IMG/VR virus record: IMGVR_UViG_3300001533_002237
Span: 30,309-94,308 of that record
Reading direction: 5' to 3' (one strand)
DNA: 64,000 bases
Source: a virus
The translations under genes were made by a program, and so were the position numbers. Below the pieces are notes generated by a model. That model searched no databases. It saw only the letters and a program-made list of their open reading frames with translations, and was not told the origin of the DNA. The first letter of the stretch is position 1, and each line of letters begins with the position of its first letter. Below are positions 1-64,000 of the stretch, in pieces.

Positions 1-2
1 GT

Positions 3-344
3 GGGGTATGTAAAAAATATCTTGTTAATGAAATTTCATGTCATGGTATATCAGAAAAAAAATATATCGAACATTTAATTAATGAAAATAAAAATCTTCC
101 CGAAAATTGTTCTTATGTATTAACCCCCTTTGGAACGTATTATCCTGATTTTAAATATGACGATAAATATATTGAAATTAAATCGACATATACTTATGAT
201 GTATTATATGGTTTAAAAAAAAGTAGATGGACAAAAAAATATGACACAACTCAATTAAAAAAAATAAAATGGGTTAATGAAAATATAATGCCTATTGAAT
301 TAATTGTTGTTGATAAAAATAATTTTATTTCAAATAAAATATAA
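3..344 (+). CDS. PD-(D/E)XK homing-type endonuclease, C-terminal part (5' end outside window)
   Basis: The frame is open from the left edge to the TAA at 342-344, about 113 codons. It contains a Pro-Asp pair in a YYPDF context followed about nine residues later by Y-I-E-I-K-S, the spacing of a PD-(D/E)XK nuclease core, and ends in a strand rich in Ile/Val as Vsr-like nucleases do. Similar small nucleases sit at 8840 and 52643. It ends four bases before the GTG of the next gene, so it looks like a mobile nuclease inserted next to a tail gene. Which subfamily it belongs to cannot be told without its N-terminus. Confidence 0.6.
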   Translation, partial: GVCKKYLVNEISCHGISEKKYIEHLINENKNLPENCSYVLTPFGTYYPDFKYDDKYIEIKSTYTYDVLYGLKKSRWTKKYDTTQLKKIKWVNENIMPIELIVVDKNNFISNKI

Positions 345-348
345 TAAA

Positions 349-1254
349 GTGAGCATTGGAACCTATGGTATAACAAGACCTTCGGATGTAAGCATTAATG
401 ATATTGATGTTTATTATAGCTATACGCCTAATAGAGAAACAATTAATGATAATATAATTAAATTAGATTCAAACGAGATTTTATCTGAAAATTATTTACC
501 TGAAGACGAACAGATTGTAGGTAATGAAAATCTTTTAGAAGGTCTTTATAACCTAAGACTTCCTGCTTCAGTTTTTGGACAATTAGGTATATATACAATT
601 TATCTTAAACCAAAAACAATTACATTAACTATTCAAAATTGTAGTGTGTTATCATCATTACCTAGTGTTAAAGGAATTGTTATTGATAGTAATGATTTAC
701 CTTCAGCATTAAGAGAGAATAATTCATTACAGGGTTATAGAATTGAATATATCGATACTATAACAAATAATAAAATAAGAAATCGTGCTCGTTATATAGT
801 AACATCAAACAAGGTTGTTCCTGTTAATGAAAATGTTGGAAATACAAATCAATTAGCAACAAGATATAGATTTGATGATAGTGGTTCTTTAATATTTTTA
901 CAAGTCACACCAAGTAGTTCTAGTGATGTTAAACCAAATTCATCACCACCAATTGGAACATCTGACCAAACAATAATTATATCAAATACATTTTTTTCAC
1001 CATTAGTTATTGAAGTTGAAATGGTTAAAAATACAATTGATACACTTACTAATTATGTTGCTGGTGAAATGGTTAAAGATGTTGATAATGGTATTTTAAC
1101 ATATTATGATGAAAACAGGATTATAACCAGACAATTTAATATTTATGAAATTAAAGACGATGTTGGTGATGTTCCATTATATGAAGTTAAAGAAAAAAGA
1201 ACTAATATTGATGAAAATCAAAATTTTGATTCGGTTATCAGTGATGTTCAATAA
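349..1254 (+). CDS. Hypothetical virion (baseplate/tail) protein
   Basis: About 301 residues, starting at GTG 349; in-frame sequence upstream overlaps the preceding nuclease and does not look like protein. The product is rich in Asn, Ser, Thr and Ile with beta-type alternation and a Ser-rich linker (SSSSDV near residue 200). No enzyme motif is seen. Position at the head of the tail operon, with a strong terminator directly downstream, makes a baseplate or tail role likely by context only. The exact family is not recognised. The GTG start and the mobile gene abutting it suggest that the original 5' end may have been altered by the insertion. Confidence 0.6.
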   Translation: MSIGTYGITRPSDVSINDIDVYYSYTPNRETINDNIIKLDSNEILSENYLPEDEQIVGNENLLEGLYNLRLPASVFGQLGIYTIYLKPKTITLTIQNCSVLSSLPSVKGIVIDSNDLPSALRENNSLQGYRIEYIDTITNNKIRNRARYIVTSNKVVPVNENVGNTNQLATRYRFDDSGSLIFLQVTPSSSSDVKPNSSPPIGTSDQTIIISNTFFSPLVIEVEMVKNTIDTLTNYVAGEMVKDVDNGILTYYDENRIITRQFNIYEIKDDVGDVPLYEVKEKRTNIDENQNFDSVISDVQ

Positions 1255-1273
1255 TAATTTAATAATTACAATG

Positions 1274-1307
1274 AAAACCCAATTTAATAATTGGGTTTTT
1301 TCTTTTT
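1274..1307 (+). terminator. Rho-independent terminator
   Basis: An 11-bp perfect stem (AAAACCCAATT / AATTGGGTTTT, loop TAAT) is followed by a T-rich tail. It separates the 349-1254 gene from the GTATTTATA promoter of the next gene. Confidence 0.85.
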
Positions 1308-1310
1308 ATC

Positions 1311-1319
1311 GTATTTATA
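1311..1319 (+). promoter_or_regulatory. Putative late phage promoter element GTATTTATA
   Basis: The GTATTTATA motif lies 14 bp before the GTG start at 1334 and directly behind a terminator. The same 9-mer recurs before 5877, 19850, 21654, 23076, 27399 and 28642, and on the minus strand at 32423. Confidence 0.55.
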
Positions 1320-1333
1320 GTAAATCGTAAATT

Positions 1334-4300
1334 GTGGCTAAAGTAAAAGTAGTAAAAACAGGTCTTAATTATAATCTAAATGGTCAGTCTTTTAATGACA
1401 CACCATCGAACACAATATTTTCTTTTGGGAAATTTTTTGTTACAACAAATTTTGATAATAAAGTTAATATTGATTATAGTAATACTTTAAGTTCATTTGT
1501 TCGTCCAGTTACATTAAATAGTATGGGTGTTTCAGAAAAACAATCTGAAATAATTCAAAAATATGATACTAATGTTGTTTTAAATCTTGATAAATCAGAT
1601 TTAAATACATTTGTTAGATATGGTTCAGCATATGAATTTATTAGAAAATCAATACAAAATATAATTTTAGCCTATCCCGGTTCATTATTCATTAATTCAC
1701 AATTAGAAGATGTTGATACATTTAACAATCTTACATATGATAATATATCAGATACATCAATATTCTATATTCCAACATCAAATATATCAAATACTTTTGG
1801 TTTAGTTTATAATTTAGGTAATACCAGTACACCTGATGATAATAAATTGAAAAATTTAAATGATTCATATAATGAATATGTAATTTGGTCTAGTCTTGAA
1901 TCAACAACATTTAAAATTATTGGTTTTACTGGAAATACTGATAAAAGTACTGCAAATTATAATATAGGATTACCTAAATCAAATTATTTAAGATTAGAAG
2001 TTGAAGGAAATCCATTTAAATTATTAACATCTGGTAGTAGTGGTATTGTTGATTATCATATTAGACCAAATAATGTTAATTTTGAAGAATTTCGTGCTGA
2101 ACTCAGTTCATATGAACAAAATATTGTTTCTAATAGAAATAATAAAGGTTTTCAATTCAAATTAAAAGACCCTACATTACTTGAAGACGGAAAAATTATT
2201 TATAGTGATTCTGATATTGTTTGGGCAACCAGTGATGGATATAATATTGATGTTAATACACCATCATATCAGAGATTTTTAGATGTTGTATTAACTATTG
2301 GTGCTAAATATGATAAAATAAAAACAGATTTAATTGCAAGATTTTTAACACCTTCTTCACTTAAAACATATGATATTACTGAAGAAGGTAAAATAAGTAA
2401 ATTATTAAGAATATATGGTGCTGAATTCGACCAATTAAGACAATTTATCGATTCATTAGTTAATATCAATAAAGTAACATATGATAAATTAAATAATGCT
2501 CCTGACCAAATTATAAAAAATATGGCAAATACTTTCGGTTGGGAATATTTTTCATTAGTGAATGAAAGTGAATTAATTGATGGATTTCTAACCATTGATG
2601 ATATTGAAAGAAATTTAAATGATAATATTTTACCAGCAGAAATCGATGTTGAGTTATGGAGAAGAATTTTAAATAATACAAGTTATTTTTGGAAATCTAA
2701 AGGTACTCGTCAAGCAATTAAATCAATGTTTTTATTAATCGGAATTCCAGAACCATTTATTAATATTACAGAATACGTATATACTGTTGATGGAAAAATC
2801 AACCCAAATACTGTAGAATTAAATCAAGACGATTTTCCTTCAAATTCTCTACCATATGATACTGAAGGATATCCTATTGCACCATTAGAAACTAATGATT
2901 TTTATTTTCAATTATCTGGTGACAGTGATAGCGGTCAAGCATATCTTGATGTATTTCGTATGGCTGGATTTAATCTTAGACAAACACCAGATAATAAAAA
3001 ATTATGGATACAGACAGGTACAACAACAAGGGTTCATTATAGTACACCACAATATTATCAAGAAGATAGTAGACTTGTAATTAATACTAAAGAAGTTGAT
3101 ATTGCATTAGACACTGCACGTGGAATTGAATATGATGTATATAAATATATTCAAAAAGATTTTGAAGTAAATAGTAGTGGTTATACTCTGCCTTATTCAT
3201 ATGTTAATATATCATCAATACCGAATGTTGGAAACACATTTACATTACCATATAACATTGATGAAATCCAAGGTGATTTTGAAGTAAGATATAATGGTAT
3301 ATTATTAAATGCTCCTTCAATATCAGGTACAAGTTCAAGTACAGATGCTGATTACAGTGTTTCAGGAAATCAATTTACGATTCCCGAACTTAGTGGTGGA
3401 ATACGTTCTACCGATGTGATTCAAGCAACATTAATAAGTACTGGTGATACTAATGGTGTTGCTGTTAGTGGAATTACTGTTGATTATATTGTAACTAGAG
3501 TTAATGCTAAATTAAATGGAACATATGTACCACTACCAAGTTTTCCACGTGGTGATGTTCAATTAATAATAAATGGAATTGCACTTACTAAAGGCACTTC
3601 TCAATTTACTGCTGATTATATTTTAGACCCAACAAATTCAACTGGTGGAACAAATCAAATAATAATTCAAAATCCCGATGTAATTGCATATCTAAATGAA
3701 AATCCAGAAATTCAAATTTCCTATGTTGAAGTACAAGGAAGTAATGATATTAATTTAAGAAGTGAAATTATTAGAGTTGATAGTTTTAGTACAGGTAAAA
3801 TATATTTTAATAATAGTGCAAATAAATATGTTTATAAACTTAATTATAAAGTAAATAATGCTAGTGAAATAAAAATGTTAATTAATGGAATTGCTTTAGA
3901 ACCTTTAAAAGATTATAATATTAATGTACAAAATAAATATGAAATATTCTTACCTAAAGGAATTAGATATGGTACTGTAATTAGTACGTATTATCTTGTT
4001 GGGGGTGCTGGTGCATTTAATCCAGTAATAAATGATGTTTTTGGTCTTGGTGATATAAGTAAATTATCATTTCTTGAATTCCTTGAATTAGTTCAGAGAA
4101 AAATGATTAATGTAAGAAATAGAAAAACTATTACAGATTTTAAAGGTGGATGGTATCCAACAGTTTTAAAACTTTATGAAACATATCTAAAAAGAGCATT
4201 ATTAGCTGATGATAATCCATTACAATCAAATGGTTATACATTTCAAAACCTATACCCGTTTTTAATTAAATATAATGCATTTTTTCAAAGATTCATAGAC

Positions 4301-5827
4301 CAATTATTGGCTGCAACAATTATCCTTAAAAAAAGTGGCTTATTAATTAGAAATAGTTTATTTACAAGACAAAAACATTGGTATAAAAGAGGCGTTAATG
4401 TCGCAAGTGGTACAACAAATTATGATATGAGAGGTAATGCATTGCTTCAATATTTTGGTGATGATGGAAGTACTTTTGAAATTCTTCAAGATACTTTACC
4501 ACCTCCACCACCTGAACCACCACAATTATATGTTGAAACAACAACAGGTATTTTAGGTAGTATCATTACTGGTGGTAAAAATATTATTGGTTATGATATA
4601 TTAACTTCATATGGTATTGAATATAAGAAAAAATCTAGTAGTCAATGGATTAAGATTAAAAATATTGGTTCTCTTAATAATAATAGTTTTTCAATAACAA
4701 TTCCTGATAGTGTGTTGGATTATGATACACAATATAATTATAGAGCATTTATTGTATTGAATGAATTTAGTTATTTTGGTAATATGAAAACTATTACAAC
4801 TGAACCAGCACCATTACCATCTCCATCAGTTAAAACAACGACAGGTACTGCTGGAATTAATTCTATTATTAATACTGGTGGTGAAAATATCATTAGATAT
4901 TCAGATATTCAATATTATGGAATGCAATATAAAAAATCAACTAATACTACTTGGATATTAAGTCCTAATCCTCCAACATCTGGAAGTTTAAGTGTTAATA
5001 ATTATAGAAAAACAATTAGTGGATTAGACCCTAGCACAACATATAATTATCGTGCTCGTATTGTTGTTGATGGTGTTGCATATACTGGTAGTATTAAACA
5101 AATAACAACAAAAAGTTTAATGACATCTGAACCAACAGTAATTACTAATTGTATTGGTATTATTAGAGTAACAAAAACAAGTATTGTTGTTCCAAATAAT
5201 AAACTAATGATAACAGGTGGTGAATCAACAAGTGAATATGGTACATTATATTCACAGTGGTCAAGTTTTTCAAAAGATGATTTAAGTTCATCTTGTGTTT
5301 TTAATGCAGGTAGTATTACTGGTGGTACGACATGGAATAATACAATTAGTGGATTATCACCAAATACCACATATTATTTTAAAGCATATGCAATAAATAG
5401 TGTTGGTGTTGGTGTTGGTTCAACTTGTAATGCTAAAACTAATGCATTAGATCATCCACCAATACCAGAAGACGAAAATTATATTCGACTTGATTTAGAA
5501 TGGGTTGATGGTACATATAATGATAGTAATGATGGTATGGGTGGTTATGTTAAATTGTATGAAGGAACAACAGAAACTTTTGTAAAGAATATACCTGAAC
5601 CAAGTTATCAACATACAATGTGTTTTAATAATCTTGATGAAAACTCTACATATGGAGTTTGTTTAGATAGTGTTGTAGCAATAATTAACAATGGTGCTGA
5701 TCAAGTTGCAGATATTTGTTGGTATTGTTGGGATGACGAATCAAATTATAGTACTAGTTTATCAATCCCAAATATTGATGGTGGTAGTATTAGTAAATTT
5801 TGTGTGGAAGTGAAACTTAGTGGTTAA
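1334..5827 (+). CDS. Large baseplate/tail protein with C-terminal Fn3-like repeats
   Basis: 1497 residues from GTG 1334. The first ~1050 residues are a long mixed structural region; around residues 910-1040 a helical, Trp/Lys-rich segment resembles large baseplate-associated proteins. A Pro-rich linker (PPPPPEPP, about 1055-1063) leads into three tandem beta-sandwich repeats starting near 1065, 1164 and 1266, each with a TTTG-type opening, a Y-G-x-x-Y/L strand and a closing Y-x-(Y/F)-(R/K)-A strand typical of fibronectin III/Ig-like folds. A last domain (about 1375-1497) differs. Fn3-like domains on virion proteins usually face outward and bind surface glycans; that role is inferred. The size, the tail-gene neighbours and a dedicated late-type promoter support a virion protein. 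Confidence 0.75.
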   Translation: MAKVKVVKTGLNYNLNGQSFNDTPSNTIFSFGKFFVTTNFDNKVNIDYSNTLSSFVRPVTLNSMGVSEKQSEIIQKYDTNVVLNLDKSDLNTFVRYGSAYEFIRKSIQNIILAYPGSLFINSQLEDVDTFNNLTYDNISDTSIFYIPTSNISNTFGLVYNLGNTSTPDDNKLKNLNDSYNEYVIWSSLESTTFKIIGFTGNTDKSTANYNIGLPKSNYLRLEVEGNPFKLLTSGSSGIVDYHIRPNNVNFEEFRAELSSYEQNIVSNRNNKGFQFKLKDPTLLEDGKIIYSDSDIVWATSDGYNIDVNTPSYQRFLDVVLTIGAKYDKIKTDLIARFLTPSSLKTYDITEEGKISKLLRIYGAEFDQLRQFIDSLVNINKVTYDKLNNAPDQIIKNMANTFGWEYFSLVNESELIDGFLTIDDIERNLNDNILPAEIDVELWRRILNNTSYFWKSKGTRQAIKSMFLLIGIPEPFINITEYVYTVDGKINPNTVELNQDDFPSNSLPYDTEGYPIAPLETNDFYFQLSGDSDSGQAYLDVFRMAGFNLRQTPDNKKLWIQTGTTTRVHYSTPQYYQEDSRLVINTKEVDIALDTARGIEYDVYKYIQKDFEVNSSGYTLPYSYVNISSIPNVGNTFTLPYNIDEIQGDFEVRYNGILLNAPSISGTSSSTDADYSVSGNQFTIPELSGGIRSTDVIQATLISTGDTNGVAVSGITVDYIVTRVNAKLNGTYVPLPSFPRGDVQLIINGIALTKGTSQFTADYILDPTNSTGGTNQIIIQNPDVIAYLNENPEIQISYVEVQGSNDINLRSEIIRVDSFSTGKIYFNNSANKYVYKLNYKVNNASEIKMLINGIALEPLKDYNINVQNKYEIFLPKGIRYGTVISTYYLVGGAGAFNPVINDVFGLGDISKLSFLEFLELVQRKMINVRNRKTITDFKGGWYPTVLKLYETYLKRALLADDNPLQSNGYTFQNLYPFLIKYNAFFQRFIDQLLAATIILKKSGLLIRNSLFTRQKHWYKRGVNVASGTTNYDMRGNALLQYFGDDGSTFEILQDTLPPPPPEPPQLYVETTTGILGSIITGGKNIIGYDILTSYGIEYKKKSSSQWIKIKNIGSLNNNSFSITIPDSVLDYDTQYNYRAFIVLNEFSYFGNMKTITTEPAPLPSPSVKTTTGTAGINSIINTGGENIIRYSDIQYYGMQYKKSTNTTWILSPNPPTSGSLSVNNYRKTISGLDPSTTYNYRARIVVDGVAYTGSIKQITTKSLMTSEPTVITNCIGIIRVTKTSIVVPNNKLMITGGESTSEYGTLYSQWSSFSKDDLSSSCVFNAGSITGGTTWNNTISGLSPNTTYYFKAYAINSVGVGVGSTCNAKTNALDHPPIPEDENYIRLDLEWVDGTYNDSNDGMGGYVKLYEGTTETFVKNIPEPSYQHTMCFNNLDENSTYGVCLDSVVAIINNGADQVADICWYCWDDESNYSTSLSIPNIDGGSISKFCVEVKLSG

Positions 5828-5852
5828 CAATAATATTAAAATAAAATTAATT

Positions 5853-5861
5853 GTATTTATA
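5853..5861 (+). promoter_or_regulatory. Putative late phage promoter element GTATTTATA
   Basis: The motif is followed by a TAAAAAGAAA tract and ends 15 bp before ATG 5877. The same extended context, GTATTTATATAAAAAGAAA, is found again before 21654. Confidence 0.6.
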
Positions 5862-5876
5862 TAAAAAGAAAATTAA

Positions 5877-7145
5877 ATGGCATTTATTGAGAAAAAAAAT
5901 CCGATTGTAATGAATATTAAATTAACTTCTAAAGGTAGAGAATTATTATCTGGGGGTAATTTAGATTTCAAATATTTTGCTATTGGTGATAGTGAAGTTG
6001 ATTATGAATTTAATGCTAAAGTTAATGCTATTGATGAAGAATATAGTGCATTTGATTCAAGTATATTAAGAGCAGCAGATAAAAATCCTAGTTTAATATC
6101 GTTTATACCTAGAAATATAAGTGGTGACTCATATAATGAATTAACATCAGTACCAGTAGCAAAATATGTTGTTGAAAATCAAGTAGAGTCCTTGGGATTT
6201 TTTAGTGATAACAATACTAAATTTATTGTTGATAGTAATCATGTAAAACAACCAGATTGTATAATTGATATTAAAATTCCTGATGGTGGTAATGTTATTT
6301 ATCTAAAAAAGGGAAGTTTGTATGGTAGAAGTAGAGAAGAACCTGCTGTTGGTGACATATTATTTGTAAAGTGGTCGTATAATAAAAATACAACAGAATT
6401 TACAGTTAATAAAAATGAACCAAGACCACATTTATTTTATAAAATAACTAAAATAATATCTGGTATATTAGCAAATAATAATGTTGCTGTTGAAGTTGAT
6501 AGAGACATACCTGATTTTGATGGATATTCATCAGGTAAATATGCTGGTGCAATGATATTATATAATGAACTCACATTTAGTGGTGATACAATATTAAATA
6601 TGTCATCTACTGATTATCTTGATGAAAGTGTTATTAATTTTCTTGAAAATAGTCAGTGTCCAACAATTGTTTTTCCATATTGGAATATGTCAATTATTTA
6701 TACTGAAGAAATTGCTGGTGTACAGGCAGGAAATTTAAAATATACACAATTTAAAAATAGAAAATTTGGTGGATTTATATCTTATATCCAAAATCAAGCA
6801 CCTATACTAAAAAAATTAGGTATTATACACTATACAAATAATAGTTCTGCTAATGTTTATGGTGAAGGATTTTTACATAATACACCAACGCTTGATATTC
6901 CAACAATAATGTGGCATAAATCAAGTACAAAAACATTAGGTACAACATTATCTGCAAATGGTGGTCAGCAATTATTAACTGGTCTTAATATTTATTATTA
7001 TGATTTAGCTGATGATAATGGTTTTGTTGTTGGAAAAATATTTCCAGATTTAAAAATATTTGTGATTGAAGACCAAGAATTATTATTTGCAATGTCATAT
7101 AAATCAAATAGGTCTTGGACTATTCCAAATTATAATATAGTATAA
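5877..7145 (+). CDS. Tail-collar/tail-fibre-like structural protein
   Basis: 422 residues. The N-terminus (NIKLTSKGRELLSGG followed by FKYFAIGDSEV) resembles the start of phage tail-collar fibre proteins, where a conserved LT-x-x-G...G-x-G-D segment sits in the N-terminal attachment domain. The rest is beta-rich with several Gly/Asn turns and no enzyme motif. It is 12 bases upstream of the next gene and shares its promoter at 5853, so both are probably made together as tail-tip or fibre subunits. The family match is by N-terminal pattern only. Confidence 0.65.
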   Translation: MAFIEKKNPIVMNIKLTSKGRELLSGGNLDFKYFAIGDSEVDYEFNAKVNAIDEEYSAFDSSILRAADKNPSLISFIPRNISGDSYNELTSVPVAKYVVENQVESLGFFSDNNTKFIVDSNHVKQPDCIIDIKIPDGGNVIYLKKGSLYGRSREEPAVGDILFVKWSYNKNTTEFTVNKNEPRPHLFYKITKIISGILANNNVAVEVDRDIPDFDGYSSGKYAGAMILYNELTFSGDTILNMSSTDYLDESVINFLENSQCPTIVFPYWNMSIIYTEEIAGVQAGNLKYTQFKNRKFGGFISYIQNQAPILKKLGIIHYTNNSSANVYGEGFLHNTPTLDIPTIMWHKSSTKTLGTTLSANGGQQLLTGLNIYYYDLADDNGFVVGKIFPDLKIFVIEDQELLFAMSYKSNRSWTIPNYNIV

Positions 7146-7157
7146 AAAATTAAAATA

Positions 7158-7910
7158 ATGAGTGGAAATACAGCATTTATAACATACGTCTTAATACCTA
7201 ATGGTTTACAAACAACAGGTAATTATAGTCAAGCAATTCATTGTAATTATATAAAAAAAATTGATTTAGGTTCAGCAGACCCTTATGTTCAAGAAATTAG
7301 ATTTAATTTTCCGAATAAAAATGATTTTAAGTTTCTTGCTAAAGATACGATTGTAACAAATACTCTTGGAACAGGTTTTACTGCAAACAAAATACATGCA
7401 ATTGTACAAATTGTCGATAACGCACCATTTACAAGTTATGATGATGTAAAACCAGACCCAATAAAATGGAAACAATTTGATGTTACTAACCAAGTAAGTG
7501 GTTATACAACAGGTAATACATTCTTTTTAACACCTGATAATATCACAAGTACTGTATTTAAAGTATCATTATTATCATATACTAATTCATCAATATTTAT
7601 TCCATATAATCTTGATTATTTAGATTATAGTAATAATGAATTACCTTTTGGTGAAGAAACATATTTTTTTGGTAATGTTTCTTCAGGCATTAAAGCCGAT
7701 GTTTATACTACAGATATTAATATTAATTTACCATTAAATGAATTTAATTCCAGTACAAATAAAACTTGGGATGGGGATGAAACTGTCTATATTAGTGAAA
7801 TTGGAATTTATGATAGTAACAAAAACCTTGTTGCAATAGGTAAATTAAATGACCCTGTTGCTAAAGATGGAACTATTGCTAGAACAATAGTATTTGCATT
7901 AGACTTCTAA
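7158..7910 (+). CDS. Tail fibre/baseplate-associated protein
   Basis: 250 residues. The C-terminal part contains YISEIGIYDSNKNLVAIGKL, a pattern seen in many phage tail-fibre and baseplate proteins (a strand pair reading 'EIGIYD...G.L.AIGKL'). The N-terminal part is beta-rich. It follows the 5877-7145 gene closely with no promoter between them. Its exact virion position cannot be told. Confidence 0.65.
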   Translation: MSGNTAFITYVLIPNGLQTTGNYSQAIHCNYIKKIDLGSADPYVQEIRFNFPNKNDFKFLAKDTIVTNTLGTGFTANKIHAIVQIVDNAPFTSYDDVKPDPIKWKQFDVTNQVSGYTTGNTFFLTPDNITSTVFKVSLLSYTNSSIFIPYNLDYLDYSNNELPFGEETYFFGNVSSGIKADVYTTDININLPLNEFNSSTNKTWDGDETVYISEIGIYDSNKNLVAIGKLNDPVAKDGTIARTIVFALDF

Positions 7911-7965
7911 ATTTAATTTATTTTTAATAAAAACATAAAAATATATAATTTTTTATAAAATCTTA

Positions 7966-7974
7966 GTATTTATT
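7966..7974 (+). promoter_or_regulatory. Variant late promoter element GTATTTATT
   Basis: A one-base variant of the GTATTTATA motif, 30 bp before ATG 8005. The spacing is longer than at most other sites, so this is weaker. Confidence 0.35.
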
Positions 7975-8004
7975 ATAAATTATGAAATAAAAATTTAAAT
8001 AAAT

Positions 8005-8208
8005 ATGAAAGAAATATTTACGCTCGATAAAATAAAACCAAAATCGGTTATTATTGATGGTAATTTACATAATAAATTTAAGATATTATGTAAAGGAAAA
8101 AGTTTGAAAATTGGTGGTGTTATTGAAGATTTAATTAATCTATATATTAACAATCCAAGAAGAATTCAAGAATTAATTGAAGAATTTAAAGAAAATAAAT
8201 ATAAATAA
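8005..8208 (+). CDS. Small putative ribbon-helix-helix protein
   Basis: 67 residues, Lys-rich. A short strand (KPKSVIIDGNLHNKFK) followed by two helices (GGVIEDLINLYINNPRRIQELI) has the layout of a ribbon-helix-helix DNA-binding protein. It ends three bases before the RuvC-like gene, so it may be its co-expressed regulator. The fold assignment is a guess from pattern. Confidence 0.45.
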   Translation: MKEIFTLDKIKPKSVIIDGNLHNKFKILCKGKSLKIGGVIEDLINLYINNPRRIQELIEEFKENKYK

Positions 8209-8211
8209 ATT

Positions 8212-8838
8212 ATGGAAAATTATATTTGGTCGTTAGATATCAGCACAACAAATATTGGAATGGCATTATGGGATAGTAATGGTAAACTAATTGAACTTAA
8301 ACATCTTGAATTAAAAACAGATAAAAATACACCTGTTGAAAACAGAGACATTTATAAAGCTGAAGTTTTTAGAAAATATGTTTATGAGTATCAGAAAAGA
8401 GTGTTAGATGAATTAAATGGTGTTATTATTGAAACTATTGTTGAAGAACCTTTAGGTGGTAGTAATAATCAAAACACAGTATCATTATTATTTGGATTTA
8501 ATGGTATGTGTAGATATATATTATATACGATATTTAACACATATCCAATAAAAATTAGTGTTTATGAATCACGTAAAATATTTTGTGATGAATTAGTTAA
8601 GATTTCTAATACTAGAAACAGAAAAACAGGTGAAATTGAAAGAAAAGAAACATTATCATTTCCACCAGAATATCGGAAAGAAAAAAAATTGTATATCTGG
8701 AAAAAAGTTTGTAAATTAGAACCCCAAATTGAATGGTTTTATAAAAAAGATGGTAAACCTAAAGATATGTGCTATGACTTAAGTGACAGCTATTGTGTAG
8801 GTTATGCTGGTCTAAAAAGTATGGGTATAATAAAATAA
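8212..8838 (+). CDS. RuvC-like Holliday-junction resolvase / RNase H-fold nuclease
   Basis: 208 residues. The N-terminal strand WSLDISTTNIG carries the first catalytic Asp of the RuvC/RNase H fold, IVEEPL near residue 80 supplies the second acidic position, and a C-terminal D-L-S-D-S segment (about residue 190) matches the last Asp pair. Poxvirus- and phage-type RuvC proteins have this arrangement and size. Expected role: cutting branched DNA in replication and before packaging. It sits in a replication/recombination block with small nucleases, phosphoesterase and primase downstream. Confidence 0.75.
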   Translation: MENYIWSLDISTTNIGMALWDSNGKLIELKHLELKTDKNTPVENRDIYKAEVFRKYVYEYQKRVLDELNGVIIETIVEEPLGGSNNQNTVSLLFGFNGMCRYILYTIFNTYPIKISVYESRKIFCDELVKISNTRNRKTGEIERKETLSFPPEYRKEKKLYIWKKVCKLEPQIEWFYKKDGKPKDMCYDLSDSYCVGYAGLKSMGIIK

Positions 8839-8839
8839 T

Positions 8840-9247
8840 ATGGGAAAAAGAATTTATAATTTAGAATACTTCAAAAATTGGGCAATTTCTAAAGGTGAAA
8901 GAATAGTTACATATATTTTAACTACAAATTGTATTCAATTTGAAAGACAGAAAAAATTTAATGATTGTCTTGGGAAAAAACAAAAACTATTATTTGATTT
9001 TTATTTGCCAGAACATAACATTTTAATTGAATATGATGGTGAACAACATTTTAAACCTAAATCATTTTATCGTTGTTCAATTGAAACAGCAAAAAAATCG
9101 TTTAATGAATTAAAAAGAAACGACATAATAAAAAATGAGTATTGTAAGAAAAATAATATTACTTTAATTAGAATTCCATATACAATAAAAAATATTAACA
9201 AGTATTTGTTGAATAAATTAAATGGTATAATGGAATTAGTTTATTAG
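8840..9247 (+). CDS. Small Vsr/DUF559-like endonuclease
   Basis: 135 residues. The core reads LLFDFYLPEHNILIEYDGEQ, then KRNDIIKNEYCKKNN and LIRIPY: the D...E-x-D/Q layout and helix-strand ending of Vsr-like nucleases and related homing endonucleases. It begins two bases after the RuvC-like gene, typical of a freestanding mobile nuclease. The C-terminal module of the split gene at 52643-53604 has the same pattern (IIEYDG, KNEYC, IRIKY). Confidence 0.7.
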   Translation: MGKRIYNLEYFKNWAISKGERIVTYILTTNCIQFERQKKFNDCLGKKQKLLFDFYLPEHNILIEYDGEQHFKPKSFYRCSIETAKKSFNELKRNDIIKNEYCKKNNITLIRIPYTIKNINKYLLNKLNGIMELVY

Positions 9248-9248
9248 A

Positions 9249-9557
9249 ATGAAATACGTATATTTAATTCAATCATTAGAAAATAGTTACTATAAAATTG
9301 GTGTATCTAAACATCCAAAGAAGAGGATTAAAGAACTTCAAACAGGAAATTCATCAGAATTAAAATTAGTTGAATCATATGAATTTGAACATGCACACAT
9401 GATAGAGAAGACATTTCATAATAAACTTATTTATTTAAAAAAAGAAGGTGAATGGTTTAATTTATCATTAATTAATGAACTAAATTTTATTGATGAGTGT
9501 AAGAAAATTGAAAATAATATCATTTTATTGAAAGAAAATGGCAATGTATTTATGTAA
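9249..9557 (+). CDS. T5orf172/MUG113-type GIY-YIG-related nuclease
   Basis: 102 residues. The start YVYLIQSLENSYYKIGVSK-x-PKKRIKELQTGN is the diagnostic opening of the T5orf172/MUG113 branch of the GIY-YIG fold, with Y-V-Y replacing GIY and Y-K-I-G replacing YIG; Arg follows in KKRIKEL and a Glu in HMIEKTFHNK. The size is right for the isolated domain. Two bases after the previous nuclease, it forms a pair of compact mobile nucleases. Confidence 0.75.
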   Translation: MKYVYLIQSLENSYYKIGVSKHPKKRIKELQTGNSSELKLVESYEFEHAHMIEKTFHNKLIYLKKEGEWFNLSLINELNFIDECKKIENNIILLKENGNVFM

Positions 9558-9561
9558 ACTC

Positions 9562-9592
9562 TTGTATATTTGATATATTTACCATATTTTTG
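9562..9592 (+). promoter_or_regulatory. Bacteroidota-type promoter
   Basis: TTG at 9562-9564, then 20 bases, then TATTTTTG at 9585-9592, which fits the Bacteroidota -33 TTG / -7 TAnnTTTG arrangement. It lies about 39 bp before ATG 9631. Confidence 0.55.
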
Positions 9593-9630
9593 ATAAATAT
9601 ATTAAAATTATTTTATTTAAAGATAAAAAT

Positions 9631-11151
9631 ATGACAAAAAAACGAAGTAATAATATGCAAAAAAGAATTGATAAAGCCATTGAGATTATCAATTATGGTA
9701 TTGAAAATAAATTATCGGCAAGAGAAGCAAGTGTTAAGTGTGGATATTCCAATACATATGTTAAGAACATAAAAGCAATGGTTTATCAGAAATTTAATGA
9801 AGGTGAATTAGAAATTAATCTTTATAATAAATTTGTTAATGCATATACTAAATATTCTCAGAATAAAACGTTTACAAATCAATATCAAAAAACTGAAGAA
9901 AAAAAGGATAATTACTCACAACCAAATAAAGAAAAAAATATTAATTATTCTGAACCAAATAAACCCAAAGATTTACCAAAAGTTGGTGATCGTGAAAGTT
10001 TTAAAGAAAAAGGTAATGAAGCAGAATATGAGTGGGTTGGTGGTAACAGTTATCCAGATGACCATGTAAAAACATTAGACGAATTACTTGCAGCATGTAA
10101 GGTTAATTCTGATGTATGGAAAGTAAAGGATTTTTTAATTAATAAATGGGATGTTACGAGTTGGAAACGTCATTATCCTGAAACAATTCAAAACTGGCAA
10201 GTTAAAGCACGTCTTGAACGTGATATTAAATTAGTTAAAGAAAAAATTGCTGGTGAAGTATTTCAAGAAATGACAAAAAATTATATTCCACCAACATTAT
10301 ATATGGATTGGGAAAGAAATAATATTGGCGGTGATGAAAAAAATTTACTTGAAATTTCAATATTTGATTTACATATTGGTAAATTGGCGTGGGGTGGTGA
10401 AACTTTTGAAAATTATGACGTTAAAATCGCACGTAAAAGATTTTTAACTTCAATACAAAAACTTCTTAAAGGTGCTAATGGTTTTAATTTTGATAGAATA
10501 TTATTTCCTGTTGGAAATGATTTTTTCAATAGTGATACTATGGAAAATACAACAACTAAAGGAATTCCACAAGATGAAGACCTTAGATGGCAAAAAACAT
10601 TTGATGTCGGTGTACGATTACTAATTGATGCAATAAATTTATTAAAACAAACAGGTGTTCCTGTAGATGTGGTTGTTATACCGGGTAATCATGATTTTGA
10701 ACGTAGTTATTACATGGGTAAGTATTTAGAGGCTTGGTTTAATACTGATAGGTTGGTTTCAATTAATAACGGAGCATCACCAAGAAAATATTATCGTTAT
10801 GGGAATTTATTACTTGGACTTACACATGGAAGTGAAGAAAAAGAAGCATCATTACCATTAATAATGGCAACTGATATAGAATCTAAGCCAATGTGGAGTG
10901 AAACAAAATTCCATGAATGGCATTTAGGACATATTCATAGAAAAAGGACTGTGCAATATGATATAAATAAATCAAGACTTTTAAATGAAGACTTAGGTGT
11001 TACAATTAGGTACTTATCAAGTTTAACAGGTACTGAAGAATGGCATCACAAAAAAGGATTTATTGGTTCAACAAAAGCAGCAGATGGGTTTTTGTGGAAC
11101 TATGAATTTGGTTTAGTCGCCACATTAAATAGTAATATTATTTTGGATTAG
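9631..11151 (+). CDS. Calcineurin-like metallophosphoesterase with N-terminal HTH-like region
   Basis: 506 residues. The C-terminal ~270 residues carry the metallophosphoesterase signature in order: FDLHIG, GNDFFNSD, GNHDFE, THGSEE and GHIH. All metal-binding motifs appear intact. The N-terminal ~60 residues (SAREASVKCGYSNTYVKNI) look like a helix-turn-helix resembling terminase-small-subunit or transposase HTH domains; a charged Asn/Lys-rich linker follows. Such phage proteins are usually listed as DNA repair exonuclease-like; substrate is unknown. It has its own host-type promoter. Confidence 0.75.
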   Translation: MTKKRSNNMQKRIDKAIEIINYGIENKLSAREASVKCGYSNTYVKNIKAMVYQKFNEGELEINLYNKFVNAYTKYSQNKTFTNQYQKTEEKKDNYSQPNKEKNINYSEPNKPKDLPKVGDRESFKEKGNEAEYEWVGGNSYPDDHVKTLDELLAACKVNSDVWKVKDFLINKWDVTSWKRHYPETIQNWQVKARLERDIKLVKEKIAGEVFQEMTKNYIPPTLYMDWERNNIGGDEKNLLEISIFDLHIGKLAWGGETFENYDVKIARKRFLTSIQKLLKGANGFNFDRILFPVGNDFFNSDTMENTTTKGIPQDEDLRWQKTFDVGVRLLIDAINLLKQTGVPVDVVVIPGNHDFERSYYMGKYLEAWFNTDRLVSINNGASPRKYYRYGNLLLGLTHGSEEKEASLPLIMATDIESKPMWSETKFHEWHLGHIHRKRTVQYDINKSRLLNEDLGVTIRYLSSLTGTEEWHHKKGFIGSTKAADGFLWNYEFGLVATLNSNIILD

Positions 11152-11247
11152 ATGTGATTTTTAATACAAATAAATTAATTTATGGTTAGACTGTGGATGA
11201 AATTATAAATAATAATAGAAAAATAAAAAATTTAATATTAGAATAAT

Positions 11248-11763
11248 ATGGCAAAAAAAGACATTATTAATTTAGCGAAAGGTAAGAAACCCGCTACAAA
11301 AAGGAAACTTACTGCAAAAAATAAAACTACAGCAGAGAAAAAAGTTGAAACTACTTTAACTCCTGAACAAGAAAGAGATTTAAAAGCGAAGGCAAAAGTT
11401 CAAGAATTACTTGAAGATTCATCAATCAATAAACTTACAAAAAAAGATGATTTAATTGAAATAGCTGAAACACCTGAAGAATCTGATAAACCAAAAGGTA
11501 TTGAATGGCTTGAAGAACAAGTAATATTATTAAGAGATAAAAATGAAAAACTTCAATTAGAATTAATTGAAGAAAAAGAGAAAAATAATGATGATGTTGT
11601 AAAAAAGAGTGTTATTGAATTATTTAATGAATTACAAGAAAATCATATTAAATTAGGTGTAGATAGTCAAGGAATTGGTAATTTTAGAATTTATTGTCCC
11701 GGATTTCTTAATCGCATGATAAAATTCTTTCCGTTTTTAAAAGAAATTAAAAGATATAATTAA
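11248..11763 (+). CDS. Hypothetical Lys-rich coiled-coil protein
   Basis: 171 residues. The first ~45 are very Lys/Thr/Ala-rich and basic, which suggests nucleic-acid contact. Residues about 85-120 form a likely coiled coil (WLEEQVILLRDKNEKLQLEL). The C-terminus is more compact and aromatic. No family recognised. About 100 bases without features separate it from the phosphoesterase gene. Confidence 0.6.
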   Translation: MAKKDIINLAKGKKPATKRKLTAKNKTTAEKKVETTLTPEQERDLKAKAKVQELLEDSSINKLTKKDDLIEIAETPEESDKPKGIEWLEEQVILLRDKNEKLQLELIEEKEKNNDDVVKKSVIELFNELQENHIKLGVDSQGIGNFRIYCPGFLNRMIKFFPFLKEIKRYN

Positions 11764-11773
11764 TTTAAAATAA

Positions 11774-12094
11774 TATTGGACTAAAGAAAAATGTAATATA
11801 GAAGCATTAAAATATAATTCAAGAAGCGAATTTTATTATAAAAATAATAAAATATATGCAGCAGCACAAAGATATGGATGGTTAGATGAGATATGCCAAC
11901 ATATGATACCGAAAATTCATTATTGGACTATCAATGAAATAAAAATAATTGCATTTAAATATAAATCAAGAAATGAATTTCAATTAAAAAATAAGGCTGC
12001 ATATGTTTGGGCAATAAGACATAATATTTTAGATGAAGTATGTTCACACATGCCCTCTATGTTAAGGAATAACCAATATAATAAATTTATATGA
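11774..12094 (+). pseudogene. Remnant of a mobile W-T-K-E-K-C repeat protein
   Basis: Directly after a TAA (11771-11773) the frame reads YWTKEKC, then ALKY, EF, AY-like and WLDEICQHM, then a second copy beginning HYWTINEIK and ending LDEVCSHM. These are two copies of the ~43-residue module found four times in the GIY-YIG gene at 19850. No start codon precedes the first copy; the first ATG is at 11903, inside the fragment. There is no nuclease domain. It is most likely the 3' remnant of a decayed homing-endonuclease gene. Its end overlaps the primase ATG. Confidence 0.6.
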
Positions 12095-13176
12095 AAAATG
12101 TTATAGGTCAAGAATTTCATTCAATAATTGAAAATATTTTTAAAGATGTTAAGGGATTAAACGTATCGGAACAACTTCAAGTAAATTGTCCTCGTTGTCA
12201 AGAACGTGAGGGACTTTTATACCCAGATGGTAAATATAATCTTGAAATTAATACTAAACGCAAAATATTTTCATGTTGGAAATGTGATGAACCTAAATTT
12301 AGTGGTTCATTAGGTAGACTTATTCGAACATTTGGTACTAGTATTGATTATGAACTATATAAATCATATGCTGGAATTTTTCATGATTATGATTTTAATG
12401 AAGATGAAAAAGAATTTCTTCAAGTAAAATTACCTGAAGAAATGATTTATTTTTCACAAATGGACATTAATAATCCAGACCATTTTAAAGCCTATAATTA
12501 TTTAGTTAATGAAAGAAAAATAAACCGAGATATTATTTTAAGATATCGACTTGGTTTTTGTACTACTGGAAAATATGCCAATAGAATAATAATTCCATCA
12601 TTTGATAAAAGTGGTGAAGTTAATTATTTTGTTGGTAGATATTATGGCGATGACCAAAAAACTAAGAAAAAATTACCTTATCTCAACCCTAAAGCCGATA
12701 AAAATACAATTATTTTTAATGAAGGTTTAATTAATTGGGATTCAACAGTTTATCTTGTTGAAGGTGTATTTGATATGCTTTCTTTTCCAGTAAATACAAC
12801 ACCTATGTTAGGGAAAACATTATCAACAATATTATTCATGAAATTGAAAGAATTAAAACCTAATGTTGTTATTTTATTAGACCCAGATGCTTATAAAAAT
12901 AGTGTTGAGTTATATTATATGTTAGAAACTATTTACATAGGATGTGAAGAAAGGGTTAAGTTAGTTAAACTTCCAACTAATGAAGATTTAGATGAACTTA
13001 GAAAAAATCAAGGGATTGATGTTGTTATTAAGATTCTATATGGTGCAAGAGATTTAATTATAGATGATTACTTTATTCAAAAATTACAAAAACCATATGA
13101 AAAAGGTGCAGGAAGATACGGAAATTATTCAAAATATTTTGAAGGGAAATCCAAAAGCACAAGAAATATTATATAA
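12091..13176 (+). CDS. DnaG-type DNA primase
   Basis: 361 residues. The N-terminus has a zinc-binding CPRC...CWKC motif (about residues 31-70), followed by a DnaG-like catalytic region and a TOPRIM domain: VYLVEGVFD (Glu) near residue 220 and VVILLDPDA (Asp-x-Asp) near 265. It makes RNA primers for phage DNA replication. It is shorter than bacterial DnaG and lacks an obvious C-terminal helicase-binding domain, as in phage primases. The last 80 bases overlap the sigma-factor gene in another frame, which implies translational coupling. Confidence 0.85.
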   Translation: MKNVIGQEFHSIIENIFKDVKGLNVSEQLQVNCPRCQEREGLLYPDGKYNLEINTKRKIFSCWKCDEPKFSGSLGRLIRTFGTSIDYELYKSYAGIFHDYDFNEDEKEFLQVKLPEEMIYFSQMDINNPDHFKAYNYLVNERKINRDIILRYRLGFCTTGKYANRIIIPSFDKSGEVNYFVGRYYGDDQKTKKKLPYLNPKADKNTIIFNEGLINWDSTVYLVEGVFDMLSFPVNTTPMLGKTLSTILFMKLKELKPNVVILLDPDAYKNSVELYYMLETIYIGCEERVKLVKLPTNEDLDELRKNQGIDVVIKILYGARDLIIDDYFIQKLQKPYEKGAGRYGNYSKYFEGKSKSTRNII

Positions 13177-13723
13177 TAAATATAAAATTATTGTTAAAAA
13201 CTTTATAAAAAGTAAATATTCTAATATTAATGATATTGATGATGATGTTTCAGAAATCATGATTAAAGTAATTATGAATTTAGAGTCATTTGATGTTAAT
13301 AAATCAAAATTTAAATCATGGGTTTTTAGTATAGCTAAAAATTATATGATTGATAAATGGAGAAATAATTCAATTACTTTAACTGGTAATAATACTAATT
13401 GTGTAATTTCATATACTACTGGTGATTCGTATTATGATAATATTTCAACAAGTTACATAAATGCAACTAGTGATATGTTTACTAATTCAACATCAATAAA
13501 TAATACTGCTGATTATGATTTTGAAAATTGTAGTTCAATAAGTTATATTACTAATCAATTAACACCACAAGACTATACATTACTTAATATGAAATATATT
13601 CAAGGTTATAATTATAATGAAATTGGTTGTGAATTTAATCTTACAAGTTCTACTATTAGCAATAGAATAAATTATATTAAAACTAAATTAAAAAAAGATA
13701 ATCCTGAAATAATATATGAATAA
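13097..13723 (+). CDS. Phage ECF-type sigma factor
   Basis: 208 residues from ATG 13097 (chosen because the in-frame extension upstream lies deep inside the primase gene). Region 2 is visible at about residues 25-90 (DDVSEIMIKVI, then FKSWVFSIAKNYMIDKWR) and region 4 at about 155-200 (LTPQDYTLLNMKYIQGY, then NEIGCEFNLTSSTISNRI). The linker between them is unusually long and rich in Asn, Ser and Thr. It should recruit host RNA polymerase to phage promoters; the GTATTTATA motif is the obvious candidate target. The gene overlaps primase by 80 bp and ends in a strong terminator. Confidence 0.8.
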   Translation: MKKVQEDTEIIQNILKGNPKAQEILYNKYKIIVKNFIKSKYSNINDIDDDVSEIMIKVIMNLESFDVNKSKFKSWVFSIAKNYMIDKWRNNSITLTGNNTNCVISYTTGDSYYDNISTSYINATSDMFTNSTSINNTADYDFENCSSISYITNQLTPQDYTLLNMKYIQGYNYNEIGCEFNLTSSTISNRINYIKTKLKKDNPEIIYE

Positions 13724-13752
13724 AAAAGGTGTCGATATAGACACCTTTTTTG
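13722..13752. terminator. Bidirectional rho-independent terminator
   Basis: A 12-bp stem AAAAAAGGTGTC / GACACCTTTTTT around a GATATA loop has A/T tracts on both sides. It lies between the sigma-factor gene (+) and the convergent Hsp20 gene (-) and can serve both. Confidence 0.9.
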
Positions 13753-13768
13753 TTAAGAAAAATAAAAA

Positions 13769-14188
13769 TTAGTTAATTTTAATTGTCTTACTTAACTTCG
13801 TTTTTTCATTTTTTGGAATTTTTATTGAAAGAATTCCATCGCTGAACGAAGCATCTATTTTATCAGCGATTACGTTCTGTGGTAACGTAAATGATTTCTT
13901 AAAATGACCATAAAAACTACCTTTACGATTGTATTTTATTTCTTCATCAGCAGTACGTTCACCTTCGATTGTTAATATATTATTATCAACATCTAATTTA
14001 ATGTTTTCTTTTTTAAATCCAGCTAAAGCATAATCAACAATATACTCATTATCTTTTTCAACAATATCATAGTCAGGAATAATTGTGTTAACAGGAATAT
14101 CAAGATTAAACATACTATCATCGAAGAAACTGTCAAAAAGATTTAATATTCCATTTTGAGGTTTTGAGTATTTCATTAATGTTGTCAT
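13769..14188 (-). CDS. Small heat shock protein Hsp20
   Basis: 139 residues with a clear alpha-crystallin domain: DYDIVEKDNEYIVDYALAGFKKENI, then ILTIEGER, then a closing DGILSIKIPK strand (about residues 118-127). The N-terminus NGILNLFDSFFDD and the C-terminal tail fit the family. ATP-independent holdase; phages of the T4 superfamily often carry one, probably to help virion protein folding. It is an isolated minus-strand gene between two plus-strand blocks with its own upstream region (14189-14300). Confidence 0.9.
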   Translation of the reverse strand: MTTLMKYSKPQNGILNLFDSFFDDSMFNLDIPVNTIIPDYDIVEKDNEYIVDYALAGFKKENIKLDVDNNILTIEGERTADEEIKYNRKGSFYGHFKKSFTLPQNVIADKIDASFSDGILSIKIPKNEKTKLSKTIKIN

Positions 14189-14262
14189 AATTTAAATTTT
14201 TTTAATTAATATTATTATTATTTTCTAAAAACCTTACCAATAATATGCCAAAAGAAATTTTT

Positions 14263-14306
14263 ATGACATATTTTCATTTTGTCAATGTCATAAAAAAAAT
14301 GTGACA
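14263..14306. promoter_or_regulatory. Cluster of TGACA/TGTCA sites in a divergent intergenic region
   Basis: Four copies of TGACA or its complement TGTCA (14264, 14280, 14286 and 14302) lie within 44 bp between the divergent Hsp20 and GIY-YIG genes. The last two form an inverted repeat around an A-rich spacer. This looks like an operator; the binding protein is unknown. Confidence 0.35.
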
Positions 14307-14315
14307 GTATTTATC
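14307..14315 (+). promoter_or_regulatory. Variant late promoter element GTATTTATC
   Basis: One mismatch to GTATTTATA, 9 bp before ATG 14325. Confidence 0.4.
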
Positions 14316-14324
14316 TTAAAAACT

Positions 14325-15065
14325 ATGAAAAAAATATCTATTACGTTATCAAATAAATTATATAATAAAATTAATGAAATTAGACATGATTTATCTAAAA
14401 TAGAAAATTATAATATTAGTTTTGATGAAATTATTGAAGAAAGTATAATGAATCATTTCAATATAAAATTAATTGATATAAATGATGATGTTGAAATTAT
14501 TGATAATAAATTAGTTAATGCAATCAATCAATCAAATAATCATAACAATTATTATATCTATGTTTATTTTAATGAAAGAAAAAAATGTAATATTAAAGTA
14601 GGTGATTATATTTTTACTTCTGAACCAATATATATTGGAAAAGGGTTAAATAATAGGATGTTTGAATTAAGTAATCGAGATAATAATCTAATTGATTTTA
14701 TTGATGAATTAAAAAGTACAAATGAATTTTCATCAGTTAAATTAATTAATGATTTAACTAAAGAAAATGCATTTTATTATGAACAAATGTTTATTAGTTC
14801 AATTGGTAGATTAAATAATGGTACAGGAACATTATATAATAAAAATGGTGGAAATTTAAATATTTTAAAAAAAGAAATTGATTCAAACAATTATGAATTA
14901 AATATTGAGTATAATTTAGGAAAAATGATATTAGATTCTTTAAATAAAACAAAAAATATGTCAAAAACAGCAAAAGAACTGAATATTAATCTTAGAACAC
15001 TTTATAGAAAATTAGATAAATATTCAATAAAAAAATATGGTGATAATTGGGTTATTTTAAAATAG
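14325..15065 (+). CDS. LEM3-like GIY-YIG endonuclease with C-terminal HTH
   Basis: 246 residues from ATG 14325 (MKKISITLS). The central domain opens YYIYVYFNERKK and continues EPIYIGKGLNNRM: the split GIY...YIG of the LEM3-like branch, where a longer segment separates the two strands. Downstream Glu in ENAFYYEQMF and GLxxGG-like NKNGGN fit the fold. The C-terminus (SKTAKELNINLRTLYRKLDKY) is a Fis-type helix-turn-helix. The N-terminus could be a small helical DNA-binding part. Probably a homing endonuclease inserted upstream of the recombination gene. Confidence 0.75.
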   Translation: MKKISITLSNKLYNKINEIRHDLSKIENYNISFDEIIEESIMNHFNIKLIDINDDVEIIDNKLVNAINQSNNHNNYYIYVYFNERKKCNIKVGDYIFTSEPIYIGKGLNNRMFELSNRDNNLIDFIDELKSTNEFSSVKLINDLTKENAFYYEQMFISSIGRLNNGTGTLYNKNGGNLNILKKEIDSNNYELNIEYNLGKMILDSLNKTKNMSKTAKELNINLRTLYRKLDKYSIKKYGDNWVILK

Positions 15066-15097
15066 TTTGTATATTATCGTTCTTTTAGATATATTTG
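15066..15097 (+). promoter_or_regulatory. Bacteroidota housekeeping-type promoter
   Basis: TTTG (15066-15069), 20 bases, TATATTTG (15090-15097): a near-perfect match to the Bacteroidota -33/-7 consensus, 16 bp before ATG 15114. Confidence 0.8.
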
Positions 15098-15113
15098 TAA
15101 AAAAAATAAAATA

Positions 15114-18100
15114 ATGAATATAAGAACAATATGTCATATGGCTGACATTCACATTCGTAAAACACCTACAAGAAATGATGAATATCAGGAAGTTTTTGAT
15201 AGAACTATTGATTCAATTAGTAATAATAAACCAGACAGAATTGTAATTGTTGGTGACCTCGTTCACGACTACCTTGACCTTCAGGGTGAACAATTAATAA
15301 TGGCAAATGACTTTCTAAAGAAATTAGCTAAGATTGCTCCTGTTAGAATAACAAGGGGAAATCATGATTGTAGAAAGAAAAATTTAAAGCGTGTTGATAG
15401 CATTAAAGCAATAGTTAAAACTCTTGGTGATTATGATGTAATTTATTATGAAAAAACAGGGTTTTATACTGATGATAATATTATTTGGGTTATCTGGCAT
15501 CATGGTGAATCAAAAAATAATCCTTGGAAAACTAAAGAAGGTAAAAAGATTAATGCATATAAAACCGAAAGTGGCTTAACTACAGTTGATTTATTTCATG
15601 ACCCAATAACAGGTTGTATTTCTACAACAGATTTTGAAATGAAAAGTAAGTCTTATTATAAGATTAGTGATTTCAAAGGTGATATTTCGATGTTTGGTGA
15701 TATTCATAGAATGCAATTTTTAGATAAGAAAAAAACTAAGGCATATTGTGGTTCATTAATAGCACAAAATATTAGTGAAGGTGATGATGCTTTTCATGGT
15801 TATTTATTATGGGATATTGAAAAACTAGAAGCAATACAAGTTCCGATTCATAATGACTATTCATATCATAATATTAAGATAACACCATATACTGATTTTG
15901 AAGATTTAGATTTTGAAATTGATAACTCAACTAAATTTATGAGAATTAGATTTGTTTGGGCAACACTACCGCAAACAAGAACAAAGGAAAATGAAAGAAA
16001 GGTTATTGAATATATTAAATCTAAATATAAAAATATAACTATTTCACATAAAAATGAATTTATTGAAAACGATAATGTTGATATTAATGAAACGATTACA
16101 TTAGAAAATGTAACTGATAAGGCTGTTCAACAAGAAATATTTAAAGAGTATTTGGAGAAGATTGGAACTGACGAACAACTAATTAAAGATATCCTTGCTC
16201 TTGATGAAGAAATTCTTAAAGAAATTGATGTTTTTGATGAACAAAGTATTGAGTGGGACATTATAAAATTTGGTGGTAATAATTTTATGTCTTATGAAAA
16301 ACTAGATATTGACTGGCGAGAATTAGATGGTTTATTTCAGATTACTGGTGAAAATACTGCTGGTAAGACTACTATAATGAAAATAATTACTTATATATTA
16401 TTTGGTAAAACACTTGAAACTGAAAATAGAGTTAAGTTCGGTGATAAACGTTTTGTAAATAATAGAAATAATGCCAGTTTTACTGATGCATATTTGGTGC
16501 TTGAAGCCAATGGTGAATATTTTGGTATAAAAAAGAAAACTGAAATCAATAAAAATAAAAGTGGTGATATTATTGGTACACCAACAAGTCTTAGTTATTA
16601 TATACTTGCAAGTCCTGATGATGAAATGAACGATGATTCTGCATTAGAAAAACTTGATGAAGACCATAGAATAAAAACTCAAAAGAAAATTAATTCGATT
16701 ATTGGTACGTATGATAATTTCATGCGAATTGTAATGACGACTTCCGATACACTTAATAAAATATTATCCAATGATATGGCAGATTTTATTGATTCGTTAT
16801 TATATGATAGTGGTCTCGATATTTTTGATAAAAAACTTGAAGGTCTTAAAACTTATCAAAAAAGAATTAATGAAAAACCAAAAATAGTATGTAATGTTGA
16901 AACAACAACAAATCAAAATACAATATTAAATCAAGAAATCAAAGTACTTCAAAATGAAATTATTGAAATTGAAGAAAACCGACTTCCTGATATTAAAAAA
17001 AGAATTAGTACTGGTCGTGATTATATTGAAACACTAACAAAAAAATTATATCAAATAGACCCTGAAATATACAATTTAGACGTAGATATTGCACGAGAAG
17101 ATATAAGTGACAATCAAAAGAATATCGTTGAAATAAAGGCACGTAAAATGGTTTTACATCAAAGTATTAATAATTTAAAAGAAACTTATGATGAAAATAG
17201 ATTGAATGAGTTAATTGAAAAACGTGATAATCATAAACAACTAGTATATGATAAAAAATTAGAAATTAAATCACTAGAACGTCAAAAATCTGAATATGAA
17301 CATAAAATTGAAGTAATTAATGGAAGTATTTTTATATTAAAAAAAGATGGTGGAAAATTAAAAGATGAAATAGTTGTTTTAAAAAACAGCAAAGTTTGTA
17401 GTCAGTGTGGACAAGTTATTGATAAAAAAGAACATCAAGACCATATAATTAAAATGGTTGGGTTAAAAGAAACTGAAATGTTTAATATCGTAAAAGAAAT
17501 TAAAGAACATGAAAACGATATAAATGTTAATTGGAAGCCATTAATTAATAAATGTAACAAAGACATTACCAAAATTGATGAAGAAATTATTCAATTAGGA
17601 CTTGATATGGAAGACATTTTAACTGAGATAGGTACTCTAACTAATGACCAAAATGATGTTAATAAATGCAAACAATTTCAATCTGAATTGGATTTAATAC
17701 CGACACGTATTCAAAATGAAGAACTAAAAATTAATATTTTAAAACAAAAGATTAATCAACATGAAAATAGTTTAAAACAAATTGAAGAAAATAAGCGAAT
17801 TGAAAAAGGAATTGTTGCAGCTAAAGAAAGAGTTGAAAGTCTTGTAATTGATGAAAATGATTATAAAGAAGATATTTTCATAAAAAAAACAAGTATTGGT
17901 GAAAAACAAATAAAAATAAAGGATAATGAAAAATTAGTTTCTGAATATAAAGTACAAGAATATCAAAATAATGTTATGAGTCTTTATAAAAAATGTGTTC
18001 ATCGTGATGGAATTCCGAGACAAATGTTAACAAATTATATTATACCAAAAATTAATGTTACATTAGAAAATATTTTAAGTGTTGCACAATTTAAAGTATG

Positions 18101-18446
18101 GCTTGATGTTGATGACCTTAGACCTAAATTAATATATAATGACAGACCAAATTCGATTATTGATTGTATTAGTGCAAGTGGTAAAGAAAGAACATTTTCA
18201 AGTGTTGTTTTAAAATTTGCTTTAAATAAAGTTAATGTAAAAGCAAAACCGAATATTTTTTTATTAGATGAAGTAATGGGTAAATTAGATGAAAATAGTG
18301 TTGAAGAATTTATTGAAATATTATTATTAATTAAACAAAAAATGAAAAAAGTATTAGTAATTGAACACAGAACTAATATCGAACCAGATTACTTAATTGA
18401 TGTTAATGTTAATAATGAAGGAATATCAAGTTTAAGTATTGAATAA
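15114..18446 (+). CDS. Single-chain Mre11-Rad50 (T4 gp47-gp46-like) fusion
   Basis: 1110 residues. Residues 1-~385 are an Mre11/SbcD nuclease: MADIHIR (metal ligands), VGDLVHD, RGNHD near 82, WHH near 129 and FGDIHRM near 195. From ~390 on it is a Rad50/SbcC ATPase: Walker A GENTAGKTT near 412, long coiled coils, a zinc hook CSQC at about 762-765, then a signature-like SGKERT and Walker B IFLLDEVMGKLD near 1047. Both halves look complete. In T4 these are two proteins that process DNA ends for recombination-dependent replication. A continuous frame through both is unusual. It is transcribed from a host-type promoter, so probably early. Confidence 0.88.
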   Translation: MNIRTICHMADIHIRKTPTRNDEYQEVFDRTIDSISNNKPDRIVIVGDLVHDYLDLQGEQLIMANDFLKKLAKIAPVRITRGNHDCRKKNLKRVDSIKAIVKTLGDYDVIYYEKTGFYTDDNIIWVIWHHGESKNNPWKTKEGKKINAYKTESGLTTVDLFHDPITGCISTTDFEMKSKSYYKISDFKGDISMFGDIHRMQFLDKKKTKAYCGSLIAQNISEGDDAFHGYLLWDIEKLEAIQVPIHNDYSYHNIKITPYTDFEDLDFEIDNSTKFMRIRFVWATLPQTRTKENERKVIEYIKSKYKNITISHKNEFIENDNVDINETITLENVTDKAVQQEIFKEYLEKIGTDEQLIKDILALDEEILKEIDVFDEQSIEWDIIKFGGNNFMSYEKLDIDWRELDGLFQITGENTAGKTTIMKIITYILFGKTLETENRVKFGDKRFVNNRNNASFTDAYLVLEANGEYFGIKKKTEINKNKSGDIIGTPTSLSYYILASPDDEMNDDSALEKLDEDHRIKTQKKINSIIGTYDNFMRIVMTTSDTLNKILSNDMADFIDSLLYDSGLDIFDKKLEGLKTYQKRINEKPKIVCNVETTTNQNTILNQEIKVLQNEIIEIEENRLPDIKKRISTGRDYIETLTKKLYQIDPEIYNLDVDIAREDISDNQKNIVEIKARKMVLHQSINNLKETYDENRLNELIEKRDNHKQLVYDKKLEIKSLERQKSEYEHKIEVINGSIFILKKDGGKLKDEIVVLKNSKVCSQCGQVIDKKEHQDHIIKMVGLKETEMFNIVKEIKEHENDINVNWKPLINKCNKDITKIDEEIIQLGLDMEDILTEIGTLTNDQNDVNKCKQFQSELDLIPTRIQNEELKINILKQKINQHENSLKQIEENKRIEKGIVAAKERVESLVIDENDYKEDIFIKKTSIGEKQIKIKDNEKLVSEYKVQEYQNNVMSLYKKCVHRDGIPRQMLTNYIIPKINVTLENILSVAQFKVWLDVDDLRPKLIYNDRPNSIIDCISASGKERTFSSVVLKFALNKVNVKAKPNIFLLDEVMGKLDENSVEEFIEILLLIKQKMKKVLVIEHRTNIEPDYLIDVNVNNEGISSLSIE

Positions 18447-18481
18447 AACATAATTATTACTATTTATTGTAAACGAAAAAA

Positions 18482-19633
18482 ATGGATTTAAAGAAATATG
18501 ATAAATTAAGAAAAAAGATAGACACTAAAGATTTTGAAGGTGCTAATAAAGAATTGGATAAATGGTTATTTAATTTTTCATTTGTTGGAAATGTAAGTTC
18601 AATATTTTTTGCATATTTTTTAGTTTTTCCTTCACTATTAAAAGCAATTTCTGCAAATTTTATTACTGGTGATTGGGGAATGATTATTGCTTTTATATTA
18701 ACATTAGTTTTCTTATCAATTTTTGAAATAATAAAAAGGTATTTTGTTCGAAATTTCAGTAATGACTTTGTAAAAAATCAAAGAAAACTTGGATTTAAAA
18801 TGTTAGGTTGGTTAATTATATCAATGGTAACGATTATCTTGAGTTTTTATTTATCAATAAATGGTTCTAAAAATTTAGCAATAACAAATTTATCAAAATA
18901 TAATGTAGCTAAAACCGAGATATCATCATTAAAAGATAGTCTTAATTTAATATATGATGAAAAAATATCAGTATATGTTAATGATAACAAATCATTAAGG
19001 GCAATTAATATTGAATTACGTGAAAAATTAAAAGAAACACCTTTAAATTATATTACAGCAAGAAAAGAATATCAAAATAGTATTGATAAAAACACTAATT
19101 TAATTAAAGATAATAATAATGAAATAAAATTAATTAAAATAGAACTTCAATCAAAGATTGAAGAATTACAAACAGAATTATCTACAACTAAATCTAGTAA
19201 TGAAGATGCTGATACGAAAAATAAAATATTATTCATAATAATTGTTTGTTTTAATGAATTGATTATAATTGGTGGTCTTTATTTTCGAGAATATTTTGAA
19301 TATAATTTATATGTTATTAATCAAGATAAATTTGAAAATATTTATAAGAAAAAAGATAGATATCGTGCATTAATTACATTCATTTATCGTGATGGTAAAT
19401 TGAATATTGGTGATAGAGTAATGAGTGGATTAGAATTAAAGGCTGCTGTTGCTGAAAAAGCAAAAATTAATAATTCAAATAAATTTGTTGATGAATTTTT
19501 ACGTGATATGGATAGATTAAATATTTTTACTACCGTTGGTAAAAGAAGAAATATTGCAACAAGTTTTATTGAAGCATTAGATATCATTGAGAATTTTGAT
19601 GATACTTATAGAATACTTGAAAATATGAAATAA
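18482..19633 (+). CDS. Multi-pass membrane protein with coiled coil
   Basis: 383 residues. Three hydrophobic segments lie near residues 30-55, 58-82 and 98-122, and a fourth near 246-265 (ILFIIIVCFNELIIIGGLYF). Between the third and fourth is a charged coiled coil (about 140-235). The C-terminal ~110 residues look soluble. No family recognised. It is followed four bases later by a small helical protein, then by the lipoprotein region, which would suit an envelope role. A TATTTATTG motif lies 14 bp upstream. Confidence 0.6.
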   Translation: MDLKKYDKLRKKIDTKDFEGANKELDKWLFNFSFVGNVSSIFFAYFLVFPSLLKAISANFITGDWGMIIAFILTLVFLSIFEIIKRYFVRNFSNDFVKNQRKLGFKMLGWLIISMVTIILSFYLSINGSKNLAITNLSKYNVAKTEISSLKDSLNLIYDEKISVYVNDNKSLRAINIELREKLKETPLNYITARKEYQNSIDKNTNLIKDNNNEIKLIKIELQSKIEELQTELSTTKSSNEDADTKNKILFIIIVCFNELIIIGGLYFREYFEYNLYVINQDKFENIYKKKDRYRALITFIYRDGKLNIGDRVMSGLELKAAVAEKAKINNSNKFVDEFLRDMDRLNIFTTVGKRRNIATSFIEALDIIENFDDTYRILENMK

Positions 19634-19636
19634 ATT

Positions 19637-19807
19637 ATGGGTGAAGAAAGAGATAAAGCAAGACTAATTAAAGACGCATTAAAAATTGTTGATAAGTTAA
19701 CTAAATTTGATGTTGATGATTTGAGTGGTTATGATAAAGATATTTTAGAAGAATTAGTCGATAAAGCAAAAAAATTAAAGAAAAATAGATTATTTGTATT
19801 GAAATAG
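19637..19807 (+). CDS. Small helical charged protein
   Basis: 56 residues, ATG 19637 to TAG 19807. The protein is mostly Asp, Glu, Lys and Leu and should be all-helical (DKARLIKDALKIVDKL, then YDKDILEELVDKAKKLKKNR). It starts three bases after the previous stop, indicating co-translation. Function unknown. Confidence 0.6.
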   Translation: MGEERDKARLIKDALKIVDKLTKFDVDDLSGYDKDILEELVDKAKKLKKNRLFVLK

Positions 19808-19827
19808 CAACTAATTTAATAATTATA

Positions 19828-19836
19828 GTATTTATA
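19828..19836 (+). promoter_or_regulatory. Putative late phage promoter element GTATTTATA
   Basis: Exact motif, 13 bp before ATG 19850. Confidence 0.55.
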
Positions 19837-19849
19837 TTAAATAGATATT

Positions 19850-20932
19850 ATGAGAAAAAGAAGAAATTTTTGGAATAAAGAAAATTGTCATAAAGCAGCA
19901 TTAAAATATTTAACAAGAAGTGAATTTAAATTAAATTATCCTTCAGCATATCATAGCGCAAGGAAAAATAAGTTTCTTAATGAAATTTGTTCACACATGA
20001 TTAAATTGGGTAATATAAAAAAAAGATGTATATATTCTTTTGAATTTTCAGATAATCATGTTTATGTGGGATTAACAGGTAATCCAAAAAAAAGAATGAT
20101 GTGGAGAAAAAATAATAAAAAAGATTCAGTAACTAAACATATTTTAAAAACTGGACTTGAACCTAATTATAAACAATTGACAGATTTTATAGATATCAAT
20201 GAAGCATCTAAAATGGAAGGTATTTTACTTAATAAATATATTAATGATGGTTGGAAAACATTAAATATATCAAAAACAGGTGGAATTGGTAGCGACAATT
20301 TTTTTTGGAATAAAGAAAATTGTCACAAAGAAGCATTGAAATATCAAAGTAGAAATGATTTTAGAATTAACTCTGGAAGTGCATATAACTCATCACGTAG
20401 AAACGGATGGTTGAATGAAATTTGTGAACATATGGAAAAGCCTAAACGTGTAATATTTTGGACTTTTGATGTATGTAAAAAAGAAGCATTGAAATATCAA
20501 ACTAAGAAAGAATTTAGTGAAAAATCATCTTCTGCATATAGCACATCTGTGCAAAATAAATGGATTGATGGGATTTGTGGTCATATGCATAAATTACCAT
20601 ATAATACTATTTATTGGACTAAAGAAAATTGTGAGAGTGCTGCAAGTAAATGTAAAACGAAAACAGAATTTGCTAAAAAATATGGTGGTGCATATTATAG
20701 GTCACGTAAGAATAATTGGTTAAATGAATTTTTTTTAATATTAATTATTGGGATGTTAAGTTCATGTGCTACAATACAAGTTAATCAATATTCAAATATT
20801 GGAATATCGCCTGAAGTCAGAAAAGAACAGATTAATGCTCAAAAAAGAATTAACAAACAACAAAGAATTGTTAATAGAGAACATAGGAAAAGAACTAGAT
20901 ATATTAATAACCTTCAAAATAAAAAAATATGA
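19850..20932 (+). CDS. GIY-YIG nuclease with four mobile repeat modules fused to a lipoprotein C-terminus
   Basis: 360 residues. After module 1 comes a compact GIY-YIG domain (CIYSFEF...HVYVGLTGNPKKRM, Arg and Glu present in SKMEGILL), then modules 2, 3 and 4. Each module is ~43 residues: W-(N/T)-K-E-N-C, A-L-K-Y, E-F, A-Y, R-x-N-x-W-L-N-E-I-C-x-H-M. Module 4 is cut after NNWLNE and runs straight into FFLILIIGMLSSCATI, a lipoprotein signal peptide with lipobox LSSC, followed by a ~50-residue basic helical tail. The mobile gene has apparently replaced the start of a lipoprotein gene (possibly an outer spanin). An internal ATG exists inside the signal peptide (GMLSSC). Confidence 0.7.
   Translation: MRKRRNFWNKENCHKAALKYLTRSEFKLNYPSAYHSARKNKFLNEICSHMIKLGNIKKRCIYSFEFSDNHVYVGLTGNPKKRMMWRKNNKKDSVTKHILKTGLEPNYKQLTDFIDINEASKMEGILLNKYINDGWKTLNISKTGGIGSDNFFWNKENCHKEALKYQSRNDFRINSGSAYNSSRRNGWLNEICEHMEKPKRVIFWTFDVCKKEALKYQTKKEFSEKSSSAYSTSVQNKWIDGICGHMHKLPYNTIYWTKENCESAASKCKTKTEFAKKYGGAYYRSRKNNWLNEFFLILIIGMLSSCATIQVNQYSNIGISPEVRKEQINAQKRINKQQRIVNREHRKRTRYINNLQNKKI
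19868..20731 (+). repeat. Four tandem/interspersed coding repeats (~130 bp)
   Basis: Units begin near 19868, 20303, 20454 and 20611, encoding the W-x-K-E-N-C ... NEICxHM module. Unit 1 is separated from the others by the GIY-YIG domain. Unit 4 lacks its last few residues. Two further copies lie at 11774-12094. Confidence 0.75.
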
Positions 20933-21047
20933 TTGGGATGATGTTAAATGGGGTGAAGGATTTAAAAGAGCAATACAAAAATTAATTGAAGGTGACGTAG
21001 ATGTCGTTTATTTAAATTATAATGCACATAGACAAGGAAACATATAA
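20835..21047 (+). CDS. Possible small protein overlapping the lipoprotein tail
   Basis: In a frame different from the lipoprotein, ATG 20835 to TAA 21047 gives 70 residues. The part after the lipoprotein stop (KYDWDDVKWGEGFKRAIQ, then EGDVDVVYLNYN) has the composition of a real protein. The first part overlaps the lipoprotein gene and may not be translated, so the true start is unclear. Overlapping small genes are common in spanin loci, but no spanin features are visible here. Confidence 0.4.
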   Translation: MLKKELTNNKELLIENIGKELDILITFKIKKYDWDDVKWGEGFKRAIQKLIEGDVDVVYLNYNAHRQGNI

Positions 21048-21630
21048 AATATCAACTTATAATCATTATAAGACTAAAACAGTTAAAACTCAAATTGTAA
21101 TTGGTTCTAGTTTGAGAAAAGATAATAATCATATTAAAAGACTACAACATAAAGAATTTGGTAAAACAAAAAAATGGAATACATTTACAATTAATCGAGA
21201 AGGAAATATTTATCAACATTATGATGATAAATATCATAGTGATTTTCTTGGTGTTAAAGAAGGCGATAAGCGCAGTATATCAATTGTATTAGAAAACATG
21301 GGTTGTTTATTTGAAACAACATCTGGAGAGTTTATAAATTGGTTAAATGAGTTTTGTATTAAAGATCGAGTTGTTGAAAAAGAATGGTTAGATTATGATT
21401 TTTGGGAAAAATATTCTGATGAACAATTAGATAGTCTTATTAATTTAATTAATTTTTTGTGTGAAAAACATAATATACCTAAAACATTTATTGAATTTTA
21501 CACATATCATAAAAATACTCATAAATTTAAAGGAATTGTATTTAGAGGGAATTATATTGAAGACAGTAGTGATATGAATCCTTTGTTAAATATTGACCAA
21601 TTAACTGAGATGTTATCTAATGATAATTAA
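21022..21630 (+). CDS. Amidase_2-fold protein lacking zinc ligands
   Basis: 202 residues. The layout follows N-acetylmuramoyl-L-alanine amidases: a first strand KTQIVIGSS, then a domain-wide pattern WNTFTINREGNIYQHYDDKYHSDFLG, SISIVLENMG, and YSDEQLDSLINLINFLCEKHNIP. But where the active enzyme at 27399 has LHHTVSG, this protein has IGSSLRK; the late Thr-His and Cys-His positions read FRGNY and DMNP. At least two of the usual three zinc ligands are missing, so hydrolysis is unlikely. It may bind peptidoglycan or be structural. Confidence 0.6.
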   Translation: MHIDKETYKISTYNHYKTKTVKTQIVIGSSLRKDNNHIKRLQHKEFGKTKKWNTFTINREGNIYQHYDDKYHSDFLGVKEGDKRSISIVLENMGCLFETTSGEFINWLNEFCIKDRVVEKEWLDYDFWEKYSDEQLDSLINLINFLCEKHNIPKTFIEFYTYHKNTHKFKGIVFRGNYIEDSSDMNPLLNIDQLTEMLSNDN

Positions 21631-21632
21631 TA

Positions 21633-21641
21633 GTATTTATA
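21633..21641 (+). promoter_or_regulatory. Putative late phage promoter element GTATTTATA
   Basis: Exact motif with the same TAAAAAGAAA downstream context as at 5853, 12 bp before ATG 21654. Confidence 0.6.
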
Positions 21642-21653
21642 TAAAAAGAAAGC

Positions 21654-22160
21654 ATGGAAAATAGCATAAATCAAAAAACAAGTCCAAACCAAATGAGAGA
21701 ACTAATGAAAAGAGTTCGTGAAGGTAAATTTATTGTAAATGAATCTGAAGCACTAAAGAAAGATTTAAGTGTTAATGATATGTTAAAAATAACTCGTAGA
21801 CTAAATGAAGATGTTAAAAATAAAGAAACGATTTATGACCAAAGTATTGAAGAAGAAAAAATTAGAAGATTTTTTGATGATATGGAAGTTAGTCTTAAAC
21901 TAATTGATTTAGAAGTATATGATGACCTTGTTTTCTGGGGAGGAACTGTTGATGGTGTTATTCAGTTTGTATATAAAGTAACTCCTGAAGAAAGTACTTC
22001 TGGTGTTGAGTTTAATTATCTTGAAGATTTTTCTCCAGATAATCTTGAGAACGAAGAAATTATTGGTAGACTTGAATCTTATTTTGATACGTTTTATAAA
22101 TATTGGAGAGATAATGTTATAAGTAATAATAGTGCAAATGAACCTGAAAAACAATCATAA
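21654..22160 (+). CDS. Hypothetical acidic protein, probably virion-associated
   Basis: 168 residues. The N-terminus (SINQKTSPNQMRELMKRVREG...FIVNESEAL) is helical; the C-terminus is acidic with a strand-rich middle (DDLVFWGGTVDGVIQFVYKVTPE). Motifs of known enzymes are not seen. The late-type promoter and position just before a membrane-anchored coiled-coil gene suggest a structural or lysis-stage role. Confidence 0.55.
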   Translation: MENSINQKTSPNQMRELMKRVREGKFIVNESEALKKDLSVNDMLKITRRLNEDVKNKETIYDQSIEEEKIRRFFDDMEVSLKLIDLEVYDDLVFWGGTVDGVIQFVYKVTPEESTSGVEFNYLEDFSPDNLENEEIIGRLESYFDTFYKYWRDNVISNNSANEPEKQS

Positions 22161-22162
22161 AT

Positions 22163-22954
22163 ATGAAAACAATATTTAAAATTTTAATGAAAAATAACCG
22201 ATGGGCAATAATGTTAATAATATTATTAATTATTGTTGGTGGTAGTATATATCAAATTCAACATAAAAAAATATTGAATCTTAAAGACAAATATGATTCA
22301 GAAGTTAAACTAAAGAATGCTTTAATTGATACTGTTGAAATATTTAAAAACAAAGAAGGTGAATGGGTTGCTGAAAAACTTACAATTCAAGCCGAACTCA
22401 ATTATTTGGATGAAATGAATACTCAATTAACTGAAAGTCAAAAAAATTTAATAAAGAAAATTAAAGAAGTTAATAAAGAAAATTCAGTTATAACAGCAGC
22501 ACTTATTCATGCTAATTTTGTAATTGATTCTTTAAAACATAGTGGTGTTGTTCTTATAGATACAACAAATAAAACAGTTAATTTTATTGAAACTGATAAC
22601 CCAAACATTAACTATAATTTTTTAGCAACAGGTGTATTACCTTTTCCAATAAATACAAAACCAAATTTATTTATAAATAAATTAACATTACCTAATGAAC
22701 AATTCATTGAATTTCATTGGGAAGATAATAAAAGGAAGGGTTATCCTATTTCATTTAGTGTAACTAATTCAAATAAATATGTAAAAGTATATGATGTTAA
22801 TGGTTATGCAATTCCTGCTTTAAAAAAAGAAATCATCGACCCAACTGGCTGGCAAAAAATTGGTCTTTGGTTTAATAAAAACGGTAAGATTGTTGGGTAT
22901 GTCTTTGGTGGTGTAGTTGTTGGTGCTGGTGGTACATATTTTTTAATGAAATAA
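22163..22954 (+). CDS. Membrane-anchored coiled-coil protein
   Basis: 263 residues. An N-terminal transmembrane helix (WAIMLIILLIIVGGSIYQI, about 14-32) is followed by a coiled coil (about 35-115), a soluble beta-type domain and a Gly-rich hydrophobic C-terminus (VGYVFGGVVVGAGGTYFLM). The architecture is like inner-membrane spanins or tail-associated membrane proteins, but longer than a typical spanin. It starts three bases after the preceding gene. Confidence 0.55.
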   Translation: MKTIFKILMKNNRWAIMLIILLIIVGGSIYQIQHKKILNLKDKYDSEVKLKNALIDTVEIFKNKEGEWVAEKLTIQAELNYLDEMNTQLTESQKNLIKKIKEVNKENSVITAALIHANFVIDSLKHSGVVLIDTTNKTVNFIETDNPNINYNFLATGVLPFPINTKPNLFINKLTLPNEQFIEFHWEDNKRKGYPISFSVTNSNKYVKVYDVNGYAIPALKKEIIDPTGWQKIGLWFNKNGKIVGYVFGGVVVGAGGTYFLMK

Positions 22955-22991
22955 TATAGATATATTAAGAAGCATATTGTCTAATATAATT

Positions 22992-23022
22992 AAAAGCACA
23001 TAAATAATATGTGCTTTTTTTA
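22992..23022 (+). terminator. Rho-independent terminator
   Basis: An 11-bp stem AAAAGCACATA / TATGTGCTTTT with a 4-base loop is followed by T residues, between 22954 and the next promoter. Confidence 0.9.
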
Positions 23023-23047
23023 TTAAAGCATTTTTTGTATTAACTAA

Positions 23048-23056
23048 GTATTTATA
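23048..23056 (+). promoter_or_regulatory. Putative late phage promoter element GTATTTATA
   Basis: Exact motif, 19 bp before ATG 23076 and just behind a terminator. Confidence 0.6.
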
Positions 23057-23075
23057 AACAACTGATAAACACAAT

Positions 23076-23282
23076 ATGGATAAACAAGAAGTTAAAGGAA
23101 TTGTAAATGATGAAATTAATAAATTTGTTAAAGATTCATTAGATAAAGAAATTAAAAATGTCTTAAATAAATCTAATTCATTAACAAGGGGAGAAACTAT
23201 TTCTATAATAAAAAATGCAATGGAAGCAGTTTATAAAGTATTGTGGCAAAAAAGAGACTTCTGGAAGACAGGAATTATGTAA
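23076..23282 (+). CDS. Small helical phage protein
   Basis: 68 residues, strongly helical and charged, ending AVYKVLWQKRDFWKTGIM. The Trp-rich C-terminal helix looks like a docking motif. Located at the head of the operon for the 999-aa protein. Function unknown. Confidence 0.6.
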   Translation: MDKQEVKGIVNDEINKFVKDSLDKEIKNVLNKSNSLTRGETISIIKNAMEAVYKVLWQKRDFWKTGIM

Positions 23283-23292
23283 TTAATTAGTT

Positions 23293-23925
23293 ATGGAAAA
23301 TAATGTTGAAAAGAAAAGGGAATACAATAAGCAATATTATTTAAATAATATTGAGAAAAAGAAAAAACGTGAACGAGAGCGTTATTTAAATAATAAGAAA
23401 AAAATTCTTGAAAGTAGAAAGGATTATTATTTAAATAATGTTGAGAAAATTAAAGAGAAAAATGTCAAATATTATGAAATTAATAAAGAAAAAATATTAA
23501 AAAATAAAAAAGAGTATTATGTTAATAATAAGGAAGATATTATTAATTATGGAATAAAATATAAACGAAATAGATATACTAATGATAAATTTTATCGATT
23601 AACAAAAAATATAAGAAATTTAATATCAAATTCAATAAAAAAGAACGGACATAAAAAAACATCTAAAATACAAAATATTCTTGGTTGTACTTTTGAAGAA
23701 TTTAAAATATATCTGGAAAATAAATTTGAAAGTTGGATGAGTTGGGATAATTACGGTAATTGGAATGGTCAACCCAAAGAATCAAATATTTCATGGGATA
23801 TTGACCATATAATACCAGTTTCAACAGCGTGTTCAGAAGAAGATATTATTAAATTAAACCATTATATGAATTTACAACCATTATGTTCATACGAAAATAG
23901 ATTTGTAAAAAGTAATAAAATATAA
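23293..23925 (+). CDS. HNH homing endonuclease with N-terminal repeats
   Basis: 210 residues. Residues 1-~90 hold four to five copies of a Y-Y-L-N-N-x-E-K/I-K unit, very Lys/Asn-rich, probably a DNA-binding helical array. The C-terminus has the HNH core: WDIDHIIPVS (Asp-His), then NHYMNLQPLCSYENRFKS-like with the Asn and final basic residues. It lies between two late genes and is likely mobile. Confidence 0.8.
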   Translation: MENNVEKKREYNKQYYLNNIEKKKKRERERYLNNKKKILESRKDYYLNNVEKIKEKNVKYYEINKEKILKNKKEYYVNNKEDIINYGIKYKRNRYTNDKFYRLTKNIRNLISNSIKKNGHKKTSKIQNILGCTFEEFKIYLENKFESWMSWDNYGNWNGQPKESNISWDIDHIIPVSTACSEEDIIKLNHYMNLQPLCSYENRFVKSNKI

Positions 23926-23938
23926 TAAAATATAATTC

Positions 23939-26938
23939 ATGGCAAACATAAAACCAACACACAAAGAACCGATAAGTCCTCAATCAAAAAAATTTGAAAA
24001 GGATTTTAAAAAAAGTATGGTAACAAACAATCTTAATATACGTGAATCTCAAGAAAAATTAAATGAAATTGATGAAATGTTAAGTGAAGCAGAACAATCA
24101 TTAAAGAAAAAGATTTTTAGTTTACCTAAAATGGAAGCACTTGTATTTAGTGACCCTAAATTATCGGCAGTTTATGATAAAATGGCTGAAGATGGTGAAG
24201 AAAAATATGGTTATCATCATAATGAAACTATTATGAATATGATTTTTAATGATTATGTATTAAATAGTTCACAATATCTACAAAAATATAAAAATGCTAT
24301 ACCTAAAGAAAAAAAGAGAAGGGATAAAAGTGGAATTAATCAATTAAAAAAAGCAGGTAAGAAAAAAATGGATGCCACTGGAACAAAATTGGATAAAAGT
24401 GATGTTGATGAAACAACCAGTGCTGGTAGTGCTGGTGGTGCTGCTGGATATGTTGGATATGCTGGTCCTGCTGCATTTAGTTCGAAAGGTGATTTAATGG
24501 GTGATAATAAGGAAAAAGGTCAAAAAATAAGAAAACCTATTTGGAAAGGCGGTACAATTATTCAAGAAAGTAATTATTTAATAGACCCATCAGGTTTTGA
24601 AAAATATGTCGATATGCTTAATGAATCTTCGGTTTCTTCTAGTGCTAGTGCTTTTGTAACAAAAATGGGTGATAAAAACAATTATCAAGCCAATCAAATT
24701 AATACTGATAAAGAATGGAAAGAATTAAATAATCCCAAAGTCTCGGAAATTGCAAGTGAAAAAAAGATGAAGGATAAAGGAAAAGGTAATTCATCTGTTA
24801 TTGATGATAGTAATTTAGTTGGTGGTAGTAATGCAAAACCAACTTACAAGGGTGGTAAAATCGTAAAAAACCCAAACAATACAATAAAGGAAAATAAAGA
24901 AATAAACAAGACTAATCTTAACGAAGGAGCATATAATGATTTTGAACAAGCAAAAAATGATGCATTTAATATAAGTAAAGAAGAAGGTGTAGTACAACAT
25001 GTTAATCAAATTTCTGATAATACATATGAAATATCTGATTGGTATGATGCCGATAGTACAGTTGCTAGTTTTGAAAATGGTAAAGAATTAAATGAAATGA
25101 ATCTCGATGAAAAATCAAAATCTAAAGCACAACAGAAATTTATGGGAATGGTACATGCATATCAAAAAGGTGAATTAAGTGATTCTGAAGTTAGTGATAG
25201 TGTTAAAAAAGCAGCGAAATCAATGACGGATAAAGAAGCTGAAGATTTTGCAAGCACAAAACATAAAGGACTACCTGAAAAAGTTAATGAAGAAATATAT
25301 GATAAAATAGTTGATATTCAATATTTTAATAAAAATAACCAATTAAAACATAGTGTTGATAATAAAATTAATCCTAATGACCTAAGTAATTTACTTGATA
25401 AACCAATTAAAATAATATTTACTGATGGTAGTGAAGAAAGAGTTAATTTCGATGAATTTATGCAAGTATATTCACATAATGATGATAGTAAATTAAATAT
25501 TAATGAATATTTAAGTTTACATGATATAGTTGAATACTTATCTGATAGACAAGATGAAAAACCATTCATGATGGGTGATACTAAATGGCAATTTGTAAAT
25601 GCTAGATATCCTGACGGTAAAATCGATATTGGTGTTTATAAATTTGGTGATGATTTAGTTTATGATTATTCAAGATGGATGGAAGAATATAACATTAATG
25701 AAAATTCAGAGTATTTACAAAAGAAAGATAGTTTACCACAAAGAAATGATAAAAATATTAAAGAAGACACACAAACTATGATACAAAATAACGGAAATTC
25801 AATGTCAAATAAAGCACAACCAACTGGCGACCAAGGTAATGGATTGCCTGTAGGAACTCAACAAACTAGTGGGTTAAATGAAGCAGAAAAATTGCTTGAA
25901 GAAATAAATAAAGAATTGGAAGCATTTTCAATTCATCATGATAAATTAAAAATAATGAGTGAAGATAGAAAATCAAATTCTCAAATACTTAATGCTCGTG
26001 TTGGAGATGAAAATAAGAAAAATTTTAAAAAAGATTTTAAAAATAGTGATACTAAAGATGTCATTAATGTCGAAAAAGAATTACAACATAAAGACCAACA
26101 AACTGATGTACCTAAAGACCCTCAGAAATTAGGTCAGGACATTGAAAAACAAGTAATAAAAAATGCCGATATGAAAAGTGATGAATCACTTAAAAATGTT
26201 GGAAATAGTACAAATAATGATGGTGATGAAATACCTAAACGTAATTTAACAACTAAAGAACAAGAAGAAGTTGATTTATATCGTAATGGACAACATAGTT
26301 TAAATTATGATAATGAACCTTCTGAACGTTTTGTTGAAAGAATGAAAGCTGACCAAGGAGAATTCTTTGAAATGGGTGAGAAACAAAAGAAATTTAAAGG
26401 TGATGCACCAATGTATGGTAAAGATAGTCAACCAGTTGATGATGGAATTGAAAAAGTTCAGTTTGATAAGAACGTAAAGAAAAAAAATGATGATGTTGCT
26501 TGGAATGAAAGAATGGGACTTAATAGTAATATTAAACTTTCTGAATCAATGATTACTGGTAGATATATTGATGTTTTAGGTAAGAGACGTTTAATGGAGT
26601 TTAGACTAAATGAAGTTAAAGAAATTGAAAAACTTGATGAAAATATATTAATGGAATTAAGTTTTGATGGTCTTGGAAACATATATTTAAGTAAGACAAT
26701 TGATAAAAAAGTTGTTGTTAATGAAGCTGTTGTTAATGCAATGAATACACATAAATTCTATACGGATGGTAAATCAGTGGTAGCAATAAAAAACCCAACA
26801 CAACAATTGACTGAAGGCAGTGTAAAAGATGATAAACTTGTTGTTAATGAACAAATAGATAAAATAAAACACTTACTTGGATATAAACCAGATTCATTTG
26901 TTAATACTAGAAATGTAAAGAAAAACAGAGGTTTTTAA
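23939..26938 (+). CDS. 999-aa hydrophilic protein, probably virion internal or scaffold-like
   Basis: The protein is almost entirely polar (Lys, Asp, Glu, Asn, Ser). A helical N-terminus (~1-130) is followed by an Ala/Gly patch (AGSAGGAAGYVGYAGPAAFS, about 161-180), repeats of IWKGGTII / TYKGGKIV, and long disordered segments. The last ~130 residues are more ordered (ITGRYIDVLGKRRLMEFRL, then IDKIKHLLGYKPDSF). It ends in KNRGF, the same pentapeptide that ends the 61830-62756 protein. No known family; size and late-type promoter fit a virion or prohead protein. Confidence 0.6.
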   Translation: MANIKPTHKEPISPQSKKFEKDFKKSMVTNNLNIRESQEKLNEIDEMLSEAEQSLKKKIFSLPKMEALVFSDPKLSAVYDKMAEDGEEKYGYHHNETIMNMIFNDYVLNSSQYLQKYKNAIPKEKKRRDKSGINQLKKAGKKKMDATGTKLDKSDVDETTSAGSAGGAAGYVGYAGPAAFSSKGDLMGDNKEKGQKIRKPIWKGGTIIQESNYLIDPSGFEKYVDMLNESSVSSSASAFVTKMGDKNNYQANQINTDKEWKELNNPKVSEIASEKKMKDKGKGNSSVIDDSNLVGGSNAKPTYKGGKIVKNPNNTIKENKEINKTNLNEGAYNDFEQAKNDAFNISKEEGVVQHVNQISDNTYEISDWYDADSTVASFENGKELNEMNLDEKSKSKAQQKFMGMVHAYQKGELSDSEVSDSVKKAAKSMTDKEAEDFASTKHKGLPEKVNEEIYDKIVDIQYFNKNNQLKHSVDNKINPNDLSNLLDKPIKIIFTDGSEERVNFDEFMQVYSHNDDSKLNINEYLSLHDIVEYLSDRQDEKPFMMGDTKWQFVNARYPDGKIDIGVYKFGDDLVYDYSRWMEEYNINENSEYLQKKDSLPQRNDKNIKEDTQTMIQNNGNSMSNKAQPTGDQGNGLPVGTQQTSGLNEAEKLLEEINKELEAFSIHHDKLKIMSEDRKSNSQILNARVGDENKKNFKKDFKNSDTKDVINVEKELQHKDQQTDVPKDPQKLGQDIEKQVIKNADMKSDESLKNVGNSTNNDGDEIPKRNLTTKEQEEVDLYRNGQHSLNYDNEPSERFVERMKADQGEFFEMGEKQKKFKGDAPMYGKDSQPVDDGIEKVQFDKNVKKKNDDVAWNERMGLNSNIKLSESMITGRYIDVLGKRRLMEFRLNEVKEIEKLDENILMELSFDGLGNIYLSKTIDKKVVVNEAVVNAMNTHKFYTDGKSVVAIKNPTQQLTEGSVKDDKLVVNEQIDKIKHLLGYKPDSFVNTRNVKKNRGF

Positions 26939-26939
26939 G

Positions 26940-27311
26940 ATGAGTGATTGGAAAAAAATAACTAAAAAAGAATTTGATAATGCAACCAAAAGGCATTTAC
27001 CAAATTCTTGGATTAAATTTGGTTTTAAATATTTTTCAAAAGAAACAACAAAAACTAATTTAAAATTAAATAATAGAATTGGATTATTATTAATAATATT
27101 ATTTGTTTTAGGTTTTTTTAGTACAGTATTAAAATTATCATCAACAATAATCGGAATATTTACAATATTATATTCAATATTATTAGTTGGTTTAGTACTA
27201 TATCTTTTTAGCGTAGCTATTTTAAATAATATTAGAATTAATAAAATAAGAAAAATACTTGGTGTTAGTAAATTAGAATATAATGCTTTAATAAGAAAAT
27301 TTAATAAATAA
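26940..27311 (+). CDS. Small membrane protein with two transmembrane helices
   Basis: 123 residues. Two hydrophobic helices (about 47-67 and 71-95) are flanked by basic termini. The ATG follows the previous stop with overlap-like spacing, so it is co-expressed with the 999-aa protein. A holin-like role is possible for a two-helix protein close to an amidase gene, but nothing proves it. Confidence 0.55.
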   Translation: MSDWKKITKKEFDNATKRHLPNSWIKFGFKYFSKETTKTNLKLNNRIGLLLIILFVLGFFSTVLKLSSTIIGIFTILYSILLVGLVLYLFSVAILNNIRINKIRKILGVSKLEYNALIRKFNK

Positions 27312-27334
27312 ACATAATTTAATAAACATAATTT

Positions 27335-27370
27335 AAAGGATATTGCTAAAGTAATATCCTTTTTTCTTTT
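27335..27370 (+). terminator. Rho-independent terminator
   Basis: A 10-bp stem AAAGGATATT / AATATCCTTT with an 8-base loop is followed by a T-rich tract, directly before the amidase promoter. Confidence 0.9.
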
Positions 27371-27373
27371 AGA

Positions 27374-27382
27374 GTATTTATA
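27374..27382 (+). promoter_or_regulatory. Putative late phage promoter element GTATTTATA
   Basis: Exact motif, 16 bp before the amidase ATG 27399. Confidence 0.6.
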
Positions 27383-27398
27383 ATAAAATACTTAAAAT

Positions 27399-28142
27399 AT
27401 GATTAGTCGAAATAGAATATCAATGGGATTCTTTTGTGATAGTCTTCCATATGCAAATCTAGAAAAAGATACTGAAAAAGTAATATTAAATAAATTAAAT
27501 TTAAGTGATATAATTCAAGTTGATTTTCCGAGTAATCAATATATTAGAAAACAAACTAATAAAAAACAATTGGTTTTACATCACACAGTATCTGGACAAG
27601 GAGTTGATGGTGATATTGCATGGTGGAGAAAAACGACTCAAAGAATTGGAACAGCAATTATTATTGATTGGAAAGGTAAAATATATCAATGTTTTAGTAG
27701 TAAATATTGGGCATATCATCTTGGTGCAGGTGATGCAAACTTAGATAAAGGTTCAATTGGAATCGAAATAGATTCATGGGGCGGTTTGGTTAAACACAAT
27801 AGATTGTGGTATCCAGCAAAATGGGATAAAAAATTAAAAAAGAATATTGCAAATATTTCATTATCACCTGTAAAAAATATTCAAAAATACCCAAAAGGTT
27901 TTAGAGGTTTTTATGCTTTTGAAAAATATACTGATGAACAAATTGAAGCATTACGAAAACTTTTAGTTTTTTTTAGTAAAAAATATAAAATACCTCTTGA
28001 TTATAATGAAGATATGTGGGATGTTTCAGATAAAGCAATGAGGGGTAAAGAAGGAATCTGGACACATGTCAGTTATAGAAAAGATAAATCGGATTGTCAT
28101 CCTCAAACAGAATTAATTGAAATGTTAAAATCATTAAAATAA
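27399..28142 (+). CDS. N-acetylmuramoyl-L-alanine amidase (endolysin-type)
   Basis: 247 residues with an Amidase_2 domain: LVLHHTVSG near residue 57-65 (first zinc His), AYHLGAGD near 105, SIGIEIDSWG near 120 and WTHVSYRKD with DCHP near 221-233 (remaining ligands). It cleaves the bond between MurNAc and L-Ala in peptidoglycan. An N-terminal extension of ~50 residues lacks a signal peptide, so release would need a holin. Expressed from a late-type promoter behind its own terminator; its inactive-looking paralogue is at 21022. Confidence 0.85.
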   Translation: MISRNRISMGFFCDSLPYANLEKDTEKVILNKLNLSDIIQVDFPSNQYIRKQTNKKQLVLHHTVSGQGVDGDIAWWRKTTQRIGTAIIIDWKGKIYQCFSSKYWAYHLGAGDANLDKGSIGIEIDSWGGLVKHNRLWYPAKWDKKLKKNIANISLSPVKNIQKYPKGFRGFYAFEKYTDEQIEALRKLLVFFSKKYKIPLDYNEDMWDVSDKAMRGKEGIWTHVSYRKDKSDCHPQTELIEMLKSLK

Positions 28143-28562
28143 ATGAGTACGACACAAAAATTTATAATAGTTAAGGACAGAGTTGAAATTTATCGTGATT
28201 TTGCTTTAAATTTACTACATTATATTTATCATTATTATATTGATAGAGAAAGTTTAAGCGAAGACCAAGATATAAAAAATCATTTTAATTGGTGTTTTAA
28301 AAAAGTTTGCGATGAATTTATGGAAGAAGGTATAGATTTTAGAAATAATAAAGAATTAAATCAATATTTTTTTTCATATTACTATCATCAATTTTATACT
28401 ATTAATCAAGACGTGTCAATAAAATATTTCGAAAAATTTTGGAATGAAATTTTTGAAATTGATAGGTTAAAAAATAAAAATATAATAAATATTCTTATTG
28501 AAATCTACAATATTTACGACAAATCAATTAATAATGAAAAAAATATATTAGAAATTGTTTAA
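28143..28562 (+). CDS. Hypothetical helical protein
   Basis: 139 residues, aromatic- and Asn-rich, probably all-helical (several Tyr-Tyr-His clusters). It begins on the base after the amidase stop and so is translationally linked to it. No recognisable motif. Confidence 0.55.
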   Translation: MSTTQKFIIVKDRVEIYRDFALNLLHYIYHYYIDRESLSEDQDIKNHFNWCFKKVCDEFMEEGIDFRNNKELNQYFFSYYYHQFYTINQDVSIKYFEKFWNEIFEIDRLKNKNIINILIEIYNIYDKSINNEKNILEIV

Positions 28563-28577
28563 AAATACTTGCAATTA

Positions 28578-28586
28578 GTATTTATA
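28578..28586 (+). promoter_or_regulatory. Putative late phage promoter element GTATTTATA
   Basis: Exact motif, 55 bp before ATG 28642, longer than elsewhere; the leader between is A/T-only and unstructured. Confidence 0.5.
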
Positions 28587-28641
28587 TTGACTATTTTTAC
28601 AAAAATTATAATAAATAATAATAAAAAAACAAAAACAAATT

Positions 28642-28914
28642 ATGGCAAATTTAAAACTTGACCTCGTTAACAAATTAAATAACGAGAAGTATTTTAGTGA
28701 AATCGAACTTATTCGTTTAGCACAAGACCCAAACACAAATTATAAAGAGAAAATTGAAGAAATGAGCGAGCTTCTTGAAACAATTGTAATTACCAATGCA
28801 CAACTTGGTTTAGTTGAACAATATTTTAAAGAACCAGCACAAGAAAATGCACCTGCACCACAAAATGCACCTGCACAACCTAAAGTTAATCCGGGTCAAA
28901 GTCACTCAGAATAA
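28642..28914 (+). CDS. Small protein with Ala/Pro-rich tail
   Basis: 90 residues. A helical body (residues 1-65) is followed by a low-complexity tail of APA/PQNAPAQP repeats. Codon usage is slightly richer in GC than neighbours (GACCTCGTTAAC near the start), which may mark high expression. Function unknown; abundant small virion protein possible. Confidence 0.55.
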   Translation: MANLKLDLVNKLNNEKYFSEIELIRLAQDPNTNYKEKIEEMSELLETIVITNAQLGLVEQYFKEPAQENAPAPQNAPAQPKVNPGQSHSE

Positions 28915-28916
28915 TT

Positions 28917-29117
28917 ATGACAGATTTAATTACTGAAATATATCAGTTTTTATTTATTTCTTCCATTGTTTTTATTATTAATATTTTAATCGATTTAATT
29001 GTAAAAACATATGGAAGATTTAAATTAAAAAAGGAAACAAGAATTTTATTAACAAAAACCGAAAAAATTATTTTATGGATTTCCATAGCAATATTTTTTT
29101 CATATATAATTAATTAA
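28917..29117 (+). CDS. Small two-helix membrane protein
   Basis: 66 residues with hydrophobic helices at about 9-29 and 46-64 separated by a basic loop (GRFKLKKETR). Stop-to-start spacing of two bases on both sides indicates an operon. Could be a holin or antiholin by size and topology; not provable. Confidence 0.5.
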   Translation: MTDLITEIYQFLFISSIVFIINILIDLIVKTYGRFKLKKETRILLTKTEKIILWISIAIFFSYIIN

Positions 29118-29645
29118 ATGAAGCAAATTGAATTAGCATTAGAATCAACAAATGGTTATATTAAATCTTTCAATAGAAATACTGAAAAAGGTTGGTGGGA
29201 AATTGAAGTAGGATTACCAATTAGTTGGGTTTATGATGAAAACTCTAAGATTGGTTGTGAGATAATTAATGAGAATGAAATCGGTAAATTAATTAAAGTA
29301 TTTCCAAAATTAAATGGTGTGGTAATTGATGATTTAATTAATTTTATTGAAATAATTATTGTAACAAATCAAAAAATTGCTGAAAAAGAAAAGCAATTTA
29401 CTGATAAAATGCAAGAAATGAAAAATCATTTAGAAGATGAAGCAAATAAATTTTATAAAGAACTTGAAGAATTAAAAGAAAATTCTTTTAAAAAGAACAA
29501 CAATGATTTTATTCAAAATTTAAAAAATAAAAAAGTTGCTTCAAATAACACTAAATCTACAGATAAACTCAAATCAACCACAAAAAGAAAGCCAAGAACA
29601 CTGAAAAAAGTAAATACTGTTACCGAAGAATCATCAAAAAAATAA
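29118..29645 (+). CDS. Hypothetical protein with coiled coil and basic tail
   Basis: 175 residues. A folded N-terminal part (about 1-75, with WWEIEVGLPISWVYD) precedes a coiled coil (~80-125) and a strongly basic Lys/Thr tail (STTKRKPRTLKK) that could contact nucleic acid. The ATG directly follows the TAA of the membrane protein. Confidence 0.55.
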   Translation: MKQIELALESTNGYIKSFNRNTEKGWWEIEVGLPISWVYDENSKIGCEIINENEIGKLIKVFPKLNGVVIDDLINFIEIIIVTNQKIAEKEKQFTDKMQEMKNHLEDEANKFYKELEELKENSFKKNNNDFIQNLKNKKVASNNTKSTDKLKSTTKRKPRTLKKVNTVTEESSKK

Positions 29646-29651
29646 TTATTC

Positions 29652-29999
29652 ATGGATGATGAAAAAGAAATATTACCTCTTGATAATGATTTATCTGATT
29701 ATATTTCATTAAGTAATCATCTTAAAGATGATACTGAAAGGAAGAAAAAATTAATTTCTAACGAAATTGAAGAACTTGGTGAAACATATATTTTCGAAAT
29801 AGAACGAAAAAGAAAAAATAAAGAATTAAAACAAAAAAAATTAATTCCTTATATATTGAAATATTGTAATGAAAAATATAGTAAAAAAGAGTTAACTTCA
29901 TATAGTTTAGAAGATATACAAGAAATTTATAATCAAATCAAAACTGAAAGAAAATCCCCGATAATTAAATTTATTGAATTTATTTTTAATCTTGAATAA
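29652..29999 (+). CDS. Hypothetical charged helical protein
   Basis: 115 residues, rich in Lys and Glu, predicted helical throughout. Last gene of the 28642-29999 cluster. No motif recognised. Confidence 0.5.
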   Translation: MDDEKEILPLDNDLSDYISLSNHLKDDTERKKKLISNEIEELGETYIFEIERKRKNKELKQKKLIPYILKYCNEKYSKKELTSYSLEDIQEIYNQIKTERKSPIIKFIEFIFNLE

Positions 30000-30043
30000 T
30001 TTGATTATATTTGTTAATTATAAACTTTAAATAATATAATATA

Positions 30044-30838
30044 ATGGTACAAAAACAATTATTTGATGATATTTTTTATCCTCAACGTATTCATGAAATA
30101 CTTTTTTTAAATGTTAAATCAATCTTAACATACCCAACACTTATATTACTTGAGTCAAACAATAAAGTAATGTTTGAGCGTTGGAAATACTTATCGCAAA
30201 GTAAGTATGATACTCTTGATACTGACCAATATGAAGATTTACAAAAAGTCTATGAAAAAAACGCACCATATTATCCTGAATATAGTAAAATTGTTGCAAT
30301 AACATATGGAACTGTTTATATTGAAGATGGGAAATTAAAGCGTTACATGAAAAAGATTGTAAATAATGATGAATTTATTGTTTTGGCTACTTTCATGGAT
30401 GAATTATTCAAAGTATCAAGCGATGGTATTAAGTCAACACCTAATTTTTTTCCAATTCTTTGTGGACATAATATTATTGGTTATGATATTCCTTTATTAA
30501 TGAAAAAATTTATTCAGTATAATGATAGGTTTGAAACAAATAAAACAATTCCTTTAATTCTTAAAAAAAGTTTAACAATTAAACCTTGGGAATCAGGAAT
30601 TATTGATACCCTTAATGTTTGGAAATTTAATGGTTATGATAATATGCCGTTAATGTTAATATCTGATTATCTTGGTCTAAAAAAGACTGTAGATTTACTT
30701 CCACTTGACGAAATGTCAAAAAAATATTGGGAATTATATGATGAAGATATTGAAAAGGCAATGGAATTCGTTTCACTACAATCTGCAACACAAACAAATT
30801 TAGTAATTCAGTTAATTAATACTTTACGAGTATTGTGA
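30044..30838 (+). CDS. Degenerate PolB-type 3'-5' exonuclease (probable pseudo-enzyme)
   Basis: 264 residues. The family of predicted 3'-5' exonucleases related to DNA polymerase B is recognisable by EILFLNVKSI, YSKIVAITYGTV, LCGHNIIGYDIPLL and IIDTLNVWKF. In active members the first motif is LFLDIETV; here Asp and Glu are replaced by Asn and Lys. The second motif keeps its Asp, but the final motif (usually Y-x3-D) reads FVSLQSA, with no Asp. Three of four catalytic acids appear lost, so it may be a DNA-binding or regulatory relic. It ends in a strong terminator at the junction with the minus-strand block. Confidence 0.65.
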   Translation: MVQKQLFDDIFYPQRIHEILFLNVKSILTYPTLILLESNNKVMFERWKYLSQSKYDTLDTDQYEDLQKVYEKNAPYYPEYSKIVAITYGTVYIEDGKLKRYMKKIVNNDEFIVLATFMDELFKVSSDGIKSTPNFFPILCGHNIIGYDIPLLMKKFIQYNDRFETNKTIPLILKKSLTIKPWESGIIDTLNVWKFNGYDNMPLMLISDYLGLKKTVDLLPLDEMSKKYWELYDEDIEKAMEFVSLQSATQTNLVIQLINTLRVL

Positions 30839-30856
30839 CATTTTTTTTAGTTTAAC

Positions 30857-30891
30857 AAAAAAAGGTGAAATATTAATTTCACCTTTTTTAT
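30857..30891. terminator. Rho-independent terminator
   Basis: A long perfect stem (AAAAAAAGGTGAAAT / AATTTCACCTTTTTT) follows the exonuclease gene. A/T tracts on both sides allow use in either direction at this convergent junction. Confidence 0.9.
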
Positions 30892-30965
30892 TTTAAGCCG
30901 TTTTAATGAATTATATAATTAAAGCATATACATCTATCAATTAGAATAGAAATTGATTTAAAGTT

Positions 30966-30987
30966 CATCTAAAATAGATTTTAGATG
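30966..30987. other. Perfect 10-bp palindromic hairpin
   Basis: CATCTAAAAT-AG-ATTTTAGATG lies three bases beyond the stop of the 30991-31278 gene. It has no T-run on the minus strand, so it may be an mRNA 3'-stabilising hairpin or protein site rather than a terminator. Confidence 0.5.
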
Positions 30988-30990
30988 GTA

Positions 30991-31278
30991 TTATGACCAA
31001 TCAAGCATATCACTAAATTTACCATCAATATATTGTGCATCATAAATTCTATCAAAATCTTCTTCAGTAATATAAGCTCTACCCATTTTAGTATCACCGT
31101 AAAGTATATAATCATTCATTGCGATAATCGTATTAAAAAAAATATACATTCCTTTACGATAAATATATATTAAACTATCAATACGTTCAGAATTTTCATT
31201 AATATTAAGCAGAACACCTAGTGTCCTGCTGTTATCTGAATATTCTTCTTCATGTGCTGTAAGGATAAATGTTTTCAT
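30991..31278 (-). CDS. Hypothetical protein
   Basis: 95 residues, mixed alpha/beta, rich in Tyr, Asp and Ile, with an acidic C-terminus. Last gene of the minus-strand block, 20 bases after the M23 peptidase gene. No motif recognised. Confidence 0.5.
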   Translation of the reverse strand: MKTFILTAHEEEYSDNSRTLGVLLNINENSERIDSLIYIYRKGMYIFFNTIIAMNDYILYGDTKMGRAYITEEDFDRIYDAQYIDGKFSDMLDWS

Positions 31279-31298
31279 ATTACAAATATAATTAAAAA

Positions 31299-32183
31299 TT
31301 ATTTATTAGCATATAGTTTTTCAGTAATATTTGAATAAAAATATCCTAATGGGTCACGAGGTTCATTATTTTTACGAATCTCATAGTGTAAATGTGGACC
31401 TGTACTTAAACCAGTATTACCAACAGTACCAATCAATTGATTTTTATTAACCCACTGACCTTTTTTTACATTAATTTGATCTAGATGTGCATATAATGTT
31501 TCAAAACCATATGCGTGTTTAATAATAATTCTATTTCCGTATCCGTATTTGGAATACATTATTTTCACAACATAACCTTGTGCTGTTGAATATATGGGTG
31601 TTCCAACTCTCGCTGAAATATCGACTCCTTCATGAAAAAGAACTTTCTTTTCAATAGGATGATTTCTCCAACCAAAAGGTGATGTTAAACTAACAAAATC
31701 TTTTGTTTTTATTGGAGAAATTGTAGGATAATAAAGAATTGCATTTTTATTTGATTTAAAAAATTTTGATGTTTCTTGTAATTTAATCAATTGTGTTGCA
31801 AGCATTTCTGCTGCATATGCTGCTCTTTTACTAACATTTTTAAATATAGTGTCATTATTAATGATATCTCTAGCATTATCATTTCTATACTGAGCAAAAC
31901 CAGTGGTATCAAAATCAACACCAAGATATTGAGAGTATATGATATTATCATATTTATGGATTTCATCAACTATTTCTTCCATTTCTAATACTTTATTAGA
32001 AAGTTCAGATAGTTGTTGTTTTAATTTCATGTTTTCATGTTTTAATTTCGAGTTATTTGCTCGAAGAGTAACATCATTTTCTCCACTTATTCCAGAAGAT
32101 AAATTATTATTTAATCCTAAAATAATAAAAATTACCATCATAATAAGTAAAAATTTTAAGAAATTAATTTTTGTTTTTTTCAT
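31299..32183 (-). CDS. Membrane-anchored M23 (LytM-type) peptidase
   Basis: 294 residues. An N-terminal transmembrane helix (FLKFLLIMMVIFIILGL, about 8-25) and a coiled coil (about 40-75) precede the M23 domain (~175-290): SPFGWRNHP, FHEGVDIS (His-x3-Asp), VYAHL-like LYAHLDQI and GPHLHYEIR (His-x-His). Zinc ligands are present. It cuts peptide bridges in peptidoglycan. Gram-negative hosts use this architecture for division or side-wall peptidases, so the phage copy may be host-derived and act in lysis or in cell-wall remodelling. Confidence 0.85.
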   Translation of the reverse strand: MKKTKINFLKFLLIMMVIFIILGLNNNLSSGISGENDVTLRANNSKLKHENMKLKQQLSELSNKVLEMEEIVDEIHKYDNIIYSQYLGVDFDTTGFAQYRNDNARDIINNDTIFKNVSKRAAYAAEMLATQLIKLQETSKFFKSNKNAILYYPTISPIKTKDFVSLTSPFGWRNHPIEKKVLFHEGVDISARVGTPIYSTAQGYVVKIMYSKYGYGNRIIIKHAYGFETLYAHLDQINVKKGQWVNKNQLIGTVGNTGLSTGPHLHYEIRKNNEPRDPLGYFYSNITEKLYANK

Positions 32184-32215
32184 AAATAAAATTTAAATAA
32201 AATTATTTTTTTATT

Positions 32216-32386
32216 GATTATCAGTTACTTGTGTTTAGTAACATCAGCCCACAATAGAGGAAGTTAGTGGTTTTTAAATGAAAATGCCCAGAATATTTAA
32301 TATTTCTGGATATGATGAAATTCAAGGGGTTATGTTTAATTGAATTTCGTTGTCGATGAATTCCACTTCGACATTTTTTTATTATT
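32216..32386. ncRNA. Structured noncoding segment upstream of the M23 gene
   Basis: Within 171 bp there are three hairpins: GTTACT/AGTAAC with a 7-base loop (32224-32242), an imperfect palindrome around CCAGAA...TTCTGG (32288-32309), and TGTCGA/TCGACA (32351-32373) followed on the plus strand by seven T residues. The last reads as a plus-strand terminator although flanking genes are minus-strand. It is either a small plus-strand RNA or a structured leader of the M23 mRNA. A minus-strand frame (60 codons) through it has atypical composition. Confidence 0.35.
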
Positions 32387-32414
32387 TTTGAATTTACATT
32401 CATAATTTCGTTAA

Positions 32415-32423
32415 TATAAATAC
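32415..32423 (-). promoter_or_regulatory. Putative late phage promoter element on the minus strand
   Basis: The reverse complement reads GTATTTATA, pointing towards the structured segment and the M23 gene 230 bp downstream. Confidence 0.45.
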
Positions 32424-32445
32424 TAAAGATATCGAAAAGACCAAA

Positions 32446-33198
32446 TTATTCATTATCAGTTTGTTGTAACCAATTTTGTTTTTTCGATATTCGGTTTTCT
32501 ATTTTTTTAGGTTTAAAAATAAATAAATATGAGTCATTTATTCTTTGAAAACCACACCTATTAGCCACATTAAATAATTTATATTCATTTAATTCAACAT
32601 CATTTTTTTCAAGTAATTCATTAAGTGAATAATATTCAAAAGCAGATATATTTATATTGTTTTCATTACTTAAACTATCTTTAATAATAATTCTTTTATG
32701 ATTGAGATAAAAATCGGCATCAATTGAATTGTCTTGAAAAGGTTTAACTAACATAATTATAGCAACATCTTTAGCATAAAAATTTCTGTACATCATTTCA
32801 ATAAATTCTTCAGTAATTCCTTGTTTACGATAGTCTTTATTTAAAATTAAAGTATGAATTAAAACAATTTTATTATATTTATTTATATTAATTTCATTCT
32901 TTTTAATTATATTAATTAATTCATGATAAGTATCTTCAAATGCATGGTCTTTAATTAATAAATTAAAATCTACAGCAAATTTTTCACCCAATCCAATATT
33001 CCAAATAGAAAAACCATATTCACCAACTGGACGAGGAGGTTTACGTTTATTTAATCTAACTTCTGAAATTGTTCCATCATATTCTGTAATAAAATTTTCA
33101 TTCACATTAATTAAATCAAAATTTCTATGATAATTTTGTGTCTTAAATGTTATATTACTTAATAAATTCCAATTATTTTTATTCATAATTAAGTGCAA
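32446..33198 (-). CDS. Putative GNAT-family acetyltransferase
   Basis: 250 residues (an internal ATG at 33186 is an equally good start). A central strand-helix IVLIHTLILNKDYRKQGITEEFIEMMYRN matches GNAT motif A, where the loop R/Q-x-x-G-x-(G/A) binds acetyl-CoA (here RKQGIT). A later segment (NRCGFQRIND) resembles motif B, which often reads GF. The N-terminal and the inserted parts are not recognised. The substrate is unknown; phage GNATs can modify host proteins. Confidence 0.5.
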   Translation of the reverse strand: MHLIMNKNNWNLLSNITFKTQNYHRNFDLINVNENFITEYDGTISEVRLNKRKPPRPVGEYGFSIWNIGLGEKFAVDFNLLIKDHAFEDTYHELINIIKKNEININKYNKIVLIHTLILNKDYRKQGITEEFIEMMYRNFYAKDVAIIMLVKPFQDNSIDADFYLNHKRIIIKDSLSNENNINISAFEYYSLNELLEKNDVELNEYKLFNVANRCGFQRINDSYLFIFKPKKIENRISKKQNWLQQTDNE

Positions 33199-33229
33199 AT
33201 ATATGTAAAAGTAAATTAAGTTCCAAGAA

Positions 33230-33664
33230 TTATAACAATTCTTCAGATTTACCCATTTTTGTTAGTAAAATAGTAAAATATTCTTTTATTTCATTAGCAT
33301 GTAAATATTCCTTTGGCTCGAAGTTCTGGTTAATCCAATTTGTCCAGTATAGTTGAACACCAAATCTATCCATATCATTAATAAAATCATCAATTGTTTC
33401 GGGTATTGACATCATATATTTTATGCTGTCTTCGGGTTTATTTTTTTTTATAGTATAATATGTTGGATAGAATTCCAGTGTATATTCGTCATTAGTAAAC
33501 CTATACCAATTAATCATATCTTTTCCTCGCCAATCTTCAAAAAGTGTTTCAGTAGATTGCTCGTTAAATACTGGATATAACATGTCTATTTTGAAAGGAG
33601 TAGCGAGAAACTCCTTGAACTTCTCGCTATCCATAGTTCTGTTAAATGGAATAACTTTTATCAT
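33230..33664 (-). CDS. Hypothetical protein
   Basis: 144 residues, aromatic-rich (several Trp-Tyr pairs), mixed alpha/beta. Its ATG overlaps the stop of the secreted-protein gene upstream (ATGA-type overlap), implying co-translation. No motif recognised. Confidence 0.55.
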   Translation of the reverse strand: MIKVIPFNRTMDSEKFKEFLATPFKIDMLYPVFNEQSTETLFEDWRGKDMINWYRFTNDEYTLEFYPTYYTIKKNKPEDSIKYMMSIPETIDDFINDMDRFGVQLYWTNWINQNFEPKEYLHANEIKEYFTILLTKMGKSEELL

Positions 33665-34557
33665 CTTTTTTCTACTAAATTTAATTTCCCAGATGCCAAA
33701 ACTTTTACTTTATTATCTGGTTGTATTTTAAATAAAAGTGTTGCATAATTTTCTATATCAAAACATTTTTTCACTTTATCACGTTCACCTTGAAAAACAA
33801 CACAAGTATCTGCCTTAGATTCATCTTTTGCTTGATGATAAGTATTAATATCAATCATTATTTTATTATCAATTTCATTAATTTCTAAGTTCATACTAAA
33901 ATCATTATTCTTTTTATCTTCGGGTTCAAAACGAGTTGCTGTATAAGTTTTATCTCCATTTGGAACAAATATTACAACAGCATTATAGTTATAATCTAAA
34001 TTTTCGACAATCCCGTTCTTATGACCGTCACAACAAGTATAGCTTTTAGTTTCTTGAGAATATGTATGGATTTTATCAGGTTTACGATAAGTATTTGTTA
34101 TAACCATAACAACACATCCACTCTCAAGAACTTTAACCATTCCACTACCTAAACCCCTTTTTTTGATTTTACTCTCACTACGCCCATAAGATTTATGTGT
34201 TCCATAATCAATATGTGGTTCGCTATCTTCATAATCAATTTGAACGACATTTGATGCTTTAACCCAATTATCTACACCATCAAAACGATATAATATTAAA
34301 TTACGAGTAAGTCGTGGGTCAGTAGTATATTCTCTACCACGTTTCCAATCTTCTTCATCGGCATCATATGCAAGCAAATATTTTTTATTGTTGGTTACAA
34401 AGTTGTAATAAAAGTTAGACACACCATTAATACCCCCATTGCGTATAATTTCTTGACGCTCAGAAATTACAACACTTTCATCATTAAAGTAATCTGCTTG
34501 TCCGAAAACTGTTGTACTAAACAACACTAGTATTAATATTCCAAATAATTTTTTCAT
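33661..34557 (-). CDS. Secreted hypothetical protein
   Basis: 298 residues. The N-terminus is a typical Sec signal peptide of Bacteroidota: KK, a hydrophobic stretch (LFGILILVLFSTTVF) and cleavage near FGQ-AD. The mature part is beta-rich with scattered Cys residues near the middle (SGCVVMV, YTCCDGH), possibly disulphide-bonded in the periplasm. No family recognised. A TTGTAACA/TTCGTATAAT promoter lies upstream, so it is likely made before lysis and may act on the host envelope (for example exclusion of other phages), which is speculative. Confidence 0.65.
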   Translation of the reverse strand: MKKLFGILILVLFSTTVFGQADYFNDESVVISERQEIIRNGGINGVSNFYYNFVTNNKKYLLAYDADEEDWKRGREYTTDPRLTRNLILYRFDGVDNWVKASNVVQIDYEDSEPHIDYGTHKSYGRSESKIKKRGLGSGMVKVLESGCVVMVITNTYRKPDKIHTYSQETKSYTCCDGHKNGIVENLDYNYNAVVIFVPNGDKTYTATRFEPEDKKNNDFSMNLEINEIDNKIMIDINTYHQAKDESKADTCVVFQGERDKVKKCFDIENYATLLFKIQPDNKVKVLASGKLNLVEKR

Positions 34558-34579
34558 GATATAATTTATTAGTTTAATA

Positions 34580-34610
34580 ATTATACGAAAAATTAATTTA
34601 ATTGTTACAA
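34580..34610 (-). promoter_or_regulatory. Early/middle-type promoter (TTGTAACA...TTCGTATAAT)
   Basis: On the minus strand TTGTAACA (34610-34603) is followed 13 bases later by TTCGTATAAT (34589-34580), 22 bp before the ATG of the secreted protein. The same pair occurs at 39239, 42220, 43518, 44733 and, diverged, 54948. Confidence 0.65.
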
Positions 34611-34616
34611 TTAATA

Positions 34617-34832
34617 TTACATTAATTTAAATTCACCAACAACTAAAACCATTATATTTTCAGGGAATTTTTTATTTTTCCATTCGTTCTTCATGATACT
34701 ATCAATTGCAGCATCAGTAAGTAATTCACCAACATTCATCCATGTTCTATCATTTACTTCGAAAAGAATTTTATCGGTATCGCTATCAATAAATTTAACT
34801 GTTAATCTAGGTGATTGTTTTGTATATCTCAT
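34617..34832 (-). CDS. Hypothetical small protein
   Basis: 71 residues, small mixed fold (a strand LTVKFIDSDTDKILFEV then an acidic helix). ATG overlaps the stop of the upstream membrane-protein gene by one base. Function unknown. Confidence 0.5.
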   Translation of the reverse strand: MRYTKQSPRLTVKFIDSDTDKILFEVNDRTWMNVGELLTDAAIDSIMKNEWKNKKFPENIMVLVVGEFKLM

Positions 34833-35134
34833 TATTCTTCAAATTGTTCGTTATAATATTTATCGCTTTCATTTTCTTTTGGAATATTTATTCCACCCGA
34901 ATTTAAACTACTAATAAGTTTAAATACATCAAATAATAGCATTTTTATTATCCAATAAATAGTTACCCATTGGAAATATCCAATTCTACCAAATTTATCA
35001 ATTAAAACTGTGTTCCATATTACTGTAATAAACAATGCTACAATAATTGCTTCAAATAAGTAATAAACCATTACTGGAAAAACAAATGCTATACTTTTTA
35101 ATTTTTCTATCATATTATTTTTATTTAGTGTCAA
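34832..35134 (-). CDS. Small membrane protein
   Basis: 100 residues with two or three hydrophobic helices between residues 12 and 85 (SIAFVFPVMVYYLFEAIIVALFI is one continuous stretch). The C-terminus is acidic. Its start overlaps the 3' end of the interrupted exonuclease gene by 14 bases if that gene is read through. Confidence 0.55.
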   Translation of the reverse strand: MTLNKNNMIEKLKSIAFVFPVMVYYLFEAIIVALFITVIWNTVLIDKFGRIGYFQWVTIYWIIKMLLFDVFKLISSLNSGGINIPKENESDKYYNEQFEE

Positions 35135-35639
35135 TTTTTAATCCCATTTCCTTCATTTTTAATAATGCTTCTGCATTACCCATAGCATCGTCAACAGGGT
35201 TGTGGGTGTGCTTGGTTACCCATAATTTTTTTCACCTCGCCCATGTATCCATTTTCATTCCACAATATAAATCACCAATACGTCTGGATGACCATCCAAA
35301 TGGATTTTTACCAGTAAATCTCAGGAAGTAATAATTAATCCAACTCGCATCATAACCATTATTATCTGAAATTAAAATTGGTCTACCTTTAGAATGTTCT
35401 TTCAACCAAAGGGCAAACCTTATCATAACTTCCATTGGAGGGTTAAAATTTTCATGTTCTTCTCTACTAAATCCACTTACGGCAAGTGCTTTTTCATCAT
35501 AAAATTCAGATATTGGTCGGGTTTTACCATAAAAAGTAGTATCGAGTTCTGGTGTGAGTTTAACCACACCAAAACAAACCATACTATTATGACCTAACAA
35601 ACCACCATCTGATTCTACATCTACTACAAATAAACTCAT
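35121..35639 (-). pseudogene. DnaQ-like 3'-5' exonuclease interrupted by an in-frame TGA
   Basis: From ATG 35639 the frame gives 135 residues with exonuclease motif I (FVVDVESDGG) and motif II (SDNNGYDASWI), then stops at TGA (35232-35234). The same frame continues without any shift through KKLWVTKHTHNPVDDAMGNA, the expected motif III (His-x4-Asp), to a TAA at 35121-35123. Without the tail the protein lacks its catalytic His and last Asp. So it is a recent nonsense mutant, a readthrough gene, or a sequence error. An intact relative lies at 40509. TGA is used as a normal stop elsewhere in the window (30838, 47783). Confidence 0.75.
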
Positions 35640-35815
35640 ACTTTTAATGCTAATTGTTGTAAATTTGCTTTGAATGTTTTTCTAAAAAACAACCATAAAA
35701 ACAACTCATAAAATGTATGCATTATTGCGAATGCATAATGAGCAATAATTATAAGAGTTGCAATAATAATTCCGAAAGTAAGTTTACTTATCCAGTTATT
35801 AAATTTAGTAAACAT
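35636..35815 (-). CDS. Small membrane protein
   Basis: 59 residues, ATG 35815 to TGA 35636. One long hydrophobic stretch (LTFGIIIATLIIIAHYAFAIM) and a second aromatic one (FYELFLWLFF) suggest two membrane helices. Its stop overlaps the exonuclease ATG (ATGA). Function unknown. Confidence 0.5.
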   Translation of the reverse strand: MFTKFNNWISKLTFGIIIATLIIIAHYAFAIMHTFYELFLWLFFRKTFKANLQQLALKV

Positions 35816-35885
35816 ATTACCAATCCTTTTCCAATGTATTAATTCTTTTTTTCAAAGAATTATTAATAACGTTGTTTTCATAAAA

Positions 35886-36506
35886 TTATAATTTAAATGG
35901 TAATTCTTTAATTAATGAATCGGGAATCATTGCATAATCAGAAGGTCTAACATAAAAAACATTAATTCTTTTTATATTAGGAAGACTAAAATTAGTTATC
36001 CATTTATTAGAATTTCTATCATATGATAATGTTTTTTTTGCATAAAATGTTTTATTTTCTGAATTACTTGGTACGATATAAATATTATTCCAATACTTAT
36101 ATTTTAATTTATCTTTTTTTGTGTCATAATAAACAAACTTCCATTTTGATTTAGTTTTATCAATATTATAAAATAAAAATGATGTTTTTATTTTATCGGT
36201 GATTGTGTCTTCAGTAGTAACGTAATAATCACCGATATTTGAACTACTATTTAATACTATCGGAACACCTACACTATCTAAGACTAATGAATCATTTACG
36301 TAAAAAAGACTTATTGGTTTTAACTTATTTGTTGTTACTTTAGTATCTAAATCATTACGAGTAATGTAATTAATTGTAAGAGTAGCTACAAGTGCTACAG
36401 ACCCACCAATTAATAGAACCAAATACCTGTTTCCCCAAAATTTATTTTTGTAAAAACATAATGCAATGAATGATACAACTAATATTGACAATATAAATAT
36501 ATACAT
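35886..36506 (-). CDS. Membrane protein with soluble domain
   Basis: 206 residues. Two N-terminal membrane helices (about 2-18 and 28-48) are followed by a ~155-residue beta-rich soluble domain containing Lys-rich segments. Orientation would place that domain on the side of the N-terminus. No family recognised. Confidence 0.55.
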   Translation of the reverse strand: MYIFILSILVVSFIALCFYKNKFWGNRYLVLLIGGSVALVATLTINYITRNDLDTKVTTNKLKPISLFYVNDSLVLDSVGVPIVLNSSSNIGDYYVTTEDTITDKIKTSFLFYNIDKTKSKWKFVYYDTKKDKLKYKYWNNIYIVPSNSENKTFYAKKTLSYDRNSNKWITNFSLPNIKRINVFYVRPSDYAMIPDSLIKELPFKL

Positions 36507-36533
36507 AATTTTTTATTTTAAAAGTTAAACAAT

Positions 36534-37940
36534 CTATTTTTCATCAAAATCAGTCCATTCAATACCTGGGCAGTAATCACTATAACTAGCACCAAAATAT
36601 TCACCAAAAATACCTGAACTACTTACAATACTTTTTACAAAATTAACAACAATCTTTGCAATGAAAAGACCTATAGGTTTAAGAAACCAGTTAAATAATA
36701 ATGTATAAAATATAAATTTAATTGGAATCAAGATAATATAAACAACACCATATGCAATACTCATGGCAAGATATTTAATTGGATACCAAACAAGATAAAT
36801 GAATGGTTCAATATACCATATTTTTTTACCTTTTTTATATTTATTAACAACATTTTGTCCCCAACTTGTAATCAATACATAAAGTACATAAAGTAAATAA
36901 TAAATAGCAAGAAAAAATCCAATAAGTAATATAGTTGCAAATACATACCAATTACTAATACACCAATCAGCAGCAACCATAAGTGCCAATGACATATAAT
37001 TTACAGCAATAAATGTTAGGAATAGTGTTACGAGTGTAATTATTAAACCAACAAATTGTTTAGTTCTTTTTACAATAATATTAACTCTACCTCTTTCAAC
37101 AGTAAATGTTTTAGTAAACCAAATTCCAATATTATTAAAACTATCTTTAATTGGTTTCATTCTAGCTTCCCATTTTGCTTCAGCTTCTCTACGTTTTCTT
37201 AAGTATTCATCTCTTTTTTTACGAATTTTATCTTCTTCTTCAATTTTAAGTTGACGTTCAAATTTTTCTTTTTCATATTGTGCTTCATTCCAAATATCCC
37301 ATTTATTTTTTATTTCTTCAAGTTTTTGTTTATAATTAGGGTCATCTTTACTAATACTACTATATTTTCGTTCTAAAAACAAATTAAAGAAATTTTTATT
37401 ACTATAATCTAAAAACATTTTTGTTGTTATAGGCATTTTTGTTTTACTATAATAATTATATTCAATATCATAAGCAGTTTCATCATCGAGTTCAGCAATC
37501 CATGTATTTACTAATTGCTCTAAAGCAAAGAAAATTAATCTTGGTATAAGTAAAATAACCCACTTAATTGTTTTAAATAATAAAACAAATGGCAATACAA
37601 TTACCGAGAAAATCAATAACCAAAAATACGGACATCCATTCTGCATATCTTTTGGTGTTGGAGCATTATCTTTTAAAACATATTTTAATAATTTATAATG
37701 CCAAGAGTTTTTACTTACAACCATTAATTTTGGTTTTTGAGCAATGGTAATAAATTTTTCATCACTTTTCTTTACTGAAACTATTTCATTAAAAGAGAAA
37801 TTACCAGATATTATTTCAATAATTTTAAAATAATATCCATTAGAGTCACCATAAAGGAATGCTTTAAAATGTGTTCCTTTTTTTACGTTGTTGTATTCAA
37901 CAACTTTGTTTAACATTAAGTTTAATTTTTCGTTTTTCAT
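36534..37940 (-). CDS. Large multi-pass membrane protein with charged coiled coil
   Basis: 468 residues. A soluble N-terminus (~1-105) is followed by a helix pair around 108-140, a cytosolic charged segment with a Lys/Glu/Arg coiled coil (about 200-260, EEDKIRKKRDEYLRKRREAE), and four or five further hydrophobic helices from ~290 to 440. The C-terminus is short and acidic. No motif recognised. Part of a run of envelope-related genes of unknown function. Confidence 0.55.
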   Translation of the reverse strand: MKNEKLNLMLNKVVEYNNVKKGTHFKAFLYGDSNGYYFKIIEIISGNFSFNEIVSVKKSDEKFITIAQKPKLMVVSKNSWHYKLLKYVLKDNAPTPKDMQNGCPYFWLLIFSVIVLPFVLLFKTIKWVILLIPRLIFFALEQLVNTWIAELDDETAYDIEYNYYSKTKMPITTKMFLDYSNKNFFNLFLERKYSSISKDDPNYKQKLEEIKNKWDIWNEAQYEKEKFERQLKIEEEDKIRKKRDEYLRKRREAEAKWEARMKPIKDSFNNIGIWFTKTFTVERGRVNIIVKRTKQFVGLIITLVTLFLTFIAVNYMSLALMVAADWCISNWYVFATILLIGFFLAIYYLLYVLYVLITSWGQNVVNKYKKGKKIWYIEPFIYLVWYPIKYLAMSIAYGVVYIILIPIKFIFYTLLFNWFLKPIGLFIAKIVVNFVKSIVSSSGIFGEYFGASYSDYCPGIEWTDFDEK

Positions 37941-37946
37941 TATTTA

Positions 37947-38438
37947 TTAATTTAATAGATTATTTAATATTTTTTCTTTTATTCCACTTTGTTTAATACC
38001 TTCATTAGCACGTGGTGTATGAACAAAATAATCACCCAACCAACGACTAAGATTAAGGTCATCAATAGCAAGATATTTTTTTATTCCGTGCTTTTTTGCA
38101 TATTGTATAATATCATATGCACGACATTCTTCGAGTTCAGATAATTTTGTAAATTTATCACCCCATGCAGTACCAGTAACATCACTGATTTTACAATTAA
38201 CTTCATTCCATTCGAATATTTCATTTAATTGTTCAATAGTATAATGATTTTGCCAATCGCTTGACAATATAATAATTGGATTAATTTTTTTTATTATTTC
38301 ATTAAATACATCAACGCATTTTTTATCAAAACGATAACATGCGTATTCTTCATGCCATTTTTTTGGGTTGCTATAATATTGGTTGGTAGTGGCGAGTACT
38401 CCATCTATATCTAAAAAAATATAATGTTTAGATTTCAT
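37947..38438 (-). CDS. HAD-superfamily phosphatase (HAD_SAK-like)
   Basis: 163 residues. Motif I FLDIDGVLAT (nucleophile Asp and acid Asp), motif II IILSSDW (Ser-Ser-Asp-Trp) and motif IV LAIDDLNL are in order. The SSDW motif and short cap-free layout are typical of HAD domains described from 'Swiss Army Knife' RNA-repair proteins, which may act as polynucleotide phosphatases; that link is by family resemblance. With the RNA ligase and Thg1 in the same phage, an end-healing role on RNA is plausible. Overlaps the DUF262 gene by 11 bases. Confidence 0.7.
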   Translation of the reverse strand: MKSKHYIFLDIDGVLATTNQYYSNPKKWHEEYACYRFDKKCVDVFNEIIKKINPIIILSSDWQNHYTIEQLNEIFEWNEVNCKISDVTGTAWGDKFTKLSELEECRAYDIIQYAKKHGIKKYLAIDDLNLSRWLGDYFVHTPRANEGIKQSGIKEKILNNLLN

Positions 38439-39225
38439 CTAATAATTTTTTTACTCTATCAATATGTTTTTTTGCCATTGGCTTACCACATGTATTTAAT
38501 TTAATAAACGCTTCAAATATAGTCTTTTTATTTGGATTAATCAAATATCCATAAAAAATTGAATAATTTTCAAATTTATTTTTATCCATTCCAGATAACT
38601 CAGAATAATAAAAACCATTATATTTAAAACGGTCTTCATAGAATTCAGCAATTGTTCTAAGTCTTTGTTTACCATCAAGAATTTTATAAAGTTTACCTTT
38701 AAAACTAAAAAGTCGTTGAATAAAAACAAATTTACCAATATCAATATTATCAAAAATACTAGCAATTAAATCATGTTTATCATCTAAACTCCAAACATGT
38801 TCACGTTGATATTCAACATCAAAATCAACACCACTATGATATACCATATTTAATAATGATGAAATAGATGAATTCAATTGAGTAATTCTATATGTTTCTT
38901 CTTTACAAAAAGATGTGTTTTTTCTAGTATCAATATATGGTAATAAATCATGCCATTCAATTATTTGTTGTTCATTTGCAGGTGGTTTATCTCTTTCCCT
39001 TTGAACATTAATATTTTCAATCCTATAATAAAGTCCATCTCTAAATATTTCACGAATATAAGTTTCTTTATGTGCACCATAACAAACTCGTTCACCAACA
39101 CTAAATTTTCTTGTTGGATTTAATGGTAATATACCATAATCAATATTTAATTCAATATCTCTAATTGAAGATTGAAGTAATGATTCTTGATGTGCAATAG
39201 AGTCAATTTTTTTTCGTTTTTTCAT
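38428..39225 (-). CDS. DUF262 (ParB/GmrS-N-like) protein
   Basis: 265 residues. The core motifs are FDVEYQREHVWSLDDKHDLI, then FVFIQ, ILDGKQRLRTI (the Asp-Gly-x-Gln-Arg signature) and FIKLNTCGKPM. DUF262 proteins share the ParB-like NTPase/nuclease fold; in GmrSD-type enzymes this domain drives NTP-dependent nuclease activity. Here it stands alone without the HNH DUF1524 half. An N-terminal ~85 residues is phage-specific. It may interfere with DNA modification defences or modify host DNA; this is inference. Confidence 0.7.
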   Translation of the reverse strand: MKKRKKIDSIAHQESLLQSSIRDIELNIDYGILPLNPTRKFSVGERVCYGAHKETYIREIFRDGLYYRIENINVQRERDKPPANEQQIIEWHDLLPYIDTRKNTSFCKEETYRITQLNSSISSLLNMVYHSGVDFDVEYQREHVWSLDDKHDLIASIFDNIDIGKFVFIQRLFSFKGKLYKILDGKQRLRTIAEFYEDRFKYNGFYYSELSGMDKNKFENYSIFYGYLINPNKKTIFEAFIKLNTCGKPMAKKHIDRVKKLLDEI

Positions 39226-39238
39226 AAATTTTTATTTA

Positions 39239-39268
39239 TTATACGAAAACAAATTTAATTTGTTACAA
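39239..39268 (-). promoter_or_regulatory. Early/middle-type promoter (TTGTAACA...TTCGTATAAT)
   Basis: Minus-strand TTGTAACA (39268-39261) and TTCGTATAA (39247-39239), 13 bp before the DUF262 ATG. The T residues of the upstream terminator form the start of the -33 box. Confidence 0.65.
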
Positions 39269-39299
39269 AAAAAGGATAAGAAATTAATCATATCCTTTT
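39267..39299 (-). terminator. Rho-independent terminator overlapping a promoter
   Basis: On the minus strand AAAAGGATA / TATCCTTTTTTT forms a stem with a T-run after the thioredoxin gene; the last Ts belong to the next promoter's TTGTAACA box. Confidence 0.8.
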
Positions 39300-39320
39300 A
39301 TACAATGAATATATTAAATA

Positions 39321-39719
39321 TTATTCTTCAGTTTCATCATCAATAACTTCAGCATCTTGAATATTAGTTTTACCTAATATTACTTCAGAAATTGCTTTTT
39401 CAAAAGTTTCTTTAGGTAAAGCACCCATTATCATTTGTGGTTGAGCATTTAATGGAATTAATAGTATTGAAGGAATACTTTTTATACTGAATGCTGCTGC
39501 GAGTTCTTGTTGTTCTTCAATATTAATTTTGTAAAAATCAATATCTTGATATTCTTTAGATAATTCTTCAAGAATCGGAGCAATTGTTTTACAGGGTTGA
39601 TACCACGAAGCGAAATAATCAATCACTGCGGGTTTTTCCCCTTTAAATTCCCATTCTTCATTCACAGTATAATCAAATACTAATTCTTTAAATTCTTCCG
39701 TTGTTAAATTTTTTACCAT
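39321..39719 (-). CDS. Thioredoxin-fold protein with YQPC instead of CGPC
   Basis: 132 residues, a full thioredoxin fold: KPAVIDYFASWYQPCKTIAPIL (active-site helix), INIEEQQELAAAFSIKSIPSILL (cis-Pro loop). The canonical WCGPC reads WYQPC, so the nucleophilic first Cys is replaced by Tyr while the resolving Cys remains. Normal dithiol-disulphide exchange is not possible. Monothiol or purely structural roles (such as polymerase processivity, as known for thioredoxin with T7 polymerase) are possible. It has an acidic C-terminal tail and overlaps the upstream GIY-YIG gene by 32 bp. Confidence 0.85.
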   Translation of the reverse strand: MVKNLTTEEFKELVFDYTVNEEWEFKGEKPAVIDYFASWYQPCKTIAPILEELSKEYQDIDFYKINIEEQQELAAAFSIKSIPSILLIPLNAQPQMIMGALPKETFEKAISEVILGKTNIQDAEVIDDETEE

Positions 39720-40455
39720 TTTTTATTTTTTTTATGTTAATAATATAATTATTTGCTTGACCATTAGAAATCAAAAAATCTACATTGATTTTAGTTCCAT
39801 GTATTAGATTTTTATTTTCATTTTTTATAAATTCAGATAATTCTTTTTTTCCGTGAAAAATATGTCTTTTATTATTTGGTGTTATTAATATATATTCTTT
39901 AATACACGAAACACATTTTCTATTTATAATATTTTTTTTTACTCGTTCATCATTTATAGTCAGACCCTTGTTCCAAGGAACATATCTTTTATGAGATTCA
40001 GACATTTTCATTTTTGATTTTTCACTATATTGTTTACCTGTTTGTCCTAATCTTCGTTTTTCTCTTTCAATTTCAGCATTTTCACCGTAAAATTCTTCAT
40101 ATGAAACCCCTTTTCGTTCCAAATTAAATTTATTAATGTCAGGTCTATTTTTATTCCACTTCTTAAATGATTTAGGATTATTTAATTTGTCCCCACCTTT
40201 TCCACCATCAGAAAGATTATAATAATCCTTTGATTTTACAGCATTATGAAATTCAATCCAAAATTTCTCTCTATCATATACTTGGGATTCATCACATTCT
40301 TCGATTATTGTTTTTTTAAAGTGTTCTTTACCATATTTTTTTATACTCTGTTTAATTAAGATACCAGAACCCAAATATTTAGGATTATTATTTTTATCAA
40401 CACCAATATATTTTTTCCCATTAATATTATTAGTAATTAAATAAATTATCGCCAT
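39688..40455 (-). CDS. GIY-YIG homing endonuclease (Seg-type)
   Basis: 255 residues. IIYLITNNINGKKYIGVDK gives the GIY...YIG strands, then a conserved Arg region, Glu in YDREKFWIEFHN, and GGKGG. Downstream come NUMOD-like motifs (SEKSKMKMSESHK, then VPWNKGL) that bind DNA in Seg-type enzymes, and a C-terminal part with CVSC. Its 3' end overlaps the thioredoxin start, indicating insertion at the gene's 5' edge. Confidence 0.85.
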   Translation of the reverse strand: MAIIYLITNNINGKKYIGVDKNNNPKYLGSGILIKQSIKKYGKEHFKKTIIEECDESQVYDREKFWIEFHNAVKSKDYYNLSDGGKGGDKLNNPKSFKKWNKNRPDINKFNLERKGVSYEEFYGENAEIEREKRRLGQTGKQYSEKSKMKMSESHKRYVPWNKGLTINDERVKKNIINRKCVSCIKEYILITPNNKRHIFHGKKELSEFIKNENKNLIHGTKINVDFLISNGQANNYIINIKKIKNGKKFNNGRI

Positions 40456-40465
40456 TTCTTTTTTT

Positions 40466-40474
40466 CATAAATAC
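40466..40474 (-). promoter_or_regulatory. Variant late promoter element GTATTTATG (minus)
   Basis: The reverse complement reads GTATTTATG, 10 bp before the GIY-YIG start codon. Confidence 0.4.
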
Positions 40475-40508
40475 TATGAAAAAAATTTTTATGCGAATTG
40501 GTGTGGAA

Positions 40509-41054
40509 TTACTTTTTATTTAATTTTTTCCAAATTTCAGTACAATATTGTATTTGATACTTACAATCATCAATAGGATTGTGTAGTGTTCCAGTAAAAG
40601 GGAGATTTGCTTTAATTTCAGGTGCAAAAGCAACTAATGTTCTTACATCACGTTCATATCTGAAACTCCAAGGCATATTTTGATAACCACATGCAACATA
40701 TGCATCTTCTAAAATTCCAACATCAAAACGTACACCATTACCCCAAATAGTTATATCTTTAATACAATCATTTAACCAATGAGTAAAATCATTAAGAACA
40801 ATTGGTAAAGTTAATTTTTCTTCAACACAAACAGCATCACGTGCTTGTTGATTTTGTTGTAACCACCAATAAAATGTACTTGCATTAATTTTAAGTCCTA
40901 AATCTAAGCAGGATTGAAGGTCAATTACTTTGTAAAATTGTCTACCAAGTTCACCAGTTTCAAGATTAAATTCTACTGCACCTATTGAAAGAAGTGCCGA
41001 ATTACTTTTATTACCTAATGTTTCAAGGTCAAGCATTACATCTGTATAAATCAT
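40509..41054 (-). CDS. DnaQ-like 3'-5' exonuclease
   Basis: 181 residues with all motifs intact: I, VMLDLETLG; II, WGNGVRFDVGIL; III, HNPIDDCKYQI (His-x4-Asp). It resembles the phage/bacterial 3'-5' exonuclease family related to RNase T (Rv2179c-like). It should trim 3' ends of DNA or RNA. The broken copy at 35121 is a paralogue with the same motif III style. Confidence 0.85.
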   Translation of the reverse strand: MIYTDVMLDLETLGNKSNSALLSIGAVEFNLETGELGRQFYKVIDLQSCLDLGLKINASTFYWWLQQNQQARDAVCVEEKLTLPIVLNDFTHWLNDCIKDITIWGNGVRFDVGILEDAYVACGYQNMPWSFRYERDVRTLVAFAPEIKANLPFTGTLHNPIDDCKYQIQYCTEIWKKLNKK

Positions 41055-41116
41055 ATTTACTTAATTTAATTATTAATTTTTTGTAAAACAATAATAAATT
41101 ATTTAGAATAACAAAT

Positions 41117-41668
41117 TTATTTATTATAACCATGAATTTCATCAAGACTATCCCAAAGTTTATCTACAATTTCCATATTAAGATAATTTTCATACCATGT
41201 TAATGTCTTTTTAAATATAGGTCTACGATACTGATATTCTTCAACATATTTTTCATACATTGAACTACCATGAGCAAGACTATATGATGCATTTGCATGA
41301 ATATCACATAATTTTAAAATTATTGCACGATAATCTTTAACCGTTTTCCCCATAGTCATTAAATGACGCATTAATCTATTTTCTTCTGGAACATCAGTTA
41401 CTGCTAATACGATTTTAGCAACATCAAGATTTGAAGCATCTTTAATGTTATTAAATGTAAGTTGGGCATCTTCAATTAAATCATGGCAAAATCCTGCATT
41501 ATGAGTCACTTTATAATCCCAATCATCAATAAAAACTTCTTTATATTGGTCAATAACATTCACAACCATTTCTAAATGAATATAATATGATTTTCCATCA
41601 TAACTACAATTAGTATCGTCATGTGCTTTCTTTGCAAATTCACCTGTTGTTATTCTTCTTTTTTTCAT
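41117..41668 (-). CDS. HD-domain hydrolase, (p)ppGpp-hydrolase (MESH1/SpoT)-like
   Basis: 183 residues. The order YIHLEMVVNVI (His), HNAGFCHDLIEDAQ (His-Asp plus Glu-Asp), VTDVPEENR and LKLCDIHANASYS (Asp) parallels SpoT/MESH1-type hydrolases, which read H...HDVVEDT...ExV...KLADRxxN. Those remove the 3' pyrophosphate of ppGpp. A phage copy could erase stringent signalling. The match is from motif order only; other HD nucleotide phosphohydrolases are possible. Overlaps the upstream gene by 4 bp. Confidence 0.6.
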   Translation of the reverse strand: MKKRRITTGEFAKKAHDDTNCSYDGKSYYIHLEMVVNVIDQYKEVFIDDWDYKVTHNAGFCHDLIEDAQLTFNNIKDASNLDVAKIVLAVTDVPEENRLMRHLMTMGKTVKDYRAIILKLCDIHANASYSLAHGSSMYEKYVEEYQYRRPIFKKTLTWYENYLNMEIVDKLWDSLDEIHGYNK

Positions 41669-42198
41669 ATCATTAATTTTTGATTAAATTTTGTTTTATA
41701 AATTTTGATGTTAGGAAACTTACCATTCCAATTTTTATTATTATTATATAATGACCCATCACCTTTTGTTTGAAGAAAATCAATACTTTTAGTATATCTT
41801 TTATTTTTAGTATCGTGCACAATCCACCAACCATTAATATTTTCATTATTACTTTGAATCCAAACAGTATCTCCATATTGTAGTCTACCTTTATATAAGG
41901 TACTAGTACTATCATTAACTAATTTTTGTCTATACCCACAATCGAGCATTTCTTGACTAATAGCAATCCAACGAAGGTTACTTGCATTTTTTATGTCAAT
42001 ATATGAATCATCACCAGTAATTGTTGGATTATCATCGCATTGTCTGGTTTCTGCATTATATATTGCTCCCCATACATTATCGTAAATAGGTTCAATGTAA
42101 GGTATGTATTCCGTAGAATATGGATTAACAACATATTTTTCAATATATGATGTTGTTAATAATAATATGAATATAATGTATATGTAAAAATTTTTCAT
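41665..42198 (-). CDS. Membrane-anchored or secreted hypothetical protein
   Basis: 177 residues from ATG 42198. That start is preferred because the promoter -7 box (42220-42231) would overlap the longer in-frame start at 42222. The N-terminus (NFYIYIIFILLLTTSYIEKYV) is a signal anchor. The rest is Trp- and Asn-rich with ITGDDSYIDI and GDTVWIQSN, possibly an SH3-like extracytoplasmic domain. No family recognised. Confidence 0.55.
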   Translation of the reverse strand: MKNFYIYIIFILLLTTSYIEKYVVNPYSTEYIPYIEPIYDNVWGAIYNAETRQCDDNPTITGDDSYIDIKNASNLRWIAISQEMLDCGYRQKLVNDSTSTLYKGRLQYGDTVWIQSNNENINGWWIVHDTKNKRYTKSIDFLQTKGDGSLYNNNKNWNGKFPNIKIYKTKFNQKLMI

Positions 42199-42219
42199 TT
42201 TAATTTTATGTTTTATTTG

Positions 42220-42252
42220 CAATAATACGAATTATTTTTAATTTTGTTACAA
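42220..42252 (-). promoter_or_regulatory. Early/middle-type promoter (TTGTAACA...TTCGTATTATTG)
   Basis: Minus strand TTGTAACA (42252-42245) and TTCGTATTATTG (42231-42220), same 13-base spacing as the other members. Confidence 0.65.
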
Positions 42253-42303
42253 TTTTAATTTAAAAAAATAAATAGTTATTAATTAATATTGAATATTTTT
42301 TAT

Positions 42304-42311
42304 TATATTTG
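42304..42311 (+). promoter_or_regulatory. Bacteroidota -7 box TATATTTG
   Basis: TATATTTG about 50 bp before ATG 42364; no convincing -33 box at the proper distance, so only half of the signal is seen. Confidence 0.4.
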
Positions 42312-42363
42312 CATTTATTGTAACAATAATATTCATTCATCGTATAATCAAAAAAATAAAAAT

Positions 42364-42636
42364 ATGGAAGATAAATATAAAAAAATTATGGAAAATATTG
42401 ATGATATGAAAAAAGTTAGTGGTTTTATTGTAACCGCCCCGGGTGATGAATCTGCAGGAATTCTTCCTTCAAAATGGGAAATTGAAGGCGATTTTTATTT
42501 TGATAATCGTGAAGAATTTGATTTGTTTAAAGAACAAATAAAAATATTATTTGAAAACAATTATTGTGGTGAAAGTGTAGATGTTATTAGTTTTGAAGAA
42601 CATCAATTGATGATAGATTTAGAAAATGAATTGTAA
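42364..42636 (+). CDS. Hypothetical small acidic protein
   Basis: 90 residues from ATG 42364; the longer in-frame start lies in the promoter. Layout: helix (KYKKIMENIDDMKKV), strands (GFIVTAP, WEIEGDFYF), helix (EEFDLFKEQIKILF), strand. Two bases before the J-domain gene, so co-expressed with it. Function unknown. Confidence 0.6.
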   Translation: MEDKYKKIMENIDDMKKVSGFIVTAPGDESAGILPSKWEIEGDFYFDNREEFDLFKEQIKILFENNYCGESVDVISFEEHQLMIDLENEL

Positions 42637-42638
42637 TT

Positions 42639-43523
42639 ATGACTGATATTGAAATAATTGAAAAAGTATTATCATCAAACAATCCATCAGATATTTTTAC
42701 TGATAATTGGAAACCATTATATAAGTTATATAGTCGTATGATTCATCCTGATTCCTGTAATCAACCTAAAGCAAGTGATGCAATGGCAAAAATGAATTAC
42801 TTTAAGGATATTCTGGAAAATGGTATTAAATATACTGATGAAGCTGGTGATTTTAGAGTCTTTGAAAAGAAAATTGTGTATGAAATTACTGATGATAATC
42901 AGAAACTTATTCAAAAGTCTGTCAAAAATTACAAAATATTGAAGTCAATGACTAACAAAGTGTCAGTTGGTTTTCATCGCTATTTACCTGAAAGCATGGT
43001 TGTGGAAAAAAATATTCTTACAATTAATTTGAAAGATTGTGCAGTTCCTCTTACAGGACAAAAATTACCACAAATCCATATTAATTGGATTTTTAGTAGG
43101 ATGTTCGAGATTTCACTATGGTTTAAGAATATCGGTTACTCACATATGGGGATGAATCTCACAACAGTTTTTGTAGTGCCTGAGACTCACGGAATTATAT
43201 TGATTTCATTTTATCACATGAATTATTTAGACCAAAAAGCTAATACTATTAGTGCAAGATATAAAATGTGGTATCCAACAAATTTATTTATAAGAAAAAT
43301 TGCTACTCAAGATATTGATTTAGAACTTTGTAAAAAAATTGCACTATATTTGCTTGGTGATAAATCAGCAGCAGGTACTTTTTTGAAAAGAGATAAAAAT
43401 ATAAATCAAGAAGTTCTTACTTTTCTTTTAACTAAACATCAAAATGAAATTGAAGACTATGAAAAATATAGAAAAATATTAACGAAAAACTTTGAGAAAA
43501 AATTTTATCCATTACATTTGTAA
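42639..43523 (+). CDS. J-domain protein fused to a pseudokinase-like domain
   Basis: 294 residues. The N-terminus (WKPLYKLYSRMIHPDSCNQPKASDAMAKMNY) is a short J-domain with the HPD motif at about 36-38, expected to stimulate an Hsp70. Residues ~125-235 resemble the C-lobe of a protein-kinase fold: HINWIFSRMFEISLWFKNIGYSHMG, then NLTTVFVVPETHGIILISF, where a catalytic loop H-x-D would be expected but Asp is absent. So a pseudokinase is likely. It is followed by an acidic linker protein and a vWA protein, suggesting one complex. The kinase similarity is pattern-based. Confidence 0.6.
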   Translation: MTDIEIIEKVLSSNNPSDIFTDNWKPLYKLYSRMIHPDSCNQPKASDAMAKMNYFKDILENGIKYTDEAGDFRVFEKKIVYEITDDNQKLIQKSVKNYKILKSMTNKVSVGFHRYLPESMVVEKNILTINLKDCAVPLTGQKLPQIHINWIFSRMFEISLWFKNIGYSHMGMNLTTVFVVPETHGIILISFYHMNYLDQKANTISARYKMWYPTNLFIRKIATQDIDLELCKKIALYLLGDKSAAGTFLKRDKNINQEVLTFLLTKHQNEIEDYEKYRKILTKNFEKKFYPLHL

Positions 43524-43550
43524 CAAATATAAAATTTTTTCGTATATTTG
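43518..43550 (+). promoter_or_regulatory. Early/middle-type promoter (TTGTAACA...TTCGTATATTTG)
   Basis: TTGTAACA (43518-43525), 13 bases, TTCGTATATTTG (43539-43550); 31 bp before ATG 43582. The box overlaps the 3' end of the J-domain gene and combines the phage motif with the host TAnnTTTG. Confidence 0.75.
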
Positions 43551-43581
43551 AAAATAATTATTAATTTAAAATTTAAATTTT

Positions 43582-43752
43582 ATGGGAATTACTAATGAAA
43601 ATGCAAAAGCATTCGAAGAAATGCATAAAGAAATGGAAGACACTACACCTGAAAATGTAGATGAAACTACTGATGAAGTAAATGAAGAAACTACTGATGA
43701 AGTAAGTGAAGAAACTACTGATAACTCTGAAGCTGATAAAACTATAAAATAA
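43582..43752 (+). CDS. Small acidic repeat protein
   Basis: 56 residues, net very negative, with a repeated E-T-T-D-E-V-x-E unit after a helical MGITNENAKAFEEMHKEME start. Its TAA overlaps the ATG of the vWA gene (TAATG), so the two are translationally coupled. Likely disordered; may be a binding partner or inhibitor of its neighbour. Confidence 0.6.
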   Translation: MGITNENAKAFEEMHKEMEDTTPENVDETTDEVNEETTDEVSEETTDNSEADKTIK

Positions 43753-44679
43753 TGGGATATTCAGCTTGGTCAGATGACGCATATGTAAATCTTACATCAA
43801 GTAAGAGTTATGCAAGTAAAAGTGCTGATGAAATTTTTTCAAATTCATTGAGCAAAGACATGACACCTATGAATCTTGGAATCAGAGAATCACGTGATAG
43901 TGATGCACACCCAACATCGTTGGCAATTATGGTATTCCTTGATAAAACTGGTAGTATGGGACATATTCCTGAAGCCATCGTAAAAAAAAAAACTCGGTGC
44001 ACTTATGAACACTATTATTGATAATGGTGTTGAACATCCTCAAATTCTTTTTGGAGCAATTGGTGACCATATCAGTATCAGTGACCAATCACCATTACAA
44101 GTAGGTCAATTCGAAAGTGGTACTGAAGAACTTGATAAATGGTTGACTCAAATTTATCTCGAAGGCTATGGTGGTGGTCAAAAAATGGAGTCTTATCTCC
44201 TTGCTTGGCTTGTGACTGGTCGTCATACAAGTATTGATTGTTTTGAAAAGCGTAATGAAAAAGGTTTTCTTTTCACAATTGGTGATGAAATGTCTTGGGA
44301 TAAATTAGGTGCTGATACTCTAAGAAATCTTCTTGGTTATCCACAAGGTGAAGAAGTAACCGATGTTCAACTTCTTGAAGAAGCACAAAAACTTTATAAT
44401 GTCTATCATATACATATTAATGAAGCATCTTATCGTAATGACCCAGAAGTTTTAGGTTATTGGAAAAAAATGCTTGGTGAGAGATTAATTGTTTTAGATG
44501 ATTATAATGCTGTTTGTGAAACAATAGTTACATTAATTGCTGTTCAACATGGTGTTGATATGATTGACATCACGAGCAAGTTTGATTCAAAAATCGCTGG
44601 TTATGTAACAACTGCATTAGCAACAGTTACTGCTGGTTCAATTGTATCTAATAATGATGATGGTGTGATTGAATTATAA
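43752..44679 (+). CDS. vWA-domain protein with a frame change at an A11 run
   Basis: The first part (43752-~43990) ends in a MIDAS motif, MVFLDKTGSMG (DxTxS), and runs into eleven A residues at 43982-43992. The zero frame then goes out of register and stops at 44021. Moving one base forward after the run continues as LGALMNTIIDNG and reads to 44679 (QILFGAIGDHI, EGYGGGQKMESYLLAW), completing a ~308-residue vWA fold. With ten A residues the gene would be intact. Either polymerase/ribosome slippage joins the parts or the run is miscounted. An in-frame ATG at 44005 could also make the C-terminal part alone. vWA domains bind partners through a metal ion. Confidence 0.75.
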
Positions 44680-44700
44680 AAGAACAATATTTTTAGATTT

Positions 44701-44735
44701 AAAAAGGAACTGATGAAAATTAGTTCCTTTTTTTG
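44701..44735 (+). terminator. Rho-independent terminator fused to a promoter
   Basis: AAAAAGGAACT / AGTTCCTTTTTTT stem-loop with T-run after the vWA gene; its last Ts form the TTG of the following TTGTAACA box. Confidence 0.85.
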
Positions 44736-44765
44736 TAACAAAAAAATAAATTTTTCGTATAATTG
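44733..44765 (+). promoter_or_regulatory. Early/middle-type promoter (TTGTAACA...TTCGTATAATTG)
   Basis: TTGTAACA (44733-44740), 13 bases, TTCGTATAATTG (44754-44765), 29 bp before ATG 44795. The clearest example of this class. Confidence 0.75.
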
Positions 44766-44794
44766 TAAAATTGTTTATTTAATAATAAAAAAAT

Positions 44795-45958
44795 ATGACA
44801 AAAGTATCAATAGTAATCGGAGCATTATATGGTGACGAAGGTAAAGGTTCTTTCGTTAATTATTTGTGTAGTCAAACAATAAAACCTTTAGTAATAAGAT
44901 TCAATGGTGGACATCAAGTTGGACATACAGTTGTTAATAATGACGGAACAAAACATGTATTTTCAAATTTTGGTTCAGGTACACTTCAAAACACACCTAC
45001 TTATTGGTCAGAATATTGTACTGTAAGTCCTGTTGGAATACAAAAAGAAGGTAGGATATTAAATGAATTAGGTATTGAACCTGAATTATATCTTAATGCT
45101 AATGCAATGGTTACAACACCATTTGATATATTACAAAATCACAAACTTGAAGCAAGTAATAATCATGGTAGTGTTGGTGTGGGTTTTGGTACAACAATTC
45201 AAAGAAATGAAGATAATTATCGTTTATATGTTCGTGATTTACAATATTCTAAAATCAGAGATGAAAAACTTAAATTAATAATAAATAATTATTATAATTT
45301 ACCTTTCAATCCTGCTTGTGCATATCAAAATAAAGAGACTAGAAAAATATATGATAATTTTATTGCAGCATGTGATGATTTGATTGGTAGATATGAAATA
45401 ATTAATGATTTAAAATCACATGGTTTATATAATCATGATATGATTTTTGAAGGTGCTCAAGGCATTATGCTTGATAAAAATTATGGATTCTTTCCTCATG
45501 TAACAAGAAGCAATACAACATCAAAAAATGCTTTGGAAATAATTAAAACAATTCCATTAAATGTTGATATAAATACATATTATATCACACGAGCATATCA
45601 AACTAGACATGGTAATGGATATATGACTAATGAAGGTTCAGACATTAGTTATATAAAAAACAACCCTAAAGAAACTAATGTTGAAGGTTTTCAGGGTGAA
45701 TTCAGAAAATCAATATTGGATTTAGATGTATTAAATTATGCTATTTCATGTGATAAATATCATAATCCAGATATGTTCTCAAAAAAGAAATTAGTTATTA
45801 CATGTCTTGACCAAGTACCTGAAAATATACCTATAACGGTTAATGGTGTTAAAGGTGTTGCAAATTATGAACAAATTTCTAGATTTTGCAAAATTAAACA
45901 CGTTTTTCCTGTATATTCTGATACAGGATTTAAATTTAATAATGATAAACAATTGTAA
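44795..45958 (+). CDS. Adenylosuccinate-synthetase (PurA)-like enzyme
   Basis: 387 residues, shorter than typical PurA (~430). The P-loop-like GALYGDEGKGSFVNYL keeps the catalytic Asp14, and NGGHQVGHTVV keeps the catalytic His44, though the usual GGxNAGHT has H-Q-V. Further motifs: GSVGVGFGTT, EGAQGIMLDKNYGFFPHVT and ITRAYQTRHGNG. PurA joins IMP and aspartate using GTP. The preserved GDEGKG argues against the phage PurZ type, which is reported to have lost this Asp. It may boost AMP/dATP supply for an AT-rich genome or act on an unusual nucleotide. Its own promoter and upstream terminator show separate control. Confidence 0.8.
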   Translation: MTKVSIVIGALYGDEGKGSFVNYLCSQTIKPLVIRFNGGHQVGHTVVNNDGTKHVFSNFGSGTLQNTPTYWSEYCTVSPVGIQKEGRILNELGIEPELYLNANAMVTTPFDILQNHKLEASNNHGSVGVGFGTTIQRNEDNYRLYVRDLQYSKIRDEKLKLIINNYYNLPFNPACAYQNKETRKIYDNFIAACDDLIGRYEIINDLKSHGLYNHDMIFEGAQGIMLDKNYGFFPHVTRSNTTSKNALEIIKTIPLNVDINTYYITRAYQTRHGNGYMTNEGSDISYIKNNPKETNVEGFQGEFRKSILDLDVLNYAISCDKYHNPDMFSKKKLVITCLDQVPENIPITVNGVKGVANYEQISRFCKIKHVFPVYSDTGFKFNNDKQL

Positions 45959-45981
45959 TTTAAAAAATTATTATATATTTG
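45953..45981 (+). promoter_or_regulatory. Bacteroidota-type promoter
   Basis: TTG (45953-45955), 18 bases, TATATTTG (45974-45981), 12 bp before the ligase ATG; the -33 box lies in the last codons of the PurA-like gene. Confidence 0.6.
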
Positions 45982-45992
45982 TAATAAAAAAT

Positions 45993-47390
45993 ATGAAAAT
46001 AAAAGAAATTTTTGACGAAATAGCTGTTGAGTCAGGCACTAATGAAAAAATGAATATACTGTCGAAGTATAAAGACAATAAACTTTTAAAACGTGTATTG
46101 TATTTAGCTAACTCAAAACGAGTTAAGTTCTATATTAAACAAATACCTACTTATACTGCTGATGTTGAACGTCCAGAATCATTAGAATGGGCACTTGATG
46201 GGTTAGTTGCATTATCAACTCGTCAATTTACTGGTCATAAAGCAATTAATTGGTTGAAAGTATTACTAAGTAGCATATCTGCTGGTGATGCATATGTATT
46301 AGAACGTATCATTGAAAAAGATTTGAGAATTGGTATGGGTACTCGAAATATTAATAAAGTATTTCCTGATTTAATTGAAAAAACACCATATATGGGAGCT
46401 AAATCATATACTGAGAAATTAGTAAGAGATTTATTTAAAAATGGTAAAGCAGTTTATAGTGATATTAAAATGGATGGTAGGTATCAAAATGCAATTATTA
46501 ATGAAGGTGATGTTGAATTAATTTCTCGACAAGGTGAACCTACACCAGTAGGGGACGCATTGTTTTTAAACGAATTAAAGGATTTTCCTAATGTTGTATT
46601 AAATGGTGAATTAACTATTGATGGCTTAGATAGATATAGTGCAAATGGTATTATTGCATCAATAGTTGACATTGAAGGTAAACGTGATACTCGTAGTGCT
46701 GATGAAACCTTAATAAAAATCAGTGGTTTTGAAAAAAAACATGGTCATTATTATTCATATATGGATAAAATTGTTTATACTGTATGGGATATGATTTATC
46801 TTGATGAATATTTTAATCCTGATAAAGTTAAATCAGAAAGACAGTATAAATTTCGTAGATATGAATTACGCAATTTGATTAATACTTGGAAATTTAAAAT
46901 GATTCGTTCTGTTGAAAGTAAAATAGTTAATTCTTATGAAGAAGCAGTTCAACATTTTCAAGAAGCATTAAATAGAGGATTAGAAGGTACGATTATTAAA
47001 TCAATGGATGGTCAATGGAAAGACACTAAACCAAACTGGCAAGTTAAGATGAAACTTGAGATAAATGTTGATTTAAAAATAACTGGTTTTAATTATGGTA
47101 CTGGTAAAAATTCTAATGTAGTATCGTCATTAAGTTGTGAGTCATCATGTGGTCAAATCAAAACAAGACCAACAGGTATTGATGAGGATATGATGCAACA
47201 CATTACTGATAATCAAGACAATTTATTAGGCACTATATTAGAAGTAAAATGTAGTGGTTTATCAAAAGATGCGAATAATAATTATTCATTATTACATCCA
47301 GTATTTAAAGTTCTTCGTGATGATAAATTAGAAGCCAATAGTTTGGAAGAAATCATTGAAATTGAAAATGCTGCTAAAAAATTATCATAA
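45993..47390 (+). CDS. ATP-dependent DNA ligase
   Basis: 465 residues from ATG 45993 (the longer frame upstream lies inside the PurA-like gene and its promoter). N-terminal helical DNA-binding part (FTGHKAINWLKVLL, DLRIGMGTRNINKVFP), then the nucleotidyltransferase core: motif I YSDIKMDGRY with the Lys near 158, motif III-like VVLNGELTIDG, VVWDMI-like VYTVWDMIY, motif IV GLEGTIIKS, motif V WQVKMKLE, and an OB-fold C-terminus. It seals nicks during phage replication, like T4 gp30. Confidence 0.9.
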   Translation: MKIKEIFDEIAVESGTNEKMNILSKYKDNKLLKRVLYLANSKRVKFYIKQIPTYTADVERPESLEWALDGLVALSTRQFTGHKAINWLKVLLSSISAGDAYVLERIIEKDLRIGMGTRNINKVFPDLIEKTPYMGAKSYTEKLVRDLFKNGKAVYSDIKMDGRYQNAIINEGDVELISRQGEPTPVGDALFLNELKDFPNVVLNGELTIDGLDRYSANGIIASIVDIEGKRDTRSADETLIKISGFEKKHGHYYSYMDKIVYTVWDMIYLDEYFNPDKVKSERQYKFRRYELRNLINTWKFKMIRSVESKIVNSYEEAVQHFQEALNRGLEGTIIKSMDGQWKDTKPNWQVKMKLEINVDLKITGFNYGTGKNSNVVSSLSCESSCGQIKTRPTGIDEDMMQHITDNQDNLLGTILEVKCSGLSKDANNNYSLLHPVFKVLRDDKLEANSLEEIIEIENAAKKLS

Positions 47391-47393
47391 ATT

Positions 47394-47783
47394 TTGAATT
47401 TAAAATTAAATGTCTTGATAAAAAAAGAAAATATAATAATAGATAAGAATGATTTTAAAATTATTACTACCACAGGTAGCGGACCGGGAGGTCAACATAA
47501 AAACCGTGTGCAAACTGCTGTTGTAATAACTCATATACCAACAGGTTTGCAAGAAAAATGCGAAGATACTAGAAGCCAACATCGCAATAAAGAAATTGCT
47601 ATGGATAGACTTCTTAAAGGAATTGCTGAACTAAAAGAAGCAAAAAAACATGAGAAGCAAAATGATAGTCGCAAGGAACAAATAAGTGGTAAAGCAGTTC
47701 GAACATATAATTATCCACGAAATCAAGTAACTGACCATAGAACTGGAAAGAAAGCGAATCTTGATAAAATAATGAACGGTTGA
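47394..47783 (+). CDS. Stand-alone release-factor domain with GGQ motif
   Basis: 129 residues from TTG 47394 (another TTG at 47415; no in-frame ATG near). ITTTGSGPGGQHKNRVQTAV contains GGQ, the peptidyl-tRNA hydrolysis motif, and RTYNYPRNQVTDHRTG is the RF1/RF2-type domain-3 signature. The codon-recognition domain of true RFs is absent. The unusual basic C-terminal tail of ArfB is also absent. Such domains can rescue stalled ribosomes. It lies four bases after the ligase gene and within the RNA-repair/tRNA region. Confidence 0.8.
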   Translation: MNLKLNVLIKKENIIIDKNDFKIITTTGSGPGGQHKNRVQTAVVITHIPTGLQEKCEDTRSQHRNKEIAMDRLLKGIAELKEAKKHEKQNDSRKEQISGKAVRTYNYPRNQVTDHRTGKKANLDKIMNG

Positions 47784-47808
47784 ATTAAATAAAGATTTTT
47801 ATATTAAA

Positions 47809-47904
47809 ATGCTTCAACGTGAAGACACTAAATTATTTGCTGTTAAAGCAGGTAAATTTGATGACGGAAAAGAATTTGTTACATTAACTATTGAAGAAGA
47901 ATAA
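47809..47904 (+). CDS. Very small protein
   Basis: 31 residues, ATG 47809; REDTKLFAVKAGKFDDGKEF then an acidic end. Its stop overlaps the next ATG (TAATG), which supports translation. Function unknown. Confidence 0.45.
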   Translation: MLQREDTKLFAVKAGKFDDGKEFVTLTIEEE

Positions 47905-48185
47905 TGAAACTTAAAGGTCAATATAATCAAAAATATATTATTGATAAGGTTAATAAAGAACTTGTTGTTAATGTAGTATTAAAACAGGTTGATGATTTAA
48001 TTAAACCCAAACAAAATGTTTGGTATGGTGTTGCTACTGTTGATGATAAAATCATTAACCATAAAGATTTACCTTATTGTACCAATGCTGAATACATGGC
48101 AGAAACCATCGCATTAGAAATTATCGAAGCATGGAAAAAAAGAGCAAAAAAAGAAAATAAAGTTTTTAGACTAAAAAGAAAATAA
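47904..48185 (+). CDS. Hypothetical small basic protein
   Basis: 93 residues with beta strands (YIIDKVNKELVVNVVLKQV, WYGVATVDD) and a Lys/Arg-rich C-terminal helix (AWKKRAKKENKVFRLKRK) that might bind RNA. Overlaps the previous stop by one base. No family recognised. Confidence 0.55.
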   Translation: MKLKGQYNQKYIIDKVNKELVVNVVLKQVDDLIKPKQNVWYGVATVDDKIINHKDLPYCTNAEYMAETIALEIIEAWKKRAKKENKVFRLKRK

Positions 48186-48187
48186 TA

Positions 48188-48250
48188 ATGGAAGACCTTA
48201 ATACTAAATTATTTAACGAAATTGTTCTCAGTAAAAAAATGATAAATTAA
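48188..48250 (+). CDS. Possible 20-residue peptide
   Basis: ATG 48188, two bases after the previous stop, to TAA 48250. Too short to judge; listed because of its tight spacing. Confidence 0.25.
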   Translation: MEDLNTKLFNEIVLSKKMIN

Positions 48251-48264
48251 CTAACAATTTAATT

Positions 48265-48639
48265 ATGTTAATTGTTGATTTAATCAAGTCTGAAATTCAA
48301 ACTGATAGATTTAAATTTATAACAAAAAAATATTATGATGGTTGTTGTGCTTATACATATAGTAGTGTGAGTAAACGCATATTAAAATTTAATCCTGATA
48401 AAACTGATAAAGTTGTTTCATATGTTAGAGTTATGATACGATGTGCTTTTGCTAATTGGATTGGAAGCAATTGGGAAATGTTAGGATATAAAAAAAGAAA
48501 GAAAATGAAACCAGCAGAATTTTATGAAATTTTAGAAAAATTTGTTTATGAACAACAAAGATGGAAATCACTTCAAGTAGGTGACATTGTTTATGATGTT
48601 CAATGTCGAGGACGGATAATGATTATCATAAAGCAATAA
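48265..48639 (+). CDS. Hypothetical protein, possibly frame-shifted into 48603-48755
   Basis: 124 residues; helical, basic (MLGYKKRKKMKPAEFY). Near its end LQVGDIVYDVQCRG looks like the start of a small beta-barrel, but it then stops within a few residues. The continuation of such a barrel is found in the next gene's frame, so the two may be one gene with a shift around 48610. Confidence 0.5.
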   Translation: MLIVDLIKSEIQTDRFKFITKKYYDGCCAYTYSSVSKRILKFNPDKTDKVVSYVRVMIRCAFANWIGSNWEMLGYKKRKKMKPAEFYEILEKFVYEQQRWKSLQVGDIVYDVQCRGRIMIIIKQ

Positions 48640-48755
48640 TTAAAGAAATAAATATTGATGAAAGATTTATTATTGTCGATGATTTATTAGTAACTCCTGT
48701 TCGAGAAAAAAAATATTATTCATTTATAACTCAAGAAGAATTTGAAAAATTATAG
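48603..48755 (+). CDS. Small overlapping ORF completing the 48265 protein
   Basis: 50 residues from ATG 48603: HKAIIKEINIDERFIIVDDLL then SFITQEEFEKL, a beta-strand-rich sequence that would logically follow GDIVYD of the upstream gene. It overlaps that gene by 37 bp in the -1 frame. Either an independent coupled ORF or the second half of a shifted gene. Confidence 0.4.
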   Translation: MSRTDNDYHKAIIKEINIDERFIIVDDLLVTPVREKKYYSFITQEEFEKL

Positions 48756-48757
48756 TT

Positions 48758-49168
48758 ATGAAAGTAAAAGCATTAAGATATAAAGATACAAAGGAATTTG
48801 TTTATATTGACCATGAACATGGTGGTGAAGAACCAATGATTTTCACATCAACTTTACCAAAACTACAACCAGAAACTGCTGATTTGGAAGTTATGAAAGA
48901 ATTATTTGAAAATAATGATTATTATGAAGGACTTGAATTAGATTTTGATAAAGTAGAACTAGTTGAACTTGATATAATTGAAAGTGGTGAAGTTGGTGCT
49001 GATATTAGAAATAAACTCAGTCCACCCAAAAATCTTATTGCATTACTTGAAGTTTTCTTTGAAACTAAAGTGGGTTATACTGATGAAAGAAGAAAATTAG
49101 TTAATATTATAAAGGAAGAAATGAAACAAGCTAAAAAAAATATTGATTATATTGCAGATTTGTTGTAA
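48758..49168 (+). CDS. Hypothetical acidic protein
   Basis: 136 residues, mixed fold, acidic centre (DFDKVELVELDIIES) and a helical C-terminus. It ends at the promoter of the tRNA transcript. No motif recognised. Confidence 0.55.
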   Translation: MKVKALRYKDTKEFVYIDHEHGGEEPMIFTSTLPKLQPETADLEVMKELFENNDYYEGLELDFDKVELVELDIIESGEVGADIRNKLSPPKNLIALLEVFFETKVGYTDERRKLVNIIKEEMKQAKKNIDYIADLL

Positions 49169-49184
49169 CTTTTTATTATATTTG
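49163..49184 (+). promoter_or_regulatory. Promoter of the noncoding tRNA transcript
   Basis: TTGTAACT at 49163-49170 followed by TATATTTG at 49177-49184, then TCGTAT; the elements of both promoter classes are present though compressed. It lies 19 bp before the first tRNA. Confidence 0.5.
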
Positions 49185-49202
49185 TCGTATGACAATATAA
49201 AT

Positions 49203-49307
49203 GCGTGGGTGACTGAATGGTTAAGGTACTGTATTTGATGACAGGTTTAATTGAAGGAAAGTGCACTAGTATGTTAATTAATGGGGGTTCGAATCCCTCC
49301 CTGCGCT
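49203..49307 (+). tRNA. Class II-type tRNA (Ser-like, probable UGA anticodon)
   Basis: The acceptor GCGTGGG (49203-49209) pairs with CCTGCGC (49300-49306), with two G-U pairs. The D arm is ACT/GGT around GAATGGTTAA, and the T arm is GGGGG-TTCGAAT-CCCTC (49283-49299). The anticodon arm is CTGT/ACAG around an 8-base loop containing TTTGAT, which would give UGA. A 6-bp variable arm (TTAATT/AATTAA) carries a 23-nt loop, long even for class II. Discriminator T; CCA is not encoded. The loop size and discriminator make the isotype uncertain. Confidence 0.65.
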
Positions 49308-49513
49308 CAACAAAAATATTGCTAGTGTTTATAGTTTGTGATACGTTTTCGAAGTTACACTTGATAAACTTAATTAAAAAGTATTTCTCTTTTAAAAGTT
49401 GTTTTAGATAGAAACAAGTATGGTGGAGTTTTAGAGAGAATTTTACCACATCGCAAAGGTATAAATCTATGAAGAAGGGTGGGAGTTAACAGCAATAAGA
49501 CTCTCACCGATAT
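49308..49513 (+). other. Noncoding spacer with hairpins
   Basis: No convincing gene on either strand. It contains a nested hairpin based on GTTTAT/ATAAAC (about 49326-49368), a weak GTGG/CCAC pairing (about 49423-49449), and a 9-bp stem GGTGGGAGT / ACTCTCACC (49478-49508) just before the tRNA-Leu-like gene. A diverged copy of the AGAAACAA motif lies at 49406-49417. Confidence 0.5.
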
Positions 49514-49697
49514 GATTGGATGACGAAATTGGTAGACGCTATGTGTGAAAGTAGAAGTTGACTATCGGAAACACATAATGCCGTTGGAAACAGAAACAAA
49601 GGGGGAAAGTCTTTAAATCAACTTAGTGAGACGAATACCAGTGTAAACAGAAACAAGCACGGAAAGTCCAATACAGGTTCGAGTCCTGTTCCAATCA
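49514..49697 (+). tRNA. tRNA-Leu-like gene with ~97 extra nucleotides
   Basis: The acceptor stem is perfect: GATTGGA (49514-49520) with TCCAATC (49690-49696), discriminator A. The D arm AAATTGGTAGACG is Leu-like; the T arm is ACAGG-TTCGAGT-CCTGT (49673-49689). A 5-bp anticodon-position stem (49541-49545 with 49572-49576) encloses 26 nt instead of 7, with an inner GTAG/CTAT hairpin. Between it and the T arm lie 96 nt instead of ~15. The total is 184 nt against about 87 for tRNA-Leu. No anticodon can be read directly, so an intervening sequence or a tRNA mimic is likely. Confidence 0.6.
49588..49668 (+). repeat. Direct repeat AAACAGAAACAA-N4-GGAAAGTC
   Basis: Two exact copies, 49588-49611 and 49645-49668, 57 bp apart, inside the tRNA-Leu-like gene. 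GGAAAGT also recurs at 49256 and GGAAAGTC at 49788 in the same transcript. Confidence 0.8.
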
Positions 49698-49812
49698 CGA
49701 ATCCTAACACGGTGGCTACGTGTTGAAATGTCGGATAACGTGTCTGATAGGTAAGGTCTGAATGCCAAAAAGAAGGAACGACAGGAAGGAAAGTCTTCGC
49801 AAACCTAATTTT
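49698..49812 (+). ncRNA. Structured 3' part of the tRNA transcript
   Basis: A 6-bp stem AACACG/CGTGTT with a 7-nt loop (49706-49724) sits inside a CCTA...TAGG pairing. A T-arm-like GGTCTGAATGCC follows, then another GGAAAGTC (49788). No ORF. It could be a diverged tRNA-like element or a functional RNA; nothing identifies it further. Confidence 0.4.
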
Positions 49813-49843
49813 GCCAGTTTCATGAATATAAAACTGGTATTTT
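49813..49843 (+). terminator. Rho-independent terminator of the tRNA transcript
   Basis: CCAGTTT (49814-49820) pairs with AAACTGG (49831-49837), followed by TATTTTT. It closes a ~650-nt noncoding transcript. Confidence 0.85.
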
Positions 49844-49872
49844 TAACAAATATTAACTAAAATTTAAATAAA

Positions 49873-50733
49873 ATGGGGTATTTACACATTTCAAATCTCT
49901 ATAAAGAGCAATCGATATTGCTTTTCAAAAAATGCTATGCTATGGAAAAAATACACGGGACTTCTGCACACGTTAAATGGAAATTCGAAACAAAAGAAGT
50001 GATTTTTTTTACTGGCGAAAATCATCCATTATTTCTTACTTTATTTGACAAAGACTTTTTAATTAAAAAGTTTGAAGAAATATTTCCTGACCAAGATGCT
50101 GTTATTTTTGGTGAACACTATGGTGGAAAATGTCAAGGTATGTCAAGTACTTATGGAAAAGAAAGTAAATTTATTGGTTTTGATGTGAAAGTCGGTGATG
50201 TTTGGCTTAATGTTCCAAATGCCGAAGACGTATGTAACCAATTTAATATTGAATTTGTTTCTTATGAAAAAATAGATGTTAGTTCACCTAAACTTATTGA
50301 AGAAAGAGATAAACCAAGTGTTCAAGCTGTTCGTAATGGTATAACTGAACCAAAAAAACGTGAAGGGGTGGTATTACGTCCATTAATTGAACTTAGAAAA
50401 AACAATGGTGAGCGTGTAATCGCTAAATTTAAACCTGATGAACAAATGGAAACCAAATCCAAAAGAGAAGTTAGTGATGAACAATTAAAAGTTTTAAGCG
50501 AAGCAAATGAAGTTGCAGAAGAATGGGTAACTAACTTAAGATTAGAACACGTACTTCAAAAATTCCCTGCTGATGTAAATATGGAAAGCATGGGCGATAT
50601 TATTAAAGCAATGATTGCCGATGTGTATCGTGAAGGCAAAGATGAAATTATTGAAAGTAAACCAGTTGAAAAAGCAATTGGTAAAGCAACTGTTAAAATT
50701 TTTAAAGCTAAATTACAATCTAAATTAAAATAA
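49873..50733 (+). CDS. Rnl2-like RNA ligase
   Basis: 286 residues. Motif I is MEKIHGTSAHV with the nucleophile Lys26 (Lys-x-His-Gly); motif III-like FIGFDVKVGD, motif IV REGVVLRP and motif V VIAKFKPDE follow in order. K-x-H-G is found in RNA ligases that repair nicked or cut RNA rather than in DNA ligases. A ~100-residue helical C-terminus follows. It directly follows the tRNA transcript, so tRNA is the probable substrate. Confidence 0.85.
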   Translation: MGYLHISNLYKEQSILLFKKCYAMEKIHGTSAHVKWKFETKEVIFFTGENHPLFLTLFDKDFLIKKFEEIFPDQDAVIFGEHYGGKCQGMSSTYGKESKFIGFDVKVGDVWLNVPNAEDVCNQFNIEFVSYEKIDVSSPKLIEERDKPSVQAVRNGITEPKKREGVVLRPLIELRKNNGERVIAKFKPDEQMETKSKREVSDEQLKVLSEANEVAEEWVTNLRLEHVLQKFPADVNMESMGDIIKAMIADVYREGKDEIIESKPVEKAIGKATVKIFKAKLQSKLK

Positions 50734-50735
50734 TC

Positions 50736-50933
50736 ATGGAAGACATAAAAAAATTAAAAAAAATAGTGACGAGAAGTAATATTGTGTATTTCAATGGTCT
50801 AACAGTTAAGGATAGAAATTTTAAACCAACAATAGATTATCTTAATTTAAACCAAGACGGTCTTGAAGATAAAGTTCGAATTGATTTCTGGGATGAAGAG
50901 AATAAAATATTGAGTTTAAAAAGTAATTATTAA
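50736..50933 (+). CDS. Hypothetical small protein
   Basis: 65 residues, basic N-terminal helix (EDIKKLKKIVTR), acidic end. Two bases after the RNA ligase gene. Unknown function; may be a ligase partner by position. Confidence 0.45.
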   Translation: MEDIKKLKKIVTRSNIVYFNGLTVKDRNFKPTIDYLNLNQDGLEDKVRIDFWDEENKILSLKSNY

Positions 50934-50937
50934 TGTT

Positions 50938-51237
50938 ATGTTTATAAAAATTGAAATCGAAGATTGTAGTGGTTGTCCTTTTATGGAAAGTAAAAGGGTA
51001 TATACTGCTGATAGTTTTGAAATGCCTTTCGAATGGAAGTGTACTAAAGCAAATAAGGTAATTGCTGGTTTTGTTGAACATAACGACAAGATACCAGTAC
51101 CTAAATGGTGTCCATGTAGAATTGAAGATATAAAATCAAATATTAATGATTGTGAACATAAGAATATTGAAAAAGTAGGTCCTTTCAAAGACATATGGTG
51201 TAAAGATTGTGAAACTGTTGTTAAAAGTGGTATGTAA
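50938..51237 (+). CDS. Cys-rich zinc-binding protein
   Basis: 99 residues with cysteines in four groups: DCSGCPF, WKCTK, KWCPCRI and DCEHKN...WCKDC. Two zinc sites are plausible. Similar Cys-rich small proteins are common in phages but unassigned. Its stop overlaps the next start (TAATGG). Confidence 0.55.
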   Translation: MFIKIEIEDCSGCPFMESKRVYTADSFEMPFEWKCTKANKVIAGFVEHNDKIPVPKWCPCRIEDIKSNINDCEHKNIEKVGPFKDIWCKDCETVVKSGM

Positions 51238-51422
51238 TGGGACGATATTCACGTAAAGACATGATTGAATTTGCTAAGTTTGTTAAATGTCATCAATCGG
51301 CAAGAAATGTTGAAAATGCTTATGATGATTATTTAAAAGGTGTTAGAATCATCACAATTAATACTGATAAAGAAGTTATTAAACAATATAAAAAAATAAA
51401 AAATGAGAGACGAACTAGGTGA
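51237..51422 (+). CDS. Hypothetical small basic protein
   Basis: 61 residues, Lys/Arg-rich at both ends. The last 20 bp overlap the Thg1 gene. Function unknown. Confidence 0.45.
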   Translation: MGRYSRKDMIEFAKFVKCHQSARNVENAYDDYLKGVRIITINTDKEVIKQYKKIKNERRTR

Positions 51423-52191
51423 CCGCATGAAGCGGAATTATGAAAATCGAACTCGTATCTATTTACCGAGAAGAACATATACGATTGTGCGTGTCGATGG
51501 TAAATGTTTTGGAAATTTTACTAAAAATTTAATACGTCCTTTTGATATGGGTTTGATTGAAGACATGAATGAAACTGCAAAATATCTTTGTCAATATATT
51601 CAAGGTGCTAAGATTGGTTTTGTACAGTCTGATGAAATCAGTATATTAATGACTGATTTTGATACTATTACAACAGATGCTTGGTTTGATGGTAATATTC
51701 AAAAAATTGTTAGTGTTGCTGCTAGTATGGCTACGGCTAAATTTAATCAGTTAAGACAGGCAAGATATATTAAGGAAAAATTTGATAAAGGAATAACTAA
51801 CGTAACGTACAGATGGATGGAAGTATTATCAGAACAAAAACTTGCTGAATTCGATGCAAGAACATTTACGATTCCTTCTAAAACAGAAGTAATGAATTAT
51901 TTTATCTGGAGGCAAAATGATTGTGTTAGAAACAGTATTTCAAGTGTTGCTCAAAGTCTTTATCATAATAAAAAACTTGAAGGTAAAAACATGAGTATGC
52001 AACAAGAAATGATTTTTCAAAAAGGTATTAATTGGAATGACTATGAACCAATATTTAAACGTGGTAGGTTTGTTTGTAAAGAAAAATATGACAAAGATGG
52101 AGTAGAAAGAACACGATGGATTATTCGTGACTGTCCAACATTTAGTCAAAATCAAGAATTTCTGGACTCATTTACTCCTGATTTATCTTAA
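51403..52191 (+). CDS. Thg1-family 3'-5' RNA polymerase (tRNA-His guanylyltransferase-like)
   Basis: 262 residues. YTIVRVDGKCFGNFTK (about 26-41) supplies the first metal-binding Asp, and IGFVQSDEISILMTDF (about 70-85) the Ser-Asp-Glu pair, as in Thg1. FDARTFTIPSKTEVMNYFIWRQNDCVRNSI matches the conserved WRQxDCxxN region. Thg1 adds G-1 to tRNA-His; Thg1-like proteins of bacteria and phages restore missing 5' nucleotides of tRNAs using the 3' strand as template. No tRNA-His gene is visible, so repair is more likely than G-1 addition. Confidence 0.9.
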   Translation: MRDELGDRMKRNYENRTRIYLPRRTYTIVRVDGKCFGNFTKNLIRPFDMGLIEDMNETAKYLCQYIQGAKIGFVQSDEISILMTDFDTITTDAWFDGNIQKIVSVAASMATAKFNQLRQARYIKEKFDKGITNVTYRWMEVLSEQKLAEFDARTFTIPSKTEVMNYFIWRQNDCVRNSISSVAQSLYHNKKLEGKNMSMQQEMIFQKGINWNDYEPIFKRGRFVCKEKYDKDGVERTRWIIRDCPTFSQNQEFLDSFTPDLS

Positions 52192-52208
52192 TATTGAAGG
52201 CAAAGCGT

Positions 52209-52505
52209 ATGTATAAAGTTGTAACAGAAAATCAAGAATCATTGGGACTTAGAAAAAATCCTAACATTATGAAATTTTTTATTAATAAATGGATGCATGA
52301 ACCCAATCCCAATGAAAGTAAACAAGATTCTGGTGGAATTTGGTGTTGTGAAAAACTAAGTGCTGCTCGTGGTTTAAAAAAATATTTTGAAAAGAAATAT
52401 GGTAAAGCTAAAATATTTGAATGTGAAACAGGTATTGTATTGTTTCAAAATAATTATCGAATAAAAACAGATAAAGTTAAATTAATAAAAGAAATAATCT
52501 ATTAA
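52209..52505 (+). CDS. Hypothetical protein
   Basis: 98 residues from ATG 52209 (an upstream TTG at 52194 is possible). Contains WMHEPNPNE, a GGIWCCEKLSAARGLKKYFEKKYG helix and a short strand end. No family recognised. It is close behind Thg1 (17 bp), probably co-transcribed. Confidence 0.55.
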   Translation: MYKVVTENQESLGLRKNPNIMKFFINKWMHEPNPNESKQDSGGIWCCEKLSAARGLKKYFEKKYGKAKIFECETGIVLFQNNYRIKTDKVKLIKEIIY

Positions 52506-52591
52506 TCAAATTTGGAAAAATAATTTATTATCACTAACTTCCCCCAAAAATCATATATGAAAGAATTAAAAACTATTTAATAGATATAACT

Positions 52592-52636
52592 TGTAATTCA
52601 GTTGTCTTTTTACTGAATAATTGTATTTGTAATAAA
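52592..52636 (+). promoter_or_regulatory. Hairpin and promoter-like box before the split nuclease
   Basis: ATTCAGT/ACTGAAT form a 7-bp stem (about 52596-52618), followed by TGTATTTG, near the -7 consensus, and the nuclease ATG 52643. The remaining ~100 bp back to 52506 are A/T-rich without a gene. Confidence 0.3.
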
Positions 52637-52642
52637 TATAAA

Positions 52643-53604
52643 ATGAAAAAAATATTAAAAGAAAATGCTATTATCAGGTTAAATAATCATAATCCAAATA
52701 TAATATTGATTGGAGAATATGTAGGTTTAACCAATAATACTAATTTTAAATGTAAAAAATGTGGTAGTATTAGATTTACATCATTTTATAAATTATTAAA
52801 TAGTACTAGAAAATTAGGTTGTATTAAATGTGAAAAAAGGAAAAAAAATAAAAAGGAAAAAAGTAGAACTAAATCACATAAACAATACTTATTGGAAATT
52901 TATAATATTTGGGGAATTCTGTTAGAATTATTGGTCAATATAATGGTACTTATAAAAAAATTGAAGTTAAGTGTAATGTATGTAATAACATTTGGAATCC
53001 TGAAGCCAAATCATTATTAGCTAAACATGGATGTCCTAAGTGTGGTCATTTGAAGAATAGAATATCAACAGTAAAAAAACAAGATGAATATATTGCTGAA
53101 GTTAACATCAAACATAATAATAGAATTACTGTTATTGGAAAATATGTGTCAGGAAATAATAAGATATTATTAAAATGTAATAAATGTCAATATGAATGGT
53201 CATCTGTTGCACGTAATATAATTAAAGGTAGAGGTTGTCCTAAATGTAGATTAAATAAAGGCGAGACAATAATAAATAATATTTTAGAAGAAATTAATGT
53301 CAATTTTAAACCACAATATGTTATTAAAAATTTAAAAACACCACATAATGGTATTCCAATATTTGATTTTGCAATATTTAATGAAAATAATGAATTAAAA
53401 ACCATTATTGAATACGATGGGATTCAGTATTTTAAACCAATAAAAAATTGGGGTGGTAAAAAAAGATTTGTTGAACAACAAAAGATTGATAAATTTAAAA
53501 ATGAGTATTGTATTAATCATAACATTAAAATGATAAGAATAAAATATACTGAATTAGAAAATATTAATAATAATTATATTAAACATAAAATATATGGAAA
53601 ATAA
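52643..53604 (+). pseudogene. Zinc-ribbon/Vsr-like homing endonuclease, frame-shifted
   Basis: Frame 1 (52643-~52909) encodes a zinc ribbon (NFKCKKCGSI...GCIKCEKR) and runs out of register after EIYN. Frame 2 (from ~52909) continues with two more ribbons (VKCNVCN...GCPKCG and LLKCNKCQ...GCPKCR) and a Vsr-like nuclease (FDFAIFNENNE, IIEYDGIQYF, KNEYCINHNIKMIRIKY). Each ribbon is preceded by an I-x-(G/K)-x-Y strand, so the shift breaks a regular three-unit array. A -1 shift, or one missing base near TTTGGGG, explains it. Probably a decaying mobile gene. Confidence 0.7.
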
Positions 53605-53660
53605 ATTAGAATTAAGAACATTTTATTACGTGAATTAATTAAAGATAAAAAATTAGCATA

Positions 53661-54230
53661 ATGAACATACGTAAAATATTAAATATTAAAACAAAAAAAG
53701 ATAATGATATAATTAAGAAGGATATTGAAAAAATATTGTCTGGTTGTGATGTTATCGCTAATGTTGAATACAAAGAACAAAAAGAAAATCAATATGCTCA
53801 TGATGGACAGTGTCCAATGTGTAGAAATAAAACAAATATTGTTAATAAAATAAAAGATGTTAATGGTAAAATAAATATTGATGGTGATTTTAAATTTGGT
53901 TTTGGTTCAATTAATGGTGGTTTAGATATTAATACCGATGAAGTAAATCATTGTAATAACTGTGGTAATGAATGGAAGAAATTTAAAACCAAATATGTTA
54001 CTGAAACAGATATAATTAGAGTTGCATTAAATTATTTGGCTGATATTTACGATAACCCTGAAAAAACTAAAAATCATTATTGGAAACATGATACTATTAA
54101 AGTGTTTGATAATTGTTATGCTGAATCAATAAAAATACTAATAAAAAAACATTATCATTTTTTACATGATACCATTAACATCTTAACACTAAAGAAACTT
54201 AGAGAAAATTTTAAATCAATATTTGATTAA
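53661..54230 (+). CDS. Zinc-ribbon hypothetical protein
   Basis: 189 residues. A CPMC (about 52-55) and CNNC (about 98-101) pair bracket a beta-rich Gly segment (DFKFGFGSINGG), forming a zinc ribbon. The C-terminal half is helical with many His/Tyr. No function inferred. Confidence 0.6.
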   Translation: MNIRKILNIKTKKDNDIIKKDIEKILSGCDVIANVEYKEQKENQYAHDGQCPMCRNKTNIVNKIKDVNGKINIDGDFKFGFGSINGGLDINTDEVNHCNNCGNEWKKFKTKYVTETDIIRVALNYLADIYDNPEKTKNHYWKHDTIKVFDNCYAESIKILIKKHYHFLHDTINILTLKKLRENFKSIFD

Positions 54231-54232
54231 TA

Positions 54233-54766
54233 ATGGCAGTTAAAGGAAAAAGAAATGTTAAAATACCTAAAATAACAACTGCTGAAATGGAAGTTAGCAT
54301 CGCTAAATATTTTGGAATTAGAAAACATATTATCGTTCCAAATCTTTCATGGGGTTTTGATGGAATACATGAATGTGACCTTTTTTTCATTAGAAAAGGT
54401 CGATATGCATTTGAAGTTGAAATAAAAAGAACTAAAGCTGACCTTCTCGCTGATTTTAAAAAATATCATAATCACGTTGATAGAAAAAATAGAATTGTTC
54501 AATTATATTATGCAATACCTAAAGAATTATTAAGTACTTGTGAAGAACATATTCCAGAACAATTTGGAATTCTTATCGTTGAAAAATACGAATCATATGG
54601 AAAATATTATGACCATACTTCCATGTATCGAGAAGCAAAACGAAAAACTGGTGCTAAACGATTAACTGAAAATGAAGTATTAAAGGCAGCTAGACTTGGT
54701 TGTATGAGAATATGGAGTCTTAAAGAAAAATTAAATAAACAAAAACGTAAAAATGACAAAACATGA
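54233..54766 (+). CDS. MmcB-like PD-(D/E)XK nuclease
   Basis: 177 residues. The core HECDLFFIRKGRYAFEVEIKRTKADLLAD has Asp followed by Glu-x-Glu-x-Lys, a PD-(D/E)XK site, and a conserved RIVQLYYAIPKEL strand after it. This arrangement is like MmcB-type DNA-repair proteins. The N-terminal helix TTAEMEVSIAKYF and basic tail may bind DNA. Overlaps the next gene by 14 bp. Confidence 0.65.
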   Translation: MAVKGKRNVKIPKITTAEMEVSIAKYFGIRKHIIVPNLSWGFDGIHECDLFFIRKGRYAFEVEIKRTKADLLADFKKYHNHVDRKNRIVQLYYAIPKELLSTCEEHIPEQFGILIVEKYESYGKYYDHTSMYREAKRKTGAKRLTENEVLKAARLGCMRIWSLKEKLNKQKRKNDKT

Positions 54767-54947
54767 ATTTTGTAAAGATATTGTCGAACTAATTGATAAT
54801 ATGAATTACATTGGTGAAACTGATAAAGAAAAACAAATTGAAGCAGTTAAAGCATTAATTTCACCACTTAAACCTAAGGATTTAAAAAAATTTGTTAAAT
54901 GGGGACAACCACATCAACAATCAACAATTGATGAATGTTGGGATTAG
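54753..54947 (+). CDS. Hypothetical small protein
   Basis: 64 residues, helical, ending just at the next promoter. Starts within the end of the nuclease gene. Function unknown. Confidence 0.5.
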   Translation: MTKHEFCKDIVELIDNMNYIGETDKEKQIEAVKALISPLKPKDLKKFVKWGQPHQQSTIDECWD

Positions 54948-54978
54948 TTGTAACATAATTTTATTATTTCCGTATTAA
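54948..54978 (+). promoter_or_regulatory. Early/middle-type promoter (TTGTAACA...TTCCGTATTA)
   Basis: TTGTAACA (54948-54955) and TTCCGTATTAA near 54968-54977; diverged second box, 34 bp before ATG 55012. Confidence 0.5.
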
Positions 54979-55011
54979 AAATAAAAAGAATTAATAAAAA
55001 ACAAATATTTT

Positions 55012-56013
55012 ATGAAAATTACTGAAGATGAAAATGATTATGAATTAGATTTAATTAATGAAGAAATTAAAGAGGAAATTTATGAAGCCCTAGATAAAAG
55101 AGAACCAGTTAAAAATGATGGGTATTGTCAATGGTTAAAGGAAGCTAATAATGTATATCATCCTGTTGGTAAAATTGAATTAATGCAGGAATTACCGGGT
55201 GGTAAATATGATATTTTATGGTCAAATGAAAGAAGTCAATATTATTTCATAAAAACAAATGTTGTTTTAGATGAGTTATTAGAGTTACCGAATCCAACTT
55301 TTAATTCAATAATTGGTGATATTAAGTATTTTTGGAAAAATAAAAGTTTATTTGATAAATATAAATATGCATATAAAAGAGGGATATTGTTGTTTGGTGA
55401 ACCGGGATGTGGAAAAACATCAATAACTGCTCAACTTACAGACTATATTACAACTAAAATGAATGGTATTGTTTTTTCAATAAATAATGGAAGAATGTTA
55501 GATTTTTATGCTAGTGCAGTTCCTAATCTTTTAAAAAGAATACAACCTGATGTACCTGTTTTAGTATTAATTGAAGACCTTGATGGTTTATTAAGAAATA
55601 CTGAAAATGAAACACTTTTATTAAATATTCTTGATGGTTTAAATCAAACGAATAATGTAGTTTTTATTGGCAATACTAATTATCCTGAGAATCTTAAAGA
55701 TAGAATATTAAATAGACCATCGAGATTTGATAAACGATACTATATCGGTCCGCCTAATGCTGCAGTGAGAAAATTTTATTTTGAAAATAAAATTACTCCT
55801 GATGATTTGAAAAAAACTAATATTAATGAACTCGTTGAAAAAAGTGAAGGTCTTACTTTAGCACATCTTGGTGAATTGATTAAAGGAATTTATATTTTTA
55901 ATAAAACAGTTAATGAAGTGGTTGATGATTTAAGAGATATGAAAAATTTTATATCAAGTAGTAAATTTGATTCAAAAGGAACTTCAGTGGGTTTTTCAAA
56001 TAAAAAGAAATAA
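55012..56013 (+). CDS. AAA+ ATPase
   Basis: 333 residues. Walker A GEPGCGKTS near 128-136, Walker B VLVLIEDLDG near 184-192, sensor 1 FIGNTNYPE, and an arginine-finger region RPSRFDKRY. The order and the LLNILDGLNQ segment are typical of the BCS1/ClpX-like classic AAA clade. The N-terminal ~100 residues are specific. It probably remodels a replication or host complex; substrate unknown. Begins a three-gene run ending in the helicase. Confidence 0.85.
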   Translation: MKITEDENDYELDLINEEIKEEIYEALDKREPVKNDGYCQWLKEANNVYHPVGKIELMQELPGGKYDILWSNERSQYYFIKTNVVLDELLELPNPTFNSIIGDIKYFWKNKSLFDKYKYAYKRGILLFGEPGCGKTSITAQLTDYITTKMNGIVFSINNGRMLDFYASAVPNLLKRIQPDVPVLVLIEDLDGLLRNTENETLLLNILDGLNQTNNVVFIGNTNYPENLKDRILNRPSRFDKRYYIGPPNAAVRKFYFENKITPDDLKKTNINELVEKSEGLTLAHLGELIKGIYIFNKTVNEVVDDLRDMKNFISSSKFDSKGTSVGFSNKKK

Positions 56014-56222
56014 TGGTAACAATTTATAAATATTATAAGAATTCAAATACTAATGATATTATTAAAAGTCAAGAATTTACTGAAACAAGTATTGATTTTC
56101 CAATTAACTATTATCGAGATGGTCAGCCTATTGAAAATCTAGATTTAACTGGTTATGTTGAAATAAGTGAAAAAAAATATAGAAGAATTAAAAGAAAGGC
56201 AAAAAATGAAAGACATTACTAA
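56013..56222 (+). CDS. Hypothetical small protein
   Basis: 69 residues: VTIYKYYKNS, then strands and a basic tail. One-base overlap with the ATPase stop (TAATG) shows coupling. Unknown function. Confidence 0.5.
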   Translation: MVTIYKYYKNSNTNDIIKSQEFTETSIDFPINYYRDGQPIENLDLTGYVEISEKKYRRIKRKAKNERHY

Positions 56223-56463
56223 AGAAAAATTATTAGCATTAGGGTTTGAAGAAGTATATTCAACACCAGAACAAAGTGGTACTGAAAAAGGATTTTATTA
56301 TTACACATATAATATTGATGGTCAGTGTTTATTAATTTCAGATGCTAGTGATGAAAATGATGGTAATTACACTATTGAATTTTTTGAATTTAATTCAATT
56401 AAAATTTTTGAATTTGAAGAATTAATTAAATTTATTGAAATTGTAAAAAGAAACACAAAATAA
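56206..56463 (+). CDS. Hypothetical small protein
   Basis: 85 residues from ATG 56206 (MKDITKEKL; the longer start lies inside the previous gene). Aromatic strands (GFYYYTYNIDG) and an acidic C-terminus. One-base overlap with the helicase ATG. Confidence 0.5.
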   Translation: MKDITKEKLLALGFEEVYSTPEQSGTEKGFYYYTYNIDGQCLLISDASDENDGNYTIEFFEFNSIKIFEFEELIKFIEIVKRNTK

Positions 56464-57878
56464 TGGAAGATAATCAATTGAAATTACCTAATGGTAAAAT
56501 CATTACATTTAATTCAGAACAATTTGATGGGTTGAAAAAAATAAATCATTGGTTAAATAATGGTGAAACTTTCTTTACTTTGAGTGGTCCTGCTGGTTCA
56601 GGAAAATCTACAATAATAAAAAAAATATTAGATAATTATCGTTATGGTGTAGTAGTAAGTGCACCAACACATAAAGCTGTTGGAGTTATTCAAAAAATAA
56701 CTAATAAAGATGGTCAAACTTTGCATTCATTATTAGGATTAAGACCAGATATTGATATTTCGGATTTTAATCCTAATTCACCAATATTTAACCCAATTGC
56801 ATTACCAAAAATTAATAATTATAATTTAGTTATTATTGATGAAGCATCAATGATTAATATTGATTTATATAATTTAATAAAAGAAAAAGTTAAAAATCAT
56901 AAAACTAAGGTACTATTTATTGGTGATATTGCTCAAATACCGCCTGTTGGTGAAAAAGAAAGTGTGGTATTTAATGATATTAATGTTGAAAAATATTATC
57001 TAACAAAAATTGAACGACAACAAGATACCAACCCAATATTATTTGTTGCAGATAATGTTAGAAATAATTTAACAGCTATTGATGGTGGATTTCTCAGGAA
57101 AACAAATCGAAACAAATTAGGTGAAGGCATTGAATTTATAATTGATAAAAGGAAATTTAAAAATATCATTTTAGATAAATTTATGTCAGATGATTTTAAA
57201 AAAGATATTGATTATTGTAGAGGTATTGCATGGAAAAATGATACGGTAATCAAATCAAATAAAATTATTAGAACAGCAATTTTTGGTAACAAAACCGATG
57301 TTGTCGAATTAAACGATATTATTATGGGGTATCGAACAATTACTGATGAAAAACAAAGAAATATTATTATAAAAAATTCTGGTGATTACCTTATTGTTGA
57401 AAAATCTGAATTAGAAGAAAACAAATATGGTATTAAAGGTTATAGAGTTAAATTAAAAGAAGAATTAAATTGGGGTCATTTCAATTTTGAAGATATTTTT
57501 ATTATTAATACAAATGATAAAGAAAATTTACATTTATATGGTGAAATGCATGATTTTTTTAAAGACATGGGTATTAATAATAAAAAAATGTGGGCGAAAT
57601 ATTATGAATTTCGTAGACATAATATTTTGATGAAAACAATTGATAAGTACCGAAATGGTCAATATAGGGATAATAAAAATATTATAGTTAAAGATATTGA
57701 TTATGGATACTTTTTAACATGTCACAAAGCACAGGGTTCTACATATGAACATGTTGTTATAATATTAAGTGATATTGAAGAAAATTGGATATTAAAGGAA
57801 CGAAATCAACTTTTTTATACATCATTAACACGTCCAACAAAAACAGCCACAATATTGTGTAATAAAGTTGATTATTAA
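56463..57878 (+). CDS. Dda/RecD-type SF1 helicase
   Basis: 471 residues. Motifs in order: Walker A LSGPAGSGKSTII (about 42-52), Ia VVSAPTHKAV, II VIIDEASMI, III FIGDIAQIPPVG, IV-like KIERQQD, V TCHKAQGSTYEHV, VI FYTSLTRPTKTA. This is the RecD/Pif1-like 5'-3' helicase set, as in T4 Dda, which unwinds DNA at origins and clears proteins. Ends where the composition changes. Confidence 0.9.
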   Translation: MEDNQLKLPNGKIITFNSEQFDGLKKINHWLNNGETFFTLSGPAGSGKSTIIKKILDNYRYGVVVSAPTHKAVGVIQKITNKDGQTLHSLLGLRPDIDISDFNPNSPIFNPIALPKINNYNLVIIDEASMINIDLYNLIKEKVKNHKTKVLFIGDIAQIPPVGEKESVVFNDINVEKYYLTKIERQQDTNPILFVADNVRNNLTAIDGGFLRKTNRNKLGEGIEFIIDKRKFKNIILDKFMSDDFKKDIDYCRGIAWKNDTVIKSNKIIRTAIFGNKTDVVELNDIIMGYRTITDEKQRNIIIKNSGDYLIVEKSELEENKYGIKGYRVKLKEELNWGHFNFEDIFIINTNDKENLHLYGEMHDFFKDMGINNKKMWAKYYEFRRHNILMKTIDKYRNGQYRDNKNIIVKDIDYGYFLTCHKAQGSTYEHVVIILSDIEENWILKERNQLFYTSLTRPTKTATILCNKVDY

Positions 57879-58604
57879 TTATATTGATTTAATTATATAC
57901 CATCCACAATATTTACCCCTTTTTATTTTTTCATTATTTCTATATGTATTACAAAAACTGTGTTCTGGTAAGTTTAGTTTCTTTAATTCATTTTTTATGT
58001 TTCCATGTATTTTATGAAATAATTCATTATTTTGGTTATAAATTTTATATACACTACTTTTAGTTTTACTTATTTTTAATTTTGTTTTATCTGTATGAAT
58101 AAGACCTGTTTTACTTTTACTCATTTTTTCTTTAGTCTCTTTAGAACGTTTTAAACCTTTAATTGCTATACATAATTTATCTCTGGTTTGTTTTGACGGA
58201 AAATATGTGTGTACTCCCTTTTTAGCGTTACTTATTTTTATTTTTGTTTCTTTAGAACGCTTAATTCCTTTAAGAGTATTACTTATTTTTATTTTTGTTT
58301 CATTTAACATTTTTATTGTGTTACCTCCTTCATTCAAATTCAAACTATGTTTAGTATTAAATGTATCATAAAATTTAATATAATATTTTTCATAATCATT
58401 TAACTCAGATTCCAAACATTCATGAATTACTTCAAATATATGCATATTCCAACCATATTTAATTATTGAATTATGAATTTTTGGTTGACCAATACCTAAT
58501 TTACCATTATAATGATATATTCTTTTTTTTATATCTTTCGACTGACCAATATAAATTTTACCTGAAGGTGATGTTATTTTATATATCCCACAAATTTTAT
58601 TCAT
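57879..58604 (-). CDS. GIY-YIG homing endonuclease with NUMOD3 repeats
   Basis: 241 residues. CGIYKITSPSGKIYIGQSKDIKKR gives GIY and YIG with the Arg; Glu in DYEKYYIKF. Then repeated NUMOD3 motifs (ETKIKISNTLKG, ETKIKISNAKKG, ETKEKMSKSKTG, KTKLKISKTKS) and a C-terminal HTH-like part. The gene sits tail-to-tail with the helicase with no gap, at the boundary to the restriction-modification region. Confidence 0.9.
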   Translation of the reverse strand: MNKICGIYKITSPSGKIYIGQSKDIKKRIYHYNGKLGIGQPKIHNSIIKYGWNMHIFEVIHECLESELNDYEKYYIKFYDTFNTKHSLNLNEGGNTIKMLNETKIKISNTLKGIKRSKETKIKISNAKKGVHTYFPSKQTRDKLCIAIKGLKRSKETKEKMSKSKTGLIHTDKTKLKISKTKSSVYKIYNQNNELFHKIHGNIKNELKKLNLPEHSFCNTYRNNEKIKRGKYCGWYIIKSI

Positions 58605-58618
58605 GAATCCTAATATTT

Positions 58619-58642
58619 TTTGAAAATTTTTTCATATCTTTG
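58619..58642 (+). promoter_or_regulatory. Bacteroidota -7 box before the methyltransferase
   Basis: TATCTTTG (58635-58642) fits TAnnTTTG, 18 bp before ATG 58661; TTTG at 58619 is only 12 bases upstream, so the -33 box is uncertain. Confidence 0.5.
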
Positions 58643-58660
58643 TACAAATTTGAAAAAGTT

Positions 58661-60400
58661 ATGCTAATACAAGAAAATATTAATTCTAAGCAAATTACTT
58701 TTTATCTAAACAAGATTATTTCAGGGCAGACTGGATTTGAACAGAATTTAGATAAAAAGCACAGAAAGCAAAATGGAGTATTTCTTACTAATTCTATAAA
58801 TACTGTTGAAAATGTTTTAAGTGTCATTGAAATTGACTCAGATATTTTTAGCAAGCGTATTCTTGAACCTTCATGTGGTCAAGGTATTTTCATTTTAAAA
58901 ATTATTGCTGATGTATTTCAAAAATTTCCTGATAAAAAGTTGATTGATGGATTTATTTCAAATAATCTTTTCTTTGTCGATGTACAAGAAGAAATGATTG
59001 AAAAAACAAAATCTAATATTCAATCACTTTACAAATTCCTTTTAGGGATAGAATATACAGGTACATTTAATTCTATTACATGGGATTTCACTGATAAAGC
59101 ACCAGTTGAAACAAACTTATTTGATATACCTAAAAACACACCGTTTACTAATCTTTATAATTCGTTTGATTATGTTATTGGAAATCCACCTTATGTTACT
59201 TTATACGGTAGAAGAGATAAAAAGCAAAACGAAGAACAACGCATAAATTACTTGAAAAATTATAATCAGTTTCCTAATTCTGTAAAAAACGGTAAGATAA
59301 ATTTGGTTATGTTGTTTTTAGAACACTCACTAGATTTTCTTAAAGAGAATGGGAAATTGAGTTTTATTATTGATGTATCTTTTTTTGAAACTGCTTATGA
59401 GCATACAAGAAAATATTTGTTAGACAAAACAAAAATTCTGGAATTACATGTAAATATTAAAGATTTTGATGTTGCAAGCGGACAAGTTATTATTAAAATT
59501 GTAAAATCAAATGGATTAAAGAATAACGATGTTAAGATACAAGACCATAAAACTCAAAATAGTTATTTTATACCACAATTAAGTTGGTTGAATAAAAATG
59601 ACGAATACAAATTTAGATATAATGGTTGTGGTATTTCAAAACAAATCATTGATAAGGTAATTGCAAGGAAAGACAAAACTTTAATGGGGTTGTTCCCTAA
59701 TAAAAACCTTAGAACATGTGTAATGCTGCTTGACATGGAAGATAAATTTACTTTTCAAGATTATACAGGAAAAGATGAAACCCTGATTTATCCCTATTAC
59801 CAAGGTTCAAAAGCACTTTCTGAAAAATATGGCAAATTAAATTTTACAAAATACTTCTATTACAATAAACCGCTTCAAGATTCTATTAATGACGAATTGA
59901 AAATACAACTTGAAAAGGAGGGTGTAAAAAATAAGAAACGACTAGGACTTGGTGAAACTATAATTTATAATAACCCTAAATTATACATTCGCCAGTCTGC
60001 TAAAGAAATAATCTCAACTGTTGACTTAAATAAAAGTTCCGCAAACAATAGTCTGTATGTATTTTCATTACGAAATAATAAACCTGAAACAATAGAATTT
60101 CTGTACTTTTTGTGTGGTTGGTTGAATACAGATTTGATTACATATTATTCCCAGCAGATGAATATAATTCGTTATTCACAAGGCAAGCAACCACAAATTA
60201 AAATATCTGATTTAGGAACAATATTTATTCCTGAAGATAAAATTTTACAGAAACAATTTGGTGATTTGAGTAAACAAATCTATGAATATCCAACAAGAAA
60301 GAACGAAATATCAGATAAGTTGAATAGTTTGATATATCAATATTATGAGTTAAATGAAATTGAAATTGAAACAATTGCGAAAGGGATTAAAGATTTTTAA
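58661..60400 (+). CDS. Type II N6-adenine DNA methyltransferase
   Basis: 579 residues from ATG 58661 (a TTG seven codons upstream overlaps the -7 box). Motif I EPSCGQGIFILKI (AdoMet binding), motif IV VIGNPPYVTL (Asn-Pro-Pro-Tyr), then a large target-recognition C-terminal half (SQQMNIIRYSQGKQPQIKI). This is a gamma-type N6-A methylase. It faces a nuclease and a regulator on the opposite strand, a standard restriction-modification layout, and overlaps the nuclease end by 14 bp. Codon use is less AT-biased than the phage genes. Confidence 0.85.
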   Translation: MLIQENINSKQITFYLNKIISGQTGFEQNLDKKHRKQNGVFLTNSINTVENVLSVIEIDSDIFSKRILEPSCGQGIFILKIIADVFQKFPDKKLIDGFISNNLFFVDVQEEMIEKTKSNIQSLYKFLLGIEYTGTFNSITWDFTDKAPVETNLFDIPKNTPFTNLYNSFDYVIGNPPYVTLYGRRDKKQNEEQRINYLKNYNQFPNSVKNGKINLVMLFLEHSLDFLKENGKLSFIIDVSFFETAYEHTRKYLLDKTKILELHVNIKDFDVASGQVIIKIVKSNGLKNNDVKIQDHKTQNSYFIPQLSWLNKNDEYKFRYNGCGISKQIIDKVIARKDKTLMGLFPNKNLRTCVMLLDMEDKFTFQDYTGKDETLIYPYYQGSKALSEKYGKLNFTKYFYYNKPLQDSINDELKIQLEKEGVKNKKRLGLGETIIYNNPKLYIRQSAKEIISTVDLNKSSANNSLYVFSLRNNKPETIEFLYFLCGWLNTDLITYYSQQMNIIRYSQGKQPQIKISDLGTIFIPEDKILQKQFGDLSKQIYEYPTRKNEISDKLNSLIYQYYELNEIEIETIAKGIKDF

Positions 60401-61106
60401 TTTTATCTTCTTGCAATTTATTAAGTTCTTTGAGTTTATCAATGGACAAATCGGTTTTAAAATTTCCTTGACGCAAATTTTTTAATTGTTCATTTGCCTT
60501 TTTTAATTTTCTTTCATTAGATTCAATTTTCTTCTGAAGTAAAAATTCTAAAAAATCTTCTCTAGTTCTGTAGGATGGAGGTGCAAACCCATTCACTTGC
60601 ATTTGATTTGCGGGTGTTATTCTCATTGTATTACTAACGTCTTTCAGAAAGTATGATTTAACAACTAAATCATTGTGTTTTACAAACTCCAATCCTGTAT
60701 CATTTCCCTTATAGTAAACAAGAATGTATACCAAATAAAAATAACCGCTATTCATCAATGTCAATACCTTGGCAGGAGTTCCACTATCTGGATTTGTGTC
60801 ATCATTATCTACATTTATTGCTTTGAAGTCAATCCAAAGTAATTCACGATGATTATTAATTTCAAAAAAGGTTTGAACATCAAAGGGGTTCTTTGTTTTT
60901 CCTTCTGGCGAAGCTAATGAGTCTCTAAAATATTGGTGTGTTTTTGTAAAATCAACAAACTTATTTTCAAGATATTTGCTTATCCCATCACCAACTCGTT
61001 CTCCTTTTTTTACAGCGATTGCTAATTTAGGGCTACTGTTGATTATTTGTTCAACTACATCATTTAATTGTGCAATTATTAATTCTTCGTATGTTTTAAT
61101 GTCCAT
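60387..61106 (-). CDS. Type II restriction endonuclease (PD-(D/E)XK, HincII-like)
   Basis: 239 residues. GDGISKYLENKFVD gives an early Glu; FEINNHRELLWIDFKAIN gives the D-x-K of the active site, with an acidic residue ahead. The C-terminal MQVNGFAPPSYRTREDFLEFL echoes the MQ...TREEW segment of HincII-type enzymes. It would cut sites left unmethylated by the neighbour. Subtype is inferred from short motifs only. Confidence 0.7.
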   Translation of the reverse strand: MDIKTYEELIIAQLNDVVEQIINSSPKLAIAVKKGERVGDGISKYLENKFVDFTKTHQYFRDSLASPEGKTKNPFDVQTFFEINNHRELLWIDFKAINVDNDDTNPDSGTPAKVLTLMNSGYFYLVYILVYYKGNDTGLEFVKHNDLVVKSYFLKDVSNTMRITPANQMQVNGFAPPSYRTREDFLEFLLQKKIESNERKLKKANEQLKNLRQGNFKTDLSIDKLKELNKLQEDKIKNL

Positions 61107-61107
61107 T

Positions 61108-61326
61108 TTACTTGAATAAATCTGATTTAAAAAATTCGTAAACGGACATATTCAATGCTTTTGCAATTTTTTCAATATTGGCAACGGAAACATTTCTTTT
61201 TCCTTGTTCAATACTTGCAATGTAGGTTCTATCAAGTTCACATTCAAATGCAAACTTTTCCTGACTAAGACCTTTTAGTTTTCTTAATTCTCTTAATCTT
61301 ATTCCTATTTTTTCTTTAATGTCCAC
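61108..61326 (-). CDS. HTH regulator of the restriction-modification system (C-protein-like)
   Basis: 72 residues from GTG 61326; the longer in-frame start at 61458 would add 44 residues of unlikely composition. KIGIRLRELRKLKGLSQEKFAFECELDRTYIASIEQGKRNVSV is a Xre/Cro-type helix-turn-helix. It precedes the nuclease by one base, the usual place for a controller that delays nuclease synthesis until methylation is done. Confidence 0.8.
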   Translation of the reverse strand: MDIKEKIGIRLRELRKLKGLSQEKFAFECELDRTYIASIEQGKRNVSVANIEKIAKALNMSVYEFFKSDLFK

Positions 61327-61621
61327 AAGTGCAAAATTGCACAATTGTAGTTTATCATACAACGGACTATAAGTATAGTTTAGGAAATATTTTGTGATGG
61401 GGAAATTTGGCTCTTTGGCTTTTGCGAAGCAATGGCTTGTGTTTCGGGCAAATGACAATGTGCCAAATGTGTGTCGGTTTTCCGTTTTTCTTTCTTGTGG
61501 GTCGGCAAAAAAAACTAAATCTTTTTCCTTTCAAATCAGTCATTCCGCTTTTCTAGTATTTCGTTTTCAATTCAATCATTTCTGCTCAAGTTTGTCCTTC
61601 GTTGTCTTTCCTCGCCTTGTT

Positions 61622-61714
61622 GGTAACGGTTGGGTGTATGAAACGTAGCCACACGCAACACTTGATATAAACCACTAACCTTAATTGGCTATGTTTTATA
61701 CACCTTGTTATATG
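61622..61714. repeat. attC-like imperfect palindrome 1
   Basis: The arms GGTGTATGAAACGTAGCC (61633-61650) and GGCTATGTTTTATACACC (61687-61704) are inverted with two mismatches. TAACGG and TTGTTATA lie outside them and a ~36-nt variable centre inside. Size, extra-helical bases near one end and the AAC...GTT ends fit integron attC sites. Confidence 0.6.
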
Positions 61715-61796
61715 CAGTGCGGAAATATATTACAAACTTTGATACGAGAGATGAACCTTTTTGTTTTATTTTTGTGGGTGGGAAATTAAAATTTGA

Positions 61797-61805
61797 ATAT
61801 TTATA
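61797..61805 (+). promoter_or_regulatory. Variant late promoter element ATATTTATA
   Basis: One mismatch to GTATTTATA, 24 bp before ATG 61830; a second similar box, CTATTTATT, lies closer (61819). It suggests that the following ORF came from the phage. Confidence 0.4.
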
Positions 61806-61829
61806 TATAGAATAAAACTATTTATTAAT

Positions 61830-62756
61830 ATGGAATTAAGAAAATTTATAGCAACTAGTATACGTGAATATTTGAATGAACAAATTACCTTTGATAATTT
61901 TAATTTAAATTCTGATTTTATTGGTGATTTAAAAAAAGAATTATCCAAATTCAAATCGGATGAAGATTTACTTAGAAGTGGGGGTCTTTCAATTGAATTA
62001 TTAGATAGATTAGCACATGGTTTTTCAGAAGAAGATATAAAAACTCTCAATCCAAATCAATTAAAAATAAAATGGAAAGATGATTTAGAAAATGTTAAAT
62101 GGGAGATAAATAAAAGCGGATTAACACCAAAACAGTGGGCTTTTAAAGTAGATTTATCAGAACCAATTGATGTTTCATATTGGGAAGATAATAAACATAA
62201 AAAAGATTTCTATATTGAGGATGGACATCATAGATATATGGCTGCTAAAATTTTAAATAAACCACTTAATGTTAATTTAGAAATAGAAGTTAATCCCATA
62301 AAGATAATAGCACCAAATATGGGTTATGATGAGTTTCATAGATATATCTTCAAATCATTTAAAAGTGATAAATTAAATGAAGAGTTAATTAATAACAATA
62401 TAATTACCGTTTATCATGGAATAAAACCAAAATTTGTTAATGACATAAAAAGAAATGGTTTAATTGATAAGTCTGGTTATAATCAAGGTTGGTATATGGT
62501 TTCAACTGATTTTGAAAGTGCGTTATTTCATGCACATCCTGATGAAAATGATAATAATGTTTATGTTGTTGAGTTTGAAATCCCTAATAAACAAAATGAT
62601 AGATGGGATGGTTATCCATATTTATGGAAAGGGCAAAAAATGAAAGATAATTCTACTTGGTTTGCATTGATGCAACAAATACCTAAAGAATTTATTAAAA
62701 AAACACATAAAATAAATTATACTGATTGGATTAAACAAAAAAATCGAGGGTTTTAA
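61830..62756 (+). CDS. ParB/Srx-like domain fused to ADP-ribosyltransferase-like domain
   Basis: 308 residues. Residues ~125-150 (FYIEDGHHRYMAAKIL) carry the D-G-H-H-R motif of the ParB/sulfiredoxin fold. Residues ~190-260 resemble small ADP-ribosyltransferases: ITVYHGIKPKF (His196), KRNGL, QGWYMVSTDFESALFHAHPD (Tyr222) and VYVVEFEIP (Glu247), an H-Y-E arrangement. It could modify host protein or nucleic acid with ADP-ribose. The end KNRGF equals that of the 999-aa phage protein. The gene has phage-like composition although it is flanked by attC-like elements. Confidence 0.55.
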   Translation: MELRKFIATSIREYLNEQITFDNFNLNSDFIGDLKKELSKFKSDEDLLRSGGLSIELLDRLAHGFSEEDIKTLNPNQLKIKWKDDLENVKWEINKSGLTPKQWAFKVDLSEPIDVSYWEDNKHKKDFYIEDGHHRYMAAKILNKPLNVNLEIEVNPIKIIAPNMGYDEFHRYIFKSFKSDKLNEELINNNIITVYHGIKPKFVNDIKRNGLIDKSGYNQGWYMVSTDFESALFHAHPDENDNNVYVVEFEIPNKQNDRWDGYPYLWKGQKMKDNSTWFALMQQIPKEFIKKTHKINYTDWIKQKNRGF

Positions 62757-62799
62757 AAAATAAAACAAAAAGATTATAACCAAAAAACTTAATACGAAG

Positions 62800-62927
62800 C
62801 AGAAACGTAGCATTGCATATAACGAACGTTTTAACACAAAACTTAAATAGAATGAATAAATATAACAATTAGTATAAACTTTATTTTGAAAAACGAATAA
62901 AATGTTTTATATTTGTTGTTATAAGTA
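62800..62927. repeat. attC-like element 2 (degenerate)
   Basis: GAAACGTAGC and GCATATAACGAACGTTTT on the left and TTTGTTGTTATAAG on the right recall element 1 and 3 sequences, but the arms pair poorly. It overlaps a good promoter at 62885-62915. Confidence 0.4.
62885..62915 (+). promoter_or_regulatory. Bacteroidota housekeeping-type promoter
   Basis: TTTG (62885-62888), 19 bases, TATATTTG (62908-62915), 35 bp before ATG 62951: a full consensus match. Confidence 0.75.
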
Positions 62928-62950
62928 TGTAAAATAAAAACGGTAAAATT

Positions 62951-63088
62951 ATGAAAAAGAAAATTAAAGCAGAATTTAGACAAACTAACATTCAAAATTT
63001 GAATGAGTTGACAGAAGAACAAAAGTTTGAATTTCAGAAAGCACTTGAAAAAGAGTTAGAAAGTAAAAATGAAGAAATTCAAATTTTG
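62951..63088 (+). CDS. Small charged helical protein
   Basis: 45 residues, ATG 62951 to TGA 63088 (LNELTEEQKFEFQKALEKEL). A one-base change near 63060 would prolong the helix in the next frame to 63114, so the end may be affected by a shift. It is the single ORF between two attC-like elements. Function unknown. Confidence 0.5.
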
Positions 63089-63129
63089 ATTAAGGAAATT
63101 AATAGTAGTAAGTAGTTTTTATTTTATTA

Positions 63130-63226
63130 CTTATAACGGTTTGCGTATATGAGAAGTGGCACTTGTAGAATGTTAAAATTAAGCACAAATGTTTCTGTGC
63201 CATTTCTTATATACGCTGTTATAAGC
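63130..63226. repeat. attC-like imperfect palindrome 3
   Basis: CTTATAAC (63130-63137) and GTTATAAG (63218-63225) are exact complements at the ends. Inside, CGTATATGAGAAGTGGCAC pairs with GTGCCATTTCTTATATACG with two mismatches, and unpaired bases lie next to the left end. The centre is ~34 nt. This is the best attC-like element in the window. Confidence 0.65.
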
Positions 63227-63261
63227 TGGCTGCGGATTATTAACGATAAACTTTAATTGAA

Positions 63262-63909
63262 ATGAAAATATTAATAGCTTGTGAGGAGAGCCAAGAAGTT
63301 TGCAGAGCTTTCCGAGAATTAGGATTTGAGGCTTATAGTTGCGACCTACAAGAATGTAGCGGTGGAAAACCCGAATGGCACATTGTAGGCGATGCAGTTA
63401 AAGAGGCTTATAGTGGCAAATATGATATGATGATTGCACACCCACCTTGCACTTATATGAGTAGGGCTGGAGCAAGATGGATGTATCCAACGGCAGGTAA
63501 TTTGTGCCAAGATAGATACGCAAAAGCAATGGAAGCTAAAGCTATGTTTTTGGAACTACTTAATGCACCGATTGAACTTATTGCAGTTGAAAACCCAGCA
63601 CCATTAAAAGTAGTTGAATTGCCAAAACATAGCCAAGCGATACAGCCATACGAATATGGACACGAATACAGTAAACGAACTTTATTATGGTTGAAAAATT
63701 TGCCACTATTAAAGCCGACCGATATTAAAAGCAATTATAAGCCGTATTTACCGAGCAATACAGGAGGAAAGAAACGAGGACAAAGTTATAGCAGAGGAGT
63801 TTCAAAGAACGCAAAGGAAAGCTCAAAAACTTTTAGTGGTGTGGCAAAAGCTATGGCTGAACAATGGGGAACTTTCATTCGGAGCAGGAACGTAGCAGCT
63901 TGCTTATAA
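63262..63909 (+). CDS. C5-cytosine-methyltransferase-like protein
   Basis: 215 residues. ILIACEESQEVCRAFRELG (AdoMet motif I-like), MIAHPPCTYMSRAG (Pro-Pro-Cys catalytic motif), AVENPAP (ENV-like motif VI) and GHEYSKRTLLWLKNLP match the compact phage/plasmid DNA-cytosine-methylase-like family. Codon usage is clearly richer in GC than the phage part. It is the single ORF between element 3 and element 4, like a gene cassette. It could protect against restriction. Confidence 0.75.
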   Translation: MKILIACEESQEVCRAFRELGFEAYSCDLQECSGGKPEWHIVGDAVKEAYSGKYDMMIAHPPCTYMSRAGARWMYPTAGNLCQDRYAKAMEAKAMFLELLNAPIELIAVENPAPLKVVELPKHSQAIQPYEYGHEYSKRTLLWLKNLPLLKPTDIKSNYKPYLPSNTGGKKRGQSYSRGVSKNAKESSKTFSGVAKAMAEQWGTFIRSRNVAACL

Positions 63910-64000
63910 CGGCTGGCGGTATGAAACGTAGCGGATTTCGTGGTTGCGAACTTATCCACCGTTACAAACCTTGCAAGCGGGGACTGAACTTACAAATTGC
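63903..64000. repeat. attC-like element 4 (right part cut by window)
   Basis: CTTATAACGGCTGG, then GGTATGAAACGTAGC, repeats the left arms of elements 3 and 1. ACCGTTAC near 63958 may pair with the start. It overlaps the last codons of the methylase-like gene. Confidence 0.5.

What the first reader, a model, noticed from the sequence alone, without database searches (positions are those of the whole stretch)
47394..52191. RNA-repair and translation island: GGQ domain, tRNA transcript, RNA ligase, Thg1
Within 5 kb lie a stand-alone release-factor domain, a noncoding transcript with two tRNA-like genes, an Rnl2-like RNA ligase (K-x-H-G), Cys-rich small proteins and a Thg1 3'-5' polymerase. A HAD phosphatase of RNA-repair type is at 37947. 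Ligase, 5'-end rebuilding and ribosome rescue together would counter host anticodon or tRNA nucleases. The families are established; that they act as one system is inference.
Basis: partly seen in the sequence, partly recalled or inferred. Interest (0 to 1): 0.8.

Follow-up and report, generated by a model that had tools for sequence, protein, structure and literature searches.

The report
Phage noncoding RNA with anticodon-less tRNA-like domains
Just upstream of an RNA ligase gene, phages that probably infect Bacteroidota carry a previously uncatalogued structured RNA whose tRNA-shaped domains lack a working anticodon and often carry a self-pairing loop, so the "RNA-repair island" is built around an RNA and not only around enzymes.

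Summary
The two "tRNA-like genes" are real too and are the main result. They are not tRNAs. They are the tRNA-like modules (T1, T2) of a conserved noncoding locus that ends in a covarying structured RNA, element B (49698-49843), with a terminator. Element B occurs in 21 distinct phage contigs; in 20 a tRNA-like module ends 1 nt (N73) before B's almost invariant CGA. Twelve contigs carry a further conserved RNA (A); in the nine examined a boxA-like GTTCTTTGAA lies 10-18 nt upstream of it. The modules keep a 7-bp acceptor stem and a T-arm, but the anticodon arm is a short hairpin, often with a 4-nt loop, or is replaced by a divergent insert. T1 variable arms carry an 8-nt palindrome (11 of 12 self-complementary, outer pair covarying), suggesting dimers. 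Rfam and ARAGORN show no relative beyond the generic tRNA model. Ligase, RNA and Thg1 are neighbours in nine genomes; GGQ is in two only; HAD is 10 kb away on the other strand. A joint anti-nuclease repair system is therefore only partly supported. The RNA's function is inferred, not shown.

The parts
49177..49184 (+). Possible Bacteroidota-type -7 promoter element (TATATTTG) 19 nt upstream of T1; weak
   Evidence: Sequence reading; the -33 spacing is not ideal, not tested
49203..49307 (+). tRNA-like module T1: 7-bp acceptor (GCGTGGG/CCTGCGC), T-arm, discriminator U, degenerate anticodon hairpin, long variable region with palindrome AGTGCACT
   Evidence: Rfam tRNA 34 bits; table of tRNA-like modules; palindrome; T1-type homologues in 12 other contigs
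49308..49513 (+). Spacer that sits where element A sits in L147 (T1-A-T2-B); not alignable to A by eye
   Evidence: inference from order only
49514..49697 (+). tRNA-like module T2: Leu-like D-arm (GACGAAATTGGTAGACGC), acceptor GATTGGA/TCCAATC, A73, about 100-nt insert replacing the anticodon/variable region, with an internal 35-nt repeat
49698..49843 (+). Element B: structured RNA (H1 AACACG/CGTGTT, H2 GTCG/CGAC, optional hairpin H3, terminator hairpin H4), conserved core GGAAAG....CG..AAACCTAA
   Evidence: nhmmer; covariation; cmsearch 159 bits
49814..49844 (+). Intrinsic terminator at the end of B (CCAGTTT ... AAACTGG, TATTTTT)
   Evidence: Helix 4: all 7 pairs have a change on both sides across 15 sequences
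49873..50733 (+). Rnl2-like RNA ligase (motif I EKIHGTS, motif IV EGVVLR, motif V AKFK)
   Evidence: Pfam; PHROG 548; alignments; AlphaFold pLDDT 88; Foldseek best hit T4 Rnl2 2hvr
51403..52191 (+). Thg1-like protein (TLP) 3'-5' polymerase
   Evidence: Pfam; closest solved sequence 4kgk (Thg1-like protein), E 4.8e-64
48758..49168 (+). o136: conserved protein of unknown function usually encoded just upstream of the RNA (motif GADIRNKL.P..NL)
   Evidence: no Pfam/PHROG hit; weak fold, no significant PDB match
50938..51237 (+). Small Cys-rich protein with homologues in five related contigs
   Evidence: PHROG 29585 unknown function
47394..47783 (+). Stand-alone RF1-type GGQ domain; only the window and L002 have it
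   Evidence: Pfam; closest to RF1 domain 3; distribution

Best explanation
The core of the island is a phage noncoding-RNA locus built like a miniature rRNA operon: (boxA-like leader) - RNA A - tRNA-like module(s) T1/T2 - RNA B - terminator, with modules lost or reordered between phages. The tRNA-like modules are derived from tRNAs but have lost decoding: they keep the acceptor stem, the T-arm and usually a GG-type D-loop, so host RNase P and perhaps RNase Z can be expected to cut at or next to them. The anticodon arm has become a structural hairpin or a large insert. T1 additionally carries an 8-nt palindrome in its variable region that should let two RNA molecules kiss. Most likely the product is a stable, processed, probably dimerising structural RNA, made or maintained together with the Rnl2-like ligase and the Thg1-like 5'-end polymerase encoded downstream. 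Shown here: conservation, base-pair covariation of B, tRNA-like ends, no consistent anticodon, palindrome symmetry, synteny. Inferred: transcription, processing, dimerisation, any link to the ligase and Thg1, and the biological role.
For: B covaries: 18 of 24 pairs with changes on both sides, 91% of cells paired against 30-46% when slid, 0/500 shuffles reach the score (12 of 24 on the unfitted alignment). A scan of all IMG/VR contigs with a B pattern, blind to the proteins, gave 16 hits, 15 of them B at this locus. The CM found 6 more in ligase loci. A tRNA-like module ends 1 nt before B in 20 of 21. boxA-like GTTCTTTGAA 10-18 nt before A in 9 of 9 examined. ARAGORN of 17 modules; with introns allowed 3 of 17 against 4.3 in shuffled controls. 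Unconstrained folds of L005, L006, L014 and L104 give a 4-nt loop in the anticodon arm. T1 palindrome: 11 of 12 self-complementary over 8 nt, outer pair A-U/C-G/G-C, shuffle P 0.0004; series CGTGCACG - CGTGCATG - CATGCATG in identical flanks.
Against: No transcript data. In the window B ends only 30 nt before the ligase start codon, so a cis-regulatory leader is possible. A is not recognisable in the window, and one relative (L103) has B without a tRNA-like module. Some relatives have B with Thg1 but no ligase found nearby (L012, L014, L018) or with ligase but no Thg1 in the stretch held (L103, L105, L147), so neither enzyme is strictly tied to the RNA. The palindrome may be inherited rather than independently maintained; the shuffle test ignores relatedness. 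T2-type modules mostly lack it. Covariation of A is weak. The boxA reading rests on a gammaproteobacterial consensus.
Confidence: 0.55

Rival explanations
1. One reading: ligase, Thg1 and GGQ factor (plus HAD phosphatase) together repair tRNAs cut by host nucleases and rescue stalled ribosomes during infection; the tRNA-like genes are replacement tRNAs.
For: Ligase is Rnl2-like with intact motifs, Thg1 is TLP-like; both are neighbours in nine genomes. TLPs are known to rebuild truncated tRNA 5' ends (own knowledge). A stand-alone release factor with an RNA ligase is known as RtcB2-PrfH (PMC9223846).
Against: GGQ only in the window and L002. HAD gene 10 kb away on the other strand. No AAA_33 kinase or RtcB in the 94-kb record, which may be incomplete. 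The tRNA-like modules have no consistent anticodon.
Confidence: 0.25
2. The stretch is a cis-acting leader of the repair operon: the tRNA-like part mimics tRNA and binds one of the repair enzymes, and B with its terminator hairpin attenuates transcription into the ligase and Thg1 genes (autoregulation, as with the tRNA mimic in the E. coli thrS leader).
For: In the window, L004, L024 and L089, B ends about 15-30 nt upstream of the ligase start codon. B ends in an intrinsic terminator.
Against: In L005, L006, L011 and L147 there are 0.7-2 kb, with other ORFs where read, between B and the ligase; L012, L014 and L018 have no ligase nearby; L002, L006 and L077 have a second strong terminator after B. 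A gene-specific leader would not be expected to tolerate this. The boxA-like leader suggests a stable RNA.
Confidence: 0.15
3. The modules are intron-containing tRNAs that are cut by an endonuclease and sealed by the neighbouring RNA ligase.
For: Insert size and the neighbouring ligase suggest it; T2 keeps a Leu-like D-arm and A73.
Confidence: 0.03
4. The modules are decaying tRNA genes of no function that happen to precede B.
For: Loss of anticodons and variable length (91-183 nt) look like decay; one relative lacks the module (L103).
Against: Acceptor stems stay paired while their sequence differs between phages, T-arms stay nearly always intact, the spacing to B is exactly 1 nt in 20 of 21, and the T1 palindrome keeps its symmetry. 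Decay should break these first.
Confidence: 0.05

Closest known systems
GOLLD and ROOL RNAs (PMC12286853)
   Same: Structured RNAs of phages, often near tRNA islands; tRNAs sometimes sit inside the GOLLD linker; kissing loops join molecules; protein partners unknown
   Different: No Rfam match here; smaller (A about 190-260, B about 150 nt); tRNA-like modules lack an anticodon; located beside ligase and Thg1 genes; cage formation untested
tRNA (Leu-like for T2; T1 has a GCG/CGC acceptor and U73)
   Same: 7-bp acceptor stem, D-loop with GG in most, T-arm GGTTCGANTCC
   Different: No usable anticodon, 91-183 nt, no encoded CCA, followed after one nucleotide by an almost invariant CGA of another RNA
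tmRNA
   Same: tRNA-like part without an anticodon, joined to other structured domains
   Different: No supported tag reading frame; the tRNA-like part lies upstream of the structured part and occurs twice in some phages
Bacterial Y RNA (YrlA) with Ro60/Rsr and Rtc repair operons
   Same: tRNA-mimicking RNA encoded next to RNA-repair enzymes
   Different: No Ro60 (TROVE) gene in the record; has an acceptor stem; the ligase is Rnl2-like, not RtcB
RtcB2-PrfH ribosome-rescue operon (PMC9223846)
   Same: RNA ligase and stand-alone release-factor protein near each other
   Different: Ligase of another family; the release-factor gene is present in only two of the phages
HIV-1 DIS kissing loop
   Same: Palindromic GUGCAC flanked by purines; L002 carries AGGTGCACA, the nonamer of the HIV-1 Mal DIS loop (own knowledge)
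   Different: Here inside a tRNA-like variable arm; dimerisation not tested

Membership tests
tRNA | Acceptor stem and T-arm | tested here: met
   7 of 7 acceptor pairs and a paired T stem in 16 modules; more; L147 T1 has one mismatch and L077 T2 an imperfect T-arm
tRNA | Anticodon arm with 7-nt loop and readable anticodon | tested here: not met
   ARAGORN 0 of 17; with introns 3 of 17, shuffled 4.3; 4-nt loops in several T1 folds
tmRNA | tRNA-like ends enclosing a resume codon and tag ORF | tested here: not met
   Rfam finds only tRNA; ARAGORN at a relaxed threshold gives inconsistent tags and nothing in the window
GOLLD / ROOL | Match to the Rfam models | tested here: not met
   No hit in the window or seven relatives, nor at E up to 5 in the region
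GOLLD / ROOL | Homo-oligomer assembly through kissing loops | not testable with these tools
   Palindrome symmetry suggests dimers only
Y RNA / Ro60 | Ro60 (TROVE) partner gene | tested here: not met
   No TROVE match in the 94-kb record, a possible fragment
Rnl2-type RNA ligase | KxxG motif I, motifs IV/V and nucleotidyltransferase fold | tested here: met
   (best PDB match T4 Rnl2, E 2.9e-13)
Rnl2-type RNA ligase | Seals nicks in double-stranded RNA | not testable with these tools
   No biochemistry
Thg1-like protein | Thg1 catalytic domain | tested here: met
   Pfam Thg1 3.5e-26; 4kgk 4.8e-64 with the VR(V/I)DG and QSDEISIL regions kept
RtcB2-PrfH system | RtcB gene beside prfH | tested here: not met
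   No RtcB in the record
T4-type tRNA repair (Pnkp + Rnl1) | Polynucleotide kinase-phosphatase | tested here: inconclusive
   No AAA_33 kinase in the record, but the record may be a fragment; HAD_SAK_2 phosphatase present
BoxA-led antiterminated RNA operon | boxA in the leader bound by NusB/NusE | tested here: inconclusive
   GTTCTTTGAA before A in 9 of 9 examined, close to GYTCTTTAANA (PMC5725501); no Bacteroidota consensus checked; absent before window T1

The most novel reading that the evidence does not exclude
A phage-specific noncoding operon in which tRNA-derived, anticodon-less modules are used as structural and dimerisation domains (and perhaps as aminoacylated, non-decoding acceptors: T2 keeps A73 and a Leu-like D-arm, T1 keeps GCG/CGC and U73), forming an RNA assembly served by its own RNA ligase and 3'-5' polymerase. 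I know of no system with this composition.
Probability: 0.3. Interest if true: 0.9.

Novelty: new variant of a known kind. Interest (0 to 1): 0.72.

Why it matters
Phage RNA ligases and Thg1 proteins are usually read as tRNA-repair enzymes without a known natural substrate. A conserved structured RNA with tRNA-like domains at the same locus gives a concrete candidate substrate or partner and makes the question testable. It may also add to the short list of natural RNAs that assemble through kissing loops, and it shows a tRNA-like fold kept after loss of the anticodon.

Tried and rejected
Repeat motif AGAAACAAR..GGAAAGTC as a mobile or intron signal: a viral-contig scan gave 7 contigs that share no other sign of this locus in the output; judged chance and not examined further. 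Intron-containing tRNAs: no more ARAGORN calls than shuffled middles. tmRNA: inconsistent tags. Ro60/Y RNA: no TROVE gene. B in bacterial genomes: an exact-pattern scan of GTDB gave 0, although one B was later found in a contig binned as a Bacteroidota MAG (L092). DNA similarity of the L006 locus in phage and plasmid collections: 22 phage records with short weak matches, mostly in the tRNA T-arm, and no plasmid. Fold of o136: low confidence, no significant match. The first CM of B with an automatic structure had only 5 pairs and was replaced. More distant ligase loci: no tRNA-like module within 3 kb upstream in 64. L083 is a chance pattern hit with no B or tRNA-like sequence around it.
Full report
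Setting. The window is bases 30309-94308 of a 94,308-base virus record, possibly a fragment. The DNA ligase gene's nearest named relatives are Cellulophaga phages, and one related contig is binned as a Bacteroidota MAG, so a Bacteroidota host is likely but not proven. The region 44000-56000 has no near DNA match among deposited phages.

RF-1 domain 47394-47783, RNA ligase 49873-50733, Thg1 51403-52191 and HAD_SAK_2 37947-38438 are real. The GGQ protein resembles domain 3 of RF1. The ligase has intact KIHG, EGVVLR and AKFK motifs; its predicted fold (pLDDT 88) best matches T4 Rnl2. Thg1 is closest to the Thg1-like protein 4kgk. GGQ recurs only in L002, and HAD_SAK_2 lies beside a GmrSD_N-like gene far from the island.

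The noncoding stretch. Rfam calls one tRNA at 49203-49307 (34 bits); ARAGORN calls none. The stretch after the second tRNA-like element, 49698-49843, turned out to be the most conserved piece: an nhmmer profile found it upstream of Thg1 in many contigs. An independent scan of IMG/VR with a DNA pattern from its 3' core found 16 contigs; 15 are this element at this locus and one (L083) looks like chance. A covariance model found six more in ligase loci. In all I count 21 distinct copies: window, L002, L004, L005, L006, L007, L010, L011, L012, L014 (with near-identical contigs), L017, L018, L024, L077, L089, L092, L103, L104, L105, L106, L147.

Element B is an RNA. On a plain MAFFT alignment of 11 copies with a structure proposed by hand, 12 of 24 pairs have changes on both sides and no shuffle reaches the covariation score. 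With 15 copies aligned to the model it is 18 of 24 pairs, 91% of cells paired, against 30-46% when the partner strand is slid (this alignment leans towards the structure). One pair of helix H2 shows C-G, U-A, G-C and A-U. The last helix is an intrinsic terminator.

tRNA-like modules. In 20 of 21 copies a tRNA-like module ends exactly one nucleotide (N73) before B's almost invariant CGA. The exception is L103. A search for acceptor plus T-arm found 16 modules with 7/7 acceptor pairs; more were added later. Two types occur. T1 (mostly GCG...CGC, U73) has a short anticodon hairpin, with a 4-nt loop in the unconstrained folds of L005 (GGAA), L006 (GAGA), L014 (CAAA) and L104 (GGGA), and a long variable arm. 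T2 (mostly GATTGGA/TCCAATC, A73) has a Leu-like D-arm in the best-preserved copies and a large divergent insert. ARAGORN recognises none of 17 modules; with introns allowed it, against a mean of 4.3 when the middle is shuffled. They are therefore not intron-containing tRNAs as far as this program can tell.

Palindrome. Twelve of 13 T1 modules carry an [AG]TGCA[CT] core in the variable region; 11 of the 12 extend to a self-complementary 8-mer, counting one with a G-U pair. The outer pair is A-U, C-G or G-C (11 of 12 paired, shuffled mean 5.2, P 0.0004, relatedness not corrected). L106, L004 and L089 have CGTGCACG, CGTGCATG and CATGCATG in the same flanks, the steps expected of a compensatory change through G-U. 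A first, cruder test over all 17 modules gave 11 with an 8-nt palindrome against 4.9 expected. This fits a kissing-loop dimer; it has not been shown.

Element A and boxA. Nine contigs were aligned for a further conserved RNA (A) upstream; it is also visible in L092, L104 and L147. It has an 8-bp closing helix that hardly varies and only modest covariation elsewhere. A GTTCTTTGAA lies 10-18 nt before A in all nine examined, close to the boxA consensus GYTCTTTAANA (PMC5725501). The orders seen are T1-A-T2-B (L147), A-T1-T2-B (L007, L077, L104), A-T1-B, A-T2-B, T1-B, T2-B and B alone. In the window the order is T1, a 206-nt spacer that I could not align to A, T2, B. The likeness to an rRNA operon (boxA, RNA, tRNAs, RNA, terminator) is my reading.

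Neighbours. Gene order VWA - adenylosuccinate synthetase - DNA ligase - o93 - o124 - o136 - RNA locus - RNA ligase - o61 - Thg1 is largely kept. Ligase and Thg1 both accompany the RNA in nine genomes; other contigs end too soon or lack one of the two nearby (see best explanation, evidence against). Sixty-four more distant ligase loci have no tRNA-like module within 3 kb upstream and at most one has Thg1 in the stretch held.

How it may work. Step 1, transcription with antitermination: inferred from boxA-like sites and terminators. Step 2, RNase P (and perhaps RNase Z) processing at the tRNA-like modules: inferred from intact acceptor and T-arm. Step 3, pairing of two molecules through the palindrome: inferred from symmetry. 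Step 4, the ligase and Thg1 repair or complete this RNA or its fragments: inferred from synteny only. The main rivals are a pure tRNA-repair system next to an unrelated RNA, and a cis-acting leader with a tRNA mimic.

Novelty. No Rfam family other than the generic tRNA model matches the window or seven relatives, and literature searches in the held library found no description; these searches are not exhaustive. The nearest known kind is the GOLLD/ROOL group (PMC12286853).

Noticed in passing
window 43752-44679: VWA-domain-like gene split into two frames at a run of A (near 43990); both halves have homologues in relatives, so an assembly indel or a slippage site is possible
   Followed up: no
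window 44795-45958: Short adenylosuccinate synthetase relative (387 aa) that keeps the GDEGKG aspartate; PurZ of Z-genome phages usually lacks it (own knowledge), so it does not by itself indicate a Z genome
   Followed up: partly
window 48758-49168: o136, a conserved protein of unknown function (GADIRNKL.P..NL) usually just upstream of the RNA locus; candidate RNA partner
   Followed up: partly
window 49577-49668: 35-nt direct repeat inside T2 (77% identical) whose GGAAAGTC also occurs in the core of B at 49788; L105 T2 has a similar GGGAAAGTT. Unexplained
   Followed up: partly
window 38428-39225 (minus): GmrSD_N-like protein directly beside the HAD_SAK_2 gene
   Followed up: no
window 52643-53604: Two overlapping frames of a CxxC-repeat protein with an endonuclease-like C-terminus, possibly one frameshifted gene
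   Followed up: no
window 58640-60400: Eco57I-like DNA methylase with a TaqI_C specificity domain
   Followed up: no
L092 9180-9310: B with T2, ligase and Thg1 in a contig binned as a Bacteroidota MAG, probably a phage contig; supports the host guess
   Followed up: partly
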